A stretch of DNA of 64,000 nt from Elusimicrobiota bacterium (GTDB lineage Bacteria; Elusimicrobiota; Elusimicrobia; F11): contig JAJVIP010000005.1 of the NCBI GenBank assembly GCA_022072025.1, positions 1-64,000 of the forward strand. Reading direction: 5' to 3'. Of this stretch, positions 1 through 64,000 are shown one piece after another (the first letter of the stretch is position 1; every line of letters begins with the position of its first letter). The position numbers and the translations under genes are program-made. The notes below the pieces were generated by a model that was not told where the DNA came from, made no database searches, and was given only the letters and a program-made list of their open reading frames with translations.

Positions 1-840
1 CGGAGACGCGATACGTGAAAGTGAATTGGCCAGTCGTGGCAGTTGGAGTGAACCGAATCTTGCCATTGACCACCGAAGCGCTGCCGTTGGCGGGACCAGA
101 AACCAACACCAAGCTGTTCTTGTCGATCGTGATGTTGCCGTTGGGATCAGTGTCATTCGCCAACACATCGATGTCGATGGGCGTGGCCACATCGGTCTGC
201 GCCACATCGTCATTGGCCACGGGCGGAAGATTGCCGCCCACGGTGGTGACCACCACCGTCACATTGGCAACGTTGGATTGGGCGCCCAGAATATCTGAAA
301 CGCGATAAGTAAATGTGAATTGACCGGTCGTTGTAGTTGGGGAGAATCGAATCTTGCCGTTGACGATGGATGCGGTTCCGTTGCTGGGATTCGACACCAG
401 CACCAAAGAATTCTTGTCGATGGTGATGTTGCCGTTGGGATCTGAGTCGTTGGCCAACACGTCGATGTCAATCGGAGAGGCAATATCGGTCTGCGCCACA
501 TCGTCATTGGCGACGGGCGGCCGGTTCCCACCGACTTCGGTCACCACCACGGTGACGTTGGCGACATTCGATTGAGCTCCCAAAATGTCGGATACGTGGT
601 AAGTGAAAGTGAATTGACCGGTCGTTGCAGTTGGGGAGAATCGAATCTTGCCGTTGACGATGGATGCGGTTCCGTTGCTGGGAGCCGACACCAACACCAA
701 AGAATTCTTGTCGATGGTGATGTTGCCGTTTGGATCGGTGTCGTTGGCCAATACGTCAATGTCGATGGGTGTGGCGATATCGGTCTGGGCCACATCGTCA
801 TTGGCGATTGGTGGAGAGTTTGTAATTGGTCCATCAGAAG
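1..840 (-). repeat. Tandem 294-bp (98-aa) cadherin-like repeats
   Basis: About three in-phase copies with a period of 294 bases: the block at 1 matches 295 and 589, and the block at 291 matches 585. Copies differ at scattered positions. In the minus frame each unit carries an NDDVAQTD core followed by IDVLANDxDPNGN, as in VCBS/cadherin-like surface modules. More copies probably lie beyond the left edge. Confidence 0.85.
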
Positions 841-3800
841 CCACAATTTGCATGTCGTCATAAGCCATTAAACTTCCCTTGGTTGCGGTGAGTCTTAAAG
901 TCGATGTGCCGACTTGGCTGATGACCGCCTGAGCATTGATTTTGTCCGCATCTAAAATATTTACGTTTGATCCCTCATGAACGCTCCACCGAATGGTCCA
1001 CCCGGAGGGCGAATTAATGGATCCGTTTAATTGCACGGTCGCCGGAATCGTTACATGCAGATCTGGTCCTGCATCGAGAAGTGGGAAATGATCCAAAAGC
1101 CCTGGAAGGCAAAGTGAAACGAGACGATCGTCATTTAACGGCCCGGCTTCCATCATCCATTCTCTTAACATCATCGACACGCCGTTATCTTGGACGACTG
1201 CTCCAGGAACACTTATCCAGTCTCCGTTGATCAAATTGTTTTCCTTGAGGTAAGGTACAAGATCGATCGTATATCCGCGTCTGTTTTCAATATCGTGGAG
1301 ATTCATCATGGGCTGAGCGGACAAAACATTTATCCCATGCCCAGAGTGAATTAAGACGTGGTAATTTTCGCCGGAAGAAGATTCGAATTGTCCGGTGACA
1401 ACCAGTCCAAGCCAATCGGTATTTCCCCACACAGTGGAAGGGCCGATAATTTGCGTCTTAATCGATCCTGTTAATAAGTCAACAACCGGATATTTCGCGT
1501 CGTCGGCTCCCGGAAAAAAATTTCCTCCATCCGCAAACGTGAGGAGATGAGAATCAGGTGCGATATGGAGAGTGGAGCTCGGCTCTTGATGGATCACAAG
1601 ATCCGGCATCGCGTATAAGGACTCTCCCGCAATGAGATATCGATGGATTGTTAGCTGCGATTGGGACCCCAACGGCGACGCTCGCAAAATGTAAATTCTA
1701 TCCTCCCGCACTTCGAGCAAGGTGTTTTCGGCGGTCGGGAGCTCCACGTCGGGCAAGTGACGATTAAGTGTGCCGTTTGAAGGTTTATAGATTCGAACCA
1801 GGTCTTTTTGCGAGGTGGCAGTGCGGCGAATCAATAGATAGGTGAGGCCGTCGTTATTCACTCCTGCGGCTATGATTTGTTCGTTCAGTGAATTCATGGT
1901 CGCATCGTTTGCCAGATAAGAGATCTGGTTGGAGAGATCCTCAAGCTGGACTTCGTGTTCGTTCGGATTGTTTGAAGGCGATTTCACGACCACATAGAAA
2001 CGCCGATTGGGCGATCTGCCCATCGCGACCGAAGACAGATTTTCCCCGATCGGGAAGAGCGTTTCCCCGTTAAAACTTTTAATCAAGTAGGCGTCGGCCA
2101 GTGCTTCCTCGAATTCTGTATTGTCCCAGCCTGAGACCATGGCCAAACCTTTTCCTAAACCAAGCATCCTTCCATTCAGAACGTTGAATGTCACAGGATT
2201 CGAGCTCGCGCTTCCGGCGGGATTGTCGATGCAAGGCGTTTGATTAAAATCGGTGACGATGACTTCCATGTCGTCGGACGCCGAGAACTGGCCATCATTC
2301 GCCGTTAAACGCAATACATAAGTGCCTGCGGCGGAGAAGTTGACATTTGTTTCAGTCATCTGCGGAGTGTTAAACCGTACTTCGCCTGGCCCGCTCACCT
2401 GAGTCCAGATAGAGCTGAGCGCGCCGGGAATGCCGTCATCCGACACAACGCCTTGCAAGGGCGGTGTCAGGCGCCTCGGGCGCTCCAATGTGCGATCGGG
2501 GCCTGCATTGACCAGGGGGGCTGAATGAGCTTGAACCGTCACATCGGCGCTTGAAGACAAATGGCCGTCGGAAACGGTCAAGCGAAGCACGTAGATCCCG
2601 GTTGCAGAGAATTGAGCGGTTGTGCCCGGTTGATCACTGGGCGTGAACGTAACGCTCCCGGGGCCGCTCATCTTGCTCCAATTAAAAGTTAGAGGGAGGG
2701 GAAGGCCGTCATCGGTCGCTGTTCCATTGAGGACAGCGCCTATCGCCCTATTGACAACCTGATCCGCCATTGCGCCGACAACGGGACGATAATGGACAAT
2801 TACATCGCTTTCATCAAAAGCGGCGGCGTCGGAATCATCCGCGGTCAATCGGACTTTGTACACCCCCGCAGAGGAAAAGGTCGCCGTCGTATCGGCATTG
2901 TCGTTGGGGTTAAACGTCACGATGCCAGGTGAACCGCCGACCTGACTCCATTGCGCGATGGTAGCGGCCGGCGGATTGGGCCACCCATCATCGGTGACGG
3001 TGCCGCGCAAATTTAGACCCGTTGCGAATTCCACGCAGTTTTTGGTCGAATCCAGGCAGTTATTTGAAATCAAAACCACAGGCTTGCTGTTTTGCGTAAA
3101 GTCGTTCACCTGAATAACCACTTCATCGATTGCTTGCGCCCCTTCCTGATCTGTCACCGTCAGCCGGAATAATAAGGATGCTGTTGTGTTGGGCATCACA
3201 AAGGGTGCTGTGAAGGATGGGTTCGCCACGGTCGCATTCGAGATCGAAATGGAGGGCCCAGAGATTTTCGCCCATTCATAACGCAATGAATCGCCCGCGT
3301 CGGGATCCGATCCGGATCCGTTCAACTGAACCATAGCGCCTTCAAACACCGATTGATCGGGGCCGGCGTCAGCGGTCGGAGGATCATTGACTGCCGTGAC
3401 ATTGAATGTCGCCGCATTCGACGAGGAGAGACCCCCGGAATCGGTGGCTTTGAAAGTGATGGTTTCCCGGCCGCTCCATTCCGGGTTTGGGATTGCGATG
3501 GTGGCGTTGCGGTTTGTGATCGTCACAGACAGATTGGAATTCCCGCTGTAGCTCCAAACAAGTTCCGAGTCTGTGTTGTCTGCGTCAGACACATATTGAT
3601 CCAGATTGATAGAGGCAAACGCGCCGCCTTCCAAGACCGTTTGGTCCGGAATATCACTGACGATGGGGGCGTCGTTCACGGCGGTCACGTTGAAAACCGA
3701 TGAATCGGAGGCGGAGAGATTGCCCGGGTCTTTCACCGTAAATGTGATGGTCTCTTGTCCGTTCCAATTCGCATTGGGCAGGGAGATTGTCGCCACGCGC

Positions 3801-6800
3801 GTGAGAAGATCGATCGACACGGTGAGCTTATCGTTTCCACTGTAGCTCCAGGCCATCTCAGCGTCGGCGTTGTCTGCGTCAGACACATAGTCATCCAATT
3901 GAATAGCGGCGAAAGAGAATCCTTCTTGAATGGTTTGGTCGGGAATATTCGCGATCACAGGAGGACCGTTGACCGCGGTGACGGTAAAAGTCGCGGCGTC
4001 CGAAGCGGAGAGATTCCCCGGGTCTTTGACGGTGAAAGTGATGGTTTCCCGGCCGTTCCATACTGGGTCTGGAATTTGGATTGTGGCGACACGGGTAAGT
4101 GTGTTAATCGACACGGTGAGGTTGTTGTTCCCACTGACACTCCAAGTCATCTCCGCATCGGTGTTGTCTGCGTCTGAAACATAATCATCCAACCTAATGG
4201 TGGCGAAAGATGAACCTTCCGGAATGGTTTGGTCGGGAATATTCGCGATCACAGGAGGACCGTTGACCGCGGTGACGGTAAAAGTCGCGGCGTCCGAAGC
4301 GGAGAGATTCCCCGGGTCTTTGACGGTGAAAGTGATGGTTTCCCGGCCGTTCCATACTGGGTCTGGAATTTGGATTGTGGCGACACGGGTAAGTGTGTTA
4401 ATCGACACGGTGAGTTTGTTGTTCCCACTGACACTCCAAGTCATCTCCGCATCGGTGTTGTCTGCGTCTGAAACATAATCATCCAACCTAATGGTGGCGA
4501 AAGATGAACCTTCCGGAATGGTTTGGTCGGGAATATTGGAGATCACGGGGGCATCGTTGACGGCGGTGACAGTGAAGTCTGCGGAGTCGGAAGCGGAGAG
4601 ATTCCCTGGATCTTTAACGGTAAAAGTGATGGTTTCGTGGCCGCTCCATTCCGCATCTGGAATTTGGATCGTGGCAGTATGCGAAAGAACGTTGATCGAC
4701 ACCGTGACGATGTTGTTTCCCGTATAACTCCATACCAGTTCCCCATCGGTATTGTCGGGGTCAGACACATAATTGTCCAACTGAATGGTGGCGAAGCTTG
4801 ATCCTTCCTGAATCGTTTGGTCTGGAATGTTCGTGACCACAGGGGCATCGTTGACCGAATTTATGGTCACCGATACCAGGGCCGAAGCGGTGAACCCTTG
4901 CAAATCTGCGATGAGGTAACGAAACGAATCTGCTCCGTTGGCATATGGAAGTGGTGTGTAGCGAATTTTTCCTTCAACGATTTCAACCGTTCCTTTGCTG
5001 GGAGGGATGTTCACGAATTGAATCGTGACTGCGTCGCCATCAACGTCGAAATCATTGGCTAGCACGTCAATGGTTACCGGCGTGTTTTCATTGGTTGACA
5101 CAGCATCATTCACAGCCGTCGGGGGGTCCGATACGGGGAATATATCGACGAAGAGGGTTGCTGTGGCTTGCCCACCCTTTCCATCTGTAATGGTGTAGGT
5201 GAAGGAGTCCCTCCCATTGGCATTCGGGTTGGGAACGTAAAGAATATTACCTGCATTAATCGAAGCGGTTCCTTTGAGCGGAGCGGCGACGCTTTGAAGG
5301 GAGACAGGATCTCCGTCAATTTCATCGCGGTCGTTCAACAGCACCTCTATGTTAATTGATGAGTCCTCGTTGACTGTGGCCCAATCATCATTGGCCACGG
5401 GATTGTCATTGACTGGAGCGACCGCGACCACCACATGCGCGCGAGCGGTCCCGCCTTTTCCATCGGTGACCTCATAATCAAAATTGGCCGATCCATTAAA
5501 ATTGGCCCATGATTGAAACTCGATCGTGCCATTCACAATTGTGGGGGTGCCCCCAAATGAACGAAGAATGTTTTGAATGGAGAGGGTGTCGCCATCGATA
5601 TCCGTGTCGTTTTGAAGCACGTCGATCCGCACGGGGACATCTTCGTTTGTCGCAGCATTGTCGTTTCGAGCGAGAGGAGAGTCGTTCACGGGGTTGATCG
5701 TCACCGACGCAAGAGCTGTGGCCTCGCCCCGTTTCCCATCTTGAATGGTGTAAGAAAATGAGTCATTTCCATTGGCATCGGGGTTCGGTGTATAGGTTAT
5801 GGGGCCCCGATTTTGAGGAAGGGACACTGTGCCTTTCATCGGCTGCCCCATGTTCGAAATGAAAATGATATCGCCCAGGTCAGGATCATAATCGTTGTCC
5901 AAAACCGCGATGTTCACGGCCACATCTTCATCGGTTGCAACGGAATCATTAACTGCTTTGGGATGGCGGTTGTATCTCACTTCCACCTGGGCTGCCGCTG
6001 TGCCGCCTTGTCCATCTGAAATTGAATAGGAGAATGTGTCTGTGGCAGGCATGGCCTGAGAGCCGTTGGATTCATAAAGAATTTTTCCATTTATTAACGC
6101 GACTAATCCAAAGCGAGGTTGTTCGATATTGACGATGGCAAGCAAGTTTCCATCCGGATCTGAATCATTTGCCAATACGTCGATATCGATCGATTGCCCC
6201 AAGATGCAGTAGTCCGTGTCGTCGATGGCGATAGGAGGTCGATTGGAGGACTCAATCGTTATCAACACTGTGGCTGAAGCAGATCCGCCACGCCCGTCAG
6301 TGATTACGTACATGAATGAGTCGGCACCGAAGGTTCCGGCGTTGGCCTTATAGCGGACCTGTCCATTCACAATCGAAGTGGTTCCTTTGGACGGTCTGGT
6401 CACACTCTGAATGGTCAGAGGATCATTGTCGACATCGGAATCGTTCACCAGCACCGGGATGTCGATCGTATTTCCGGCAAGGCAAGATGCGGTGTCATTA
6501 ACGGCGACCGGGTTGTCATTAACCTGCGTGATCGTTATCGATACCAGGCCTGAACCTGTGCCCCCGTTTCCATCTGACACTGTGTAGCGAAATGAATCGT
6601 TTCCGTTATGATTGGGGGCAGGTGTGAACCTAACCCGTCCGGCGTTGATGACGGCTTGTCCCCAGGCGGGTTGCGCCACGCTTTGTAGCATGAGGGGGTC
6701 GCCATCAGCGTCGGTGTCGTTGCTCAATACGTCAATGTCTGCGGAAACATCCTCCGGTGTAATGATCGCGTCCGGATTGGCAATGGGAGCGCTATTGGTA

Positions 6801-8038
6801 ATGCTGAAATTTGTGGGGAGCGAGCTAAGGCTTCGATTGCCCGCCGCGTCCATCGCAAAAGCGGTAAGCGTGTGCGCCCCTTTGGAGATTGAATTTGAAA
6901 CCTGAAACTCCCAATTGCCCGCGACAGTGGTTTGCGTCAAACCAAGAAATTGACCATCTAAATAGATCTCGATGGATGAACCGGATTCAGCGGTTCCTTG
7001 AAAGAGCGGTGTTCGATTAATCAATGCCTCATTATTGGTTGGATAAATGATGATGGGCGGGGCCGGCGGCGTGGTATCAAGAGTGAACGTAACCCTGTTG
7101 GAGTGAAAAATTTCGGTTTCGCCGACAAATCGTTTAACTTGAATGGAATAAATACCGTCAATTGCAACCGGGTCCGCCAAAGTGAAAGTCCAATTACGGG
7201 AAGCGTCAACCTGGTATGCGTCGGTTCTCTCTACTCCATTAATATAAAGGCGGAGAGTCTGGCCAGCGGGATTCTGAGAGAGACCCCGTGTTCCTCCGAC
7301 CGCAGCCAAAGGAACCTTTGTAAGGGTTAAATTTGTTGGTGTGTTAATTTGAGGGGGCAAAGAATCGACAGTAATCGTTACTGAGACTGACGCCAGGCTC
7401 ACATTGCCCGCTTGATCAATTTGTTGGGCTTGGATTTGATGGATGCCCTCCGTCAATCCCGCTGTGATCGGCAGCGCCCAATTTGAATTCGATCCAACGG
7501 TTGTTCGGCCCAACACTTGGCTTCCTTCCATGATCTCGACCGTGGCATTCGGTTCTCCTGTTCCGGTAATTGACGGCGTGTTGCTCCACAAAACGGCATT
7601 GTTAACGGGAGTCAGTATTTGCGGTGAAGCCGGTCGTTGGGTGTCAATTCCAAAAATAACCTGGTTCGATTGGGCCAACTGGAGGCCGCCGGAAATTAAA
7701 AACAATTTCGCGTCAATGATATGGGCCCCATCAGCGACGGACTGATTGAATTGAAAACTCCAGTTCCCATTCGCATCGATGGAGATGGGAGCGGAGGGAT
7801 TTACACGAATCCCTTTGTCATAAACCCGCACCTCAACGTCTTGAATCGAGGCCTGCAATTGGACTCGTCCTTCTATGATGGGAATATTTTGGTTGGAGAT
7901 ACTGCCGTTAACCGGGATGGAATTGGTGATGGTTATCGAATTGGCTTGGGCGCGGCCAACACCTAATAATAAGGAAGATAGGAATAGCAGAGAACCCAGT
8001 GTAAACGGCCGAGGTAGAAGGATTCTATTTAGCGCCAT
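1..8038 (-). CDS. Giant secreted multi-domain repeat protein (adhesin-like), C-terminus beyond window
   Basis: I followed one reading frame from the ATG at 8036-8038 to the left edge by translating blocks along it; it stays in frame for about 2,679 codons and has no stop before the edge, so the C-terminus is missing. The N-terminus is a signal peptide ending near GRAQA. Domains in protein order: bacterial Ig-like modules (about 7960-6800), seven cadherin-like/Big_17-type repeats (about 6795-4855), five Ig-like repeats of about 98 residues with a PDQT-xxEGxxF motif (about 4855-3381), PKD/REJ-like modules (about 3380-2280), an unassigned 390-residue segment (about 2270-1110), another PKD-like module, then three near-identical 98-residue cadherin-like repeats (about 840-1). 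The start overlaps the end of the upstream PorV-like gene by 10 bases and has a GAGGG ribosome site. This architecture is typical of surface adhesins; the ligand is unknown. Confidence 0.85.
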   Translation of the reverse strand, partial: MALNRILLPRPFTLGSLLFLSSLLLGVGRAQANSITITNSIPVNGSISNQNIPIIEGRVQLQASIQDVEVRVYDKGIRVNPSAPISIDANGNWSFQFNQSVADGAHIIDAKLFLISGGLQLAQSNQVIFGIDTQRPASPQILTPVNNAVLWSNTPSITGTGEPNATVEIMEGSQVLGRTTVGSNSNWALPITAGLTEGIHQIQAQQIDQAGNVSLASVSVTITVDSLPPQINTPTNLTLTKVPLAAVGGTRGLSQNPAGQTLRLYINGVERTDAYQVDASRNWTFTLADPVAIDGIYSIQVKRFVGETEIFHSNRVTFTLDTTPPAPPIIIYPTNNEALINRTPLFQGTAESGSSIEIYLDGQFLGLTQTTVAGNWEFQVSNSISKGAHTLTAFAMDAAGNRSLSSLPTNFSITNSAPIANPDAIITPEDVSADIDVLSNDTDADGDPLMLQSVAQPAWGQAVINAGRVRFTPAPNHNGNDSFRYTVSDGNGGTGSGLVSITITQVNDNPVAVNDTASCLAGNTIDIPVLVNDSDVDNDPLTIQSVTRPSKGTTSIVNGQVRYKANAGTFGADSFMYVITDGRGGSASATVLITIESSNRPPIAIDDTDYCILGQSIDIDVLANDSDPDGNLLAIVNIEQPRFGLVALINGKILYESNGSQAMPATDTFSYSISDGQGGTAAAQVEVRYNRHPKAVNDSVATDEDVAVNIAVLDNDYDPDLGDIIFISNMGQPMKGTVSLPQNRGPITYTPNPDANGNDSFSYTIQDGKRGEATALASVTINPVNDSPLARNDNAATNEDVPVRIDVLQNDTDIDGDTLSIQNILRSFGGTPTIVNGTIEFQSWANFNGSANFDYEVTDGKGGTARAHVVVAVAPVNDNPVANDDWATVNEDSSINIEVLLNDRDEIDGDPVSLQSVAAPLKGTASINAGNILYVPNPNANGRDSFTYTITDGKGGQATATLFVDIFPVSDPPTAVNDAVSTNENTPVTIDVLANDFDVDGDAVTIQFVNIPPSKGTVEIVEGKIRYTPLPYANGADSFRYLIADLQGFTASALVSVTINSVNDAPVVTNIPDQTIQEGSSFATIQLDNYVSDPDNTDGELVWSYTGNNIVTVSINVLSHTATIQIPDAEWSGHETITFTVKDPGNLSASDSADFTVTAVNDAPVISNIPDQTIPEGSSFATIRLDDYVSDADNTDAEMTWSVSGNNKLTVSINTLTRVATIQIPDPVWNGRETITFTVKDPGNLSASDAATFTVTAVNGPPVIANIPDQTIPEGSSFATIRLDDYVSDADNTDAEMTWSVSGNNNLTVSINTLTRVATIQIPDPVWNGRETITFTVKDPGNLSASDAATFTVTAVNGPPVIANIPDQTIQEGFSFAAIQLDDYVSDADNADAEMAWSYSGNDKLTVSIDLLTRVATISLPNANWNGQETITFTVKDPGNLSASDSSVFNVTAVNDAPIVSDIPDQTVLEGGAFASINLDQYVSDADNTDSELVWSYSGNSNLSVTITNRNATIAIPNPEWSGRETITFKATDSGGLSSSNAATFNVTAVNDPPTADAGPDQSVFEGAMVQLNGSGSDPDAGDSLRYEWAKISGPSISISNATVANPSFTAPFVMPNTTASLLFRLTVTDQEGAQAIDEVVIQVNDFTQNSKPVVLISNNCLDSTKNCVEFATGLNLRGTVTDDGWPNPPAATIAQWSQVGGSPGIVTFNPNDNADTTATFSSAGVYKVRLTADDSDAAAFDESDVIVHYRPVVGAMADQVVNRAIGAVLNGTATDDGLPLPLTFNWSKMSGPGSVTFTPSDQPGTTAQFSATGIYVLRLTVSDGHLSSSADVTVQAHSAPLVNAGPDRTLERPRRLTPPLQGVVSDDGIPGALSSIWTQVSGPGEVRFNTPQMTETNVNFSAAGTYVLRLTANDGQFSASDDMEVIVTDFNQTPCIDNPAGSASSNPVTFNVLNGRMLGLGKGLAMVSGWDNTEFEEALADAYLIKSFNGETLFPIGENLSSVAMGRSPNRRFYVVVKSPSNNPNEHEVQLEDLSNQISYLANDATMNSLNEQIIAAGVNNDGLTYLLIRRTATSQKDLVRIYKPSNGTLNRHLPDVELPTAENTLLEVREDRIYILRASPLGSQSQLTIHRYLIAGESLYAMPDLVIHQEPSSTLHIAPDSHLLTFADGGNFFPGADDAKYPVVDLLTGSIKTQIIGPSTVWGNTDWLGLVVTGQFESSSGENYHVLIHSGHGINVLSAQPMMNLHDIENRRGYTIDLVPYLKENNLINGDWISVPGAVVQDNGVSMMLREWMMEAGPLNDDRLVSLCLPGLLDHFPLLDAGPDLHVTIPATVQLNGSINSPSGWTIRWSVHEGSNVNILDADKINAQAVISQVGTSTLRLTATKGSLMAYDDMQIVASDGPITNSPPIANDDVAQTDIATPIDIDVLANDTDPNGNITIDKNSLVLVSAPSNGTASIVNGKIRFSPTATTGQFTFTYHVSDILGAQSNVANVTVVVTEVGGNRPPVANDDVAQTDIASPIDIDVLANDSDPNGNITIDKNSLVLVSNPSNGTASIVNGKIRFSPTTTTGQFTFTYRVSDILGAQSNVANVTVVVTTVGGNLPPVANDDVAQTDVATPIDIDVLANDTDPNGNITIDKNSLVLVSGPANGSASVVNGKIRFTPTATTGQFTFTYRVS
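3927..4537 (-). repeat. Recent tandem duplication of a 294-bp Ig-like unit
   Basis: Bases from about 3927 to 4243 recur at an offset of exactly 294 bases (about 4221 to 4537). I see a single mismatch (gaggttg versus gagtttg), which changes one residue (Asn/Lys). Neighbouring copies at 3670-3963 and 4550-4855 share the period but are clearly diverged, so this pair looks freshly duplicated or gene-converted. Confidence 0.85.
4855..6795 (-). repeat. Seven tandem cadherin-like (Big_17/VCBS type) modules
   Basis: Translating the minus frame gives seven consecutive modules of 90-95 residues. Each has an A-x-N/D-D start, an I-D-V-L-x-N-D core, a K-G-T-x-x-I segment and a closing F-x-Y-x-I-x-D-G-x-G-G stretch. 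Asp/Asn-rich D-x-D-G-D loops suggest calcium binding, by family knowledge. Unlike the 98-residue repeats, these copies are strongly diverged. Confidence 0.75.
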
Positions 8039-9081
8039 AAATGCCCTCGCTGATTTTTCTCCAATTCATCTTGGATTTTTTTGGAACGGAGCATTTGGTT
8101 GATGCGCTCCTCAGCCTCTCGTTCATATATTTTCAGACTCCATTTTTCCTGTTCTGATTTTGGAGCCCCAAATCGATACGTCACGCTCACTCTCTGGGCG
8201 TTGTCCAAATGTTGGATGAGGCTGAAGTTGTAATCGATCATGGCTTTCCCAATGGGAAGTCCCGCTCCCACGGTAAAGCCACCCAATTGATCCAATCCAT
8301 ATTGATAACCCACCCTGGCTTGCAGACCTCCCAACATGGTTTCAAACCCCATACGCCATTCAAATTGGCCTTCGTTCATGTGGAAGGGGACGTCGAACAG
8401 AAAAAGGGAGGAATCAGAGTTGGTGGGTGAATAGGCAGCGCTTACGCGGCCAATACGAGGCAGATCGACCGTTGTTTCATCGTAGGTCAAGCCATGGCCA
8501 ATATTTTGAAGGCTCGTTGCCAGGCGAAGATTTTTCGTGAGGTCTCGAGCCAAACCAAAGTCAAACGCCAGCGTACTGGCTTGACTGGTTTCAATGAGCT
8601 CCGAACGAAAGTATTTTGCCGACAGCCCCCAATCCCACTCGCCTTCGTTCTTGGCGAACGCCATGGTGAGGAGATAATCTGACTGCGCCGTCACGTTACG
8701 ACGTTGGCTTCCATCAAACAAATCAAACTCGCCGCCGTTGTAATAATACAAGGAGCTACCGATGGTTCCCCACTTCAATGGAAAACCCGAAGTCACCTGG
8801 CTAAAGCTATCATCCGTAAGTCCCTGGCCATATTGGAGGGACATCTCATTCGCCTCCAGTGTGGCGAGGGAGGCCGGATTATAGGCGGAGGCGCCCACAT
8901 TATCTTTATCCGCTCCCAAGGCTCCTGCCAAGGAGGTGGCCCGCGCGTCGACATCATTCATCAAGTTGATGCCCGCCGAAGAGCCAAGCCCCTGGGCAAA
9001 CAAAGGAGTAAGAGCCTTTCCCGACCAACCAAGGGAAATCGCAATCAACGCGAGGAATGTTAGGGCCTTTCTGTTATTCAT
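8029..9081 (-). CDS. PorV/UPF0164-like outer-membrane beta-barrel protein
   Basis: A 350-residue protein with a signal peptide (first ~30 residues, ending near FAQG). The N-terminal block has DVDARATSLAGA followed by SAYNPASLA, matching the conserved GARxxAMGxA...NPAxL start of PorV/PorQ-type (UPF0164) barrels. Alternating aromatic beta-strands follow, with a charged 40-residue C-terminal tail that may be periplasmic. In Bacteroidetes, PorV shuttles type IX secretion substrates; here the role is inferred from the neighbours, a second PorV-like gene, a protease with a sorting-like C-terminus, and the giant adhesin with which it overlaps. A GTAAC direct repeat abuts the start codon. Confidence 0.7.
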   Translation of the reverse strand: MNNRKALTFLALIAISLGWSGKALTPLFAQGLGSSAGINLMNDVDARATSLAGALGADKDNVGASAYNPASLATLEANEMSLQYGQGLTDDSFSQVTSGFPLKWGTIGSSLYYYNGGEFDLFDGSQRRNVTAQSDYLLTMAFAKNEGEWDWGLSAKYFRSELIETSQASTLAFDFGLARDLTKNLRLATSLQNIGHGLTYDETTVDLPRIGRVSAAYSPTNSDSSLFLFDVPFHMNEGQFEWRMGFETMLGGLQARVGYQYGLDQLGGFTVGAGLPIGKAMIDYNFSLIQHLDNAQRVSVTYRFGAPKSEQEKWSLKIYEREAEERINQMLRSKKIQDELEKNQRGHLWR

Positions 9082-9097
9082 GTAACAGAATGGTAAC
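9082..9097 (-). promoter_or_regulatory. GTAAC-N6-GTAAC direct repeat before PorV-like gene
   Basis: The plus strand reads GTAACAGAATGGTAAC, two GTAAC blocks 11 bases apart, touching the start codon of the gene ending at 8029. It resembles the repeats at 10144 and 12853. An 11-base direct repeat is the spacing used by OmpR/PhoB-family regulators, but a site this close to the ATG could equally act at the RNA level. Confidence 0.35.
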
Positions 9098-9188
9098 GGC
9101 CCCAGGTTAAGGGCGCTTTAAGGAGGGATTAATTTTCAGGGAATATCGTCGGAAAGTGTCCTTTCGTTGGTCTTCACATGAAGAGGAG

Positions 9189-10127
9189 TTATTGTTGGAT
9201 GGAATTGAACTTGTAGCCGATCGAAACGCGGTGAGAGATGCCCAAATCTCCAAAGGGAGAGACCGAATAATCTAAATTAAACCGGTTGAATGATATCCCT
9301 AAACCCGCGTTGAGGTTGGTCAATCCACCCAAATCAGTGGATTGGCCAGGTGTCAGAACATAACCACCGCGGAGGGCCAACAAACCAACCACCTGATATT
9401 CGACTCCTCCATGAATTGAGATATTGGCGTCATTTGGTTTTGAAAAATCCAAAGCCAAAAGCAATTTATCTTGGAGTACTTTGCGTGAAGCGCCGAAGCG
9501 AATTGTCATCGGAAGAGGAGCCGATTCTTGGACCATTTTCATTTTGGGACCGATGTGTTGAATGACGGCGCTCAGGTTCATGTCATTAAATTTATAGAGG
9601 GCGCCCAAGTCGAAGGCAAAACCGGAGGCTTTTTCCGATTCCAGTGTTTCGGAGATGTATTTGACGGTGGCTCCCAACATCCACGAGTCATTGAGTTGGC
9701 GGCCCAGCGAAATATTGGCGGCCATGGAGTTGGCGTCAAAACTTCCTTCTTTAACGTCAGCATTTGAATAGCGATCAAGAGTCCCATAATCAAGGCGCGA
9801 GAGGGAAAGGCCCATAACCCCGTGGGGGGTGGGCATAACGCCGGCCAGGTATTGATATTGGGTGTCCACCAAATGGGTGTTTTGCATGACCCCAATTTCT
9901 GGAGTTTCCAGTTGAGCCAATCCGGCGGGGTTCCAATAGGTCGCGGTCACATCATTTGAAACAGCGCTGTAAGCATTTCCCATGGCGGAGGAGCGCGCTC
10001 CTGCTCCCAACTTCAAAAATTGAGAGGCCGATGTACCGGTGGCAAACAGAGAGGGGACCAAAGTCATCATCCCAGCGGCCGCGACTAACATCGTTGATGT
10101 GGTTCGGATCATCTTTTTCATATCCAA
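9189..10127 (-). CDS. PorV/UPF0164-like outer-membrane protein
   Basis: A 312-residue protein with a signal peptide (about residues 1-30). It has a textbook PorV-family start: FLKLGAGARSSAMGNAYSA, then TYWNPAGLAQLE. Later strands such as GGYVLTPGQ and GLGISFNRFNLDYS are typical of the family's barrel. It is a closer match to the family consensus than the second copy at 8029-9081. The two copies are separated by 107 bases on the same strand, and the upstream gene encodes a candidate client with a FlgD/Por-like tail. A GTGAC direct repeat lies 17 bases before the start. No other type IX secretion component is in the window. Confidence 0.75.
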   Translation of the reverse strand: MDMKKMIRTTSTMLVAAAGMMTLVPSLFATGTSASQFLKLGAGARSSAMGNAYSAVSNDVTATYWNPAGLAQLETPEIGVMQNTHLVDTQYQYLAGVMPTPHGVMGLSLSRLDYGTLDRYSNADVKEGSFDANSMAANISLGRQLNDSWMLGATVKYISETLESEKASGFAFDLGALYKFNDMNLSAVIQHIGPKMKMVQESAPLPMTIRFGASRKVLQDKLLLALDFSKPNDANISIHGGVEYQVVGLLALRGGYVLTPGQSTDLGGLTNLNAGLGISFNRFNLDYSVSPFGDLGISHRVSIGYKFNSIQQ

Positions 10128-10143
10128 AACCTATCGGTAAGCC

Positions 10144-10159
10144 GTGACAGAACGGTGAC
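10144..10159 (-). promoter_or_regulatory. GTGAC-N6-GTGAC direct repeat before PorV-like gene
   Basis: The plus strand reads GTGACAGAACGGTGAC, two identical pentamers 11 bases apart, 17-32 bases upstream of the start at 10127. On the minus strand it reads as GTCACCGTTCTGTCAC, close to the 11-base-periodic PHO-box form known for PhoB. Function is inferred only. Confidence 0.4.
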
Positions 10160-10261
10160 TGTTGAAAGGTAGACGAGAGAAACTTTCGAGAAAGAAGTGT
10201 CATTTCTTAAGGCACCTCGGAGATTGTGAGGGCCCTTCAACCTATGGAGGGGGGCGGGCAT

Positions 10262-11728
10262 CTATCGAATCACTGCGATTTTTCCATCCTTTTTGTGGCC
10301 TGCTGTATCAGAGATCAGGTAATAATAGATCCCCGATGCGACGGGTTCTCCATCCTCGTTTTTGGCATCCCAAACGAGACTGAAGGCCCCAGATGCAGTT
10401 TCCTTACTAAAGACTGGTTCGCCGGCGATGGTAAAGATTTGGACTTTTGATCCAGGAGACAAATCGGTGAAGGTGACAGAGGAGTGGCCCAAATTGGAAT
10501 TGGGTTTAAATGGATTGGGATAGGCGTGGGCCAAATCTAAATTGGTTTGTGATCCGCCTGATCGGGTGCTGGGTGTTCCAGACCGCAGTGAAAAGGAAGT
10601 GGTGACTCTCAATTCGACGTCTTTTGCCGTGACGTTTTGGATGCTCTGATTGGAGGCGGATATAACAATGTTGAAGTTTTCGGTGGCACTGTCAAATAAA
10701 CCGTCGGAAGCATTGGTTGTGACCCAACTGCCATTATTCATGCGATATTCGACTTTCGAAATGGTGTCCAAGGTGAGGCCGTATCCTTGCGCATTGCCCT
10801 GTCTGGGAAGAATAACCACAGACGCCTGGCCTGAAAAACCAGCCCCCCCCAATTGCGAACCCGATGGAGTTAGCTCTGTTCGAGGGCTTTGATCCATGAT
10901 GTCGTCATATCCATTCCCGTTGGCATCTCTCCAACCGATGGACTCTTTGGCCCATTTGTCCAATCCCCACCGAATGCCGCCACGCATAATTGAATTGGGT
11001 TCATTGGCGATGCTGGAGTAAGCGTGATTGCCGTTGATGGTTGAAAAGTATCCCGTGCTGTAATCGCTGGGACCACTGGCCCCCGCATATTGGTCCAGCG
11101 CGTGAAAAATGTGGCCGGCCTCATGAGCGGCCACAACGGCCATATTATTGATGCCATAGCCATTGTTGTCATAGGTCATAACCATAAAGGGGCCACCCAA
11201 ATAGGCATAAGCGAAAAAGCCATCCGCGAATTTGCCATTGGTGTCATTGAGGCTGTCGACAACAAAAATGGTGAAAGCCCAATCCGCGCCATAGGCGTTT
11301 CTTTGAGCATTGGCGAATTGTCGGGTGGTGGTGAAGCGACTGCCGGAATATCCCAAGGTCGACATGATGCTTGGAATCCAGAGCGCTTCATCGTAATAGG
11401 GACGTGTGATCGGTTCATAGGGAACAGAAACCGTTTGACTCACCACCGTAAAACTCAAGGGAGACCGGGAATTTTGCTGTGTCCACCAATCCAGTCCCGA
11501 TATGATTTGGCTGAGGGCTTGAGTTTTTCTTTCTTCACTCCAATTTTCGGTGTTGGGATCAAGGGAACCATTGGATTCGGGGAAAATGACGGTTACAACC
11601 ACATTGCCCATCATAAAGTCGCTGGTATAGTTGGATTTGTCCAGCCCATAGGCGGTGAGTGTCGCGAATGAAATTCGAGTGAAGCCGACGAGAACAGAAA
11701 ACAGTAGGAGAGCGGTTCGTCGAATCAT
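10262..11728 (-). CDS. Secreted HExxH metalloprotease with C-terminal FlgD/Por-like sorting domain
   Basis: 488 residues with an N-terminal signal peptide (about 1-22). The zinc motif HEAGH lies at residues 202-206, inside AAHEAGHIFHALDQY, indicating a zincin metallopeptidase. The C-terminal ~85 residues (AYPNPFKP... then VQIFTIAGEPVF, GEPVASGIYYYLI and a final GKIAVIR) match the FlgD Ig-like/type IX sorting-like fold. Such a tail in Bacteroidetes sends proteins through the outer membrane with PorV. Two PorV-like genes lie just downstream, so this is a plausible client. Its start overlaps the preceding gene by 4 bases. The peptidase family was not identified more precisely. Confidence 0.75.
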   Translation of the reverse strand: MIRRTALLLFSVLVGFTRISFATLTAYGLDKSNYTSDFMMGNVVVTVIFPESNGSLDPNTENWSEERKTQALSQIISGLDWWTQQNSRSPLSFTVVSQTVSVPYEPITRPYYDEALWIPSIMSTLGYSGSRFTTTRQFANAQRNAYGADWAFTIFVVDSLNDTNGKFADGFFAYAYLGGPFMVMTYDNNGYGINNMAVVAAHEAGHIFHALDQYAGASGPSDYSTGYFSTINGNHAYSSIANEPNSIMRGGIRWGLDKWAKESIGWRDANGNGYDDIMDQSPRTELTPSGSQLGGAGFSGQASVVILPRQGNAQGYGLTLDTISKVEYRMNNGSWVTTNASDGLFDSATENFNIVISASNQSIQNVTAKDVELRVTTSFSLRSGTPSTRSGGSQTNLDLAHAYPNPFKPNSNLGHSSVTFTDLSPGSKVQIFTIAGEPVFSKETASGAFSLVWDAKNEDGEPVASGIYYYLISDTAGHKKDGKIAVIR

Positions 11729-12771
11729 CGCGGCGCCTCCGGGTTTACCATCATGTCGGTCTCTTTGTGGCGGGGCGACCCAATTTTTATCTTTCGAATT
11801 TCAGACCATCCGCTGCTTTGTGGTCCCCACGTCTTGACCCTCCAAAATAATTCTTCTCCCTCACGGAACCCAGGCGAAGGAATGGCATATTCCGCGACTG
11901 AAGCGAACGTGTCGTAAACAGGGCTTGAAAAGTCGCGTGACTTTGAAACTTGAACTCGGCTGGGTTGATCTCCCAAGGCACTCCATTCAAGAATCAATGT
12001 GAATCCCTCTGAAAGAAAATTTGGAATGGGAGAGGTGAGTGTAGGCGCAGTCAAGTTGGGCTCTGCCGTTTTTCCATTTATTTGGAGAGGGCCTCCCCGT
12101 CCCCAATTTCCGTAGATTGTTTCAGGCTCCTTCTCATCAGTTGGGATTGAGTCAACCCCCCTCACCCTGACAAAAATGTTTCTGTTGTCAGACCCCTCAA
12201 AGGTCGGCAAAAGGGCCTGCGGAGAGGGGGCTCGCGTGAAACAAAATTTTTGGGTGAAAGCTTCGTCGAAGGAGGCTTCCACTTCATAATAAAGAGCTCC
12301 ATCAACGGCTTGCCAGGTGAGTTGAATGCCATTCGATTCCTTTGAAATTAATTGGAGGTTTTGTGGCGCGGGAAGGGATTTTTGGGCCATCAATACCCGC
12401 ATCGCCCCCATATTTTTCCCGAAGGCCTTTGTGGCTTTAACTTGTTTTCTGTTCCATTGAATTCCGGCCGCCACCGCCACATTTCCCATCGGTTCTAATA
12501 CGGAGAGCGGAATGACACTTGAATAGATGGATTGGGCGCCCGTCAAAGCACTCGCTTTGGAAAGATCTGGAACGTCCACAATGAGGATTCGCGGCGGAAT
12601 TTGTGCGCGAATTTTAAATCCGGACATTTCCAAACGGTTCGCTTCTTGACTGATCTCAATGCCTTCATTGAATATAAGGAAGGCAGGTTGGCCCGCAAAC
12701 AAAAATCCAAGACCAGAGACGTAAATAACAGTGAAGAGAAATATTTGGCGGAGTAAAAACCGAAGGAACAT
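11725..12771 (-). CDS. Secreted fibronectin type III-like protein of unknown function
   Basis: 348 residues from the ATG at 12769-12771, where a hydrophobic signal sequence (MFLRFLLRQIFLF) begins. An upstream in-frame ATG at 12826-12828 would add 19 residues but falls inside a perfect inverted repeat and has no clear ribosome site, so the shorter form is preferred with moderate certainty. Residues about 130-240 (PAPQNLQLISKE, then GALYYEVEAS) and 260-370 (APTLTSPIPN, then LFWRVKTWG) look like two fibronectin III-type beta-sandwiches. It overlaps the metalloprotease start by ATGA, so the two are likely co-translated; a surface or periplasmic partner role is inferred. Confidence 0.6.
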   Translation of the reverse strand: MFLRFLLRQIFLFTVIYVSGLGFLFAGQPAFLIFNEGIEISQEANRLEMSGFKIRAQIPPRILIVDVPDLSKASALTGAQSIYSSVIPLSVLEPMGNVAVAAGIQWNRKQVKATKAFGKNMGAMRVLMAQKSLPAPQNLQLISKESNGIQLTWQAVDGALYYEVEASFDEAFTQKFCFTRAPSPQALLPTFEGSDNRNIFVRVRGVDSIPTDEKEPETIYGNWGRGGPLQINGKTAEPNLTAPTLTSPIPNFLSEGFTLILEWSALGDQPSRVQVSKSRDFSSPVYDTFASVAEYAIPSPGFREGEELFWRVKTWGPQSSGWSEIRKIKIGSPRHKETDMMVNPEAPR

Positions 12772-12825
12772 GTGCTTTTCATAACAGCGAATGGATTGAG
12801 TTTCCATGGGTTTTATTCTTTTTTT

Positions 12826-12853
12826 CATATGTCCGAAGGTTAATCGACATATG
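12826..12853. promoter_or_regulatory. Perfect inverted repeat CATATGTC-N12-GACATATG in divergent promoter region
   Basis: Both 8-base arms match exactly across a 12-base spacer, between the minus-strand FN3 gene and the plus-strand TPR gene. This position and symmetry suit a dimeric repressor or activator. No regulator gene is adjacent, so the binding protein is unknown. Confidence 0.4.
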
Positions 12854-12868
12854 AGACATTCTGGTGAC
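12853..12868. promoter_or_regulatory. GAGAC-N6-GTGAC degenerate direct repeat
   Basis: The plus strand reads GAGACATTCTGGTGAC, with the same 11-base period as the repeats before the two PorV-like genes, but one arm is imperfect and the spacer differs. It ends 11 bases before the ATG at 12880 and adjoins the inverted repeat. Confidence 0.25.
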
Positions 12869-12879
12869 AAGATGGGGAT

Positions 12880-13416
12880 ATGTTTGCGAATTTCTTATCA
12901 TGCAACGCAATGGTTACCCTTAAAATCACCCTCGGTCTTCTTTTGTTGATTGTCGCGTGGGGGTACATTTTCCAAAAAAGACTCATTTTTAAATTGAATG
13001 CTTGGATGCGCAACGTGGTTTTTAGTGATGAATTGGCCTTGTTTTCAGGTCGACGGGTGGCGGTGTTATTGATTCTTCTGGGGGGGATTTCTCTTTTTTC
13101 CGGTTTGGAGAAATTAATTGTGCCCATGCCAATCCAACCCCAAATCGCGAACCAAATTTTAACCATTGCCAGAAAAGATTTTTCTGAAAAAAGATATTCA
13201 CAGGTGATTGTTCGTTGCCGTCAACTGGTGCAAGACAGTCCCAATAACATTGCAGCCAGGGAGTTGATGGTGCATGCCTATAGCCGTATGGGGGAGAAAG
13301 AGTTGGCGCGGCAAGCAGCCCAAGTGCTCTTACGGCTCGACCCCAAAAATCCGATTGGGAATAGTAATTTTCAAATTGAATCAAAAAAACTCAAATTGGA
13401 AAAAAAGCGGCCTTGA
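12880..13416 (+). CDS. Membrane-anchored TPR-like protein
   Basis: 178 residues. Two hydrophobic segments (about 11-30 and 60-77) precede a soluble tail of about 80 residues. The tail reads like two helical-hairpin repeats (RYSQVIVRCRQLVQDSPNNIAARELMVHAY split over two helices, then ELARQAAQVLLRLDPKNP), a TPR-like pattern with the usual DP-x-N-P end. Function is unknown. Its stop overlaps the TTG start of the PmbA-like gene, implying coupled translation. An alternative ATG at 12910 would remove ten residues and keep both membrane segments. Confidence 0.6.
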   Translation: MFANFLSCNAMVTLKITLGLLLLIVAWGYIFQKRLIFKLNAWMRNVVFSDELALFSGRRVAVLLILLGGISLFSGLEKLIVPMPIQPQIANQILTIARKDFSEKRYSQVIVRCRQLVQDSPNNIAARELMVHAYSRMGEKELARQAAQVLLRLDPKNPIGNSNFQIESKKLKLEKKRP

Positions 13417-14762
13417 AATCAACGAATGAAATTAAAGAGAAAATTGAAAATATTTTCTCGAAAATTCCTTCCTCTTCGGACATTGACCATGAAGTTTATT
13501 ATGTTGAATCCGAAACAAAATCGCTGGCTTGGTCGGATGGGAAACCCTCTCTCAACGAAGTTTCGATCAGCGAAGGCGTTTGCCTTCGGGTTCTTGAAAA
13601 GGGACATCAGGGAATGATCACAACGGTGGGTGGAGATCTTGACGCCTCCTCCAAGTGGGAGGAGAAGAAACAACAATGCCTTGAGGTGGCCAGAGCCACT
13701 CCCGCCGATGGCCATCGCCATTTTTGTCGATTGACCCAACCCCCCTCTTGGCCTGAGTGGCGTGAGCCTTTGTCTATTTCAGCAAACATCCCCACCATTT
13801 TTTCTCAATTGGAGAAAAAAGTGTTGGCTCTCGATTCTCGTATCAAAAAAGTCATCAAGTTTCATTGGAACGAGCGAAACCGGCTCAAAGGTCTTCGCGG
13901 GTCGCATTGTCAAACGCTGGTGGAGGGGCAATCGATGGCCTCTTTTACAGCCGAAATATTGGCTCAAGACCAATCGGGGACAGAGGTCGCGTGGGATTTT
14001 AAGGCTTCTCGGTATCCCGGTGATATTTCTTTTGAAGAATTGGCACTGGCGACCGCTGAACACGCCGTTCAGTCATTGGGAGGGAAACCGATTTCATCTG
14101 GGAAATACGCGGTGGTCGTTCATCCGCGGGTCGGGACGCAATTGCTGGGGTTGGTGACCCAAGCCTTATCGGCCGAGGGGGTCCAGAGAAAGCGATCCTT
14201 TTGGGCCGGCTTAAAAGGTCAGACGGTTGCCTCTCCATTGATTGGGTTGGTGGACGATCCGACTCTTCTCTCTGGCGTGGCCAGTGGACTGATCGACGAT
14301 GAAGGAACTCCCCATCAATGTCAATCCATGGTGGTTGACGGAATGTTGGAGGATTATTTCTATGATTTAAGAACCGCCTCGGTTGAGGGACGTGAGTCGA
14401 ACGGTCATGGGATGAAAGAATCCCTGGGCGCATTGCCAAGGCCCGCTGCGACCAATTTTTATATGAAGCCAGGAATCACATCGGTTGAGCAAATGCTGGG
14501 CGCTGAGGCGCAGGTTTTTTTGCTCAAAGAAGTTATGGGTCTTCATATGGCCGATCCCATCACGGGAGAGTTTTCACTTGGAGCGTCGGGTTTCTTATAT
14601 GAACGCGGTCGTCCTAAAAAGGCGGTCAGAGGGGTCACGATCGCCGGAACGGTTCCCGCTATGTTAAAAGAGGTGTCGGCTGTGGGCCCGGACCTCACCT
14701 GGCTGGGGTCCATCGGCGCGCCCAGTTTTTATATTCCCAGCATGACCATTGCTGGAAACTAA
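13413..14762 (+). CDS. pmbA: TldD/PmbA family protein (PmbA-like)
   Basis: 449 residues from a TTG start overlapping the preceding stop. The C-terminal half has the family's conserved blocks: LSAEGVQRKRSFWAGLKGQ, VDDPTLLSGVASGLIDDEG, then a GMLEDYFYD segment and a late SIGAPSFYIPSM end. There is no HExxxH motif, so it resembles the non-catalytic PmbA (TldE) partner rather than TldD. In E. coli the TldD/TldE pair is a metalloprotease processing modified peptides. No tldD partner is in the window. Confidence 0.8.
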   Translation: MKSTNEIKEKIENIFSKIPSSSDIDHEVYYVESETKSLAWSDGKPSLNEVSISEGVCLRVLEKGHQGMITTVGGDLDASSKWEEKKQQCLEVARATPADGHRHFCRLTQPPSWPEWREPLSISANIPTIFSQLEKKVLALDSRIKKVIKFHWNERNRLKGLRGSHCQTLVEGQSMASFTAEILAQDQSGTEVAWDFKASRYPGDISFEELALATAEHAVQSLGGKPISSGKYAVVVHPRVGTQLLGLVTQALSAEGVQRKRSFWAGLKGQTVASPLIGLVDDPTLLSGVASGLIDDEGTPHQCQSMVVDGMLEDYFYDLRTASVEGRESNGHGMKESLGALPRPAATNFYMKPGITSVEQMLGAEAQVFLLKEVMGLHMADPITGEFSLGASGFLYERGRPKKAVRGVTIAGTVPAMLKEVSAVGPDLTWLGSIGAPSFYIPSMTIAGN

Positions 14763-14778
14763 CAAAGGATAAACGTAT

Positions 14779-15945
14779 ATGACCATTCGATATGTCACTT
14801 CAGGTGAATCTCATGGACGGCACTTAACGGCAGTTTTGGAAGGAATTCCAGCAGGAGTTCCTCTCACTGAAGAGGACGTGAATGTCCAACTGAAACGTCG
14901 ACAACACACCTTCGGTCGCGGGGAGCGGCAACAATATATTGAAAGCGATGCGGTTCAATTTGTCTCTGGTGTGAGACACGGCCAAACTTTGGGTTCTCCC
15001 ATTACCTTAATTGTTGAAAACAAAGATTGGGCCAATTGGGAGAAGATTATGTCGGTCCGTGAGGCCGATTATGATGAAAAGTTTGCCTTGGTGCGCCCCC
15101 GGCCTGGCCATGCCGATTTGGTTGGCGCGATTAAATTTAATCGATATGACACCCGTGATATTTTGGAACGGGCCAGCGCGAGAGAAACCGCGGCCCGAAC
15201 GGCGGTGGGGGCCATTTGTCAGAAATTCCTGAGAGAATTTGGAATCAATGTTTATTCTTGGGTCACGGAGATTGGGCCCGTCAAAATGAAGATTTTGAGT
15301 GGGGATCCAGAGGAAATTTATCGAAAAGCAAAAGAATCCCCCGTTCATTGCCCAGATCCTGAGGCCACGCAAAAAATGATGGACGCCATTTCACAGGCCA
15401 AAAAAATGGGAGACACTTTGGGCGGCATTTATCAAGTTTGCGCCACAGGACTTCCAGTGGGATTGGGGTCCCATGTTCAATGGGATCTGAAATTGGATGG
15501 AATGCTGGCGCAAGCATTGATGTCCATTCAGGCTCATAAAGCAGTTGAATTCGGACAGGGTTTTGAGTTGGGCCGCGCCAAGGGGTCTGATGTTCATGAT
15601 GAAATTTTCTATGAGAAAGGGAGAGGATTTTATCGAAAATCAAACAATGCGGGAGGAGTGGAGGGCGGCATGACCAACGGCGAACCTTTGGTGATCCGTG
15701 CCGCCATCAAGCCCTTGGCGAGTTTGCGCAAACCTCTCCATTCCGTGCATTTAAAAACCAAAGAAGCGCTGCGGGCTGAAATCGTCCGTTCCGATGTGGC
15801 CCCTGTGGCAGCCGCGGCCATTATTGGAGAATCGGTGACAGCCATTACTTTGGCGCAAGCCTTTGTGACCAAGTTTGGCGGCGACTCGCTACGCGAAATC
15901 CGAGACAACTTTAAACGCTATCAGGACTATGTGGATGGGTATTAA
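14779..15945 (+). CDS. aroC: Chorismate synthase
   Basis: 388 residues, the usual length of the longer Gram-positive-like form. It converts EPSP to chorismate, the last shikimate-pathway step, using reduced FMN. Signatures are GESHGRHL near the N-terminus, RRQHTFGRG, VRHGQTLGSP, RPGHADL, RYDTRDILERASARETAARTA in two overlapping blocks, and GGVEGGMTNG. An aggat-type ribosome site precedes the ATG. It opens a run with aroK and aroB that supplies most of the late shikimate pathway. Confidence 0.96.
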   Translation: MTIRYVTSGESHGRHLTAVLEGIPAGVPLTEEDVNVQLKRRQHTFGRGERQQYIESDAVQFVSGVRHGQTLGSPITLIVENKDWANWEKIMSVREADYDEKFALVRPRPGHADLVGAIKFNRYDTRDILERASARETAARTAVGAICQKFLREFGINVYSWVTEIGPVKMKILSGDPEEIYRKAKESPVHCPDPEATQKMMDAISQAKKMGDTLGGIYQVCATGLPVGLGSHVQWDLKLDGMLAQALMSIQAHKAVEFGQGFELGRAKGSDVHDEIFYEKGRGFYRKSNNAGGVEGGMTNGEPLVIRAAIKPLASLRKPLHSVHLKTKEALRAEIVRSDVAPVAAAAIIGESVTAITLAQAFVTKFGGDSLREIRDNFKRYQDYVDGY

Positions 15946-15976
15946 TACGAACGAATTAAAGAATGTGACATTTTCA

Positions 15977-16071
15977 GATTCGTCGCCTCGGCACGCCTCT
16001 TGGCCGGGGTCCAGGTTCTCCCCTTTACGAAAACCTGGGCCCCGGCCAGAAGATTGCCGGGGCGACGAATC
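15977..16071. repeat. 95-base palindromic (REP/MITE-like) hairpin
   Basis: An 11-base outer stem (GATTCGTCGCC paired with GGCGACGAATC) encloses a long imperfect inner stem (TTGGCCGGGGTCCAGGTT against AACCTGGGCCCCGGCCA) and a short A/T-containing loop. It fills most of the aroC-aroK gap. The structure could terminate or attenuate transcription, or be an interspersed palindromic element. It lacks a U-tract, and I saw no second copy in this window. Confidence 0.65.
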
Positions 16072-16086
16072 GATTGAATAATTCCG

Positions 16087-16593
16087 ATGAATGTGGTGTT
16101 GATTGGATTTATGTGTTCGGGAAAATCGCGCATCGGATCAGCTCTGGCCAAAAAATTAGGCTGGACGCATGTGGATACCGATGAACGGATTCTGCGAGAG
16201 CAAGGCCTTACCATTGCGGAACTCATTCGAACTCGCGGCGAAGCGGCGTTTCGAGACATCGAAAAGCAAATGGTTGCCAAGGTCAGCCATTTCGACAAAT
16301 CTGTCATTTCCACTGGAGGAGGCGTGCCATTAAACCCTCTCAACATGCAAGTTCTTGCTTCTCATGGCCATGTGGTATGGCTCAAAATTTTGCCTGAAAC
16401 TGTCCTTAAAAGAGCCGGGAACTTAAAATCTCGTCCATTGATCGATCCTGCGAATCCGTTGGAATCCATTCGAAAGTTAATGGCCGAACGGGAAAAAGTT
16501 TACTCACAAGCTCCCTTTAATATTGAAGTTGAGAACTCAACCCCAGAGTTGTTGGCCGATAAAATAATAGGCATGCTCCCACCTCTCTCATGA
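16087..16593 (+). CDS. aroK: Shikimate kinase
   Basis: 168 residues. Phosphorylates shikimate at O3 with ATP. The P-loop is GFMCSGKS near residues 7-14. The shikimate site shows DTDERI, the RTRGEAAFRDIE segment and the STGGGVPLNP loop. The lid Arg lies in the KSRPLIDP stretch. All are standard for the family. It overlaps aroB by four bases (ATGA), and is separated from aroC by the palindromic element. Confidence 0.95.
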   Translation: MNVVLIGFMCSGKSRIGSALAKKLGWTHVDTDERILREQGLTIAELIRTRGEAAFRDIEKQMVAKVSHFDKSVISTGGGVPLNPLNMQVLASHGHVVWLKILPETVLKRAGNLKSRPLIDPANPLESIRKLMAEREKVYSQAPFNIEVENSTPELLADKIIGMLPPLS

Positions 16594-17678
16594 ATTGCAT
16601 TCGCGTTCAACTGGATAAACGGTCTTACGATATTCGTTTCGGACCGCTTCGTGATTTGCCGGCGGTCTTTTCTCGACTTTTCCCTCATCGGCCCAGAGTG
16701 TTGATTGTTAGCTCTCGGGCGGTTCTCAAGGCGGGTCATGTCCATCGGCTCGAATCGCTTTTAAAAAAGGTGGCGCATTCCGGAAGAACGGTGGCCTTGC
16801 CAAATGGGGAGCAGGTTAAAAACCTGGAGACCATGGGATTGCTCTATAAAGAAGGATTTGGCGCCGGTCTCGATCGTAAATCCGTGATCGTGGGTCTGGG
16901 GGGAGGCGTCATCACCGATATGGCAGGATTTTTGGCAGCCACCTATATGCGGGGTGTTCCTTTCGTTTCGATTCCCTCAACTTTGCTCGGCATGGTGGAT
17001 GCGTCGATTGGAGGGAAAACGGGGGTGGATGTTCCAGAGGGAAAAAATTTGGTGGGCGCGTTTTGGCAACCCCAATTGGTGTGGGTGGACTCGACTCTCT
17101 TGCAAACTCTTCCCGAGCGAGAGTGGCGAACCGGGTTTGCCGAAGTGATCAAGTATGGGGTGATTAAAAACCGAGCCTTTTTTGATTGGTTGGAGAAAAA
17201 ACTATTCTCCAATTCGAACTTGTCCACGTGGTCTCGATCAGACATTGAGAAGGCTTTGTATGTTTCAGCCCAAATCAAAGCAAGAGTGGTCAGTGGAGAT
17301 GAGCGTGAAACCCCTCTCAAAGGCGGCCGCGAAATTCTCAACTTTGGCCACACCGTTGGACATGCCCTTGAAGCCGCAACCGGATTTCATACGCTCACTC
17401 ATGGGGAAGCCATATCCATTGGAATGGTCCGAGCCGGTCGTTTGGCGCTGGAGGCGGGGCTTTGGTCCAACGCGGAACAAAGCCGGTTGATTCGAGTTCT
17501 CCAATTGGCTGGATTGCCTATTCATTTTCCCACCCTCACGCCCGAACAAAAAAAATATTTCTGGTCGGCCCTGATGAGAGATAAAAAGAATGTGGCCGGA
17601 AGCGTTCGTTTTGTTCTTCCCAGAAAAATGGGAGAAGTGACGGTTCAGAAAGTCGTTTTATCCAAAAGGAGTTTTTAA
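16590..17678 (+). CDS. aroB: 3-dehydroquinate synthase
   Basis: 362 residues. Converts DAHP to 3-dehydroquinate with NAD and a divalent metal. The NAD-binding loop GLGGGVITDMAGF, the STLLGMVDASIGGKTGVD block and FAEVIKYG are visible. Metal ligands are expected in that Glu and in the two His of NFGHTVGHALE and THGEA. Overlaps aroK and meets pepP with a one-base overlap, so translation is probably coupled through aroK-aroB-pepP. Confidence 0.96.
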   Translation: MNCIRVQLDKRSYDIRFGPLRDLPAVFSRLFPHRPRVLIVSSRAVLKAGHVHRLESLLKKVAHSGRTVALPNGEQVKNLETMGLLYKEGFGAGLDRKSVIVGLGGGVITDMAGFLAATYMRGVPFVSIPSTLLGMVDASIGGKTGVDVPEGKNLVGAFWQPQLVWVDSTLLQTLPEREWRTGFAEVIKYGVIKNRAFFDWLEKKLFSNSNLSTWSRSDIEKALYVSAQIKARVVSGDERETPLKGGREILNFGHTVGHALEAATGFHTLTHGEAISIGMVRAGRLALEAGLWSNAEQSRLIRVLQLAGLPIHFPTLTPEQKKYFWSALMRDKKNVAGSVRFVLPRKMGEVTVQKVVLSKRSF

Positions 17679-18730
17679 TGAAGAAGCCGCTATCCAAGTT
17701 CGTCTATCTCAATCGCCGAATGTCTGCCTTTAGAGAGATTCTAAAAGATAAAAAGTTGGATGGTTTCTTGCTCACCCATCTGTCCGATCTTTATTATTTC
17801 ACGGACTATAAAACGGAAGGTTACTACGCGCTTATTGGGCTTAAGGAGGCCTGGTTATTTTTACCCAATTTGCTTTTTGAGCAGGGGAAAGCCAGTACCC
17901 GTGGGTTTCATTGTTTACAAGGAAAATTTTTCGAGGAACTCAAGAAAGTTATATCGAAGAACAGACTCAAACGGATCGGCTTTGACCCGCATCAACTGCC
18001 CTTCTCCTTTGGTCAATCTCTTGAAAAAATGGGGTTTGTTTCTGAGGCGGGTTTGGTCACCCAACTCCGCGCGATAAAGGATGTATTTGAGCTGAAACGA
18101 TTACGTGCCGCCAATCATTTGGCTGCGTTGGGGGCCGAATTCGTTAGAAGGCGGCTCAAACCGGGAATTCGAGAGAAACAGGTGGCGGCAGACTTGGCTC
18201 ATTTTTTTAACATCAAAGGGGATGGGATCGCCTTTGATTTGATTATTGCCGGGGGCAAAAATGGAGCTTTTCCGCATCACATCACCTCCAATGACCGTTT
18301 AAAAAACGGAGAACCGGTTATTTGCGACATCGGAGCCACCTGGGAGGGCTATCGCTCTGACTTGACCCGAACATTTCCGTTAGGTAGGATGCCCGCCGCT
18401 TTTACGAAGGTATTTAACATCGTTAACACATCGCAAAAGCAAGGGATTCGGCACTTGAAACCGGGCGTAACGGCCGGGTCTGTGGACCAAGTTTGTCGGC
18501 GTGTGATAGAGGAAGCAGGGTACGGAAAAACATTTGTTCACAGTACAGGACATGGCGTGGGAATCGATATTCATGAACACCCGCGAATTGGCCCTGACGC
18601 AAAGGACAGACTTGAAGAAGGAATGGTTGTGACCGTCGAACCCGGAATATATTTGCCCGGGAAATTTGGCGTTAGAATTGAAGATACCTTATTGATCACA
18701 AAAACAGGGTCGGAAATTTTAACAAAGTAA
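17678..18730 (+). CDS. pepP: M24 family Xaa-Pro aminopeptidase
   Basis: 350 residues: an N-terminal creatinase-like domain (about 1-125) and a pita-bread C-terminal domain. Two-metal ligands are visible as Asp in CDIGATW and SDLTRTF, His in STGHGVGIDIHEHP, and Glu in VEPGIYLPG and RIEDTLL. It cleaves N-terminal residues before proline. Placement between aroB and efp is a recurrent bacterial arrangement. pepP versus pepQ cannot be decided from sequence alone, but the 350-residue length suits the short PepP/YpdF-type forms. Confidence 0.9.
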   Translation: MKKPLSKFVYLNRRMSAFREILKDKKLDGFLLTHLSDLYYFTDYKTEGYYALIGLKEAWLFLPNLLFEQGKASTRGFHCLQGKFFEELKKVISKNRLKRIGFDPHQLPFSFGQSLEKMGFVSEAGLVTQLRAIKDVFELKRLRAANHLAALGAEFVRRRLKPGIREKQVAADLAHFFNIKGDGIAFDLIIAGGKNGAFPHHITSNDRLKNGEPVICDIGATWEGYRSDLTRTFPLGRMPAAFTKVFNIVNTSQKQGIRHLKPGVTAGSVDQVCRRVIEEAGYGKTFVHSTGHGVGIDIHEHPRIGPDAKDRLEEGMVVTVEPGIYLPGKFGVRIEDTLLITKTGSEILTK

Positions 18731-18797
18731 AACGGCTGTTCAATCCTCCCCAGAAAACCGATTCTCAATTCACCAAGGAGTAAGACCAAGAAGATCT

Positions 18798-19355
18798 ATG
18801 ATTTCTACAAGCGAATTTAAAAACGGAACTGTCTTTGAATGGGATGGTCGCATATGGCAAGTGGTTTGGTTTCAACATCACAAACCGGGAAAAGGGGGGG
18901 CTGTCATGCGGCTCAAACTGAAAAACATGAGAACCGGCGACATCATTGAGCGAACCTTCAAATCGGGTGAATCCTTCCGAGACGTTGAAGCCACCCGCCG
19001 CAAAAAAACCTTCTCTTATATCGATGGCGATAAATATCACTTTGTTGATTCTGAGACTTATGAGGATTTGGAAATATCCAAAGAACAGTTGGGGGATGCG
19101 GCGGGATTTCTTCAGGACAACATGGAAGTCCAAGCGCTTTATTTGGATGGAGAATTCCTTAATATCGAGTTGCCTGCCTCGGTTCAACTGAAGGTCAAAG
19201 AGACTGTCCCCGGCGTGAGAGGAAACACGGTATCCAATACCACCAAACCTGCCACGCTTGAAACCGGGATCGAAATTCATGTGCCACTTTTCATTAACGA
19301 AGGTGATGTGATTAAAGTGGATACCCGAACGCATGAATACGTTGAGCGCGTATGA
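18798..19355 (+). CDS. efp: Translation elongation factor P
   Basis: 185 residues with three OB-type domains, the usual length. It rescues ribosomes stalled at polyproline. The modified tip loop reads HHKPGKGGA, with the modifiable Lys retained; which modification enzyme acts is not shown here. The closing ETGIEIHVPLFINEGDVIKVD is family-typical, seen as two overlapping blocks. An AAGGAG site lies upstream. The stop overlaps accB by four bases. Confidence 0.95.
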   Translation: MISTSEFKNGTVFEWDGRIWQVVWFQHHKPGKGGAVMRLKLKNMRTGDIIERTFKSGESFRDVEATRRKKTFSYIDGDKYHFVDSETYEDLEISKEQLGDAAGFLQDNMEVQALYLDGEFLNIELPASVQLKVKETVPGVRGNTVSNTTKPATLETGIEIHVPLFINEGDVIKVDTRTHEYVERV

Positions 19356-19780
19356 ACTCCTCCACTGTTTCCAAACTTCAAGAGCTATTGCAAGTGGCCA
19401 AAAGACATGGCCTCATGGAAATGGTTTGGAAAGAAGGCGATGTCAAAATCGCCTTTCGTCGGGGTGGGGAAGAAAAATCGATTGCCATCTCACCGGAGTC
19501 CCCAGTTCCTCAGGACACTCCTGAAACGACTCCTGAGCGCATTTTGGTTAAATCTCCTATCGTCGGAACATTCCGAAGGTCATCGGGGAAAGGGCGTCCT
19601 CCTTTGGTTTTGGTGGGGAACAATATCAAACCCGGGGATCCTTTGGGCGTGGTTGAGTGCATGAAAATTCCCACCGATGTGGTGAGTTTTATCGCGGGAG
19701 AAATAAAAGAAATTTTGGTCGAAGATGGCCAACCGGTTGAATACGGCCAACCCTTGTTTTCAATAGAGGCCCATGTTTAA
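19352..19780 (+). CDS. accB: Biotin carboxyl carrier protein of acetyl-CoA carboxylase
   Basis: 142 residues: a helical N-terminal region, a short Pro/Thr-rich linker, then a biotinyl domain (about 65-142). The biotinylation site reads ECMKIP, with the modified Lys intact but Cys in the position where most carriers have Ala (EAMKM). It carries carboxyl groups between AccC and the transferase for fatty-acid synthesis. It overlaps accC by eight bases; accA and accD are elsewhere. Confidence 0.93.
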
Positions 19781-21143
19781 AAAAGTTTTGATCGCGAACC
19801 GCGGCGAAATCGCCGTTCGGGTGATTCGGGCCTGCCGAGAAATGGGTATTTTAACTGTGGCCGTTCATTCCGAGGTGGACCGTGAATCTCTTCATGTGAA
19901 GCTGGCGGACGAATCGGTTTGTATTGGCCCCGCCGCCGCCGCTGATAGTTATCTAAATATTCCCGCCATTATCTCCGCCGCTGAAATTACTGGGGCCGAT
20001 GCCATTCATCCCGGGTATGGTTTCCTTTCTGAAAATGCGCATTTCGCTGAAGTGTGCGAATCCTGCAAAATTAAATTTATCGGTCCAACGGCGGCTTCCA
20101 TTATGAGTATGGGAGACAAACTCGAGGCCCGGCGACTTGTTCAAAATTATGCTGTGCCTGTTTTGCCGGGGTCCGACGGGCCTGTTGATCCCGAAGACCC
20201 CAATTTACTCAAGTTGGCCAAAAAGATCGGTTATCCGATTATGGTCAAAGCGCGCGCCGGCGGCGGTGGAAAGGGGATGAGAATTGTTCATGAAGAATCT
20301 CAGCTCAAAGACGCCATTTTTGCGGCGCAATCCGAGGCCAAAAAATCGTTTAAAGAGGCCGGGGTTTACCTGGAGAAGTTTTTGGAATCCCCGCGTCATA
20401 TCGAAGTTCAGGTGGCCGGAGATATATTTGGGAATGTGGTCAGCTATCCGGAGAGAGATTGCACCATTCAAAGGCGACATCAAAAATTGGTCGAGGAATC
20501 ACCGTCCCCTGTTGTCAGTGAGAGTGTGCGGAAGAAACTTGGCAAAGCAGCGCGGCGGGCCACCCGTGCGGTCAAGTATGTCACAGTGGGGACCATTGAA
20601 TTTCTCTATGATGGAAAAAAAGAGTTTTATTTCTTGGAGATGAACACGCGCATTCAAGTTGAGCACCCGATCACTGAGATCGTAACGGGAATTGATCTCA
20701 TTAAAGAACAAATTCGCTTGGCGGCCGGAGAGAAGTTGGGGTACGATAAAAACGACGTCAAAATTTTGGGACACGCCATTGAATGCCGTATTAATGCGGA
20801 AGATCCCGATCGCAATTTCGCTCCCTCCCCCGGAAAAATTTCCGGACTCGTTTTACCCGGCGGCCCTGGGGTCCGTGTCGACACGCATGTCTACGCGGGA
20901 TACACCGTTCCCACCCATTATGACAGCTTACTGGGGAAACTGATTGTTGGGTCGACGAGAGGGCGGCAGGCCGCTATCTCTCGCATGGAACGGGCCTTAA
21001 AAGAGTTTCAGGTGGAGGGCGTCAAAACGACCGTTCCTTTTCACCAAAAAGTGATGGCCCATCCGGCCTTTCGAAGTGGGACCTTCGCCACAAATTTCAT
21101 TGAAAAATTCATGAGTCAAACCAATGGCAACCGCAAACCATAA
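19773..21143 (+). CDS. accC: Biotin carboxylase of acetyl-CoA carboxylase
   Basis: 456 residues, an ATP-grasp enzyme that carboxylates biotin on AccB. Signatures are [20 protein letters not shown] at the start, [15 protein letters not shown], the Gly-rich [12 protein letters not shown] loop, [24 protein letters not shown] and NAEDP. Its end overlaps the gmhA start by 20 bases. Product and partner are certain; regulation is not visible. Confidence 0.97.
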
Positions 21144-21723
21144 AGAATCCATCTTGGGGACCATCGCGGAAGCCAGCGCTGTTCTCTCAAAGATGTCGCA
21201 GCAAGTCGACTTGCTGGACAGTCTGGCTTCTGTGTTGATAAAGGCCTATTCCCAGGGGCATAAGATGGTTTTATTCGGAAATGGCGGGTCCGCCGCGGAT
21301 GCGCAGCACCTGGCGGCCGAAATGGTCGGCAGTTATGCGAATCGGTCGCGTCCTGCTCTTCCGGCTTTGGCGTTAACCACCGACACCTCCGCTCTCACCG
21401 CGATTGGAAATGATTATTCATATGACGACGTTTTTTCCAGGCAAGTGGAAGCCCTGGTGGATGTTGGAGATGTGGTCATCGGAATTTCCACCAGCGGGAA
21501 TTCAAAAAATGTGATCAAGGCCATTCAAGCGGCCAGAAAACAGGGCGCAGTGACAGTGGGATTTACGGGTGAAACAGGAGGGCAGTTAAAAGCGGAATGT
21601 GATTATTGTTTTTGCGCCCCTTCCAAAATAACGTCGCACATTCAACAATGTCATATCACGGCCGGACACATCTTATGCGGCCTTGTTGAAGAAGCCATGG
21701 TTTTAAACCCATTAAAAGTTTAA
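21124..21723 (+). CDS. gmhA: Phosphoheptose isomerase (SIS domain)
   Basis: 199 residues. Converts sedoheptulose 7-phosphate to heptose phosphate, the first step to the heptose of LPS inner core. A single SIS domain shows [30 protein letters not shown] and a C-terminal [11 protein letters not shown] metal-site segment, all typical of GmhA rather than sugar-phosphate DiaA-like proteins. The gene for heptose-phosphate nucleotidyl transfer follows directly, which supports an outer membrane with LPS. Confidence 0.88.
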
Positions 21724-21752
21724 TTCAAAAAAAAATCTGCACCTGGGCGCAA

Positions 21753-22193
21753 TTGGGGCGGCGTTTGGCCCAAGAGCGCAGGAAAAAAAGAACCATTGTT
21801 TTTACCAACGGTTGCTTTGATTTGATCCATGCCGGGCATTTAAAAATTTTTTTGGAATGTAAAAAGAAGGGCGATGTGTTGGTTTTGGGGCTCAACTCCG
21901 ATTCCTCCGTTCGGCGAATTAAAGGTCCGAAGCGTCCCATTATTACAGAACAGGATCGGGCCCTGTTGCTTGCCGGTTTTGAGCCCATCGATTATGTGGT
22001 CATTTTCAAAGAGGATACCCCTGAGCGACTGATTCAATGGGTTAAACCGGATGTCTTGATCAAAGGTGGCGATTGGAAGGCCAGCGAGATTGTTGGAAGT
22101 GATGTGGCTAAAAAGGTGGTCCGAATTCCTTTGGTTAAGGGGCGTTCAACCAGCGAAATTATTAGACTCATCGCCCAGCGTTATGGCCAGTGA
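21753..22193 (+). CDS. rfaE2: D-glycero-beta-D-manno-heptose 1-phosphate adenylyltransferase
   Basis: 146 residues from TTG at 21753. A cytidylyltransferase-like nucleotide-binding fold with TNGCFDLIHAGHL (HxGH) and a closing RSTSEII motif. It is the stand-alone second half of HldE/RfaE; the kinase half is not here. The same frame stays open upstream, and the residues KKICTWAQLG resemble the normal family N-terminus, so the true start may be a non-standard ATT at 21723 or 21711. The gene directly follows gmhA. Confidence 0.88.
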   Translation: MGRRLAQERRKKRTIVFTNGCFDLIHAGHLKIFLECKKKGDVLVLGLNSDSSVRRIKGPKRPIITEQDRALLLAGFEPIDYVVIFKEDTPERLIQWVKPDVLIKGGDWKASEIVGSDVAKKVVRIPLVKGRSTSEIIRLIAQRYGQ

Positions 22194-22577
22194 CCCTGTT
22201 TCTCGACTCCTCGACGCCAATCTCAATCGGGCGCGAGAAGGAATTCGCGTGGTTGAAGACACGGCCCGTTTTGTATGGGACGACACGAAACTTTATAAAC
22301 GATTGCGACATTTAAGACATCGGCTTCATTATTTGACCAGGACGGCGTATAAAGATTTGGTGAAAGCCCGCGACAGTGTTTCGGATGCAGGGCGGGTCAT
22401 TAAGGAAGGGTCTCGGTCCACCTTGGAAGAAGTGGTGACATCGAATTTGCACAGAGCGCAAGAAGCCGCACGCGTTTTAGAAGAATACAGCAAGGTTTTT
22501 TCTCCTTCTTCAGCCCGTTCATTTAAACACATACGTTACCGTCTTTACCAAGAGGAAAAAAGAATTTTAAAACGGCT

Positions 22578-22581
<4 letters not shown>
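22183..22581 (+). CDS. thiD2: ThiD2-type domain protein (alternative HMP-phosphate kinase)
   Basis: 132 residues from ATG at 22183, where the frame begins MASDPVSRLLDANLNRAREG, the characteristic start of the ThiD2 (TMP synthase N-terminal-associated) family; longer upstream starts would only extend into the previous gene. Other blocks are RVVEDTARF and LHRAQEAARVLEEY. ThiD2 domains are usually fused to ThiE and can replace ThiD in phosphorylating HMP-P. Here it is a separate gene overlapping thiE by four bases and rfaE2 by eleven. Confidence 0.8.
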
Positions 22582-24553
<1,972 letters not shown>

Positions 24554-24556
24554 ATT

Positions 24557-25465
24557 TTGAATCGGATCGTTTCCGTCTCAGTTCCCGCCTCCAGCGGCAA
24601 TATAGGCCCAGGTTTTGACGTCCTGGGCCTTGCGCTTGATTATCGCAATGAATTGCATGTTCGACTGATTGATCAAAAAAAAGGTTCTCCCCTGGTTCGG
24701 GTGGTGGGGGAAGGTGAAAATTCACTTCCCACCGATGAGCGGAATGTCATTTATCAGACAATGGCATGGCTCTTTAGAAAAGCCAAAAAGAATTTACCAC
24801 GCCTGGATGTGGTGTGTGTGAACCGAATTCCATTGGCGCGTGGCTTGGGTTCAAGTTCCGCCGCCTATTTGTCGGCTTTGTTGGCAGCCAATCGTCTGTT
24901 GGGAGATGTTTTTAAACCTCAGGAGATCCTTCAATTTGCGACTGAACTGGAAGGTCATCCCGACAATGTCGTTTCAGCGTTTTTGGGAGGAGTCCAAGCT
25001 TCTGGAGTGTATGGAACAAGAGTGGTCAGCGCGGCCTTGCCCATTCCCAAATTAAAAACGGTGGTGGCGATCCCAACCTTTGAGCTTTCAACCAAAAAAG
25101 CGCGAAAAATTTTGCCCAAAAATATTTCATTGAAGGATGCCGTTTGGAATCTTTCAGCCGTGGCGTTGCTACCTTTGGCTTTTGGTGGCCAGGAGGATTT
25201 GTTGGCAGAAATTCTTAACGACCGCTGGCATGAACCTTACCGGGCGAAACTGATACCGGGGTTTTTTCAGGTGAAAAAGGCTGCCCTGTCGGCCGGGGCC
25301 AAGGGGGTTATTTTATCTGGCGCCGGACCCACGATGTTGAGTTTCGTGAAACCAAAGGACAGTCGCAGAGTGGCTCAGGCCATGAAATGGGCGTTTTTGA
25401 GAGCGGGAGTTACTTGTAAAACAATGCAGTTGGAAATCGATAAAAGGGGAGCTCGGGTGCAATGA
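24557..25465 (+). CDS. thrB: Homoserine kinase
   Basis: 302 residues from a TTG start three bases after thiC. GHMP-kinase fold: VSVPASSGNIGPGFDVLGLA at the start, the ATP loop PLARGLGSSSAAYLSAL, EGHPDNVVSAFLGG, and a late GVILSGAGPTMLSF. It phosphorylates homoserine on the way to threonine. It overlaps lysC by four bases, grouping entry and late steps of the aspartate family. Confidence 0.93.
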   Translation: MNRIVSVSVPASSGNIGPGFDVLGLALDYRNELHVRLIDQKKGSPLVRVVGEGENSLPTDERNVIYQTMAWLFRKAKKNLPRLDVVCVNRIPLARGLGSSSAAYLSALLAANRLLGDVFKPQEILQFATELEGHPDNVVSAFLGGVQASGVYGTRVVSAALPIPKLKTVVAIPTFELSTKKARKILPKNISLKDAVWNLSAVALLPLAFGGQEDLLAEILNDRWHEPYRAKLIPGFFQVKKAALSAGAKGVILSGAGPTMLSFVKPKDSRRVAQAMKWAFLRAGVTCKTMQLEIDKRGARVQ

Positions 25466-26691
25466 AGCGGAAAATAGTGGTGATGAAATTTGGTGGCACG
25501 TCGGTAAAAGATACCGAACGACTCAAGCGCGCGGCTCAGCGTGTGGTTGAGACAAGTAAAAAAGGGAATCGGGTTGTCGTTGTCGTGTCCGCTCCGGGAG
25601 ATATGACCGATGATTTAATTGATAAAGCCCAAGCCATCACCTCCGAACCCGATGGTCGAGAATTGGATATGTTATTGGCGACTGGCGAACAAGTTTCTAT
25701 CGCATTGTTGTGTATGGCCATCAAGGAATTGGGCGTTCAAGCCATCTCTCTGACGGGCCCTCAAGCGGGTATCAAAGCGGACAATGTGCACACCAAGGCG
25801 CGCATCACCTCCATCCGTCCTGTTAAACTCTCAAAAGAGCTTCGGGCGGGAAAAGTCGTGGTAGTCGCGGGTTTTCAAGGACTCAACGCGCAAGATGACA
25901 TTACAACCTTGGGGCGAGGTGGCTCGGATTTGACCGCCGTTGCGTTGGCGGCGGCTCTCAAAAGTGATGTGTGTGAGATCTACACCGACGTTTTGGGGGT
26001 CTACACCACAGACCCTCGGATCGTGCCAGACGCACAAAAAATTGAACAAATTTCCTATGATGAGATGCTTGAACTCGCTGGCTCTGGATCGCAGGTCATG
26101 CAGGCCCGTTCAATAGAAGTCGCAAAAAAATTTGGAGTTGATATACACGTGAAGTCCAGTCTCGAAAATAAAATCGGCACCATGATCACCAAATCTAGAC
26201 CCTCGATGGAAGCCCCCGTCGTTTCAGGAATTGCATTTGATGGAAATGAAGCCAAACTTTCAATCACAGGTGTGCCTGATCAACCAGGCGTGGCGGCAAA
26301 GATATTTGGGGCTCTCGCCGACGATAATATCAATGTGGACATGATCATCCAGTCTTCCGCTGAAGACGGGATGAATGATATTTCTTTCACCATTCCCCGC
26401 CCTGACCTAAAGCGCGCAATGGTTATTCTCCAATCGGTTAAGAAAAGATTGGGGGCCGGCATGATTGTCAGTGACGATAGCGTCGCCAAGGTTTCCATCG
26501 TTGGGGTTGGAATGCGAAGCCATCCTGGCGTGGCCGCCAAAATGTTCTCAGCACTGGCTGACAACAACATCAATATTGAAATGATTTCCACGTCCGAAAT
26601 CAAAGTGGCTTGCGTCATAAAACAAGCCGAAGGACCCCGCGCGGTTAAAATTCTTCACAAAGCGTTTGGACTTGAGAAAACTCGCTCATGA
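25462..26691 (+). CDS. lysC: Aspartate kinase
   Basis: 409 residues: catalytic amino-acid-kinase domain (about 1-250) followed by two ACT domains (about 265-409). Motifs: KFGGTSVKD at the start, GRGGSDLTAV and YTDVLGVYTTDPR, and two ACT repeats beginning SITGVPDQPGVAAKIF and VSIVGVGMRSHPGVAAKMF. ACT domains imply feedback control by lysine and/or threonine, by family knowledge. Overlaps thrB and cimA by four bases each. Confidence 0.95.
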   Translation: MKRKIVVMKFGGTSVKDTERLKRAAQRVVETSKKGNRVVVVVSAPGDMTDDLIDKAQAITSEPDGRELDMLLATGEQVSIALLCMAIKELGVQAISLTGPQAGIKADNVHTKARITSIRPVKLSKELRAGKVVVVAGFQGLNAQDDITTLGRGGSDLTAVALAAALKSDVCEIYTDVLGVYTTDPRIVPDAQKIEQISYDEMLELAGSGSQVMQARSIEVAKKFGVDIHVKSSLENKIGTMITKSRPSMEAPVVSGIAFDGNEAKLSITGVPDQPGVAAKIFGALADDNINVDMIIQSSAEDGMNDISFTIPRPDLKRAMVILQSVKKRLGAGMIVSDDSVAKVSIVGVGMRSHPGVAAKMFSALADNNINIEMISTSEIKVACVIKQAEGPRAVKILHKAFGLEKTRS

Positions 26692-28337
26692 CCAAGCGCG
26701 CTAACAGGCGCCGACCTCAAACTCGGAGCCTTCCTTCGAGTACATCAACCGTAAAGCTTTTTGATACCACCCTGAGAGACGGAACACAGGGTGAAGGGAT
26801 TTCTATTTCTGTCGATGACAAATTGAAAGTGGCCGAAATTCTTGACCGTTTGGGAATTCACTACATTGAGGGAGGTTGGCCGGGATCAAACCCCAAAGAT
26901 GAACTTTTCTTTTCTCGGGCAAAAAAAGAATTAAAGCTCAAAAATGCCAAATTGGTGGCTTTTTCCAGCACGCGCCGGAAAGGGCGAACGGCTGCCTCGG
27001 ATGACAACATCGCACGCCTTGTTTCAGCTCACACGCCAGCTGTCTGTGTGTTTGGGAAAAGTTGGGACAGCCATGTTGTTCATGCCTTGAGAGCTTCCTT
27101 GCCTGAAAATTTGGAAATCATATCTGACACGGTTTCATTTTTGAAATCAAAGAAGAAAGAAGTCATTTATGATGCTGAACATTTTTTTGATGGGTATCGG
27201 GCGAATCCTTCCTATGCGTTGCAAACGCTTAAAGCAGCCATTGATGCAGGAGCCGATAATGTGACGCTTTGTGATACGAATGGCGGGTGTTTACCCGAAG
27301 ACATCGCCCAAACCGTTCGCGAAGTTCGGCGGCATTTTCCAAAAGTATCTTTGGGTATTCATGTGCACAACGACTCCCATTGCGCGGTGGCGAATTCTTT
27401 GGTGGCCGTCCAAGCCGGAGTTGATTTGGTTCAGGGAACACTCAATGGGTATGGAGAGAGGTGCGGCAATGCCAATTTGAGTTCGATAATCGCGAACCTC
27501 AAATTGAAAATGGGGATCGATTGTATCAGCGATTCCCAACTTCTTTTTCTGTCGGAAGCGGCTCGAACTGTGGATGAATTGGCAAATGTTGTTCCTCAAG
27601 ATAATATGCCCTATGTCGGTAATTCGGCCTTTGCCCACAAAGGGGGCGTTCATGCCTCAGCGGTGGCGCGTTCAGCCAGTTATGAGCATATCGATCCGGC
27701 GAAGGTGGGGAATCGGCGTCGAATTTTGATTTCGGAGTTATCCGGGAAGGCAAATGTTTTGGCGAAAGTCGCCGAACTGAAGCTTAATTTTGATAAAGAC
27801 TCAGACGCTGTAAGCAAAATACTTCAATTGGTCAAACAAAAAGAACACAAAGGCTATCAATATGAAGGAGCAGAGGGGTCCTTTGTTCTGTTGGTTGAGG
27901 AAGCTCTTGGGAAAAAACCTCGGTTTTTTCAATTGGATGGATTTCGCGTAACAGTTGAAAAAGAAACTCACAATGGGCAGATGGTGGCCGAGGCCACGCT
28001 AAAAATCAGCGTAAATGGGAAAGCCAAGCACACCGTCGCAGAAGGGACGGGTCCCGTGGACGCTCTTGATAAAGCTTTGCGTCGGGCTCTTGAAGATTTT
28101 TACCCCATTGTGCGTGAAATGTCCTTGATGGATTTTAAAGTTCGGGTCATCAATGCCCAAGCGGGGACGAGTGCGCGGGTGCGGGTTTTCATCAACTCGA
28201 AAGATTCCAAGTCGGAGTGGGGAACTGTGGGAGTTTCAGAAAACGTGATTGAGGCCTCATGGCAAGCCCTTGTGGATGCGGTTGAATATAAACTCTTTAA
28301 AGATAGAAAAAGGAGCTCCATCGACCATGCAAAATGA
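26688..28337 (+). CDS. cimA: (R)-citramalate synthase
   Basis: 549 residues. Condenses acetyl-CoA with pyruvate for threonine-independent isoleucine synthesis. The N-terminal HMGL-like barrel has [13 protein letters not shown] and GIHYIEGGWPGSNPKD; the GGWPGSNPKD block separates CimA from LeuA. Metal ligands lie in IHVHNDSHCAVAN. A C-terminal LeuA-type dimer/regulatory domain (about 410-540) suggests feedback by isoleucine. A separate true leuA lies at 34977-36536. The end overlaps the IlvD-like gene by 11 bases. Confidence 0.93.
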   Translation: MTKRANRRRPQTRSLPSSTSTVKLFDTTLRDGTQGEGISISVDDKLKVAEILDRLGIHYIEGGWPGSNPKDELFFSRAKKELKLKNAKLVAFSSTRRKGRTAASDDNIARLVSAHTPAVCVFGKSWDSHVVHALRASLPENLEIISDTVSFLKSKKKEVIYDAEHFFDGYRANPSYALQTLKAAIDAGADNVTLCDTNGGCLPEDIAQTVREVRRHFPKVSLGIHVHNDSHCAVANSLVAVQAGVDLVQGTLNGYGERCGNANLSSIIANLKLKMGIDCISDSQLLFLSEAARTVDELANVVPQDNMPYVGNSAFAHKGGVHASAVARSASYEHIDPAKVGNRRRILISELSGKANVLAKVAELKLNFDKDSDAVSKILQLVKQKEHKGYQYEGAEGSFVLLVEEALGKKPRFFQLDGFRVTVEKETHNGQMVAEATLKISVNGKAKHTVAEGTGPVDALDKALRRALEDFYPIVREMSLMDFKVRVINAQAGTSARVRVFINSKDSKSEWGTVGVSENVIEASWQALVDAVEYKLFKDRKRSSIDHAK

Positions 28338-30009
28338 GAATCGCTCATCAATGAGTGGAGGTATTCGTCTCAAACCAGAAGGGGCTTTGCTCCGGACTTA
28401 TTTGCAGGCTGCGGGTGTTTCACCGGAATCATTATCCAAACCCTTGGTGGGGGTGGTGACAGTGTCCACCCAGATTTTTTCAGAACGTCCGGATGCCAAA
28501 GAACTGGGAAATGCGGTGACCCTGGGAGTGGAAATCTCGGGTGGCATTGCCGTTCGGTGGGACACCGTGCGATCTCCCGATCAAATGGCGCGAGGTCATG
28601 CGGAGAGCTACAGTTTTGCTTGGCGGGACCAGTTGGCGGACTTCATTGAAAGTTGGTCCAAGCAAGAAGCTTTGGATGGATTGGTTTTGGTCGGAGATTC
28701 TCACAAAACCTTGGTGGGAATGGCTATGGCGGCCGCGCGTTTAAATTTGCCCGCGGTGATTGTGACTTCCGGAGCCCCAAAAATTCAGGCCGCGCAAATG
28801 GAGGCCAATTCCCCTGCAAAGAAAAATCATGCAGGAGATCCTTACTCGGGGCTTTCGGAGGCCCTGTTTGGCATTAAACATGGGAATGCCGCGCAAGAAC
28901 GATTTTTTAATGAATGTTTAAAAAAACTGGATGAACCTTCCACTCATACCATGGATTTGATTCTGGAGGTGTTGGGTCTTTGTCTGCCGGGCATGTCGAC
29001 GGCTCCAGCCCTATCTCCGGAAAGACATGAGTTGGCCACTGCGTCGGGAAAAAGGATTGTTTCGTTGATTCAATCAGGTTTTTCGGCCAAACGTGTGTTA
29101 TCGGCCAATTCGTTTGTGAACGCCGTGAGGCTCAATGCGGCTTTGGGTGGGTCCATTGATGTGGCTGTTCATTTGATGGCCTTGGCTCATGAGGCGGGGG
29201 TGAGTTTGCCCATTGATATGTTCGATAAGATTGCGTGCGAGACACCCCATATTTGCCGATTGAGCGGTGTGGGGTTAAAAGAACCCCATCGGATCGAAGA
29301 TTTGGACAGAGCAGGAGGGGTGTGGGCCATTATGCACGCTTTGAAGGACCAAGTGGCTCCCGCCACCACAGTGGCTGGCAAAGGGGCTTCTGAATTGGCA
29401 CGATCAGCTTCCATTAAAGACACGCATGTGATTTTGGGCAATCGTCCTTACGCCAAACAAAGCGGTTTGGCTGTCTTACGCGGGAATTTGGCCCCACGAG
29501 GGGCGGTCTTTTTGCTGAATCAGGTATATCCGGTCTTGGTGAATTTTCATGGTACCGCCGCTGTTTTCGACAGCGAAATTGACGCGGTGCGTGCGGTCAT
29601 GGAAGGGAAAATTAAAAAGGCTTTCGCCATTGTGGTTCGACTTCAAGGACCCAAAGGGGGGCCGGGCTTGAGAAAATTACGAATTTTACCGGCGCTGTTG
29701 GAAAGTCGCGGGCTGAACAAAACGATGCCTCTGATAACGGATGGACGATTGCCTGAAACGCCGACCGGATTATTTGTAAGTTTGGTTTCACCCGAGGCGG
29801 CAGTGCCAGGGCCTTTGGCCGTTTTGCGGACGGGGGATCCCATTGAAATCAACACGATCGGCCGAACCATCAGCGTGCGTTTGACGGAGATGGAACTTAA
29901 GATTCGTCAAACGCGTTGGCAAGCCCCTGAACCCAAGAGCAACAAAGGATTTTTAGGACGATATTCGCGCTCTGTGTCTGAAGCACATGAGGGCGCGGTG
30001 CTGAAATAA
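28327..30009 (+). CDS. IlvD/Edd-family protein lacking cluster, metal and catalytic residues
   Basis: 560 residues from ATG at 28327, preceded by AGGAG. The whole-length resemblance to dihydroxy-acid dehydratase is clear (KPLVGVV at 39-45, GMAMAAARLNLPAV at 131-144, ETPHI, GPKGGPG at 441-447, SPEAAVPGPLAVL). But the NTWNEINPC cluster block reads TVSTQIFSERP, the SCDK block reads DSHK (K127 kept), the third cysteine block (GSCSGMFTAN) reads PSTHTMDLI, and the SGGTRG catalytic-serine block reads PETPTG (476-481). So all expected Fe-S ligands and the base appear lost. It sits exactly where ilvD belongs, between cimA and ilvB. It may be a pseudoenzyme or carry a new activity. Confidence 0.85.
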   Translation: MQNENRSSMSGGIRLKPEGALLRTYLQAAGVSPESLSKPLVGVVTVSTQIFSERPDAKELGNAVTLGVEISGGIAVRWDTVRSPDQMARGHAESYSFAWRDQLADFIESWSKQEALDGLVLVGDSHKTLVGMAMAAARLNLPAVIVTSGAPKIQAAQMEANSPAKKNHAGDPYSGLSEALFGIKHGNAAQERFFNECLKKLDEPSTHTMDLILEVLGLCLPGMSTAPALSPERHELATASGKRIVSLIQSGFSAKRVLSANSFVNAVRLNAALGGSIDVAVHLMALAHEAGVSLPIDMFDKIACETPHICRLSGVGLKEPHRIEDLDRAGGVWAIMHALKDQVAPATTVAGKGASELARSASIKDTHVILGNRPYAKQSGLAVLRGNLAPRGAVFLLNQVYPVLVNFHGTAAVFDSEIDAVRAVMEGKIKKAFAIVVRLQGPKGGPGLRKLRILPALLESRGLNKTMPLITDGRLPETPTGLFVSLVSPEAAVPGPLAVLRTGDPIEINTIGRTISVRLTEMELKIRQTRWQAPEPKSNKGFLGRYSRSVSEAHEGAVLK

Positions 30010-30101
30010 CTCTGAGCCATCTTTTCGCCGATTTGAGGCGGAAACCCAGGACCCTCTACAAAAGGCAATTCGGGGGATGGTTTAAAGAAAAAAGGATAAA
30101 C

Positions 30102-31892
30102 ATGAATACCATGAAAGACAGTGCAAAAAAAACCGCAGATAAAACCCAACCAGAATCAACAACGCCTCTGCTCTCCGGAGCGCAAATTGTTGTCGAAGGA
30201 CTTGTCAAAGAAGGCGTGACCCATATTTTTGGCATCCCCGGAGGCGCTTGTTTGCCTCTGTTTGATGCTTTTTATGGATCCAAACTTAATCTGGTTTTAA
30301 CCCGCCATGAACAAGGCGCTGCTCATATGGCCGATGGCTATGCGCGCTCGACAGGTCGCGTCGGAGTGTGTATTGCCACTTCGGGCCCCGGAGCCACAAA
30401 TCTAGTGACGGGGTTGGCCACCGCTAACATGGATTCCATCCCAGTCGTGGCCTTGACCGGTCAAGTGGCCACGCACCTCATTGGCAACGACGCTTTCCAA
30501 GAAGCCGATGCCACCGGCGTAATGCGGCCTGTGACAAAACATAATTTTATGGTCAAAGACGTTCGGGATTTGGCTCGGGTGATTCGGGAAGCCTTTTATA
30601 TTGCCCGCAGCGGTCGGCCAGGTCCTGTGCATATCGATATTCCAGTGGACGTTCAGCGGGCCAAAACGCCCTTTGAATGGCCTGAAACCGTCCGGTTGAG
30701 ATCCTACAAGCCGAAAATGGAAGGGCACCCGAAACAAATTCAAAAGGCCATCGAGTTGTTGGAAAATTCTGAGAAGCCTCTGTTGTATGTCGGAGGTGGC
30801 GCGATGCTTTCAGGCGCGACTCAAGAGCTCATTAAACTTTCCGATCGAGCCGATATTCCTGTGGTTCATACACTCATGGCCAACGGCGCGTTTCCCTTTG
30901 ATCATCCCAATTATGTGGGGGTTTTGGGGATGCATGGAAAGTATTCAGCCAATATAGCGATGCAAAATTGTGATGTGTTGGTTTCTTGTGGGGCGCGGTT
31001 TGACGACCGCGTGACTGGCAATTTGACCAGTTTCTCCAAACAGTCCAAGAAGATTCATATCGATATCGATCCTGCCAATATCGGAAAAACGGTTCCGGTG
31101 GATGTGCCTTTGGTCGGGGACGTGAAGTCGGTGGTGAAAGTGATTGCCGAAAAAATTAAATCCGCGAAACATGCCGCTTGGCGAAAACAAATACAAGAAT
31201 GGGAAGATAAACATCCGCTGGCGTTTAAACCCAATTCACCTGTTCTTCAGCCGCAGTTTCTTATTCAAGAGCTCCATCGTTTGACCAAGGGAGAGGCGAT
31301 TGTGGCCACAGGCGTGGGGCAACATCAGATGTGGGCCATGCAATGGTACGCGAGCAAGTCTCCGAAACAATTCCTCACGTCGGGGGGGCTTGGCACCATG
31401 GGTTTTGGTTTCCCCGCGGCCATTGGAGCGCGGTTCGCCAATCCCGATAAAGTGGTGGTTTGTATTGATGGGGACGGGTCTTTCCAAATGACCATGTCAG
31501 AGTTGGCAACGATTGTTCATGAGAAAGCGAAGGTGATCATTATTGTGATCAATAACTATTTCTTGGGAATGGTGCGACAGTGGCAGGAGCTTTTTTATAA
31601 GGAGCGTTTCTCCGCATCGAACTTAACCACTCATGGCGCGGACAATAAAAAGGATGGTTATCCTGAAGCCGGCTCCATTCATTACCTTCCGGATTTCATT
31701 AAGTTCGTGGAGGCCTACGGGGTCAAAGGGGTTCGCATCTTTAAAAATCAAGAGGTGGAGGGAGCCATCAAAGAAGCGATGGCGTCCAAGGGGCCTTTTC
31801 TCATTGAAGCGATGATTTCACCTGAAGAAAAAGTGTTCCCGATGGTTCCCGCGGGAGCCGGGTTGGACGAAATCATTGTGGATATGGCTTAA
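30102..31892 (+). CDS. ilvB: Acetolactate synthase large subunit
   Basis: 596 residues from ATG at 30102, chosen because AAAGGA lies eight bases upstream and the homologous region starts soon after. ThDP enzyme forming acetolactate or acetohydroxybutyrate. Motifs: [30 protein letters not shown] (catalytic Glu), [29 protein letters not shown], and the ThDP/Mg loop from GDGSFQM to [12 protein letters not shown]. ilvN follows by 10 bases, matching the usual catalytic/regulatory pairing. Confidence 0.96.
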
Positions 31893-31902
31893 GGAGACAA
31901 CC

Positions 31903-32433
31903 ATGGAAAACACAGATATGAAACACACCATTTCACTCTTGGTGGAAAATAAGTTTGGAGTGTTGGCGCGTATTTCGGGGCTATTTTCGGCTCGTGGCTA
32001 CAATATTGACTCCTTATCGGTGGGAACAACCGAAGATTCCAATGTGTCGCGCATGACCATTGTGGTCAAAGGCGACAACCGCGTCTTGGAGCAGGTTGAA
32101 AAACAACTCAACAAACTCATTGATGTCATCAAGGTGGCGGATTATCAGGACACTCCTCATGTGGAACGAGATCTGGCCTTGATAAAAGTTGCGGCGGATA
32201 AAAATTCTAGAAGTGAGTTGATTCAAATATGCGATATTTTTCGAGCGAAGATTGTTGACGTGGCGGTTGATTCAATTATTGTTGAAATGACCGGCGATGA
32301 AGAAAAAATAGAAGCCCTTACACGGATGCTTCGACCATTCGGCATAAAAGAAATGTGCCGAACGGGCATTGTGGCGATGGCGAGAGGCGCAAAAGGAATC
32401 TCAGTTGCCGAATTGGAGAAGGTGTTATCATGA
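31903..32433 (+). CDS. ilvN: Acetolactate synthase small (regulatory) subunit
   Basis: 176 residues from ATG at 31903, with AAGGAG upstream. An N-terminal ACT domain ([21 protein letters not shown], seen as two overlapping halves, then [11 protein letters not shown]) senses valine, and a C-terminal domain (from about 85, with ERDLALIKV and [10 protein letters not shown]) completes the large IlvH-type form. It activates and feedback-regulates IlvB. The stop overlaps ilvC by ATGA. Confidence 0.95.
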
Positions 32434-33527
32434 GCAAAACAGAAACGAAGTCACAGACAAAAAAGCCGGATTTTTTGCCGAACGGAAAATCGGGAGGGAC
32501 ACCAACGGGTCTTAAGGCCAAGGTTTACCACGACGAAGATGCCGATCTAAAATGGCTCAAAGGAAAACGGATTGTGGTGGTGGGTTATGGATCTCAAGGG
32601 CATGGCCAGGCGCTCAATTTGCGAGATTCCGAATTGGATGTTCACATCGCGGTGCGAAAAGATGGCCGCGGTTGGAAGTTGGCGTTAAAACATGGTTGGG
32701 TTGAAGGGAAAAACTTGTCGAACAATATCGCGGCTGAAGTCAAACAGGCCGATTGGGTTCACATTTTATTGCCGGACGAAACCCAGGCAGAAGTTTGGCA
32801 GAGCGATATCCTTCCCCATCTCAAAAAGGGAGCCACCGTGGCTTTCTCTCATGGATTCAATATCCGCTTTTCACAGATTGTTCCTCCCAAAGATGTGGAC
32901 GTGGTATTGGTCGCGCCCAAAGGACCGGGGCATTTGGTCCGGCGAACCTACGAGGAGGGACGCGGAACGCCTGCGTTGGTTGCCATTGAGCAAGATGCAT
33001 CGGGAAATGCCTTTCAACGAGCGTTGGCTTTTTGCAAGGGAATTGGGGCCGCGCGGGCAGGCGTTATACAGACAACATTTAAAGAAGAGACCGAAACCGA
33101 TCTTTTCGGTGAACAGGTGGTTCTTTGTGGTGGGGCGGTTGAATTGATCAAGAAGGGATTCGAAACATTGATCGAAGCAGGGTATCAGCCCGAAGTGGCC
33201 TATTTTGAATGTCTTCATGAATTAAAACTCATTGTTGATTTGGTTCAAGAAGGCGGCATTGGATGGATGAACTATTCCATTTCCAACACGGCCGAATATG
33301 GCGAATACAGCCGGGGGCCTCGCATAGTGACGGACGAAACCAAAAAAGAGATGAAAAAAATTCTTAAGGAAATTCAAAGTGGTGAGTTCGCTCGTGAATA
33401 TTTACTCGAGAATAAAGTGGGAAAACCGGTGTTTAATTCTTACCGACAGGCCACTGATAATCACGAAATTGAAAAGGTGGGCGCTGCTCTTCGCAGCATG
33501 ATGCCTTGGTTAAAGAAACGCGAGTAA
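32430..33527 (+). CDS. ilvC: Ketol-acid reductoisomerase
   Basis: 365 residues from ATG at 32430, overlapping ilvN by four bases. Uses NAD(P)H and Mg to make dihydroxy acids. Motifs: [18 protein letters not shown] (cofactor loop), [13 protein letters not shown], the metal-binding [12 protein letters not shown] and [11 protein letters not shown] segments. The C-terminal knotted domain is of the short class I type. An extra 30-residue lysine-rich N-terminal extension precedes the core. Confidence 0.95.
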
Positions 33528-33534
33528 TGGCGGT

Positions 33535-34179
33535 TTGGCGTTGAAATTGCCGATTGCTTCCGACGGTTGGCGATTCATCATCGGTTTTTCACTGCTGGGA
33601 TTTTTTTTGTTGATATTTGGATCTTGGTGGGGATTTCCTTGGGGTGTTCTACTGCTTGGATTGGCCATTTTTTCCCTGTTCTTTTTTCGGGATTTTGATC
33701 GAGCCACTGTCATGGATGATCTTTCCATTTACAGTCCCGGTGATGGAAAAGTCATAGAGGTGGCGACATTGTCGGAGGGAGAATATGCCGGTCAAAGGAT
33801 TGTTCGGATTTTCTTGTCCGTATTTGATGGGCACATCCAACGCTCACCCAGCCAAGGTGTGATAAAAAATATCACCTATAAAAAAGGATTGTTTCTGGAC
33901 GCGAGAGATTCCCGCGCTCATGTTGAAAATGAACAGAACACTCTTGTTCTGGAAACGAATAGAGGTACCCTGGTGATAAAACAAATTGCTGGGCTGATTG
34001 CGCGGAGAATTGTTTGTTGGGTCCAAAAAGGGCAAACGCTGGGCCAAGGGGAACGATATGGTTTGATTCGATTTGGTTCTCAAGTGGACGTCATTATGCC
34101 CTTAAAAGCTGTACCGGTTGTTAAATTCGGAGATCGCGTGGTGGGTGGGGAAACGGTGTTGGCCCGGTGGACGGTATGA
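33535..34179 (+). CDS. psd: Phosphatidylserine decarboxylase (short, archaeal/bacterial type)
   Basis: 214 residues from a TTG start. Two N-terminal membrane segments (about 13-50) precede the catalytic domain. Key features are SPGDGKV, the FDGHIQRSP histidine segment, and the autocleavage Ser in RFGSQVDV, where a pyruvoyl group forms. Converts phosphatidylserine to phosphatidylethanolamine at the inner membrane. It overlaps pssA by ATGA, so the two PE-synthesis steps are coupled. Confidence 0.9.
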   Translation: MALKLPIASDGWRFIIGFSLLGFFLLIFGSWWGFPWGVLLLGLAIFSLFFFRDFDRATVMDDLSIYSPGDGKVIEVATLSEGEYAGQRIVRIFLSVFDGHIQRSPSQGVIKNITYKKGLFLDARDSRAHVENEQNTLVLETNRGTLVIKQIAGLIARRIVCWVQKGQTLGQGERYGLIRFGSQVDVIMPLKAVPVVKFGDRVVGGETVLARWTV

Positions 34180-34973
34180 GCGAAATACCCCATCGATTTC
34201 ATAAAGCGCGGGTTTTTTTACCCAGCCTTTTTACAGTTGGAAATATGGCGATGGGTTTTTTTGCGATTTTCGCGGCTTTTGAAGGACGTTGGGTGGCGGC
34301 GCCAACGGCCATTTTCATCGGACATGTCATGGATATTTTGGACGGTCGTGTGGCGCGTTGGTTTAAAATGACTACTCCCTTTGGGGGCGAATTCGACTCG
34401 TTCGCAGATTGGATGTCATTCGGTATAGCCCCAGCCATTATGATTTATCTGTTGGCTCTTAAAGACATGGGAAAGCCGGGATTACTTTTGGCTTTTCTTT
34501 TTGTGTTGTGCGGAGCCCTACGGCTGACTCGGTTTAATTTAATGTCAATTGACAAATTAGCCGAGAATGCACCCGCAAGCACCAACTTTTCCGGGTTGCC
34601 CATACCGGGTGCCGGAGGGTTTTTGGCTGTCTTGGTCTTGTTGTTTGGCTTGTCTGAGAGCGGACATCAAGGCAGAACTATGAATTTGATTTATCATCAG
34701 GTTCCATTTTTGCGCGCGGGAATTCCTTTGATTGTGTTTGGATTGGCCATATTGATGGTGTCGAAAGTCCAGTATGTTTCTTTCAAAAAAACCCATTTTT
34801 TTCGGCCGCAGTCGTTACCGACTTTTATGGTCATGGTTTTCGTTCTGTTTATGATTTATTTGTATCCTCAAAACACCATCTTTATTTTGTATGCCGGCTA
34901 TATTTTGTGGGGAATTTTTTTCACCATTTGGCGTCTTATACGGGTCAGGCCCAAAGATCAGGCGGCTCATTAA
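34176..34973 (+). CDS. pssA: CDP-diacylglycerol-serine O-phosphatidyltransferase
   Basis: 265 residues from ATG at 34176 (an upstream GTG at 34167 would add three). An integral membrane CDP-alcohol phosphotransferase: the motif DGRVAR...GGEFDSFAD fits DGxxAR(x8)GxxxDxxxD, near residues 50-72. Several further hydrophobic segments follow. It makes phosphatidylserine for the adjacent psd. The next gene, leuA, begins three bases after the stop. Confidence 0.92.
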   Translation: MSEIPHRFHKARVFLPSLFTVGNMAMGFFAIFAAFEGRWVAAPTAIFIGHVMDILDGRVARWFKMTTPFGGEFDSFADWMSFGIAPAIMIYLLALKDMGKPGLLLAFLFVLCGALRLTRFNLMSIDKLAENAPASTNFSGLPIPGAGGFLAVLVLLFGLSESGHQGRTMNLIYHQVPFLRAGIPLIVFGLAILMVSKVQYVSFKKTHFFRPQSLPTFMVMVFVLFMIYLYPQNTIFILYAGYILWGIFFTIWRLIRVRPKDQAAH

Positions 34974-34976
34974 CTT

Positions 34977-36536
34977 ATGAAAAAAGACAACAATCAAATC
35001 ATCATCTTTGACACCACCTTGCGTGATGGCGAACAATCGCCTGGCGCGAGCCTCAATATTGAGGAAAAGGTAGAGGTGGCGCACCAACTGGCAAGGTTGG
35101 GGGTTGATGTTATTGAAGGGGGATTCCCCATCACCAGTCCAGGAGATTTTGAAGCGGTGACACAGATGGCAAAGAAGGTAAAAGGTCCTGAAATATGTGG
35201 GCTGGCGCGATGCGTTAAAAAAGATATCGATGCGGCCTGGGAAGCGGTTAAGCATTCTAAAAAGCCCAGGATTCATGTTTTCTTGGCCACCAGCGATATC
35301 CACATGGAAAAGAAATTGAAAATGTCGAGACAGCAGGTTCTCGACCGTATCGCAGAAATGGTGGCGTATGCCAATAAATTTACCGATAACATTGATTTTT
35401 CTCCTGAAGATGCCGTCCGGTCGGATTTCATGTTTCTCACGCAAGCCGTTAAAACGGCCATTGAAGCTGGAGCCAGGACGATCAATGTTCCAGATACTGT
35501 TGGTTACGCGATTCCGTTTGAGTTTGGAGGCATGATCAATCGATTGATCCATGAGACGCCTGGTTCAGAAAAAGCGATTTTTTCCGTTCATTGCCACAAC
35601 GACTTGGGCCTGGCCGTGGCCAATTCATTGGCCGCTGTGAAAAACGGAGTTCGACAAGTCGAATGCACGATCAATGGAATCGGTGAGCGCGCCGGAAACG
35701 CCTCGTTGGAAGAAATTGTGATGGCTTTGGCTACGCGCAAAGACTATTTCAATTTCGAAACAAATGTGAAAACTGAGGAAATATATAGGACCAGCCGATT
35801 GGTTTCTCGCCTCACGGGAATGATGGTTCAGCCCAACAAAGCAATCGTGGGGGCGAATGCGTTCGCGCATGAGTCCGGAATCCATCAGGATGGGGTGATC
35901 AAACATCGACAGACTTATGAAATCATGACGCCCGAATCAGTGGGAGTTCCTTCTTCTCAAATTATTTTGGGAAAGTTGTCGGGTCGTAATGCACTCCAAA
36001 AAAGAATGAAAGAGTTGGGGTATGATATTGACGGAAAAGAATTGGAAGCTCTTTTTGATCAATTCAAACAACTCTCTGACAAAAAGAAATATGTTTTTGA
36101 CGAAGACCTCTTAACTTTGGTTGAGGAAAAAGAAGGCACCGCGGCGGAGCGTTATAAATTGGAATATTTGCAAACCAGCTCTGGAACCGGAAGTGTGCCG
36201 ACCGCGACTATTCGAATTTCTTTTAAGGGAAATGTGGTCCAGGAAACAGCCTGCGGGGATGGCCCGGTCGACGCCGTTTATAAAGCCATAGATAAAGTAA
36301 CTGAAATTCCAGTGAGGTTGCTTGATTATAAATTGTCAAGTGTATCAGGTGGAAAAGATGCTCAGGGGGAGGTAACTGTTCAATTGGAGACTAAAACAGG
36401 AGCCACTGTAAGGGGCAAAGGGGCCTCGACGGATATTATTGAGGCCAGTGCCAAAGCATATCTATCAGCCATCAATCGCATTGACGTGAAAAAAACCGGA
36501 AAGTCAACGGTTGATGCAAAATTGGAGAAAATCTAA
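34977..36536 (+). CDS. leuA: 2-isopropylmalate synthase
   Basis: 519 residues. First committed leucine step, condensing 2-ketoisovalerate and acetyl-CoA. Catalytic barrel: [30 protein letters not shown], metal ligands in [29 protein letters not shown] and [11 protein letters not shown]-terminal LeuA dimer domain (about 390-510) carries feedback control. Clearly distinct from cimA upstream. An FHA gene begins immediately after its stop. Confidence 0.95.
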
Positions 36537-37061
36537 ATGGCTGCTCTCATCCCCAAAAACCAAAAGGACGAAAATTGGCAACCATTAATTAAAAACCGTG
36601 ACTATGCCGTTCTTTGTAATCCCACGGACAGTATTTATTTGAAGTTGGGGCAAGGTGGCGGGATGTTTCTTTCATTTGAGCCTTCCAGTGAGGATCGGTC
36701 TTTAAATGAAGTGGCTTACGAAAGCGGCGCATTGAACATGTTGGGAAAAGTGAAGACCGGTGAGAGATATGTGATCGGTCGAACCAGTGAATCCACCATT
36801 AAGATTTCACATGCCATTGTTTCTCGGCAACATTTAACTTTTACATTGAAAGGGAACGTTTTAATCCTTCAAGATTTGGGGTCCACCAATGGAACGTATT
36901 TGTATGGTGAAACCAAACACTTTGATATTGCTGAGTATCTTGAGCAACACCCTCCTGAAAAAGAGCAAGAAGGAACTTTGGATTGGGTTCACCAGGAATT
37001 CGGTCCCTCAATCGTTGAATTTTTAGCAGAATATTCTCAACAACATAAAGGACAAAATTGA
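36537..37061 (+). CDS. FHA-domain protein
   Basis: 174 residues. The N-terminal 70 residues are unassigned; the FHA domain (about 75-125) has GR at 81-82, the SRQH segment at 96-99 and the STNGT phosphothreonine-binding loop at 116-120, so the phosphopeptide-binding residues look intact. A short C-terminal tail is acidic/Gln-rich. FHA domains bind phosphothreonine proteins; the target is unknown. It abuts leuA and overlaps leuB, an unusual place for a signalling gene. Confidence 0.85.
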   Translation: MAALIPKNQKDENWQPLIKNRDYAVLCNPTDSIYLKLGQGGGMFLSFEPSSEDRSLNEVAYESGALNMLGKVKTGERYVIGRTSESTIKISHAIVSRQHLTFTLKGNVLILQDLGSTNGTYLYGETKHFDIAEYLEQHPPEKEQEGTLDWVHQEFGPSIVEFLAEYSQQHKGQN

Positions 37062-37063
37062 TT

Positions 37064-38176
37064 ATGGCTTCCGCAACAACAAATCTTCAACCGAAAGCGA
37101 TTTCGGTCAAAGAATCCAAGACCAGTTATAAAATTGCTGTTTTAGAGGGCGACGGAACAGGGCCGGAAGTGGTGAGGGAGGGGCTCAAAGTCCTCAATGC
37201 CGCTTCGCGGAAATTTAAATGCAAACTCGAATTTGTTCACTACGATTTGGGTGGGGAACGATATAAAAAGTCGGGTGAAATTTTACCCGATGGGGTTCTC
37301 ACAGAACTTCGGAAAATGGATGCCATTTTTTTAGGGGCTATTGGACATCCTGATGTAAAACCTGGAATTCTTGAAAAAGGTTTGTTGCTTCGTTTGCGAT
37401 TTGAGTTGGATCAATACATCAATTTAAGACCCGTTAAACTTTTTCCAAATGTCGAGACTCCTTTGGCCAACAAAAAACCAGCCGACATCGATTTTGTGGT
37501 TGTTCGTGAAAACACTGAGGGTCTCTATGCCGGAGCTGGAGGTTTTCTTAGGCGCGGAACTCCGCATGAAGTGGCGGTTCAGGAATCCATCAATACCCGA
37601 ATGGGTGCGGAGCGTTGTCTGCGATATGCGTTTGAATACACGCAAAAACGGAACATGAAAAAAATGCTGACGCTTTGTGGAAAAACGAACGTTCTCACCT
37701 ATGCCTTTGATTTATGGGAAAGGGCTTTTTATGAAGTGGCCAAAGAATTTCCGACAGTAAAAACAGACTATGCGCATGTCGATGCCACTTGCATGTGGAT
37801 GGTCAAAAACCCGGAGTATTTTGATGTGATCGTAACCGATAATATGTTTGGAGACATCATCACCGACTTGGGCGCCATGATTCAAGGTGGAATGGGAATT
37901 GCGGCGGGGGGGAATATTAATCCGTTTGGCGTTTCAATGTTTGAGCCCATTGGAGGGTCTGCCCCGAAATACACGGGTCGCAATGTCATCAATCCTTTGG
38001 CGGCTATTTGCGCAGGAGGAATGCTGATGACCGAGATTGGGCAAGGTGAAGCCGGGGAAGCAATTGAAAAAGCTGTTTATAAAGCTTTGGAATCTGGAAA
38101 AATAAAAAGTTTGGCGGCGGGGAAAATGGGGATGTCCACCACTGAAGTGGGAGACTTGGTCGCTTCGCTCATTTAA
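37064..38176 (+). CDS. leuB: 3-isopropylmalate dehydrogenase-like enzyme
   Basis: 370 residues from ATG at 37064; a TTG at 37058 is an alternative that overlaps the FHA stop. Isopropylmalate/isocitrate/tartrate dehydrogenase fold: [25 protein letters not shown], an [10 protein letters not shown] loop, VDATCMWMV, the metal-binding [15 protein letters not shown], and [12 protein letters not shown]. The ENTEGLYAG form and position after leuA favour LeuB, but a related beta-decarboxylating dehydrogenase is not excluded. leuC and leuD are not present here. Its end overlaps the convergent gene by eight bases. Confidence 0.88.
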
Positions 38177-39203
38177 TTTTAATCAGAATTTTTCCCACTT
38201 GTTGGCGCCCTTCAAAGTAATCATGCGCGCTTGTTATTTCTTCCATAGGGAAAATCTTGTCGATCACTGGTTTTATTTCACCATGGAAGATGGGGGCACA
38301 TAGATCCTGAAACTCTCGCTGGGTGCCCATTCGACCGCCTAAAACACTTAGATTGCGACTGAAGAGATGTCGCAGATCCATATTAACCACGGGACCAGAG
38401 GTGGCACCACATGTGACAAGGCGACCATATTTGGCCAATGATCGCAGGCTTTTCTCCCACGTCGCAGGTCCCACATGGTCAATCACCACATCAGCTCCTT
38501 TCAACTCCGTTTTCTTGGCGATCCATTTGGAATAGTCGGAATCTTTTTCATCGAAGAAAACATCCTCCGCTCCCCCTAATTTAATTTTTGAAATTTTGTG
38601 CCTTCCCGTGGTCGTCGCGAAAACCTTGGCCCCTTTCCATTTGGCGATTTGAAGAGCTGCCATTCCCACTCCGCTTCCAGCTCCACTTACCAAAACAGTG
38701 TCATTGGAGGTCAACTTTGCTCGCCCAAAAAGCAGGTGCCAGGCCATCAAATAAGCCAGGGGAAATGCGGCGGCTTGTTCAAATTCAATGGAGTCTGGGA
38801 TCGGAATCACATTTTGGTCTGGAACGGCCACATATTCTTGGAGGGATCCGGGGCGTTTGCTTCCCATAATCTCATAGGTTTCACATTGGTTGTCGAGGCC
38901 TTTTTCACACCAAACGCATTGCCCACAGGAAATCCCTGGAAAAATTAAGACCCGATCGCCCGGCGAAACCCCCTCGGCGCCTGCTCCTAGTTTTTCGACA
39001 ATTCCCGAGCCATCGGCCCCAGAAACATGGGGAAAACTCACGGGGTAGGCCGGGCTTCCTTTGCGAATCCATAAATCCAAATGATTCAGGCTGGCATAAT
39101 GGACTTTCACCAAAACTTCATTTTCTTTGGGTTCCGGTTTTGGAAGATCGTCCACCGTCAGAACATCTGGAGCTCCATGACGGGTGATTAAAACGGCTTT
39201 CAT
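38169..39203 (-). CDS. MDR family alcohol dehydrogenase/quinone reductase
   Basis: 344 residues on the minus strand with a strong GGGAGGA site. GroES-like N-terminal domain and Rossmann domain (SGAGSGVGMAALQIAKWKGA, near 165-185). The catalytic-zinc Cys region reads HLDLWIRKG, without Cys at the usual place, while a GQCVWCEKGLDNQC segment could hold the structural zinc. This pattern is common in the zinc-containing quinone reductase-like branch. Substrate unknown. It converges on leuB and diverges from the motor operon. Confidence 0.82.
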   Translation of the reverse strand: MKAVLITRHGAPDVLTVDDLPKPEPKENEVLVKVHYASLNHLDLWIRKGSPAYPVSFPHVSGADGSGIVEKLGAGAEGVSPGDRVLIFPGISCGQCVWCEKGLDNQCETYEIMGSKRPGSLQEYVAVPDQNVIPIPDSIEFEQAAAFPLAYLMAWHLLFGRAKLTSNDTVLVSGAGSGVGMAALQIAKWKGAKVFATTTGRHKISKIKLGGAEDVFFDEKDSDYSKWIAKKTELKGADVVIDHVGPATWEKSLRSLAKYGRLVTCGATSGPVVNMDLRHLFSRNLSVLGGRMGTQREFQDLCAPIFHGEIKPVIDKIFPMEEITSAHDYFEGRQQVGKILIKIK

Positions 39204-39249
39204 GAAATTTATTCCTCCCTACAGAAGCGGAAATGACTCAAGAAATGGG

Positions 39250-39278
39250 TTGAAATCGACTGACTTCTACCATAAATA
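39250..39278 (+). promoter_or_regulatory. Weak candidate sigma-70 promoter for the motor operon
   Basis: TTGAAA at 39250-39255 is followed, after 17 bases, by TAAATA (39273-39278), a poor -10 match; CATAAA two bases earlier is a better hexamer but gives a 15-base spacer. It is the only promoter-like sequence I see in this divergent gap. Confidence 0.25.
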
Positions 39279-39316
39279 CGTAGGAGACTTCAGGTTTTAA
39301 AGTACAAGAGGTTTGA

Positions 39317-40255
39317 ATGGATAAAACAACTCTAATTTTCGCATCGTTTTTACTTCTGTTTAACATCGCAGAAGTTAAAGCGTGGAGTTGGGATTCTCCG
39401 GAAAATGTGATGCCGAGTCTTCGCGAGGATTTGGACCGAGAAATTGCTGCTTACCGGCAACAGGTGCTAAACGGCATGAGTCTTCATGATCGCATCCTCG
39501 CTTTGGATCGATTAATTGATAATTACAAACCCATGGGAATTAACGTGGCTGAGTTGGAAACAGAGCGAGAGAGACTCATTTTGGAAGAAAAGCAGCAGCA
39601 GTTGCGTGCCGCGAATGCGCAGAACTCCGCGACCATCCTCTATGAGCGGGGCGTTACCGAATACAAAGAAGGTAATTATGAAACGGCCCGTTTAACTTTT
39701 ATCGAGGCGGAGCGTATGCTGCCTCAGGACAATTCGATCAAAGAAATCCGAAGACGTTTATCCAATATCACACCGATTCTGGAAAGTGAGGTGGGCAACG
39801 AAAAAGATTCAAAATTGATTCGCCTGGCCATCACGCGTTACATAGAAAACGATCCCAAACGCTCTCTCAACGCCTTGGCGTATGCCCAAGATAAAAAAAT
39901 ATCCCGTCCTGAATTGTCACGTTTGCGTCGTCTCATCGAAACCGATCATCCTGAGGTTGATATGCCGGATCTGCCCACGGGCCTTACTTTGGTTGACCAC
40001 AAACTGCAACTCACGCTCGAGGCCATTTATGATGGCAGATATCTTTCCGCGATTACTGAATGCACCGATGTGCTTGATTTGGAGCCCAGCAATGTGATGG
40101 CCCTCACGCGCTTGGGTTCGGCCTATTACGCTATGAATGAGCGTGATAAAGCCAAACAAATCTGGACCAAGGCGCTGCAACATGATCCCAACAATGACAT
40201 TCTTCGAAAATTTCTTTATGGAGCCAAAGGGGCGGGACGTGTTGAAATTCGTTAA
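39317..40255 (+). CDS. Secreted TPR protein of the motor operon
   Basis: 312 residues with a signal peptide (first ~22, ending VKAWS). A long charged helical region (about 30-110, coiled-coil-like, EKQQQLRAANAQ) is followed by TPR-type repeats (GVTEYKEGNYETARLTFIEA, then AIYDGRYLSAITECTDVLDL and GSAYYAMNERDKAKQIWTKA with DPNND after). It therefore acts in the periplasm or is outer-membrane attached. Its stop overlaps the FliF-FliG fusion by 17 bases, so it is co-expressed with the motor and may be a scaffold or cell-wall partner. Confidence 0.75.
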   Translation: MDKTTLIFASFLLLFNIAEVKAWSWDSPENVMPSLREDLDREIAAYRQQVLNGMSLHDRILALDRLIDNYKPMGINVAELETERERLILEEKQQQLRAANAQNSATILYERGVTEYKEGNYETARLTFIEAERMLPQDNSIKEIRRRLSNITPILESEVGNEKDSKLIRLAITRYIENDPKRSLNALAYAQDKKISRPELSRLRRLIETDHPEVDMPDLPTGLTLVDHKLQLTLEAIYDGRYLSAITECTDVLDLEPSNVMALTRLGSAYYAMNERDKAKQIWTKALQHDPNNDILRKFLYGAKGAGRVEIR

Positions 40256-41957
40256 ACCCCAGATAGGTTTTCTCATTCTCCTCGGTCTGAGTTTAATTTT
40301 CCCTTTGCGCGCTGAGCTTTCTTTGGACAGCGAACGCCTGGATTTGGAAATGCGCATGCAAAAAAGGGTTGAGGATGCATTGGGGAAAATATTGCCGGCC
40401 GGACAATTTGTGGTGGTCATTCGAATTGAGCCGCTGAACTTGGATAGCGGGTCTTCCGATAGCGGAGATCGCGGTGGCGAGGAATTCTTTTTGCCCGGCG
40501 TTCCTGCCAAGAAATCTTTTGATGGGGCTCAAGAAGAGATGAGGGATCTAGTCGACACGCTCAAGCCCGAAAACAAAATTTTTAAAAAATTTATTCGCCG
40601 TATACAGGTCACGCTCGTTCTCGACAAAGATTTGGATAATGACATCATCTCGAAGGTTCGTGAGTTAACCCGCCAACTGATCAGTTTGGATCCGGGGCGA
40701 GGAGATACTTTGGACATTCAGCGGACTGTTTTTACTAATAATATTGAGACGCAGATCAATCCAACCGGGATATTGAAAATCCAAAAAGATTTAAAGAACT
40801 ACTGGTTATTGGTGGTTTTGGTATTGGCGTTGTTTTGTATTGCCGTGTTTTTTCTCTTCATGTTTGGGCCGTTGCGGGGATTCCTCAATAACTTTGTTCA
40901 GATTTTGCCCACATTAAAACCACCGGACAATGGGCGTGGGCGCATGTCGATGGACATGCCCTATATGCCCCCCTACATGTCTCCCTATGGCCTGCCTCCT
41001 CCGGCGCAGCAAAATTCCTCGGCTGCTTTTTCAGGATCTCTACAGGTTGAAAACCCCAATAAAACAATATTGCCGTTTGGTTTCATTCGGGAAGATCACC
41101 TGAGTAATTTGGCGATTTTGCTTGCACGGGAGACTCCGGAGAAAGCTGCAGTGGTGTTGGGATATTTACCCTCTGAATGGATCAGCAAGGTGTTGTCCAA
41201 GTTGGATCCTTTGATGCAGTCCGAGGTGGCCTCTCATTTGGCGACAACTCGCCAATTGTTGCCGGAGCAAGTGGAGGACATTGAGCAGGATTTGAGGCGG
41301 CGGTTGGATTATCTCATCGGGGGGCCTGATCGAATCTTTTCAATATATGAATCTCTTGAAGTAGAAGCCCAAAAAAGGATGTTGGAGAGTCTCAAAGAAT
41401 CAAGGCCTGAAATTGTGGAAGAACTTCGTAAAAAGACCCTGATGTTTGAGGATTTGGAGAGGCTTGAATCCCCTTCCTTGCGGGCCGTCCTGAGGGAGGT
41501 GGACCTCCAAACGATTGTGACCAGTTTGAGGGGGGTGTCCGAATCGCTAAAGAAAAAAATATTGGAACACATGAGTGAAGGAAAAGCCGAGATTGTTCGC
41601 CAGGAATTGGATTTAAATGAAGGGGTCCTTGCAGGCAAAGCGACATGGGATGCCCAGAAAAAAGTGGTCTTAATCGCCAAACGCCTGGAGCGAGAAGGTC
41701 AAATTAATGTTCCCCATATTGAGAGTACACCATCAACTCGATTTGGAAACACTCTGCGCCAAACGATCAAGCTTCCTCCGGGTATACAATTTGAGGATGC
41801 CATCCCTGGTGAACAAATAAGTCGATATGAAAACAAATCAGTTGGAAACGACATTGGGGATCGTATCAAACGCTTTCTTGGCAAAGGTGGCGGAAATAAC
41901 ACTCCGGACAGATATCCCACCACTCCATCAGAACCTCCTGTGGGGGGTGATAAATAA
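40239..41957 (+). CDS. Natural FliF(RBM3)-FliG fusion, membrane rotor protein
   Basis: 572 residues from GTG at 40239, chosen for the AAAGGGG site six bases upstream; longer in-frame starts run into the TPR gene. Order: signal/anchor helix (about 9-26); periplasmic domain matching FliF RBM3 (EMRMQKRVEDALGKI near 37-51, and IRRIQVTLVLDKDL to GRGDTLDIQRTVF near 119-165); transmembrane helix about 188-211; Pro/Met-rich linker; then FliG middle and C-terminal domains (about 282-510), with LREVD, SLRGVSESLKKKIL, HMSEGKAE and IAKRLEREGQI. FliF and FliG are normally separate. The FliG N-terminal domain that binds FliF is absent, as expected in a fusion. MotA and two MotB follow. Confidence 0.88.
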   Translation: MLKFVKPQIGFLILLGLSLIFPLRAELSLDSERLDLEMRMQKRVEDALGKILPAGQFVVVIRIEPLNLDSGSSDSGDRGGEEFFLPGVPAKKSFDGAQEEMRDLVDTLKPENKIFKKFIRRIQVTLVLDKDLDNDIISKVRELTRQLISLDPGRGDTLDIQRTVFTNNIETQINPTGILKIQKDLKNYWLLVVLVLALFCIAVFFLFMFGPLRGFLNNFVQILPTLKPPDNGRGRMSMDMPYMPPYMSPYGLPPPAQQNSSAAFSGSLQVENPNKTILPFGFIREDHLSNLAILLARETPEKAAVVLGYLPSEWISKVLSKLDPLMQSEVASHLATTRQLLPEQVEDIEQDLRRRLDYLIGGPDRIFSIYESLEVEAQKRMLESLKESRPEIVEELRKKTLMFEDLERLESPSLRAVLREVDLQTIVTSLRGVSESLKKKILEHMSEGKAEIVRQELDLNEGVLAGKATWDAQKKVVLIAKRLEREGQINVPHIESTPSTRFGNTLRQTIKLPPGIQFEDAIPGEQISRYENKSVGNDIGDRIKRFLGKGGGNNTPDRYPTTPSEPPVGGDK

Positions 41958-42745
41958 TGGATTTGATGACTTTGCTTGGATGGGGGGTGGGACTGGGAGC
42001 TATCGGATGGGTGTTGGAGGCCGGGGGAATTTTGCATTTTTTCTTTAATGTACGTGCCTTTGTGTTGGTCTTTGGTGGGACATTGGGGGCGACAATGATC
42101 ACCTATCCTTGGGGAATTTTGAAGCGGGTGCCATATTCTCTTCTCTTATTTATATTTCCGGGAAGAGTGGAATCCGCGGACAGCGTGATGTCTCGATTGT
42201 TGACTTTGTCAAACCGGACACGCCGAACCAGTATGGAGAGTTTGGAGCAGGACATGCGAAAAACCCGAGATAATTTTCTGGCCAATGGGCTTAAAATGAT
42301 TGCTGATGGCTTGCCTCCCAATGTTGTTCGTTCCAATTTAGAAAAAGAAATTCATTTTATTCGGCTTCGACACAATGAGATATCAAATGTTTTTCGAAAC
42401 ATGGCCACTTATGCGCCGATTTTTGGTTTGCTAGGAACTTTGGTCGGGGTGGTGGAAGTGATGCTCAATTTGACCGATCCGCGAACAATGGGGATGCATA
42501 TGGCGGTGGCCATGACTGCCACCTTCTATGGGATTTTTGGGGCCAATTTCCTTTTTCTACCCATTGGGGGGAAGTTACAAGCCTATTCTGAACAAGAGCT
42601 GTTTTTAAAAGAAGTGATGATTGAAGGAATTCTATCCATTCAACGCCAAGAAGTTCCCGCAATTTTGACGAGGCGATTGGAAGCCTATTTGAACCGCAAT
42701 CACAGGGGAAAATTGGTCGTGGCTCAAGCCAGTGACGTTTCATGA
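41957..42745 (+). CDS. motA: MotA-type stator subunit
   Basis: 262 residues, four membrane segments. The first pair is near 10-55, a cytoplasmic loop of about 100 residues follows, and the second pair carries YAPIFGLLGTLVGVVEV and ATFYGIFGANFLFLPIGGKL, the hallmarks of MotA. By family knowledge it forms a pentamer around a MotB dimer and pushes on FliG. Its ATG overlaps the rotor-gene stop by one base and its stop overlaps the first MotB by four, so rotor and stator are co-translated. Confidence 0.93.
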   Translation: MDLMTLLGWGVGLGAIGWVLEAGGILHFFFNVRAFVLVFGGTLGATMITYPWGILKRVPYSLLLFIFPGRVESADSVMSRLLTLSNRTRRTSMESLEQDMRKTRDNFLANGLKMIADGLPPNVVRSNLEKEIHFIRLRHNEISNVFRNMATYAPIFGLLGTLVGVVEVMLNLTDPRTMGMHMAVAMTATFYGIFGANFLFLPIGGKLQAYSEQELFLKEVMIEGILSIQRQEVPAILTRRLEAYLNRNHRGKLVVAQASDVS

Positions 42746-43395
42746 TACATCGGCTGGTTCAATTTAAACATGATTCCCGCCTCGAAAACATTTGGCTCAC
42801 AGTCTACGCAGATCTGGTCACCAATTTGATGTTGGTTTTTTTGGCTCTTTATGGTTTGACTGTTATGGGCGATGATGCCTTGAGCCAGGCTCTTCAATCG
42901 ATGAAGCTCGATGAGATCTATTCACTTCAAGATGACGATCTGAGTTATGAAAACGTGGCTCCTGTTCTTCGGCAAAAATTCAAATCGTCCGCAGACGTTA
43001 AAATCACAGAGGAAGTTGACGCCATTCGCATTGAGTTTGGGGAAAACGTTCTTTTTAACTCGGGTTCTGCGCTGCCCAAAAAGGGGTCCGTTGAAGCCAT
43101 TCGAATGGTGGCCGAATTAATGAAAAATATTTCACATACGATAGTCATCGAAGGGCATACCGATTCCGTTCCGTTGGCCCGACAGGGACTTTACCGGGAC
43201 AATGAGGAGTTGTCTTTGGCCCGGGCCATGTCCATCGTTCGTCTTTTAATCGACCTTGGTATGCCCGCTGAAAAACTAGCCGCTGCGGCTTATGGCGCTC
43301 ATCGTCCGCGCGTATCGAATGACTCTGTTTCAGGACGACGAATCAATCGACGAGTAGAAATCGCGTTGTTTAAGGATTTTCCCTATGGCCGATGA
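42742..43395 (+). CDS. MotB-type stator subunit, paralog 1
   Basis: 217 residues: short cytoplasmic tail, one transmembrane helix (about 22-40) starting VYADLVTNLMLVFLAL with the proton-carrying Asp at residue 24, a linker, and an OmpA-like peptidoglycan-binding domain (GHTDSVP, SLARAMSIVRLL, GRRINRRVEIAL). All key MotB features are present. The tail and helix differ clearly from the second MotB directly downstream. Overlaps both neighbours. Confidence 0.9.
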   Translation: MIHRLVQFKHDSRLENIWLTVYADLVTNLMLVFLALYGLTVMGDDALSQALQSMKLDEIYSLQDDDLSYENVAPVLRQKFKSSADVKITEEVDAIRIEFGENVLFNSGSALPKKGSVEAIRMVAELMKNISHTIVIEGHTDSVPLARQGLYRDNEELSLARAMSIVRLLIDLGMPAEKLAAAAYGAHRPRVSNDSVSGRRINRRVEIALFKDFPYGR

Positions 43396-44074
43396 AAACG
43401 CTCCAGATGAAATAACAGACCAGGATTTGCCCGATCAATGGGAGGGCGCCAAAATACAAGCAGGTTTGAATGATCGCAGGTCCTCCCGGCAATTGTGGCT
43501 TATTTCCTACTCGGATTTTATGACCATTCTCATGATCTTTTTTCTTTCCATGTATGGATATACCTACCTTGCCAAAGCTACGTTGCTGAAAAATTCACGA
43601 AAAAAAAGTGATTCCGACTTCGTAAATCAAATAGCTGCTGTTAAAGAGAAATTGGGAAATCAAATCAAAATTCAAAGCGATGTCGATAAAGTGATAGTCG
43701 AGTTAAATGAAAAAATTTTGTTCCCAAGTGGGCAGGCAACGTTATCTAAAGATGCGAAAGCGCCGCTTGAAGAATTGGCCAAATCACTTAAGCTTATCGA
43801 AGGAGATGTGGTGGTCGAAGGTCATACGGATAATGTTCCCATCAAAAGTGGCACCTTCAAATCTAATTGGGAACTCTCCGCCGCTCGTGCCTTTTCAGTC
43901 ACCAAGGCTTTGGTGGCCCAGGGAGTTCCTCCCTCTCGTTTGGCCGCTTGGGGGTTTGGTGAAAATCGGCCTCGTGTGCCCAATGTGGATGACGCCAGTC
44001 GCGCCCAAAACCGGCGCATCGAAGTTGTGATATTAAGGAAGAAAGGAAAACAGGAGGCGGGTTATGGCAGCTGA
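43385..44074 (+). CDS. MotB-type stator subunit, paralog 2
   Basis: 229 residues: an acidic cytoplasmic tail longer than in paralog 1 (about 35 residues), a transmembrane helix beginning ISYSDFMTILMIFFLSMYGY with the conserved Asp at residue 44, a linker, and an OmpA-like domain (EGHTDNVPIKSG, NWELSAARAF, AQNRRIEVVIL). The NWELSAARA block is closer to canonical MotB than paralog 1. Overlaps paralog 1 by 11 bases and the regulator by 11. Confidence 0.92.
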   Translation: MADENAPDEITDQDLPDQWEGAKIQAGLNDRRSSRQLWLISYSDFMTILMIFFLSMYGYTYLAKATLLKNSRKKSDSDFVNQIAAVKEKLGNQIKIQSDVDKVIVELNEKILFPSGQATLSKDAKAPLEELAKSLKLIEGDVVVEGHTDNVPIKSGTFKSNWELSAARAFSVTKALVAQGVPPSRLAAWGFGENRPRVPNVDDASRAQNRRIEVVILRKKGKQEAGYGS

Positions 44075-45059
44075 AAGGATTGTTATTGTTGACGACGATC
44101 AACAGGTGGCTTCCTATGTCCGCTTGTCTTTGTCATTGGCGGGTTATGAGGTGGATTGGATTCCTGATGGGCGTGTGGCTGTTCAGAAAATCAGAGAAAA
44201 AATTCCCGACGCTGTTATTCTCGATTTAAAACTTCCTGGAATTAACGGTTTTAGAATATGCGAGCAATTGAGATTGGAACCCCAAACTCGTGCCATTCCT
44301 ATTATAGTGGTCAGTGGGAGTTGGAAAGATTCCCAAGACCGCATTCGATCCATTGAAGTCGGGGCCGATGATTTCCTTACCAAACCTTTTGACGCTCAAG
44401 AGCTCATCGCTCGACTGAAGCGAATGTTGCAACGGAAAAAAATTGATATGGGGCACAACCCTCTCACCGGGCTGCCTGGGAATTTAGCGATTGAAGAGGA
44501 ATCTCGTCGCCGTTTGGCGAGGAGTGGCTCAGTGGCATTTGCCTATATTGACCTCGATAATTTTAAGGCCTACAACGATGTGTATGGCGTAAAACAAGGA
44601 GATAAGGTAATTCGTTTACTCTCAGATTTATTGGTTCAGGCGGTTAAGCGGTGGGGGAATTCAGATGATTTTATCGGGCACATTGGGGGGGACGATTTTC
44701 TGGCCATAACATCCCCGGAAAAAGCGGCTACAGTGTTCGATTGGGTCGCCAAACGTTTTGATGAAAGAATAACTGCCTACTATTCCGACGCGGATTTAAA
44801 AGCAGGTTGTATTACTGCCAAAGACCGTCAAGGAAATATTAAGAAATTTCGATTTGTTTCCGCCTCTATCGTTTATCTCACCAATGAGAACATGGAGTTC
44901 ACGCAATATCCACTTCTTATTCAAGCGCTTACTGAGATGAAAGGATACGTCAAACACACCATGGAACGAAAAGGGGGAAGTGTGGTGTTCCGTGATCGTC
45001 GATCCACAGATGCAGTTAGCCGTTCCGCTCATCCCTTGGCTCCAAAAAAAGTTAATTGA
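44064..45059 (+). CDS. REC-GGDEF response regulator with GGDDF site and no I-site
   Basis: 331 residues with AGGAGG upstream. The REC domain (1-120) has the acidic pocket D10-D12, phosphoacceptor D54, S84 and K107. A GGDEF domain (about 130-300) begins DPLTGLP-like NPLTGLPG and carries YIDLDNFKAYND, but the active motif is GGDDF (208-212), and the inhibitory RxxD position reads NSDD (199-202). GGDDF proteins may still have activity, so c-di-GMP synthesis is uncertain. No cognate kinase is adjacent. As the last gene of the motor operon it plausibly sets motor output. Confidence 0.88.
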   Translation: MAAERIVIVDDDQQVASYVRLSLSLAGYEVDWIPDGRVAVQKIREKIPDAVILDLKLPGINGFRICEQLRLEPQTRAIPIIVVSGSWKDSQDRIRSIEVGADDFLTKPFDAQELIARLKRMLQRKKIDMGHNPLTGLPGNLAIEEESRRRLARSGSVAFAYIDLDNFKAYNDVYGVKQGDKVIRLLSDLLVQAVKRWGNSDDFIGHIGGDDFLAITSPEKAATVFDWVAKRFDERITAYYSDADLKAGCITAKDRQGNIKKFRFVSASIVYLTNENMEFTQYPLLIQALTEMKGYVKHTMERKGGSVVFRDRRSTDAVSRSAHPLAPKKVN

Positions 45060-45084
45060 CTCCCAACGGGGCTTTTGTTATATA
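45056..45084 (+). promoter_or_regulatory. Sigma-70-type promoter of the tRNA-tuf operon
   Basis: TTGACT (45056-45061) and TATATA (45079-45084) are separated by exactly 17 bases, a near-consensus pair located at the end of the upstream regulator gene and before tRNA-Gly. Transcription should start near 45091. Confidence 0.65.
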
Positions 45085-45113
45085 CCCACACGGCCCCGGT
45101 AATTGCCCTCGTC

Positions 45114-45144
45114 AACCTGCATTGGTTTTCGTAAATGCCAGGTT
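45114..45144 (+). other. Leader stem-loop before tRNA-Gly
   Basis: AACCTGCATT pairs with AATGCCAGGTT, giving ten pairs with one bulged C and a ten-base loop. It lies in the 5' leader of the tRNA-tuf transcript. It lacks a U-tract, so it is not an obvious terminator; a processing or stability role is possible. Confidence 0.35.
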
Positions 45145-45215
45145 CCAACATCAGAATTGGTTGTAAACATGGGTGGTTTCTTTTTGTTTAAGAGGGGCGG
45201 CTGCATCTAAGATTT

Positions 45216-45286
45216 GCGGGTGTGGTTCAATGGTAGAATGCGAGCCTTCCAAGCTTGAGACGTGGGTTCGATTCCCATCACCCGCT
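45216..45286 (+). tRNA. trnG: tRNA-Gly (TCC anticodon)
   Basis: Acceptor stem GCGGGTG pairs with CACCCGC; anticodon loop CTTCCAA gives TCC in a five-pair stem with one G-T pair; the T-arm GTGGGTTCGATTCCCAT is intact. The terminal CCA is not encoded. Five bases separate it from tRNA-Thr. Confidence 0.95.
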
Positions 45287-45290
45287 CATC

Positions 45291-45363
45291 GCTGGGGTAG
45301 CTCAGTTGGTAGAGCACGTCATTGGTAATGACGAGGTCGGCAGTTCGATCCTGCTCCCCAGCT
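45291..45363 (+). tRNA. trnT: tRNA-Thr (GGT anticodon)
   Basis: Acceptor stem GCTGGGG pairs with CCCCAGC; anticodon loop TTGGTAA gives GGT on a perfect CGTCA/TGACG stem; D-arm and GTTCGATC T-loop are standard. CCA is not encoded. tRNA-Thr before tuf is a widespread bacterial arrangement. Confidence 0.96.
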
Positions 45364-45422
45364 GTTTCAATTTTTTGAGAATTAAAATTCAACTTCTCGC
45401 TTAAATCTAAGGAGGATAAGCA

Positions 45423-46616
45423 ATGTCAAAGGCAAAATTCGAGCGGACAAAACCGCACATGAACGTCGGTACAATCGGTCACGTTGACCACGGAAAGACC
45501 ACGTTGACGGCAGCTTTGACCAAAGTATTGGAAAAACAAGGTAAAGCAAAAGCCAAATCTTACGCTGACATTGCCAAAGGTGGAACAGTTCGTGACGATT
45601 CGAAAATCGTGACCATTGCTGTTTCTCACGTGGAGTACGAATCAGAGAAAAGACATTACGCCCATATCGATTGCCCGGGACATGCCGATTACATCAAGAA
45701 CATGATCACGGGGGCCGCTCAAATGGATGGCGCAATCCTCGTTGTCAATGCCGCTGATGGACCCATGCCTCAAACCCGCGAACATATCCTCTTGGCTCGA
45801 CAAGTCAATGTTCCCAATTTGGTTGTCTTCTTGAATAAGTGTGATTTGGTGGACGACCCAGAGCTTTTGAACCTCGTCGAATTGGAAATTCGTGAACTGT
45901 TGACCAAGTACGAATTCCCAGGCGATAAAATTAAAATCATACATGGAAGTGCGTTGAAGGCCATGCAGGGAGATTCTGGACCTTTGGGTGAACCTTCAAT
46001 TATGAACCTTTTGGCCGCTCTAGATGAGTTCCCAGAGCCGCAACGTGAAGTGGACAAACCCTTCTTGATGTCCATCGAAGACGTTTTTTCGATCACAGGC
46101 CGTGGAACCGTTGCTACGGGACGCGTGGAACGTGGCCGCCTCAAAGTGGGAGATAACGTTGAAATTGTGGGAATTCAAGAAACCCGTAAAAGCGTTGCCA
46201 CCGGTATTGAAATGTTCCGGAAATTGATGGATGAAACCATGGCGGGGGACAACGTGGGCGTTCTTCTTCGGGGTATTGAAAAAGACCAGGTTGAAAGAGG
46301 CCAGGTTCTTGCCGCTCCAGCCAGCATCACCCCCCATATTAAATTCAAGGGTGAAGTTTATGTGTTGAGCAAAGAAGAAGGCGGACGGCATACACCTTTT
46401 TTCAATAATTATCGCCCACAGTTTTATGTCCGAACCACGGATGTGACAGGTAGCGTTAAATTGCCCGCTGGAACCGAAATGGTTATGCCGGGCGACAACG
46501 TTACGATTGAAGTGGATTTATTGACGCCCGTGGCTCTTGAGAAAGGTGTTCGCTTTGCCATCCGTGAAGGTGGACATACGGTTGGAGCCGGTGTTGTAAC
46601 GGAAATTCTTAAATAA
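45423..46616 (+). CDS. tuf: Translation elongation factor Tu
   Basis: 397 residues. GTPase delivering aminoacyl-tRNA to the ribosome. G1 [20 protein letters not shown] (G3), NKCDLVDD (G4) and the GSALKA (G5) region are all present, with standard domains 2 and 3 ending in [23 protein letters not shown] precedes the ATG. Lies in the classic tRNA-tuf-rpmG-tRNA-Trp-secE-nusG order. Confidence 0.98.
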
Positions 46617-46641
46617 AATAATTTAAACGTAGGAAGGAATC

Positions 46642-46806
46642 ATGGCAACCGGAAGAAATGTGACTGGTCTTAAATGCGCGGAAACTGGCATTATTAATTA
46701 CTACTTTGAACGTGGTAAGAAAAAAGGGGACCGTGCAAAGGTTGAGTTGAAAAAGTACTCACCACGGTTGCGTAAACATACCCTCCACAAAGAGGTCAAG
46801 CTCTAA
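46642..46806 (+). CDS. rpmG: Large ribosomal subunit protein bL33
   Basis: 54 residues, starting [16 protein letters not shown] and ending LHKEVKL; it is not a longer-ORF artefact because it has an AGGAAGG site and sits between tuf and tRNA-Trp. The middle [17 protein letters not shown] and [11 protein letters not shown] match bL33. Only one Cys remains of the zinc-type set, so it is a zinc-free (C-minus) form. Confidence 0.92.
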
Positions 46807-46809
46807 CCT

Positions 46810-46880
46810 GGGAGTGTCGGTTAATGGCAAACCACCGGTCTCCAAAACCGGGACTGTAGGTTCAAGTCCTACCACTCCCG
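46810..46880 (+). tRNA. trnW: tRNA-Trp (CCA anticodon)
   Basis: Acceptor GGGAGTG pairs with CACTCCC; the anticodon loop CTCCAAA gives CCA on a CCGGT/ACCGG stem; the T-arm GTAGGTTCAAGTCCTAC is intact. It lies between rpmG and secE as in many bacteria. Confidence 0.96.
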
Positions 46881-46899
46881 AGTATGGTTAAGAATCCAA

Positions 46900-47079
46900 A
46901 TGCAAAACTTAATTTCATTTTTTAAAGAATCATGGGCTGAGTTAAAACAAGTTGCTTGGCTCACGACTCCTCAAATGATCGCCTCCACATGGATGGTTGT
47001 CTTGTTGGTCATTGTTATGGCGATTTATGTGGGTGGTGTTGACTTCATTCTCTCCCGAATTATTGGAGTTCTGGTCTAA
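46900..47079 (+). CDS. secE: Preprotein translocase subunit SecE
   Basis: 59 residues from ATG at 46900. A short amphipathic helix (FFKESWAELKQVAWLTTPQ) precedes one transmembrane helix (about 28-45), exactly the minimal SecE layout. It stabilises SecY in the inner-membrane channel. It is placed four bases before nusG. An earlier ATG at 46884 is in another frame and closes quickly. Confidence 0.93.
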   Translation: MQNLISFFKESWAELKQVAWLTTPQMIASTWMVVLLVIVMAIYVGGVDFILSRIIGVLV

Positions 47080-47082
47080 AAC

Positions 47083-47619
47083 ATGAGTGACGAAAAACAT
47101 TGGTATTTAATTCATACATTTTCTGGTCATGAAGACCGGGTGCGGTCTGGTATTGAGAAGTCTGCTGGAATCAAAGGGCTTACCACTCAAATTGCACAGG
47201 TGGTTATTCCCACCGAAGAGGTTATAGAACTGAAGAAGAACAAGAAGCAGATTCGTCGACGGAAGTTTTTCCCAGGCTATGTGTTGGTCAATATGGTTGC
47301 CAACAACGATACCTGTTATTTGATTCGAAACACTCCAGGTGTTACTGGATTTTTGGGAGGAGCCAGTCCCATTCCGTTAACTCAAGCCGATGTCGATCGA
47401 ATGATGGAGTTAAATGCCACTCTTAAGACCAATAAACCGAGGCCCGCTGTTGTATTTGACCGTGGCGAAAATGTTCGGATCAATGAAGGCCCTTTTCGTC
47501 ATTTTGTGGGAACCGTGGAAGAAGTCAATGAAGACCGAGCCAAATTAAAAGTGACGGTCAGTATTTTTGGACGAGCCACCCCGGTGGAACTCGATTATCT
47601 ACAAGTAGAAAAAGTATAG
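47083..47619 (+). CDS. nusG: Transcription termination/antitermination factor NusG
   Basis: 178 residues. NGN domain (about 1-110) with WYLIHTFSGHEDRVR and KFFPGYVLVNM, then a KOW domain (about 125-178) with NVRINEGPF and VSIFGRATPVELDY. It binds RNA polymerase and links it to Rho or the ribosome. Standard location ahead of rplK. Confidence 0.97.
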   Translation: MSDEKHWYLIHTFSGHEDRVRSGIEKSAGIKGLTTQIAQVVIPTEEVIELKKNKKQIRRRKFFPGYVLVNMVANNDTCYLIRNTPGVTGFLGGASPIPLTQADVDRMMELNATLKTNKPRPAVVFDRGENVRINEGPFRHFVGTVEEVNEDRAKLKVTVSIFGRATPVELDYLQVEKV

Positions 47620-47657
47620 GAGAGTTTTTAGTTCACTGATAACTAAAATCGAAAATT

Positions 47658-48083
47658 ATGGCTAAACAAGTAAAAGCATTTGTGAAATTACAGATACCAG
47701 CAGGAGGAGCCAACCCAGCGCCACCGGTAGGTCCTGCCCTTGGGCAACATGGGGTCCAAATTATGGACTTCTGTAAACAGTTCAATGAAAAAACAAAAAA
47801 ATTTGAAGCGGGAATGATTATCCCGGCCGTTATCACCATTTATACAGACCGATCCTTTACTTTCATCACGAAAATGCCACCTGTTCCCGCTCTTTTGAAA
47901 AAGGCGGCGGGTATTGCAAAGGCTTCATCGGTTCCCAACAAAGATAAAGTAGGTTCCGTCACAAAAGCTCAAGTAGAGGATATTGCCAAACAAAAAATGC
48001 CAGATCTAAACACGCGTAATTTAGAAGCCGCCATGCGTATGGTCGCGGGAACGGCGCGTTCGATGGGAATTGAGGTCAAATAA
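47658..48083 (+). CDS. rplK: Large ribosomal subunit protein uL11
   Basis: 141 residues, full length. Begins [20 protein letters not shown], then [12 protein letters not shown] and [10 protein letters not shown], and ends with the RNA-binding domain ending [11 protein letters not shown]. Forms the GTPase-associated centre with 23S rRNA. rplA starts one base after its stop. Confidence 0.97.
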
Positions 48084-48084
48084 T

Positions 48085-48768
48085 ATGGGAAAGAGACGAA
48101 AAGAAATTGAAAAAAACTTTGATGCCGCTAAACGGTATTCACTTGTTGATGCCGCGAAAATCGTTAAAAAAAATGCCACGGCAAAATTTGATGAAACTGT
48201 TGAGCTTCATGTGAAGTTGGGCGTTGACCCAAAAAAAACCGATCAAAGTGTGAGAGGAACGGCGGTTCTCCCCAAAGGACTGGGGAAAAAGAAAACTGTC
48301 GTTGTGATCGCCAAGGGTGAAAAAATAAGAGATGCCCAGGCTGCCGGCGCTGATCATGTGGGCGATTCTGATTTGATTGAAAAGATTTCGAAAGGTTGGA
48401 CAGATTTTGATGTGTTGGTGGCCACGCCTGACATGATGAAAGACTTGTCAAAACTGGGAAAGGTGCTCGGCCCCAAAGGGCTCATGCCGAACCCCAAGTC
48501 TGGAACCGTCACTTTTGAGGTGGGACAAGCGGTGAAAGAACTCAAGGCGGGTCGAGTGGAATTCAAAATGGATGATTCCGCCAATTTGCACGCCTCTGTT
48601 GGGAAGGCTTCTTTCTCTCCTGAAGATTTGGCTGAAAATACCGCCACCGTTATTCAAGCGATCTCTGCAGCCAAACCTGCAACAGCCAAGGGTGTTTACC
48701 TTCGATCTGCCACTCTGACGTCCACGATGGGGGCGGGAGTAAGATTGGTTGTTGAAGCTGGCATTTAG
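48085..48768 (+). CDS. rplA: Large ribosomal subunit protein uL1
   Basis: 227 residues from ATG at 48085; five codons further upstream are in frame but lie in rplK. Motifs: ETVELHVKLGVDPKK, VRGTAVLPKGLGK, LGPKGLMPNPKSGTVT. It is the L1-stalk protein and usually represses its own mRNA. Unlike most bacteria, rplJ and rplL do not follow; a Rieske gene starts 14 bases later. Confidence 0.97.
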   Translation: MGKRRKEIEKNFDAAKRYSLVDAAKIVKKNATAKFDETVELHVKLGVDPKKTDQSVRGTAVLPKGLGKKKTVVVIAKGEKIRDAQAAGADHVGDSDLIEKISKGWTDFDVLVATPDMMKDLSKLGKVLGPKGLMPNPKSGTVTFEVGQAVKELKAGRVEFKMDDSANLHASVGKASFSPEDLAENTATVIQAISAAKPATAKGVYLRSATLTSTMGAGVRLVVEAGI

Positions 48769-48782
48769 TTTGAGTGAATTAA

Positions 48783-49286
48783 ATGTCAGATACCACCGAG
48801 CCCTCCGCCCTTAACCAACCAGAAATAACAAGACGAACATTTTTGTTTTGGGGATGGGGAGCCTTCCTTGCCTTTCTTGCTTCATCTGTAGGATCCGTTC
48901 TCCGTTTTTTCCTGCCCAATGTTCTCTATGAACCCTCTCAGAAATTTCGTGCGGGTAAGGTGCTGGATTATCCTTTGGGTGTCACAATCGATAAAGCCAA
49001 CCGTGTTTGGATCATTCGAGATAGCAAAGGACTTTATGGGATGTGGGCCCGATGTACACATTTGGGTTGCACACCCAACTGGTTTCCGGCGGAGGCTCGC
49101 TTCCGCTGTCCTTGCCATGGATCCAATTTTTCGGCTGAAGGGGATGTGATTGCGGGACCAGCCCCCAAACCTCTTTGGCGGGTGCAAGTAACTCAAACAC
49201 CTCAAGGTGATCTTCTGGTTGATAAAGCCGTTATGGAAAACCGTCCAGGCTTCCGTGACAAGGCTCCCTTCTTTATCAATGTTTAA
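48783..49286 (+). CDS. Rieske [2Fe-2S] protein of a cytochrome bc-type complex
   Basis: 167 residues. An [12 protein letters not shown] twin-arginine-like membrane anchor (about 17-43) precedes the Rieske domain, whose cluster ligands lie in CTHLGC (about 92-97) and CPCHGS. It transfers electrons from quinol to cytochrome c. The gene overlaps cytochrome b by eight bases. The position directly after rplA is odd. Confidence 0.93.
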
Positions 49287-50919
49287 CAAAATTGACCCCA
49301 AGAAAATATTTGAAGATTTAACAAACACGCAAGTGTGGCGGTCTATGTTTCGTGGTGGGACATGGAAAAACACATCTCGCGATAGAGCGCAGCACATTTT
49401 GGGCAATGTATGGCTGCATCTTCATCCGGCCCGCATCCGGCGCCGCGCAGTAAAATTCACCTACACATGGGGATTGGGCGGGTTGTCATTTTTTCTCTTC
49501 CTTATTTTAACCGTCACCGGAATTGTTTTGATGTTTTACTACCGACCTTCGCCTGAATTGGCTTATCGAGACATGAAAGATTTGGAGTTTGTGGTTTCTT
49601 TGGGACAATTTATGAGGAACATGCACCGATGGTCCGCCCATGCCATGGTCCTTTTTGTCATTCTGCACATGGTGCGCGTTTTCTTAACTGGGTCCTATAA
49701 GACTCCTCGGGAATTTAATTGGGGGGTGGGAGTGGTTTTGTTGGTTCTGACGCTTTTCCTCTCTTTTACAGGGTATCTTCTGCCTTGGGACCAATTGGCC
49801 ATTTGGGCGGTCACTGTTGGAACAAACATGGCGAGTGCCACTCCGTTTGTTGGGGCCGAAGGACCCTTTGCCAGTCTTTTGGGTGTTGGATTAAAAAATG
49901 ACGCTCGATTTGGTCTTTTGGGCGGCACAACAGTCGGTTCGGCCACGTTGGTACGATTTTACGTTCTTCATTGCATCGCGGTTCCATTCATCACGGGTAT
50001 TTTCTTAATCATTCATTTCTGGCGTATTCGGAAAGACGGTTTTTCAGCCGCCCCCATTGAAAATGAACCTCCCCAACAAAAAGTTGAAGTCTGGCCCAAC
50101 TTAATCGTTCGAGAATACATTGGGGCCATATTGATGCTGATATTTTTGGTGGGGTGGTCCTTGCTTCAAAATGCCCCGCTGGAAGGAATCGCGGACCCCA
50201 ATGTCACTCCCAATCCCTCCAAGGCCCCTTGGTACTTTTTGGGGCTTCAAGAATTGCTTGTCTACTTTGATCCTTGGCTGGCCGGGGTGGTCATTCCCAC
50301 CATCATAATGATTGGATTAATGGCCATTCCTTACTTGGATCCCGATGCCAATCGTGGTGTGGGATTTTATTCTTTTAAAGAAAGACCCTTTGCGAACACA
50401 GTATTTTTGTTGGGTCTTTTTGCTTGGTTCGTATTGATCATTATTGGCACTTTTATGCGAGGGCCCAATTGGCAATGGTATTGGCCATGGGAAAGTTGGC
50501 TGACGCATAAACCGCCGCCTCCTCCAACAACAGTGATGCCGTTGGCGGTGGGTGGGGGACTCATTGGCCTCTATTTCACATTGGGAATGGTGTTGCCGTT
50601 ATTGATCAAATATCAATTCAATGTGCCGTCGACGGTTAAAAAAATCTTGGCCGGATCCATTCTCTTGGCGCTTATCATTGGGGTGTTGCCTTCGTTTTCT
50701 TTCATCAAAGGAGCATGGGTTGGTTTTGCGGTGGCCCTCTATACCATCATGGGCATATTGCTTCCTTCTCATTACTTAAAAAATATCAGTCGTGTTCGTT
50801 ACGTGGTGTGCATGGCGCTTTTATTGATGATGATTGGAGTTTTCCTTAAAGTGGCTCTCCACCTGGGTTTCAATGTGAAATATATCGTGTCTGTGCCACA
50901 AGTTAGCTTTAACATTTAA
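49279..50919 (+). CDS. Cytochrome b of a quinol-oxidising bc complex (full-length fused type)
   Basis: 546 residues from ATG at 49279, overlapping the Rieske stop. The N-terminal half has four helices with heme-ligand His pairs ([19 protein letters not shown] and [19 protein letters not shown]). It holds [10 protein letters not shown], and a later [12 protein letters not shown] segment is the quinol-site PEWY-like loop (here APWY). Additional C-terminal helices beyond residue 400 give a longer protein than b6, so b and subunit IV-like parts are in one chain. Oxidises menaquinol or ubiquinol. Confidence 0.92.
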
Positions 50920-50921
50920 AC

Positions 50922-52232
50922 GTGAATATCAAAGAATTTCTATTTAATAAACTTTTTTTACTCAGAAGGCTTTTCCTTTGGGGAAATGTTCTTTTGCTGG
51001 TTCTTTTTGTTGCTGTTCTCGTTAAAGACAATACTCGCGGTTGGAAAAATTATCAAAAAGAATACAAGCGACTCGAAATTTCGAGGGCGCAGGCGAAACT
51101 CGAAAAAGCTTCGACTCCCGAAGAAAAAGATGTCGCTGGCCAAGAACTAAGAAATGCAAAAAAGATGCCAATTGAAATACGGCAGATTTGGTCTCAGGAA
51201 ATCAATGCCATCGACCGCTGTATCACCTGTCATTTGGGGTACGATTCGCTGCAAAACAGCAGCCTCATGAATGAATATGACAAACACCCGTACAGTGCCA
51301 CTTCACAATCTCCAGCCTTGGATATTCACAAAACACACAATGTGGAGCGATTTGGTTGTGTGGTTTGCCATGGAGGGCAAGGATTGGCGACTGAAGTAAA
51401 AGCAGCCCATGGAGAGGTGGAACATTGGGAAAAACCACTTCTTAAAGGAACACTTCTCCAATCCGCTTGCGTGAAATGCCATGACAATCATGTCGAAATC
51501 CCAATCAAAGGGGAGGTTTACACGTCTGAAATAGTGCGCGCGAAAAAACTTTTTAAAGAATTTGGTTGTATTGGTTGCCATCAAGTCGGTGGAGAGGGTG
51601 GGGTTATTTCGGTTGATTTGAAGGAAGAAACGTCCAGTAAACCCCTAAGCCGCATTGACTTTACACACACGGGACTTGATAAAGAGGAATGGACCTTGGC
51701 GAACTGGATTAAGGTTCATCTCACGAAAGATCCGGCGGTTGTGACCCCAGGAGATCCTACCGCCGCCTTTAACACCGAGCCCATTGCTCCCTCAGGAATG
51801 CCACCTTACGTCATGTCAGAAGAAGATGCCAATGCCTTAACCGCTTGGATTTTGGGACTCAATAAAAAGGATATTCCTCCACAATTTCAAACCTTGCGTC
51901 CTGCGGAACCGGAACCCAACATCCCTGCCGGGATTGCGCGTGGGAGATATGTGTATGAAAAATTTGGTTGCGCCGCCTGCCATGGAACTGATGCGCGTGG
52001 AGGAATTAGGAACTACAATTCACAAAATGACGTGATGCCCAATTTGAGGCGCGTGGTGGGCACCTATACACGCGCAGAACTCAAAGAGAAAATTTCTATG
52101 GGAGTGGCATTCATAGCGAAACATGATCCAAAAGGGCCTCCTCCTCCCAACTATATGCCGGCTTGGAGCTCGAAGATCAAAGGTGATGATATGGAAGATC
52201 TCATCACATATTTGCAAAGCATCAAAGAATAA
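50922..52232 (+). CDS. Membrane-anchored pentaheme c-type cytochrome
   Basis: 436 residues from GTG. A transmembrane anchor (about 17-34) and a coiled, charged stretch precede five CxxCH sites: CITCH (100), CVVCH (146), CVKCH (183), CIGCH (216) and CAACH (350). The last lies in a mono-heme cytochrome c domain; the first group is a multiheme module. It replaces the usual cytochrome c1 as electron acceptor of the Rieske/b complex, by operon position. Confidence 0.88.
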   Translation: MNIKEFLFNKLFLLRRLFLWGNVLLLVLFVAVLVKDNTRGWKNYQKEYKRLEISRAQAKLEKASTPEEKDVAGQELRNAKKMPIEIRQIWSQEINAIDRCITCHLGYDSLQNSSLMNEYDKHPYSATSQSPALDIHKTHNVERFGCVVCHGGQGLATEVKAAHGEVEHWEKPLLKGTLLQSACVKCHDNHVEIPIKGEVYTSEIVRAKKLFKEFGCIGCHQVGGEGGVISVDLKEETSSKPLSRIDFTHTGLDKEEWTLANWIKVHLTKDPAVVTPGDPTAAFNTEPIAPSGMPPYVMSEEDANALTAWILGLNKKDIPPQFQTLRPAEPEPNIPAGIARGRYVYEKFGCAACHGTDARGGIRNYNSQNDVMPNLRRVVGTYTRAELKEKISMGVAFIAKHDPKGPPPPNYMPAWSSKIKGDDMEDLITYLQSIKE

Positions 52233-52285
52233 TAAAAACTGGTTTCTTAAGATTTCTTGCCTCAAAATAAGGTCGGTCAAACGAT

Positions 52286-53656
52286 ATGGCAGATGAAAAA
52301 TTTGATGTGATAGTAGTGGGCGCCGGTCCCGCGGGTACCTCCGCGGCGATCACCGCCGCGAAACTGGGGCTCAACGTGGTTCTCCTTGAAAGAGGCGAAT
52401 ATCCAGGTTCAAAAAATGTCCAAGGGGCCATTCTTTACACGAAAAACCTCGCCGATATTGTTCCGGATTTTTGGAAAGATCCCCAATGCCCCCTCGAAAG
52501 ACACATCACCCACCAAAATGTCCTCATAACTTCCGACGATTCCGCCATCAATGTGGGTTTCCGAAGCCACAAGTGGGTGCAAGAACCGCACAACTGTTAT
52601 TCCATCATTCGGGTTAATTTCGATAAGTGGTATGGCCAGAAAGCGGAAGCAGCGGGTGTTCAGCTTTATTCCGGGGTCAAAGTATCCAAAGTTCTGCAGA
52701 AAGAGGGGAAAGTTATTGGAATTGAAACCAGTGAAGGAGACCAACTTCTTTCAGATGTGGTCATTGCCTGCGATGGGGTGAATTCCTTGCTGGGGCAATC
52801 CTTGGGGTTGTTGGACGAATGGCGATCAGATGAAGTCGCTTTGGGGGTCAAGGAAGTGTTGGCTTTGCCGCGTGAACGAATACAGGATCGCTTCGCCTTA
52901 GAGGGAAATGAAGGAACCACCTTCGAGATTTTCGGGAAAATTACCAAGGGCATGTTGGGTTACGCTTTTCTTTATACGAACAAGGAATCTGTGTCTTTTG
53001 GAGTGGGGTGTAAATTATCCCACTTTCAAAAATCCAAAATCGCGCCCTATGATTTGTTGGAATCCGCCAAAAATCATCCCATGATTCGCCGCTATTTGGC
53101 GGATGCCAAACCCTTGGAATATTCCGCCCATTTGATTCCGGAAGGCGGTTATCACTCTCTCCCCACACTCTATACAGATGGGTTCATGATCGCTGGGGAC
53201 GCCGCCCAGATGATCAATCCCACGCACCGGGAGGGCTCCAACTTGGCAATGACGGCGGGATCTTTGGCTGCGCAAACCGCTTATGAAGCCAAGCAGAAGG
53301 GCGATTTTTCAAAAATCACTCTTTCGGCTTATCAACAGAAATTGGAAGCCTCGTTTATTATGCCCGACTTGATTGATCACAAAGATGTGGAACTCAAAAT
53401 TGAAAAGAACATGGATTTGTTAACGGTGTATCCGGATCTGGCTTGTCAGGCCTTGTATGAATATTTCAATGTGGATGGACGGTCAAAAAAGGAAATACAA
53501 AAAAGTATTTTTCGTCGCATCCTCAAAACGCGTTCGATTGCCAATATCATCAAGGATGTCATGGGCATGGTTAAACAGACCGACAAAAAACCCACCTTCT
53601 GGGGACTTGTCAAAAAACTTTGGGAATTGCGCAAAGCCTATAAGTTGGGCTTTTAA
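52286..53656 (+). CDS. fixC: FixC-type electron-transfer flavoprotein:quinone oxidoreductase
   Basis: 456 residues. N-terminal FAD-binding VIVVGAGPAGTSAAITAAKL (about 8-27), ERGEYPGSKN, and a second FAD contact at DGFMIAGDAAQMINPTHREG. The family accepts electrons from EtfAB/FixAB and passes them to quinone. It precedes its ferredoxin partner fixX by 11 bases. No fixA or fixB gene is in the window. Confidence 0.9.
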   Translation: MADEKFDVIVVGAGPAGTSAAITAAKLGLNVVLLERGEYPGSKNVQGAILYTKNLADIVPDFWKDPQCPLERHITHQNVLITSDDSAINVGFRSHKWVQEPHNCYSIIRVNFDKWYGQKAEAAGVQLYSGVKVSKVLQKEGKVIGIETSEGDQLLSDVVIACDGVNSLLGQSLGLLDEWRSDEVALGVKEVLALPRERIQDRFALEGNEGTTFEIFGKITKGMLGYAFLYTNKESVSFGVGCKLSHFQKSKIAPYDLLESAKNHPMIRRYLADAKPLEYSAHLIPEGGYHSLPTLYTDGFMIAGDAAQMINPTHREGSNLAMTAGSLAAQTAYEAKQKGDFSKITLSAYQQKLEASFIMPDLIDHKDVELKIEKNMDLLTVYPDLACQALYEYFNVDGRSKKEIQKSIFRRILKTRSIANIIKDVMGMVKQTDKKPTFWGLVKKLWELRKAYKLGF

Positions 53657-53667
53657 AGGAGCGGGAT

Positions 53668-53958
53668 ATGGGAGTGAATGTCGACGAAAAATTAGGGCTT
53701 CTGACCTATAAAGCGGATCACTCAAATGCCCATATTAAAATCAAGGACGAAAGCCCTTGTTTGAACGATTGCAAAGATAAAACCTGTACATTTGTTTGCC
53801 CCGCCAAGGTGTACAGTTGGGAAGAATCTCAGAAAAAGATCATTGTTTCTTATGAAAATTGCATCGAATGCGGCGCATGCCGCATGTTGTGTCCTTTCGA
53901 CAACATTGCCTGTGATTGGCCCCGGGGCGGGTTCGGGGTCCAATATAAAATGGGGTAA
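53668..53958 (+). CDS. fixX: FixX-like ferredoxin
   Basis: 96 residues with an AAAGGAGCG ribosome site. One [4Fe-4S]-type arrangement, CIECGACRMLCPF, plus CLNDCKDKTC and an FVCPAKVY segment typical of FixX/ETF-QO C-terminal ferredoxins. It mates with FixC to form the quinone-reducing unit. Ends eight bases before the convergent squalene synthase stop. Confidence 0.9.
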   Translation: MGVNVDEKLGLLTYKADHSNAHIKIKDESPCLNDCKDKTCTFVCPAKVYSWEESQKKIIVSYENCIECGACRMLCPFDNIACDWPRGGFGVQYKMG

Positions 53959-53966
53959 ATAGGCTG

Positions 53967-54980
53967 TTATTCCCTTCCTTCCCATTCTCTTCTTAACCAA
54001 CCATTAAAAGGGAGTTTGATTAACGAACCAGCCATAAGTCGGTAGACAGTTGAACGGCTGATTTTGACCGGTTTTTCTTCCCTGAAGGACAATCCTGAAT
54101 TCCTTAGTTGAATTAATGTTTTTTTCCCAATTATAAGGGGCCACCACACGGCCGCTCTAAGGCCCAATGAGAACCTGGGTAATTTTTCAATATAAGTGAG
54201 TCCCCTCTGCAACCGAAATAAGGTTTGCTCTATGAGATCGTTGTAGAGGGTTAAAAACACATCTTCTTTTTCTTTGAGCACGAGATCTTTGATCGTTAAA
54301 TGATGTCTCTCCAATAGTTCAACTGGAATGTAGCATCGCCCCATATTGAGGTCTTGGGCGAAATCGCGAAGAATATTGACCATCTGAAGGCCGGTTCCAA
54401 AGACGATGCCATCTTGAAGGAACTGGTCTTGTTGCCGAATATTTAAGTTTGGCCAATGGGCCAAGCAAACTCGGGTCCAAAATTGTCCCGGTTCCCCTCC
54501 AATGAGATGGATATAAGCTTCCAAGTCCTTTTCACTCGCCAAAGCTTTTGGCTCCTGGGGAGAAGCGTCCCCAAAAACGTGGAGATCCATTTCCATTCCG
54601 GTGATGACAGCTTGAACCACCGATTGAATGAAGGATTGGTCCGTTCGATTCAGCTGATTGAACCACAACGCACAGTCTTCAAAATGATTGAGAAGTTTTT
54701 TTTCATTTTCTCGGGGGGAAAGATTGGCGTATTCAAGCTCCCGTAAGAACTCTTTGAGCGGTGAATTTGAAACCGGGAAGGGTTTAAAAAGATTTTTGAA
54801 TTGAGATAACAATTTCACCTTTTCATCGAGCGGGGTGGTGGGCGTGTCGGCAATGGTGTCCGCGGCTCGGCAGAGAAGATATCCCAAAGATATCACGGGT
54901 CGAACTCGTTTTGGGAGGACTCTTAAACTCAAATAAAAAGACCGCGCGACATTTTTGAGAAGCTCTTTTTCAGAGGTCAT
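53967..54980 (-). CDS. Squalene/phytoene synthase family protein
   Basis: 337 residues. Two aspartate-rich diphosphate motifs are seen: DTIAD (about 41-45, inside CRAADTIADTP) and DFAQD in ILRDFAQDLNMGRCYIP. It condenses two prenyl diphosphates head-to-head. Whether the product is squalene, phytoene or a hopanoid precursor cannot be decided, since no hpn or crt genes are adjacent. Its ATG overlaps the preceding hydrolase stop by four bases. Confidence 0.9.
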   Translation of the reverse strand: MTSEKELLKNVARSFYLSLRVLPKRVRPVISLGYLLCRAADTIADTPTTPLDEKVKLLSQFKNLFKPFPVSNSPLKEFLRELEYANLSPRENEKKLLNHFEDCALWFNQLNRTDQSFIQSVVQAVITGMEMDLHVFGDASPQEPKALASEKDLEAYIHLIGGEPGQFWTRVCLAHWPNLNIRQQDQFLQDGIVFGTGLQMVNILRDFAQDLNMGRCYIPVELLERHHLTIKDLVLKEKEDVFLTLYNDLIEQTLFRLQRGLTYIEKLPRFSLGLRAAVWWPLIIGKKTLIQLRNSGLSFREEKPVKISRSTVYRLMAGSLIKLPFNGWLRREWEGRE

Positions 54981-55783
54981 TTAATTTCGGGAGAGTGCAG
55001 TGAGAATTGGAGTGAACCTTGCTGGTCAGTTCGGTGGACCCGAATGCCGGTATCTCGATTGAACTTTTCCAAATCCATCGCGGGGAGACCATAGGGATTG
55101 GGTCCGACGGAGATAACAACATCTTTTAAATTGGGGAGTGCGGTTAGGAATGAATTGTCCAACTGATCTCCATGGTGTGGCCACAACATCCAGGTGAGGG
55201 TCTTGAGGTGATCGGTGTTTTTCTCGGCCAGTTCTTTTTGCCGTAAAGGACCCGCATCTCCTGGGAATAACAGGCCACCTCCGAATCCCTGAACGACAAC
55301 CACCATCGACGTTTCATTGGGATCTTGGGTCAGGAGGTCCGAAGGGAGGAGCGTGAATGTCACTTGATTTGGATCTTCGAAAGTCGAGCGATGATTAATC
55401 TCTAGAAAAGAGGTTTTGTGAAATTGGCTCTGGAGATTTTTAAGAGAATCCTTTTGATCGATAAACCTTCCATTCCAATAAACATGGTTCACAGAGAATT
55501 TTTCGAGAATGGAATTTAAGCCCCCCACATGGTCAGGATGGAGGTGGCTGATAAAAACAGCCTCGATATGACGAACGTGTAACTTGCGGAGGTGTTTTAA
55601 AATTTGTGAGGTGGCCTCTTTGGGTCCGCAGTCAATCAGGTAGCTATTTCGCGAGGTTTTTATATGTACCGCCGATCCGTATCCAACGTCAAGAACATGA
55701 ACTTGGATTCCTGATGGTTCGACGGCCCCAACGAAAGAACAACAGAAAATGAAGAGGAGGAGAATAAGGGATCGTTTTGGCAC
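54977..55783 (-). CDS. Secreted ComEC-type metallo-beta-lactamase-fold hydrolase
   Basis: 268 residues with a signal peptide (about 1-20, ending VGAVEP). Metal motifs: SHLHPDHVGG, FPGDAG and a WPHHGDQ histidine pair; opening strand IQVHVLDVGYGSA is like the C-terminal domain of ComEC/Rec2 rather than a beta-lactamase. As a free periplasmic domain it may cleave nucleic acid or a phosphodiester; no channel domain is attached. It is co-translated with the prenyl synthase. Confidence 0.82.
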   Translation of the reverse strand: MPKRSLILLLFIFCCSFVGAVEPSGIQVHVLDVGYGSAVHIKTSRNSYLIDCGPKEATSQILKHLRKLHVRHIEAVFISHLHPDHVGGLNSILEKFSVNHVYWNGRFIDQKDSLKNLQSQFHKTSFLEINHRSTFEDPNQVTFTLLPSDLLTQDPNETSMVVVVQGFGGGLLFPGDAGPLRQKELAEKNTDHLKTLTWMLWPHHGDQLDNSFLTALPNLKDVVISVGPNPYGLPAMDLEKFNRDTGIRVHRTDQQGSLQFSLHSPEIK

Positions 55784-55838
55784 GGCGCGAATATTGCCAA
55801 ATTTAGACCTCCGTTATTTTTCTCATCCCTCTAAATAT

Positions 55839-58800
55839 TTAAGCGGCTGTGAGAACCGCGCGCAGGAATTGGTTGAGTTGTTTGAGTAGAAGGGAGGTGA
55901 TGGGGAAATACTTGTCGATTGAGATGAAACGTGGGTCGGTGATCCTGCCCTTTAAAAGGGAGGGAGGGACGATGTATCGCGTGGCACCTCTTTCTAAGAG
56001 AGAATCGACGGTCCAGGGGCGTTGGGTATATTCAATGGTTACCTCCCCTCGCATCAAATTGTTTCCTTTCAGATCGCGGATGGCTTGCTGAAGGGGTTCA
56101 CGGAGACGATCATCGACAAGAAAGGTTGTTTTCCCATCGCCGGTTTTTAGTAAGCAGAGCGCCATTTGAATCTTCGTAATATTTATCCCATCGTTAATTT
56201 CTGGGGTTCCCGTGAAATAGAAAAGAGTGGACCCACTTGTTGTGGCCGATGTGATGTCTGCCGTCTGAGCGGGTCCCTTCGCCCATACCAGCGCTGTTAA
56301 TAGGTCGGCGGTCTCAACGAGTTCTTGCGCGGACACTTTATGGCCGGCGGTTTTCTCTTTGAGTTGTTGGATCAATAAAGTTTTGAAATCCGGATCGGCC
56401 AGCCATTCCTCCAATTTCGCGAGGAGGGCCGCTTCAGTGTCAAATTGTGGAAGGTCCAAATCTCCTATCTTCATTGATTTTATGGGGAGAAGATCTCCTG
56501 GTGTTTTGTTGAGAAGGGCTCCCCCCATATTCGCCAGCCAAGCCGCGCCTTGTTGTTTGTCAATGTTGGTGGTATGAGAATCGACAGGGATTACTTTCCC
56601 CAAAATTTCCCGGGCTTTTTCCCTTAAATCTCCTCCTTGAATATTGTCTGCTATCAATTTCAGGTCAGCCCAATCTCTGAAAGTTACATTTCCCTCTCGC
56701 ACGCTCCCTGTTATGTGTTCAAGCAAATGTCGGTCAAATTCACCAGGGAAGAGACGGAATGTTCTTCCGTCTAAGATCAAAGCCAGGAGGGCATATCTCT
56801 TTTCTTTTCCTTGAAATTGTAAACCCCGATGAAATAATTGCATTTCAAGCCAAGACCTTCCTTCAAAGCCAGGGGAATTGCGCAGAAAGTCAAACGCCTC
56901 TTTCCATGCGTCATAGGATTGTGGGCTCGGTTTTGAAAGATAATCCTCAATTCGGGTTTTGGCCATAACCCATCGCATATTCCACCCATCAACAAGCAAT
57001 TTTTTCGCCAGAGATCTTCCCGCTATTCGTGGTATCTCGTTAATCATTTTGGAGTTTTCATGTGCCGGGATAGAAATTGGGTTTTGCGTTTGGATCCAGA
57101 GGTCCTTGCGAAGACGATTGATCTTTAGAGCCGTTTCTGAAAACGAAACTATCAACAAGCTGATCATCACACCCCAAAAAGACCAACGCACAAATTTAGA
57201 AGGTTCTTCTGATTTCATAAAAAAATGAAGGCAGAGCGATATCAAAACAATTATGAAGATCGGTATCCATAAAATCCATCCAATGGATTCCCGTAAAACG
57301 AAAAATAATAACGTTGTCGAGAAAAACCAAAATGTTGCGCTGCGGGTTTTAAGCGCTTGCCAAGCCAGTATAAGAAGCCCTCCGGCCAAGGCCGGTCGGA
57401 TAAAGGATCCCAGCGATGGATTTATAAAAATTGTCGAGATTGTTGCTCCCATTAGACCGATCCAAATAAACCAAACTGATCGAGGGCCATTTGGTTTATT
57501 GAGAAGGGTATGAGCCAATAGAGCTGAGGTCAAAAAGGCGAGGGCACTATCTCCTTGTATCCAAGCTGGAGAGCCGATGAATGAACTGTCCTCAGTCAAG
57601 TCAGGCATCTGCAACTTAGCAAGGAGATAGGTCGTCACAAACTCCATCATCAAAACCGCGAAAGCCGCAATGCGCGCAATGCCAGATGAGCGAGACAAAG
57701 GAATATCCCTTGGTTTATTCAAGGTTGATAGGGCTTTTCGATCATGAATAAAATGCCACACCATCATCCCGACTACGGGCGCCAATGCTCCGAATCCAAG
57801 TATGGGATAAAGAATAATACCGGCAGGATAGACCGTTATTAACAGCAGGAGTCGTCCGAATTGCTTAAGGTTCATCTGCGGATGCTCGAACAAGAAAACC
57901 ACCGTATTGGCGACGATCAAAAGGCCAATCACGATCAAAATATCGAGACCCGGATGGATCAACGATTGTTTGAAGATCGCGATGAGAGCCCAAGGGGCGC
58001 TCAAACGGAGAGCTTCGAAGATTGTTGTAAAGGCGGCCTCGATTGTGGGCAAATCACCACTGGAAATTGTCGTCAATAATTCCCAGATGGCACGAGTGGA
58101 AACCGCTTGAAGGGGAGGGGGACGACTGTTTCGGGTTCTTCTTATTAAGTCAACAAAAATCAGCAAGAGGAGAATTGGAACGATGGGGTAAGATAATACA
58201 AATGAAAAGGGGGTTGACCAAAAATGAACAATGGAAAAAACAAGGAGGCAGAGACGGGCAATAAAGCCCCATTGAAGATTTGAAGGGGACGGCCCTTTAG
58301 CCAATTCAGCAATGACCACATCATTATCTGAATCGTCTAGAGACCCAGAAGCGGAGGAAGGTGAGGCGTAGGGGTTTTCACTCGAATTCGGATCCGGATA
58401 AGTTTCAACGGTGTCTCGGTTTTTATAGTAAGCGTTCAATACGACATGGACGACCAGCCACAGAAGGCCATTAACGATCAATGTTTGCGATGGGTTCAAT
58501 GGAAACCACGCCATCATAAATCCTCCTATACTGGCGATGCGCGTGATCCATCCCGCTGTCACTCTATTCCTTTCCGCTTCTTCTTGATCACCCTTTGGAA
58601 CCAACTGCGGGGAATGCCCCAACATGAGGAAAAGGCCAATGAGACCGGTAAAAAACATTTGATGGACCATCGCATCCAAGGTGGGGAGCAGGAGCAAAGC
58701 GATATGCGCAAGTGCGTTGGTTAGAATTGTTTCAAGGAGGGGGGCTCCCCACTGATCGTACCGATCAGAGATTTTACTCTGCGAAGAATCTTTGATTATT

Positions 58801-61800
58801 AAAGTTTTCAACCACAACATCACCCCCTGGCCGGATGGCAGGGATTGGATTGATTTTTCCTTCGATCTAAAAACCGGAGCAGGGACCCAGAATCCCAATG
58901 TGACCCCATAGGCGATTTTTTGGAGCCAGCTTGTCCCTTTGATTGGATTATTTGATTCAACTATCTCAATATTATTTTGATTTTCTAATCGAATCTGGAT
59001 AATGGGAAAGATTTTCTCTTTTACAATCTTGATCGTTTGTTCTACCAAGGTAGATATTGTTTGATTTTTGTTATCCGACTTGGCATTTTTTATCATCCCT
59101 GGGTCACTCAATTCCTCACCATCCGACAACATTTGGAGCCACACCATTTTCCATCGATCAAAGGGAAAATTTTTCATGAGTTCGATAAGAATCGACTTGT
59201 CCACCGCCAATACAATGTCGTGGGCTTTGATCATTTTTTCCGAAATAGGTCGGCGTTCTTCTACAAGGGCGACTCCTTTTTTTTTCAGTTCTTTTTTCAA
59301 CTGAGGATCAGATACATAGCCACTTTTGGTTCGCCTTTGGATATAGGCGCTATCCGTTCCAGCCGATTGGATAATAATCTTGTTGTCAGCCTTTAACCTT
59401 TTAATGATTGTCCGAAGAACCGCTTCCAACGCCCGGCTTCGGTAATAATTTTTGCTGCAAACAATAAGAATACGAAGGGGTCGGGAAAGGGGATGTTTAT
59501 TTATCAATTTTTCAAAATCAGCCCCGATCCATTCCTCTTGAACACGGCCTGCCAAGGCCAATGGAAATAGGGGGAAAAAATATGGGGAGAGGGATTCAAT
59601 GTAATTAAGTTTTTTTTGAGGATGGGAATCATCATCCGCTTCTTTTTTTTCTTTTTTTGAAAACCAAACTCCAAGAAGAGAGGTTTGAAGCGTGTTTCTG
59701 TAAATATAAAGGATGTTCCACAATAAATAGTTTGTAGCTCCAGAAATGATTCCGATCCTTCCAGGAATGAGCGCCGGAATAAAGATGAAAGCCGCCAAAA
59801 ATAAGAGGCGCCGTATCAAATGTTTATCGATAGGGGTCGAGGAAGATTTTTTCCCATGGAGACCCGCCCACTTGAGAACCAACACATGCAGAAGGAAAAA
59901 GAAAGCCACAAGAACTTTATCGGAATAAATTAACGCTGATTCATTCCCGTTGTGAACGGGATTAAAGGGAGAGAATAAGTTAAGTAAAACGATATAGACC
60001 GTGGCCATAAGCGACATTGTGAAAGGATGAGTTGTGGCTCGGATGACGCGGGTTTTGTCAAAAATTATCCCGCTCTCCGTCTTTTCATTAGAAGAATGAA
60101 ATGAGAACCGTAATTTCCCTCTGCGAAATGATTTCGGGTAACGCCATGTTTCAAAAGAAATGATGGATCTCAATAAGGATCCCGATAGAAGCGCCATTTT
60201 TGAAAGCGGATTCGGCCGCGATCCAATAGCCGTGTGGGCGGAGGCCAGAAAAAGTTTTTGCCCTTCAAATAATCGATCGAGAGGGGTTTTTTCCTGGGAG
60301 AAAATCGAGAGATAGGCGCTTCCATTGTCTTCCTCAATCACGGTTATTTTTGGCGAGACAACAAGGTGGGAGATATTCTCCTTTCGCAGGATTTTTGAGA
60401 TTTCCGCTGTATGAAATCCGCCTGTCACCAAAACTCTTGAAACCTCTGTCCCCACGGGTTGAGACAAAAGATTCTTAACGATTGACCGACTGCGCAAATC
60501 GGCTTCTTTATAAAAAGATTCAAAGGGGTGAATGTCTATTTTTTCCAAAGACGAAACCAAATCTTTTATGTTTTCTGGTATTTCCGACTGAGGACGGATT
60601 TGGAGGCGCCGATAATCCTCCCACTCCTCCGGTGTTAGGGAAAAATCGGCAAGCTTTTTTGTTAGGTATAGACGAGTCCCCAACTCCCATACCCTCTTTT
60701 CGAGGGGTGTTAGGGCCACATGCTGGAGTATCTCCTGTTCCAGGATTTTGATTTCAGAAAATAAAACTGAAGGTTTGATGCTGTCGCAAAGCAGGACGTA
60801 ATGGATGTAGCTGGCGAAGGCCGGGGCAGATCTTAAAGGGATTTTCTTTTGTTCACAGAGGTCCTTAAATTGTCCATAGAAATCTCCGAAACTCAAGTGT
60901 CCCAGCCGAACCGCAAGGCTGTTCTTTATTAATTCGGTGGTTTCGTTCTGGTTGATGGAATGCGATAGCCTTTCCATGACGGAGCGGCGTTCCTTTTCGA
61001 TCTGTTTGAAGTCAAGCGAGGATTCAAGTTTATAAGCCTCTAAAAAAATCTGGAGGTTCGAGTCTTTATCGACGTGTCCTCCCCATTCCTGGAGTTTGGT
61101 CACGTAACTCCCCAGCCCGATTTCATTCTTGTTATGGGCCGAACTTAGGGCATCAAATTCGAGGGTTTTTTCTGAGAATACTTTTCTTTTGGTTTCCAAT
61201 AGCTGGAGGTCCATTAACTCCAGGTTTTTGACGATCATGGGTTTCTGATCGCGAGACGTCAGATAGGCTTCAACATTTTTTTGATAATGGACGGGATCAT
61301 CCACCCCCACAAACAATGGGATTTCCACGGGACTGGTAATGCCGACATAGGAGGGGGCGGCAAGCAAGTTTTTTTTAAGAAAATCTTGGGTCACATTTCG
61401 CGTGATTTCTTTATCGGGGAAGGATCGGAAAGGAGAGAAGTCAAAGGGGTTGAAAGCTCCCTCCACGCCCACCACTCCCACTTGTCTTTGGTTGATCAAT
61501 TCCTGAAGGAGCGCGGCGATATTCTTCTGAGCTTCCTCGTTTAAATGGACATCCTGAACCAAAACAACGGGGGGATGTTTCACTTTTCCTTCAGCGTACA
61601 CTTCTTGAATTAATCCATGAGCGAGCGAGATGGAGTTCAGCAGTTTTTTTAGCGGCGCGCTGATTTGATGGGGATGGCCTTCAACGTGAATCCTTTTCAG
61701 TGATTGTTGAGAAAAGGCCGCATCAAGGGGGGGAAACGGGAGGCGCATTGGTTGGGGCAGTGAGGCCAAGCGTAGTGAATTTGTCTCTTTTTTCCGTTCT

Positions 61801-61901
61801 GCCCAAAAGTTGGTTTCAGAAGCTCCTACCAAAACAACCTGGGTGGTGAAATAGAGAATAAGGGTGAAGATTGAGAAACAATAGCGTGCTTTGGGTTTCA
61901 T
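55839..61901 (-). CDS. Giant polytopic protein with N-terminal ChaN/TIKI-like and embedded LMW-phosphatase-like domains
   Basis: 2,020 residues. A signal peptide (about 1-28) precedes a soluble domain (about 100-540) with QDVH (116-119), VEG (146-148) and GGFH (494-497), which recall the ChaN/EreA/TIKI hydrolase clan. After a first group of membrane helices comes an LMW-PTP-like domain (about 807-965) with VCSKNYYRS, a CX5R site (C815, R821), and DP at 933-934. About 14 further helices (about 1055-1600) follow, then a soluble helical C-terminus. I do not recognise the whole protein. Function is unknown; the combination suggests envelope signalling. Confidence 0.75.
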   Translation of the reverse strand: MKPKARYCFSIFTLILYFTTQVVLVGASETNFWAERKKETNSLRLASLPQPMRLPFPPLDAAFSQQSLKRIHVEGHPHQISAPLKKLLNSISLAHGLIQEVYAEGKVKHPPVVLVQDVHLNEEAQKNIAALLQELINQRQVGVVGVEGAFNPFDFSPFRSFPDKEITRNVTQDFLKKNLLAAPSYVGITSPVEIPLFVGVDDPVHYQKNVEAYLTSRDQKPMIVKNLELMDLQLLETKRKVFSEKTLEFDALSSAHNKNEIGLGSYVTKLQEWGGHVDKDSNLQIFLEAYKLESSLDFKQIEKERRSVMERLSHSINQNETTELIKNSLAVRLGHLSFGDFYGQFKDLCEQKKIPLRSAPAFASYIHYVLLCDSIKPSVLFSEIKILEQEILQHVALTPLEKRVWELGTRLYLTKKLADFSLTPEEWEDYRRLQIRPQSEIPENIKDLVSSLEKIDIHPFESFYKEADLRSRSIVKNLLSQPVGTEVSRVLVTGGFHTAEISKILRKENISHLVVSPKITVIEEDNGSAYLSIFSQEKTPLDRLFEGQKLFLASAHTAIGSRPNPLSKMALLSGSLLRSIISFETWRYPKSFRRGKLRFSFHSSNEKTESGIIFDKTRVIRATTHPFTMSLMATVYIVLLNLFSPFNPVHNGNESALIYSDKVLVAFFFLLHVLVLKWAGLHGKKSSSTPIDKHLIRRLLFLAAFIFIPALIPGRIGIISGATNYLLWNILYIYRNTLQTSLLGVWFSKKEKKEADDDSHPQKKLNYIESLSPYFFPLFPLALAGRVQEEWIGADFEKLINKHPLSRPLRILIVCSKNYYRSRALEAVLRTIIKRLKADNKIIIQSAGTDSAYIQRRTKSGYVSDPQLKKELKKKGVALVEERRPISEKMIKAHDIVLAVDKSILIELMKNFPFDRWKMVWLQMLSDGEELSDPGMIKNAKSDNKNQTISTLVEQTIKIVKEKIFPIIQIRLENQNNIEIVESNNPIKGTSWLQKIAYGVTLGFWVPAPVFRSKEKSIQSLPSGQGVMLWLKTLIIKDSSQSKISDRYDQWGAPLLETILTNALAHIALLLLPTLDAMVHQMFFTGLIGLFLMLGHSPQLVPKGDQEEAERNRVTAGWITRIASIGGFMMAWFPLNPSQTLIVNGLLWLVVHVVLNAYYKNRDTVETYPDPNSSENPYASPSSASGSLDDSDNDVVIAELAKGPSPSNLQWGFIARLCLLVFSIVHFWSTPFSFVLSYPIVPILLLLIFVDLIRRTRNSRPPPLQAVSTRAIWELLTTISSGDLPTIEAAFTTIFEALRLSAPWALIAIFKQSLIHPGLDILIVIGLLIVANTVVFLFEHPQMNLKQFGRLLLLITVYPAGIILYPILGFGALAPVVGMMVWHFIHDRKALSTLNKPRDIPLSRSSGIARIAAFAVLMMEFVTTYLLAKLQMPDLTEDSSFIGSPAWIQGDSALAFLTSALLAHTLLNKPNGPRSVWFIWIGLMGATISTIFINPSLGSFIRPALAGGLLILAWQALKTRSATFWFFSTTLLFFVLRESIGWILWIPIFIIVLISLCLHFFMKSEEPSKFVRWSFWGVMISLLIVSFSETALKINRLRKDLWIQTQNPISIPAHENSKMINEIPRIAGRSLAKKLLVDGWNMRWVMAKTRIEDYLSKPSPQSYDAWKEAFDFLRNSPGFEGRSWLEMQLFHRGLQFQGKEKRYALLALILDGRTFRLFPGEFDRHLLEHITGSVREGNVTFRDWADLKLIADNIQGGDLREKAREILGKVIPVDSHTTNIDKQQGAAWLANMGGALLNKTPGDLLPIKSMKIGDLDLPQFDTEAALLAKLEEWLADPDFKTLLIQQLKEKTAGHKVSAQELVETADLLTALVWAKGPAQTADITSATTSGSTLFYFTGTPEINDGINITKIQMALCLLKTGDGKTTFLVDDRLREPLQQAIRDLKGNNLMRGEVTIEYTQRPWTVDSLLERGATRYIVPPSLLKGRITDPRFISIDKYFPITSLLLKQLNQFLRAVLTAA

Positions 61902-61991
61902 AACAGAGTTTAATTATAAGGACGGGGGGGTTAAGAAGTCCTTCAGAGAAGATTAAGATTCAAAGAAATTTTAAGCCCAATGGAGGTAATT

Positions 61992-63389
61992 TTAGGATGG
62001 TTGGGCCGGGGTTATTTGCCTGAAAAGAGAGGGGGTGTTGGGTTCATATCCCAAGCAGCCGACAATTGAAACTGGGAATACAGTGTCGTTTCCTTCTTCA
62101 ACAAGAGAGGTGTCTAAGAGCCTCATGGTGGGGGTGGGACCCAACACAATCACAACAGGCCGGGCGATATGATGGGGATTGATTTTGACAACCACGGCTC
62201 GTTCGCCTGTTGATAGTCGAACGAGGGTTCCTGGCGGATAAAGCCCAAAAAACGGCAGAAAAAATTTCACCAAAAGAGGATGGAATTGAGTGTTGGCGCG
62301 TCGAAGAACGGATCGAATCAGTCGATGTGGCTGAACGGGCTTGTGGTATTGGCGGAGGGAAACGGTGCCCCAGCTCACAAAATCTGCCAATGCCACAATT
62401 TGCGAAAAAAGATGTGGCTTTTGGCCTTCCGGAAGGGAAGGATAGCCTTTCCCATCATGGTGAATGTGATGCTCCAGCGCAACTCGGACCACTCCCATGG
62501 CCAACCCTTGAACCCCTGCCAAAAACGCCGCTCCGTCCCTGGTGTGAAGGCGAATGATCTCTTGGTCTTCGGACGTTAAATGAGTTGATTTCGACAGATC
62601 ACTGGGTAGAAATATGCGTCCCGTGTCGTGCAATAGGGCGCTTAGTCCCAATGTTTTAAGAGAGGCCGTATCGAGTCCCAGTTGATGTCCCAAAAAAAGG
62701 GCCAAAACCATGCTGTTGAAGACATGGTTTTTCGACAACCGTGTGCAGATGAGAAATGAAAAGGCGGCGGGATGTTGATTGATTCCGTCAATGAGATTCT
62801 CCAGGGGAATGGACAAATCAGCCGCAGACACAATTTGTTCATCCAAGAGGCGAGTTAACGATTTTTCAATTAATTCCAGCCATTCTTGGCTCAATTGTTC
62901 CGCTTTCATTAAGTCCAAGAGGGGGGGGATTTTTTCTGACTCTCCCTCTTTGTGAGATTCAGGGGCTCCCAGGGTTCGAATATGTTCAGAGTTAAATTTA
63001 TTCTCTCGTACTCCAGGGGTTTTGTTCTGGGCTTGTAGCAGAAATGAACAGAGATCGATGATTTCAGATTCATTGATACCGGGCAGAAAAGATATTTTAT
63101 GGATACCGGTATCTTCAAACCCTTTTAAGAGATCATAAAAGGCCAAGCTTTCTTCAATAAGAAGGATATCGCCGACCATAAACAAACCATCGACATGTTC
63201 ATAACTCAAATCGAAACGGGTTTTAAGCACCTCTTCTAACGCTTCTTTAACTTTCCGACTGGCTTCAGCCATGCTTGGATGAGCGACTGAATAAAGCTGC
63301 ATGTTTTTAAGCGCGGCATGCCACTGGCGGAGAATTTTTCCATATCGTTCTCGTTCCAACCGTTGTTCGTCTTGAGTGGATTCCGTCAT
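61992..63389 (-). CDS. HD-GYP-type phosphodiesterase-like protein
   Basis: 465 residues. An N-terminal helical region (about 1-200) of unknown type precedes an HD domain (ALLHDTGRIFLP) and an HHDGKGYP segment with the GYP signature, then VALADFVSW. HD-GYP enzymes degrade cyclic-di-GMP. The conserved HHE-type set reads HHIHHDGKGYP, slightly changed, so activity is likely but not certain. It overlaps the HEAT gene by four bases. A GGDEF regulator lies elsewhere in the window. Confidence 0.82.
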   Translation of the reverse strand: MTESTQDEQRLERERYGKILRQWHAALKNMQLYSVAHPSMAEASRKVKEALEEVLKTRFDLSYEHVDGLFMVGDILLIEESLAFYDLLKGFEDTGIHKISFLPGINESEIIDLCSFLLQAQNKTPGVRENKFNSEHIRTLGAPESHKEGESEKIPPLLDLMKAEQLSQEWLELIEKSLTRLLDEQIVSAADLSIPLENLIDGINQHPAAFSFLICTRLSKNHVFNSMVLALFLGHQLGLDTASLKTLGLSALLHDTGRIFLPSDLSKSTHLTSEDQEIIRLHTRDGAAFLAGVQGLAMGVVRVALEHHIHHDGKGYPSLPEGQKPHLFSQIVALADFVSWGTVSLRQYHKPVQPHRLIRSVLRRANTQFHPLLVKFFLPFFGLYPPGTLVRLSTGERAVVVKINPHHIARPVVIVLGPTPTMRLLDTSLVEEGNDTVFPVSIVGCLGYEPNTPSLFRQITPAQPS

Positions 63390-63997
63390 TGGGGAGACCT
63401 TGCAAGGGCTTTTTTGGCTTCATCAGTTCCAATTTTTGTCAGAGATTTCGCCGCCTCTTCCCTCACGATAGATTGAGCGTGGGTTAAACAGGGAATTATC
63501 GCCGGAACAGCGGACGTTGCTTTCATGTCCCCAAGAATCAAAATCAGGTTTCTTAAGAGAAAGGGAGTGGCGCCATTCAGAGCCTCAATTAAAATCTCAG
63601 TTCCATCTTCTCGAGCGATGGCGGGAATGACCTGGCACAATTTTCGTCGCATGCCTCGGTCTTTTTCTTCATCCAGAGATCTGATGAGAGCGGGCAAGCA
63701 AGCCGACCCAAGGGACCGCAGATATTGGATGGTCTCGGTAAAGATGGGGGTGTCGAACGCGCTGTTGCGTATATTAAACAGAGTCAACGCGATGTTGGTT
63801 GGGGACGCCAGTTTTTCTCTCAGCGAGAAAAGAAGGGAAAGGAAGGGGAGGCTTTCTTGGTTGTTGGAATATGTTTTCCATACCTGGATCCCCAATTTCA
63901 GGGCTTTTTCTTGGGTGGCCAATGGGTTTTTCTCCGACATGGACCTCAATAGAAGGGAGAGTCCGAATGTAAAGTTGGAACTTCCCGGTTCCGCCAT
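63386..63997 (-). CDS. HEAT-repeat protein, N-terminus possibly beyond window
   Basis: 203 residues shown from ATG at 63995-63997. The frame remains open to the edge, so a longer N-terminus is likely. HEAT-type helix pairs are visible in the second half (PALIRSLDEEKDRGMRRKL, ILGDMKATSAVPAIIPCL, EEAAKSLTKIGTDEAKKAL). HEAT repeats scaffold protein contacts. It is probably translated with the downstream HD-GYP gene, since they overlap. Confidence 0.7.
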   Translation of the reverse strand: MAEPGSSNFTFGLSLLLRSMSEKNPLATQEKALKLGIQVWKTYSNNQESLPFLSLLFSLREKLASPTNIALTLFNIRNSAFDTPIFTETIQYLRSLGSACLPALIRSLDEEKDRGMRRKLCQVIPAIAREDGTEILIEALNGATPFLLRNLILILGDMKATSAVPAIIPCLTHAQSIVREEAAKSLTKIGTDEAKKALARSPQ

Positions 63998-64000
63998 GAG

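Follow-up and report, generated by a model that had tools for sequence, protein, structure and literature searches.

A candidate flagellum-free rotor–stator machine with a FliF–FliG fusion in Elusimicrobiota

A six-gene cluster in the window

The window considered here is a stretch of 64,000 nucleotides from Elusimicrobiota bacterium GCA_022072025.1 (contig JAJVIP010000005.1, positions 1–64,000), a genome that is 100% complete. Six genes on the same strand occupy positions 39317–45059, each overlapping the next by 1–17 bases (Table 1). The initial annotation had read this run as a TPR protein, a fusion of RBM3-like domain, membrane helix and FliG, a MotA, two MotBs and a response regulator; that reading is confirmed, coordinates included. 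For the fusion, an in-frame ATG is present at 40137, but the GTG at 40239 is the likelier start because it is preceded by AAAGGGG. A related genome (L043) contains the same cluster between the same flanking genes (leuA, FHA, IDH, EF-Tu), again with the REC-GGDEF gene next to MotB2; this synteny rules out misassembly or contamination. Neither an adhesin nor a barrel adjoins the operon in the window.

Table 1. Genes and domains of the cluster (positions in the window).
Feature	Position	Strand	Basis
Secreted TPR protein, 312 aa, signal peptide	39317..40255	+	TPR Pfam matches
FliF-RBM3/TM/FliG fusion, putative rotor subunit, 572 aa, GTG start	40239..41957	+	
RBM3-like periplasmic domain of fusion, aa 27–163	40317..40727	+	AF2 fold order, Foldseek
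TM helix of fusion, about aa 190–208	40806..40862	+	Hydropathy; AF2 long helix 179–222
FliG middle domain of fusion, aa 290–357	41106..41309	+	Pfam FliG_M 5.6e-12
FliG C-terminal torque domain of fusion, aa 383–490	41385..41708	+	Pfam FliG_C 1.5e-22, Foldseek 1qc7
MotA, flagellar class	41957..42745	+	PDB 9lu9, NCBIfam, residues
MotB1, TM Asp and OmpA domain	42742..43395	+	
MotB2, TM Asp and OmpA domain	43385..44074	+	
REC-GGDEF response regulator, GGDDF signature, likely regulator	44064..45059	+	

Properties of the rotor, stator and accessory proteins

The FliG part of the fusion is recognised by sequence; a search of the PDB returns Thermotoga maritima FliG (1lkv) at 1.8e-30 across residues 277–491. 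The Pfam model for the FliF C-terminal region (PF08345) reaches only E = 0.085 in the window protein, and matches six of the 14 aligned members of the fusion family, at best with 9.6e-6. The AF2 model is of moderate confidence (mean pLDDT 61.8; RBM3 helices and strands mostly 55–81), with a disordered linker and C-terminus. Its predicted order is helix 27–51, strand 57–64, strand 121–129, helix 134–148 and strand 157–163, followed by the TM helix and FliG; the RBM3-like domain is thus modelled as helix–strand–(insert)–strand–helix–strand. When this model is compared with known structures by Foldseek, the N-terminal part retrieves FliF RBM3/MS-ring structures (8ftf at 8.5e-4, and about 15 more, probability 1.00), and the FliG part retrieves 1lkv (1.5e-11) and 1qc7_B (TMt 0.92, rmsd 1.4), in agreement with the RBM3-like and FliG-like domains first proposed. 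The RBM3-like domain is the sole FliF portion, unaccompanied by a separate full-length FliF (RBM1–RBM3).

Among 48 fusions surveyed for the residues of the FliG part, position 264 is basic in 36, position 288 acidic in 35, and position 289 Glu in 31. The His of the FliM-binding EHPQR motif is retained in none of the 48. R281 and R297 are also lost, and the torque chemistry must therefore differ in part. As a minimal natural rotor, the cassette could show which torque residues are indispensable.

The window MotA belongs with the flagellar proteins, matching flagellar MotA in the PDB (9lu9) at 5e-44 and NCBIfam models of the flagellar MotA type with values as low as 6.6e-54, with equivalents of R90 and E98 retained. 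Both window MotBs have a channel Asp in the transmembrane segment and a C-terminal OmpA domain. In half of the MotB pairs (13/26), this proton-binding Asp has been lost from exactly one partner, while every pair keeps it in at least one; single MotBs keep it in 28/28. The MotB axle is probably a MotB1–MotB2 heterodimer, and such pairs provide a natural instance of a proton site lost from one of two axle subunits; for AglQ/AglS, heterodimer formation is listed as unknown (PMC9389320). Taken together, sequence and predicted structure make a strong case for the identity of the rotor (FliF-RBM3 with FliG M/C) and the stator.

The TPR protein shares 32% identity over 200 aa (E = 3e-30) with the TPR tail of the PorV-like barrel at the second rotor locus, and is likely to be a periplasmic link. 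The last gene of the cluster encodes REC and GGDEF domains; the initial annotation was right in this domain assignment, while cyclase activity is uncertain because the signature is GGDDF.

Distribution, genomic surroundings and known relatives

The FlhA export gate (FHIPEP) gives no match in the genome, with the control positive in four flagellates, and neither does FliM/FliN (FliMN_C), whose positive controls also worked. These negatives bear out the claim that a flagellar gene set is missing. Rod, hook and flagellin genes are presumably absent too, since the export gate is missing. The genome has no ordinary fliG of the flagellar kind at another locus, as its only two FliG_C matches are both fusions. 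The missing FHIPEP and FliMN_C and the predicted structure lend good support to the suggestion that rotor and stator move a non-flagellar load.

Across 120 Elusimicrobiota genomes, FliG_C is found in 41, with up to five copies per genome, and FHIPEP in one. The family was searched with a FliG_C-only profile; membrane fusions account for 84 of the 85 FliG_C genes read, the exception being the ordinary fliG of the one flagellate with FHIPEP. Of 83 fusions, 48 have a MotA on their own strand no more than 8 kb away, 72 have a relative of the window TPR protein, and 25 have two MotBs. A narrow profile scan of named genomes, built on exact motifs that cannot show absence elsewhere, yields 14 fusion loci, all in Elusimicrobia/Endomicrobia. 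The window fusion groups with its relative in the tree (100/100), inside an open 10-row group (90/91) in which several operons have two MotBs. What emerges is a conserved, multi-copy rotor–stator cassette without export machinery and with candidate cargo; it suggests that the Elusimicrobiota, a little-known and almost entirely flagellum-free phylum, have put a rotary engine to a new use in moving cell-surface cargo. A natural FliF–FliG fusion outside flagella is not described in the literature searched, which was mainly open-access published papers.

The candidate cargo comes from other copies. The second fusion of the genome is placed behind a giant surface protein and a PorV-like barrel with a TPR tail; the surface protein spans at least 8,354 aa, is FlgD_ig-ended and bears a sorting end of T9SS-like type. 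The same locus also encodes MotA, MotB and coiled coils. For a homologue of its barrel-TPR protein, the closest counterpart of the predicted structure is PorV from the T9SS translocon. In several rotor subtypes, the association with PorV-like barrels and giant surface proteins recurs. The genome as a whole encodes 25 FlgD_ig-like protein ends and 15 PorV/UPF0164 barrels, one PorV/PorQ family member being in the window at 9189–10127 (184 bits, cut-off 90). Eleven of the 15 barrels lie within 0.7 kb after the end of a sorting-domain protein; a sorting-end gene followed by a barrel is the layout of SprB–SprF-type carrier pairs (PMC12635249). The cassette is an engine candidate for an SprB–SprF-like surface system beyond Bacteroidota.

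Several known machines share parts with this one. Like the bacterial flagellar motor, it has FliF RBM3, FliG M/C, a flagellar-class MotA, and MotB with TM Asp and OmpA domain; in contrast to that motor, FliF and FliG form one chain that lacks RBM1, RBM2, the FliF-C tail and an intact FliG_N, FliM/FliN and FlhA are missing, and the EHPQR motif, R281 and R297 are lost. Laboratory FliF–FliG fusions of Salmonella and Vibrio, in which the FliF ring domain is likewise covalently bound to FliG, still form rings (e.g. 8z4d, PMC6079021, PMC11481574); those are designed and full-length, whereas the fusion here is natural and without RBM1/2 and intact FliG_N. With Bacteroidota T9SS/gliding, the common features are giant surface proteins, FlgD_ig/CHU_C-like ends, PorV-like barrels after them, a candidate SprA-like gene, and the proposal that a proton motor shifts the carriers over the outer membrane. 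The motor here is, however, MotAB with a FliG rotor, not GldLM (the GldM negative being uncontrolled), the barrel has a TPR tail, and the SprA match falls under the curated cut-off. Myxococcus AglRQS-Glt also combines one MotA-type and two MotB-type proteins with TPR partners, free of a flagellum, but here MotA is of the flagellar class rather than TolQ-like, OmpA domains are present in the MotBs, and the machine includes a FliG rotor, a part missing from Agl; the window TPR protein matches GltE only weakly, through TPRs. Zorya defence was rejected: PADLOC matches only the MotBs, to ZorB (shared OmpA/plug homology), and none of MotA, fusion or TPR protein.

Proposed mechanism and alternatives

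The best reading (probability roughly 0.58) is a non-flagellar rotor–stator whose MotB axle is probably heterodimeric and which powers adhesin carriers of the outer membrane in a gliding-like manner. The locus would encode a membrane rotary motor made from flagellar motor parts. The fusion would form a ring through its periplasmic RBM3, like FliF in the 33–34-mer S-ring, with FliG M/C borne by the same polypeptide on the cytoplasmic side; with both in one chain, FliF-C/FliG-N docking, RBM1/RBM2, FliM and FliN would therefore be unnecessary. MotA and a peptidoglycan-anchored MotB1–MotB2 axle would use the proton (or sodium) gradient, and the stator would push on FliG_C, turning the ring. Periplasmic TPR proteins would link the ring with PorV/SprF-like barrels in the outer membrane that carry giant adhesins; rotation would then move the adhesins, probably for gliding, and the REC-GGDEF protein would probably regulate the motor. 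Ring assembly, rotation, TPR coupling, adhesin movement and the cargo of the window copy are all inferred. For gliding, which the initial annotation had offered as an example, the support comes from giant surface proteins and PorV-like carriers at paralogous and related loci, not from the window locus itself. A more novel proposal, put forward tentatively and at slightly less than even odds, is a new class of surface-motility machine, in which a fused FliF–FliG ring and an obligate MotB1–MotB2 axle (one proton site being enough) drive giant adhesins in PorV/SprF-like carriers, so that flagellar motor and T9SS-type display are joined in Elusimicrobiota gliding.

Alternatively, the motor could supply the energy for T9SS-like export, so that its work would be to free sorting-domain proteins from a SprA-like translocon and not to move the cell. 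The genome encodes a SprA-like protein of 1822 aa (TIGR04189, 3e-26; 91 bits, below the cut-off of 200) besides its PorV-like carriers and sorting-domain proteins; Pfam SprA_N gives no match in a search without a positive control, while the NCBIfam SprA model did match. SprA-like matches, all sub-cut-off, occur in 105 of 120 phylum genomes, including all 41 with FliG_C (hypergeometric 0.001, kinship ignored), and a single motor drives export as well as gliding in Bacteroidota (PMC12635249). GldM was not found, but that search had no working positive control. Against this, 64 of the 105 SprA-bearing genomes have no FliG_C; the rotor is therefore inessential for SprA-type export. Its linkage, moreover, is to adhesin loci and not to the SprA gene neighbourhood read. 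This export role is judged unlikely.

Somewhat less likely again is a rotary or force-generating machine that acts within the envelope and involves no surface adhesin, for instance in pulling of the TonB/Tol kind, in work on the cell wall or cell shape, or on an internal filament. In its favour, no adhesin gene adjoins the window copy, proteins with TPR and OmpA domains would be enough for such tasks, and large probable coiled-coil proteins accompany other rotor copies; the repeated linkage to barrels and giant surface proteins speaks against it. Flagellar gene remnants are known in other taxa (PMC12199754), and the loss of R281 and R297 together with the decayed FliM-binding motif could point to a remnant of a lost flagellum, or to domains of flagellar type that now serve as a static scaffold. 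This is very improbable, given the multiple copies per genome, the strong retention of the architecture, of basic 264, acidic 288–289 and of stator linkage, and a channel Asp kept in every single MotB and at least once in each pair.

The operon and its fused rotor protein

Six genes with overlapping ends lie on one strand at window positions 39317-45059. The initial annotation had read them as genes for a TPR protein, a FliF/FliG fusion, MotA, two MotB proteins and a GGDEF regulator, and the domain matches (see table) bear this out. Residues 277-491 of the fusion match T. maritima FliG in a sequence search of the PDB (1.8e-30). The PF08345 match to its N-terminal part is weak (E = 0.085), reaching 9.6e-6 in relatives.

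Features of the rotor loci, the T9SS-like export system and candidate cargo
Feature	Position	Strand	Remarks
TPR protein	first gene of window operon	+	signal peptide predicted
Fusion, 572 aa	40239-41957, second gene	+	FliG_M 5.6e-12, FliG_C 1.5e-22
MotA	third gene	+	MotA_ExbB 3.5e-23
MotB1, MotB2	fourth and fifth genes	+	OmpA/MotB_plug domain matches
REC-GGDEF protein	44064-45059, last gene	+	domain matches
M6-protease-like protein	10262-11728	-	T9SS-type sorting end; upstream of barrel
PorV/PorQ family barrel	9189-10127	-	184 bits, cut-off 90
Probable further barrel	8029-9081	-	
Very large membrane protein	55839-61901	-	2020 aa
SprA/Sov-like protein	L138:4992-10460 (own genome, contig C2, about 481-486 kb)		1822 aa; TIGR04189 91 bits, 3e-26, under curated cut-off
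Giant surface-protein open frame, second rotor locus	C14:1-25065 (stretches L139 and L003)		at least 8,354 aa, as the frame runs off the contig start; FlgD_ig-like end
Very long protein downstream of a rotor gene	L046:10203-15758		C-terminal TPR

The AF2 model of the fusion, computed from an alignment of 14 family members, has moderate confidence (mean pLDDT 61.8). It places a helix-strand-insert-strand-helix-strand order at residues 27-163, followed by a long transmembrane helix and then FliG. Searched against the PDB with Foldseek, the model retrieves FliG first (1lkv, 1.5e-11; 1qc7, TMt up to 0.92); next comes a series of FliF RBM3/MS-ring structures (8ftf, 8.5e-4; 8t8p, 7cg7, 6sd1 and others) with probability 1.00. 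Both independent halves of the predicted structure thus match the expected folds, RBM3 and FliG, as proposed from the sequence.

In flagella, RBM3 alone builds the FliF S-ring, and RBM1/2 contact the export gate. Since RBM3 suffices for the S-ring, a chain of RBM3, transmembrane helix and FliG could form a ring; this would need no FliG-FliF docking, no RBM1/2 and no C-ring. OmpA-anchored stators would push FliG_C, presumably causing rotation, and the periplasmic face of the ring would pass force through TPR proteins to outer-membrane carriers and adhesins.

The REC-GGDEF protein carries the signature GGDDF, likewise in the syntenic locus of a related genome (L043); to judge by this motif, cyclase activity is uncertain.

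A rotor apart from flagella

In the window's own genome (3.64 Mb, 100% complete), FHIPEP (the export gate protein FlhA) and FliMN_C (the switch proteins FliM/FliN) gave no match while positive controls did; hence neither an export gate, flagellar or injectisome, nor a switch complex is encoded. For these components, the earlier remark that other flagellar genes are not visible holds genome-wide. The sole other FliG_C gene, on contig C14, likewise encodes a fusion (26% identity, 507 columns).

Among 120 Elusimicrobiota genomes, 41 contain FliG_C, in up to five copies each, and one contains FHIPEP. A transmembrane segment precedes FliG in 84 of 85 distinct FliG_C genes read; the remaining gene encodes a normal 355-aa FliG and comes from the sole FHIPEP-positive genome. 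An apparent second non-fusion gene, L130, proved to be a fusion once a gene-calling error was corrected. MotA lies no more than 8 kb away on the same strand for 48 of 83 fusions; two MotBs accompany 25 of them and a relative of the window TPR protein 72, all lower bounds because of contig ends. A motif scan for named relatives matched exclusively Elusimicrobia/Endomicrobia MAGs.

Very long proteins (about 1600-2100 aa; L046, similarly L062, L084, L091 and L095), coiled coils by appearance, are encoded directly downstream of many rotor genes and are a possible cytoplasmic partner.

Stator-type proteins occur in Agl and Gld motors too, but those lack the FliG rotor present here. Because the system lacks features that define the flagellum and Agl, and the tests made so far do not place its motor in the GldLM type, it is classed as a putative new kind of machine made of known parts. 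In one survey, 11% of non-motile species carried rotor proteins, for which another function was suggested (PMC12199754). No description of such a system was found among the journal papers searched.

Torque residues and MotB pairs

In 48 fusions aligned on Salmonella FliG, position 264 is basic in 36, position 288 acidic in 35 and position 289 Glu in 31; R281 and R297 are mostly lost, and none has the histidine of the EHPQR motif that binds FliM. R90/E98 and both prolines are conserved in the window MotA. Retention of the torque contact with loss of FliM docking would be expected to leave this pattern.

The channel Asp is present in both members of 13 of 26 adjacent MotB pairs and lost in exactly one member of the other 13 (L048, L052, L057, L067, L075, L097, L103, L104, L106, L107, L111, L114, L116), never in both. 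Its replacements are Asn (10), Ser, Ala and Gly (1 each), and the Asp-less MotB is the second gene in 12 of the 13. Single MotBs keep Asp in 28 of 28 cases (paired versus single, Fisher 0.003, counting subunits and uncorrected for kinship); the spread of the 13 losses over 13 separate pairs is not significant alone (p = 0.13). The simplest reading is a MotB1-MotB2 heterodimer with the essential site on MotB1. Both window MotBs keep Asp.

T9SS-like export and candidate cargo

T9SS is described as Bacteroidota-confined in several papers. Matches similar to the SprA-like protein, likewise under the cut-off, occur in 105 of the 120 genomes, including all 41 with FliG_C. As 64 genomes have the SprA-like gene but no FliG_C, the rotor seems to be an optional extra, not the basic energy source of export.

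The C14 locus encodes, in order, the giant frame, a barrel-TPR protein, a rotor that itself carries a TPR tail, a pair of long proteins (coiled coils by appearance), MotA and MotB. For a homologue of the barrel-TPR protein, taken from a named relative, structure prediction gives a barrel (about 14 strands) with a TPR tail; its top PDB matches are PorV from the T9SS translocon (6h3i_F, 8gl6_F, 1.6e-8), then FadL/TodX. The window TPR protein shows homology to the TPR tail of the barrel-TPR protein (3e-30). In the own genome, 11 of 15 PorV-like barrels are encoded immediately behind a protein with a sorting-domain end, the layout of SprB-SprF type pairs, whose carrier is linked to a periplasmic track that moves (PMC12635249).

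No giant surface protein or barrel adjoins the window operon; about 28 kb from it, at 8029-11728, are a sorting-domain protein and PorV-like barrels. L048, a relative of the window subtype by tree, has a TPR gene nearby as well as a giant surface protein of the FlgD_ig/fn3 kind. The N-terminal region of the 2020-aa window protein resembles, by eye, that of another large protein, encoded close to the second rotor (L004:8104-10758, QDVH motif region).
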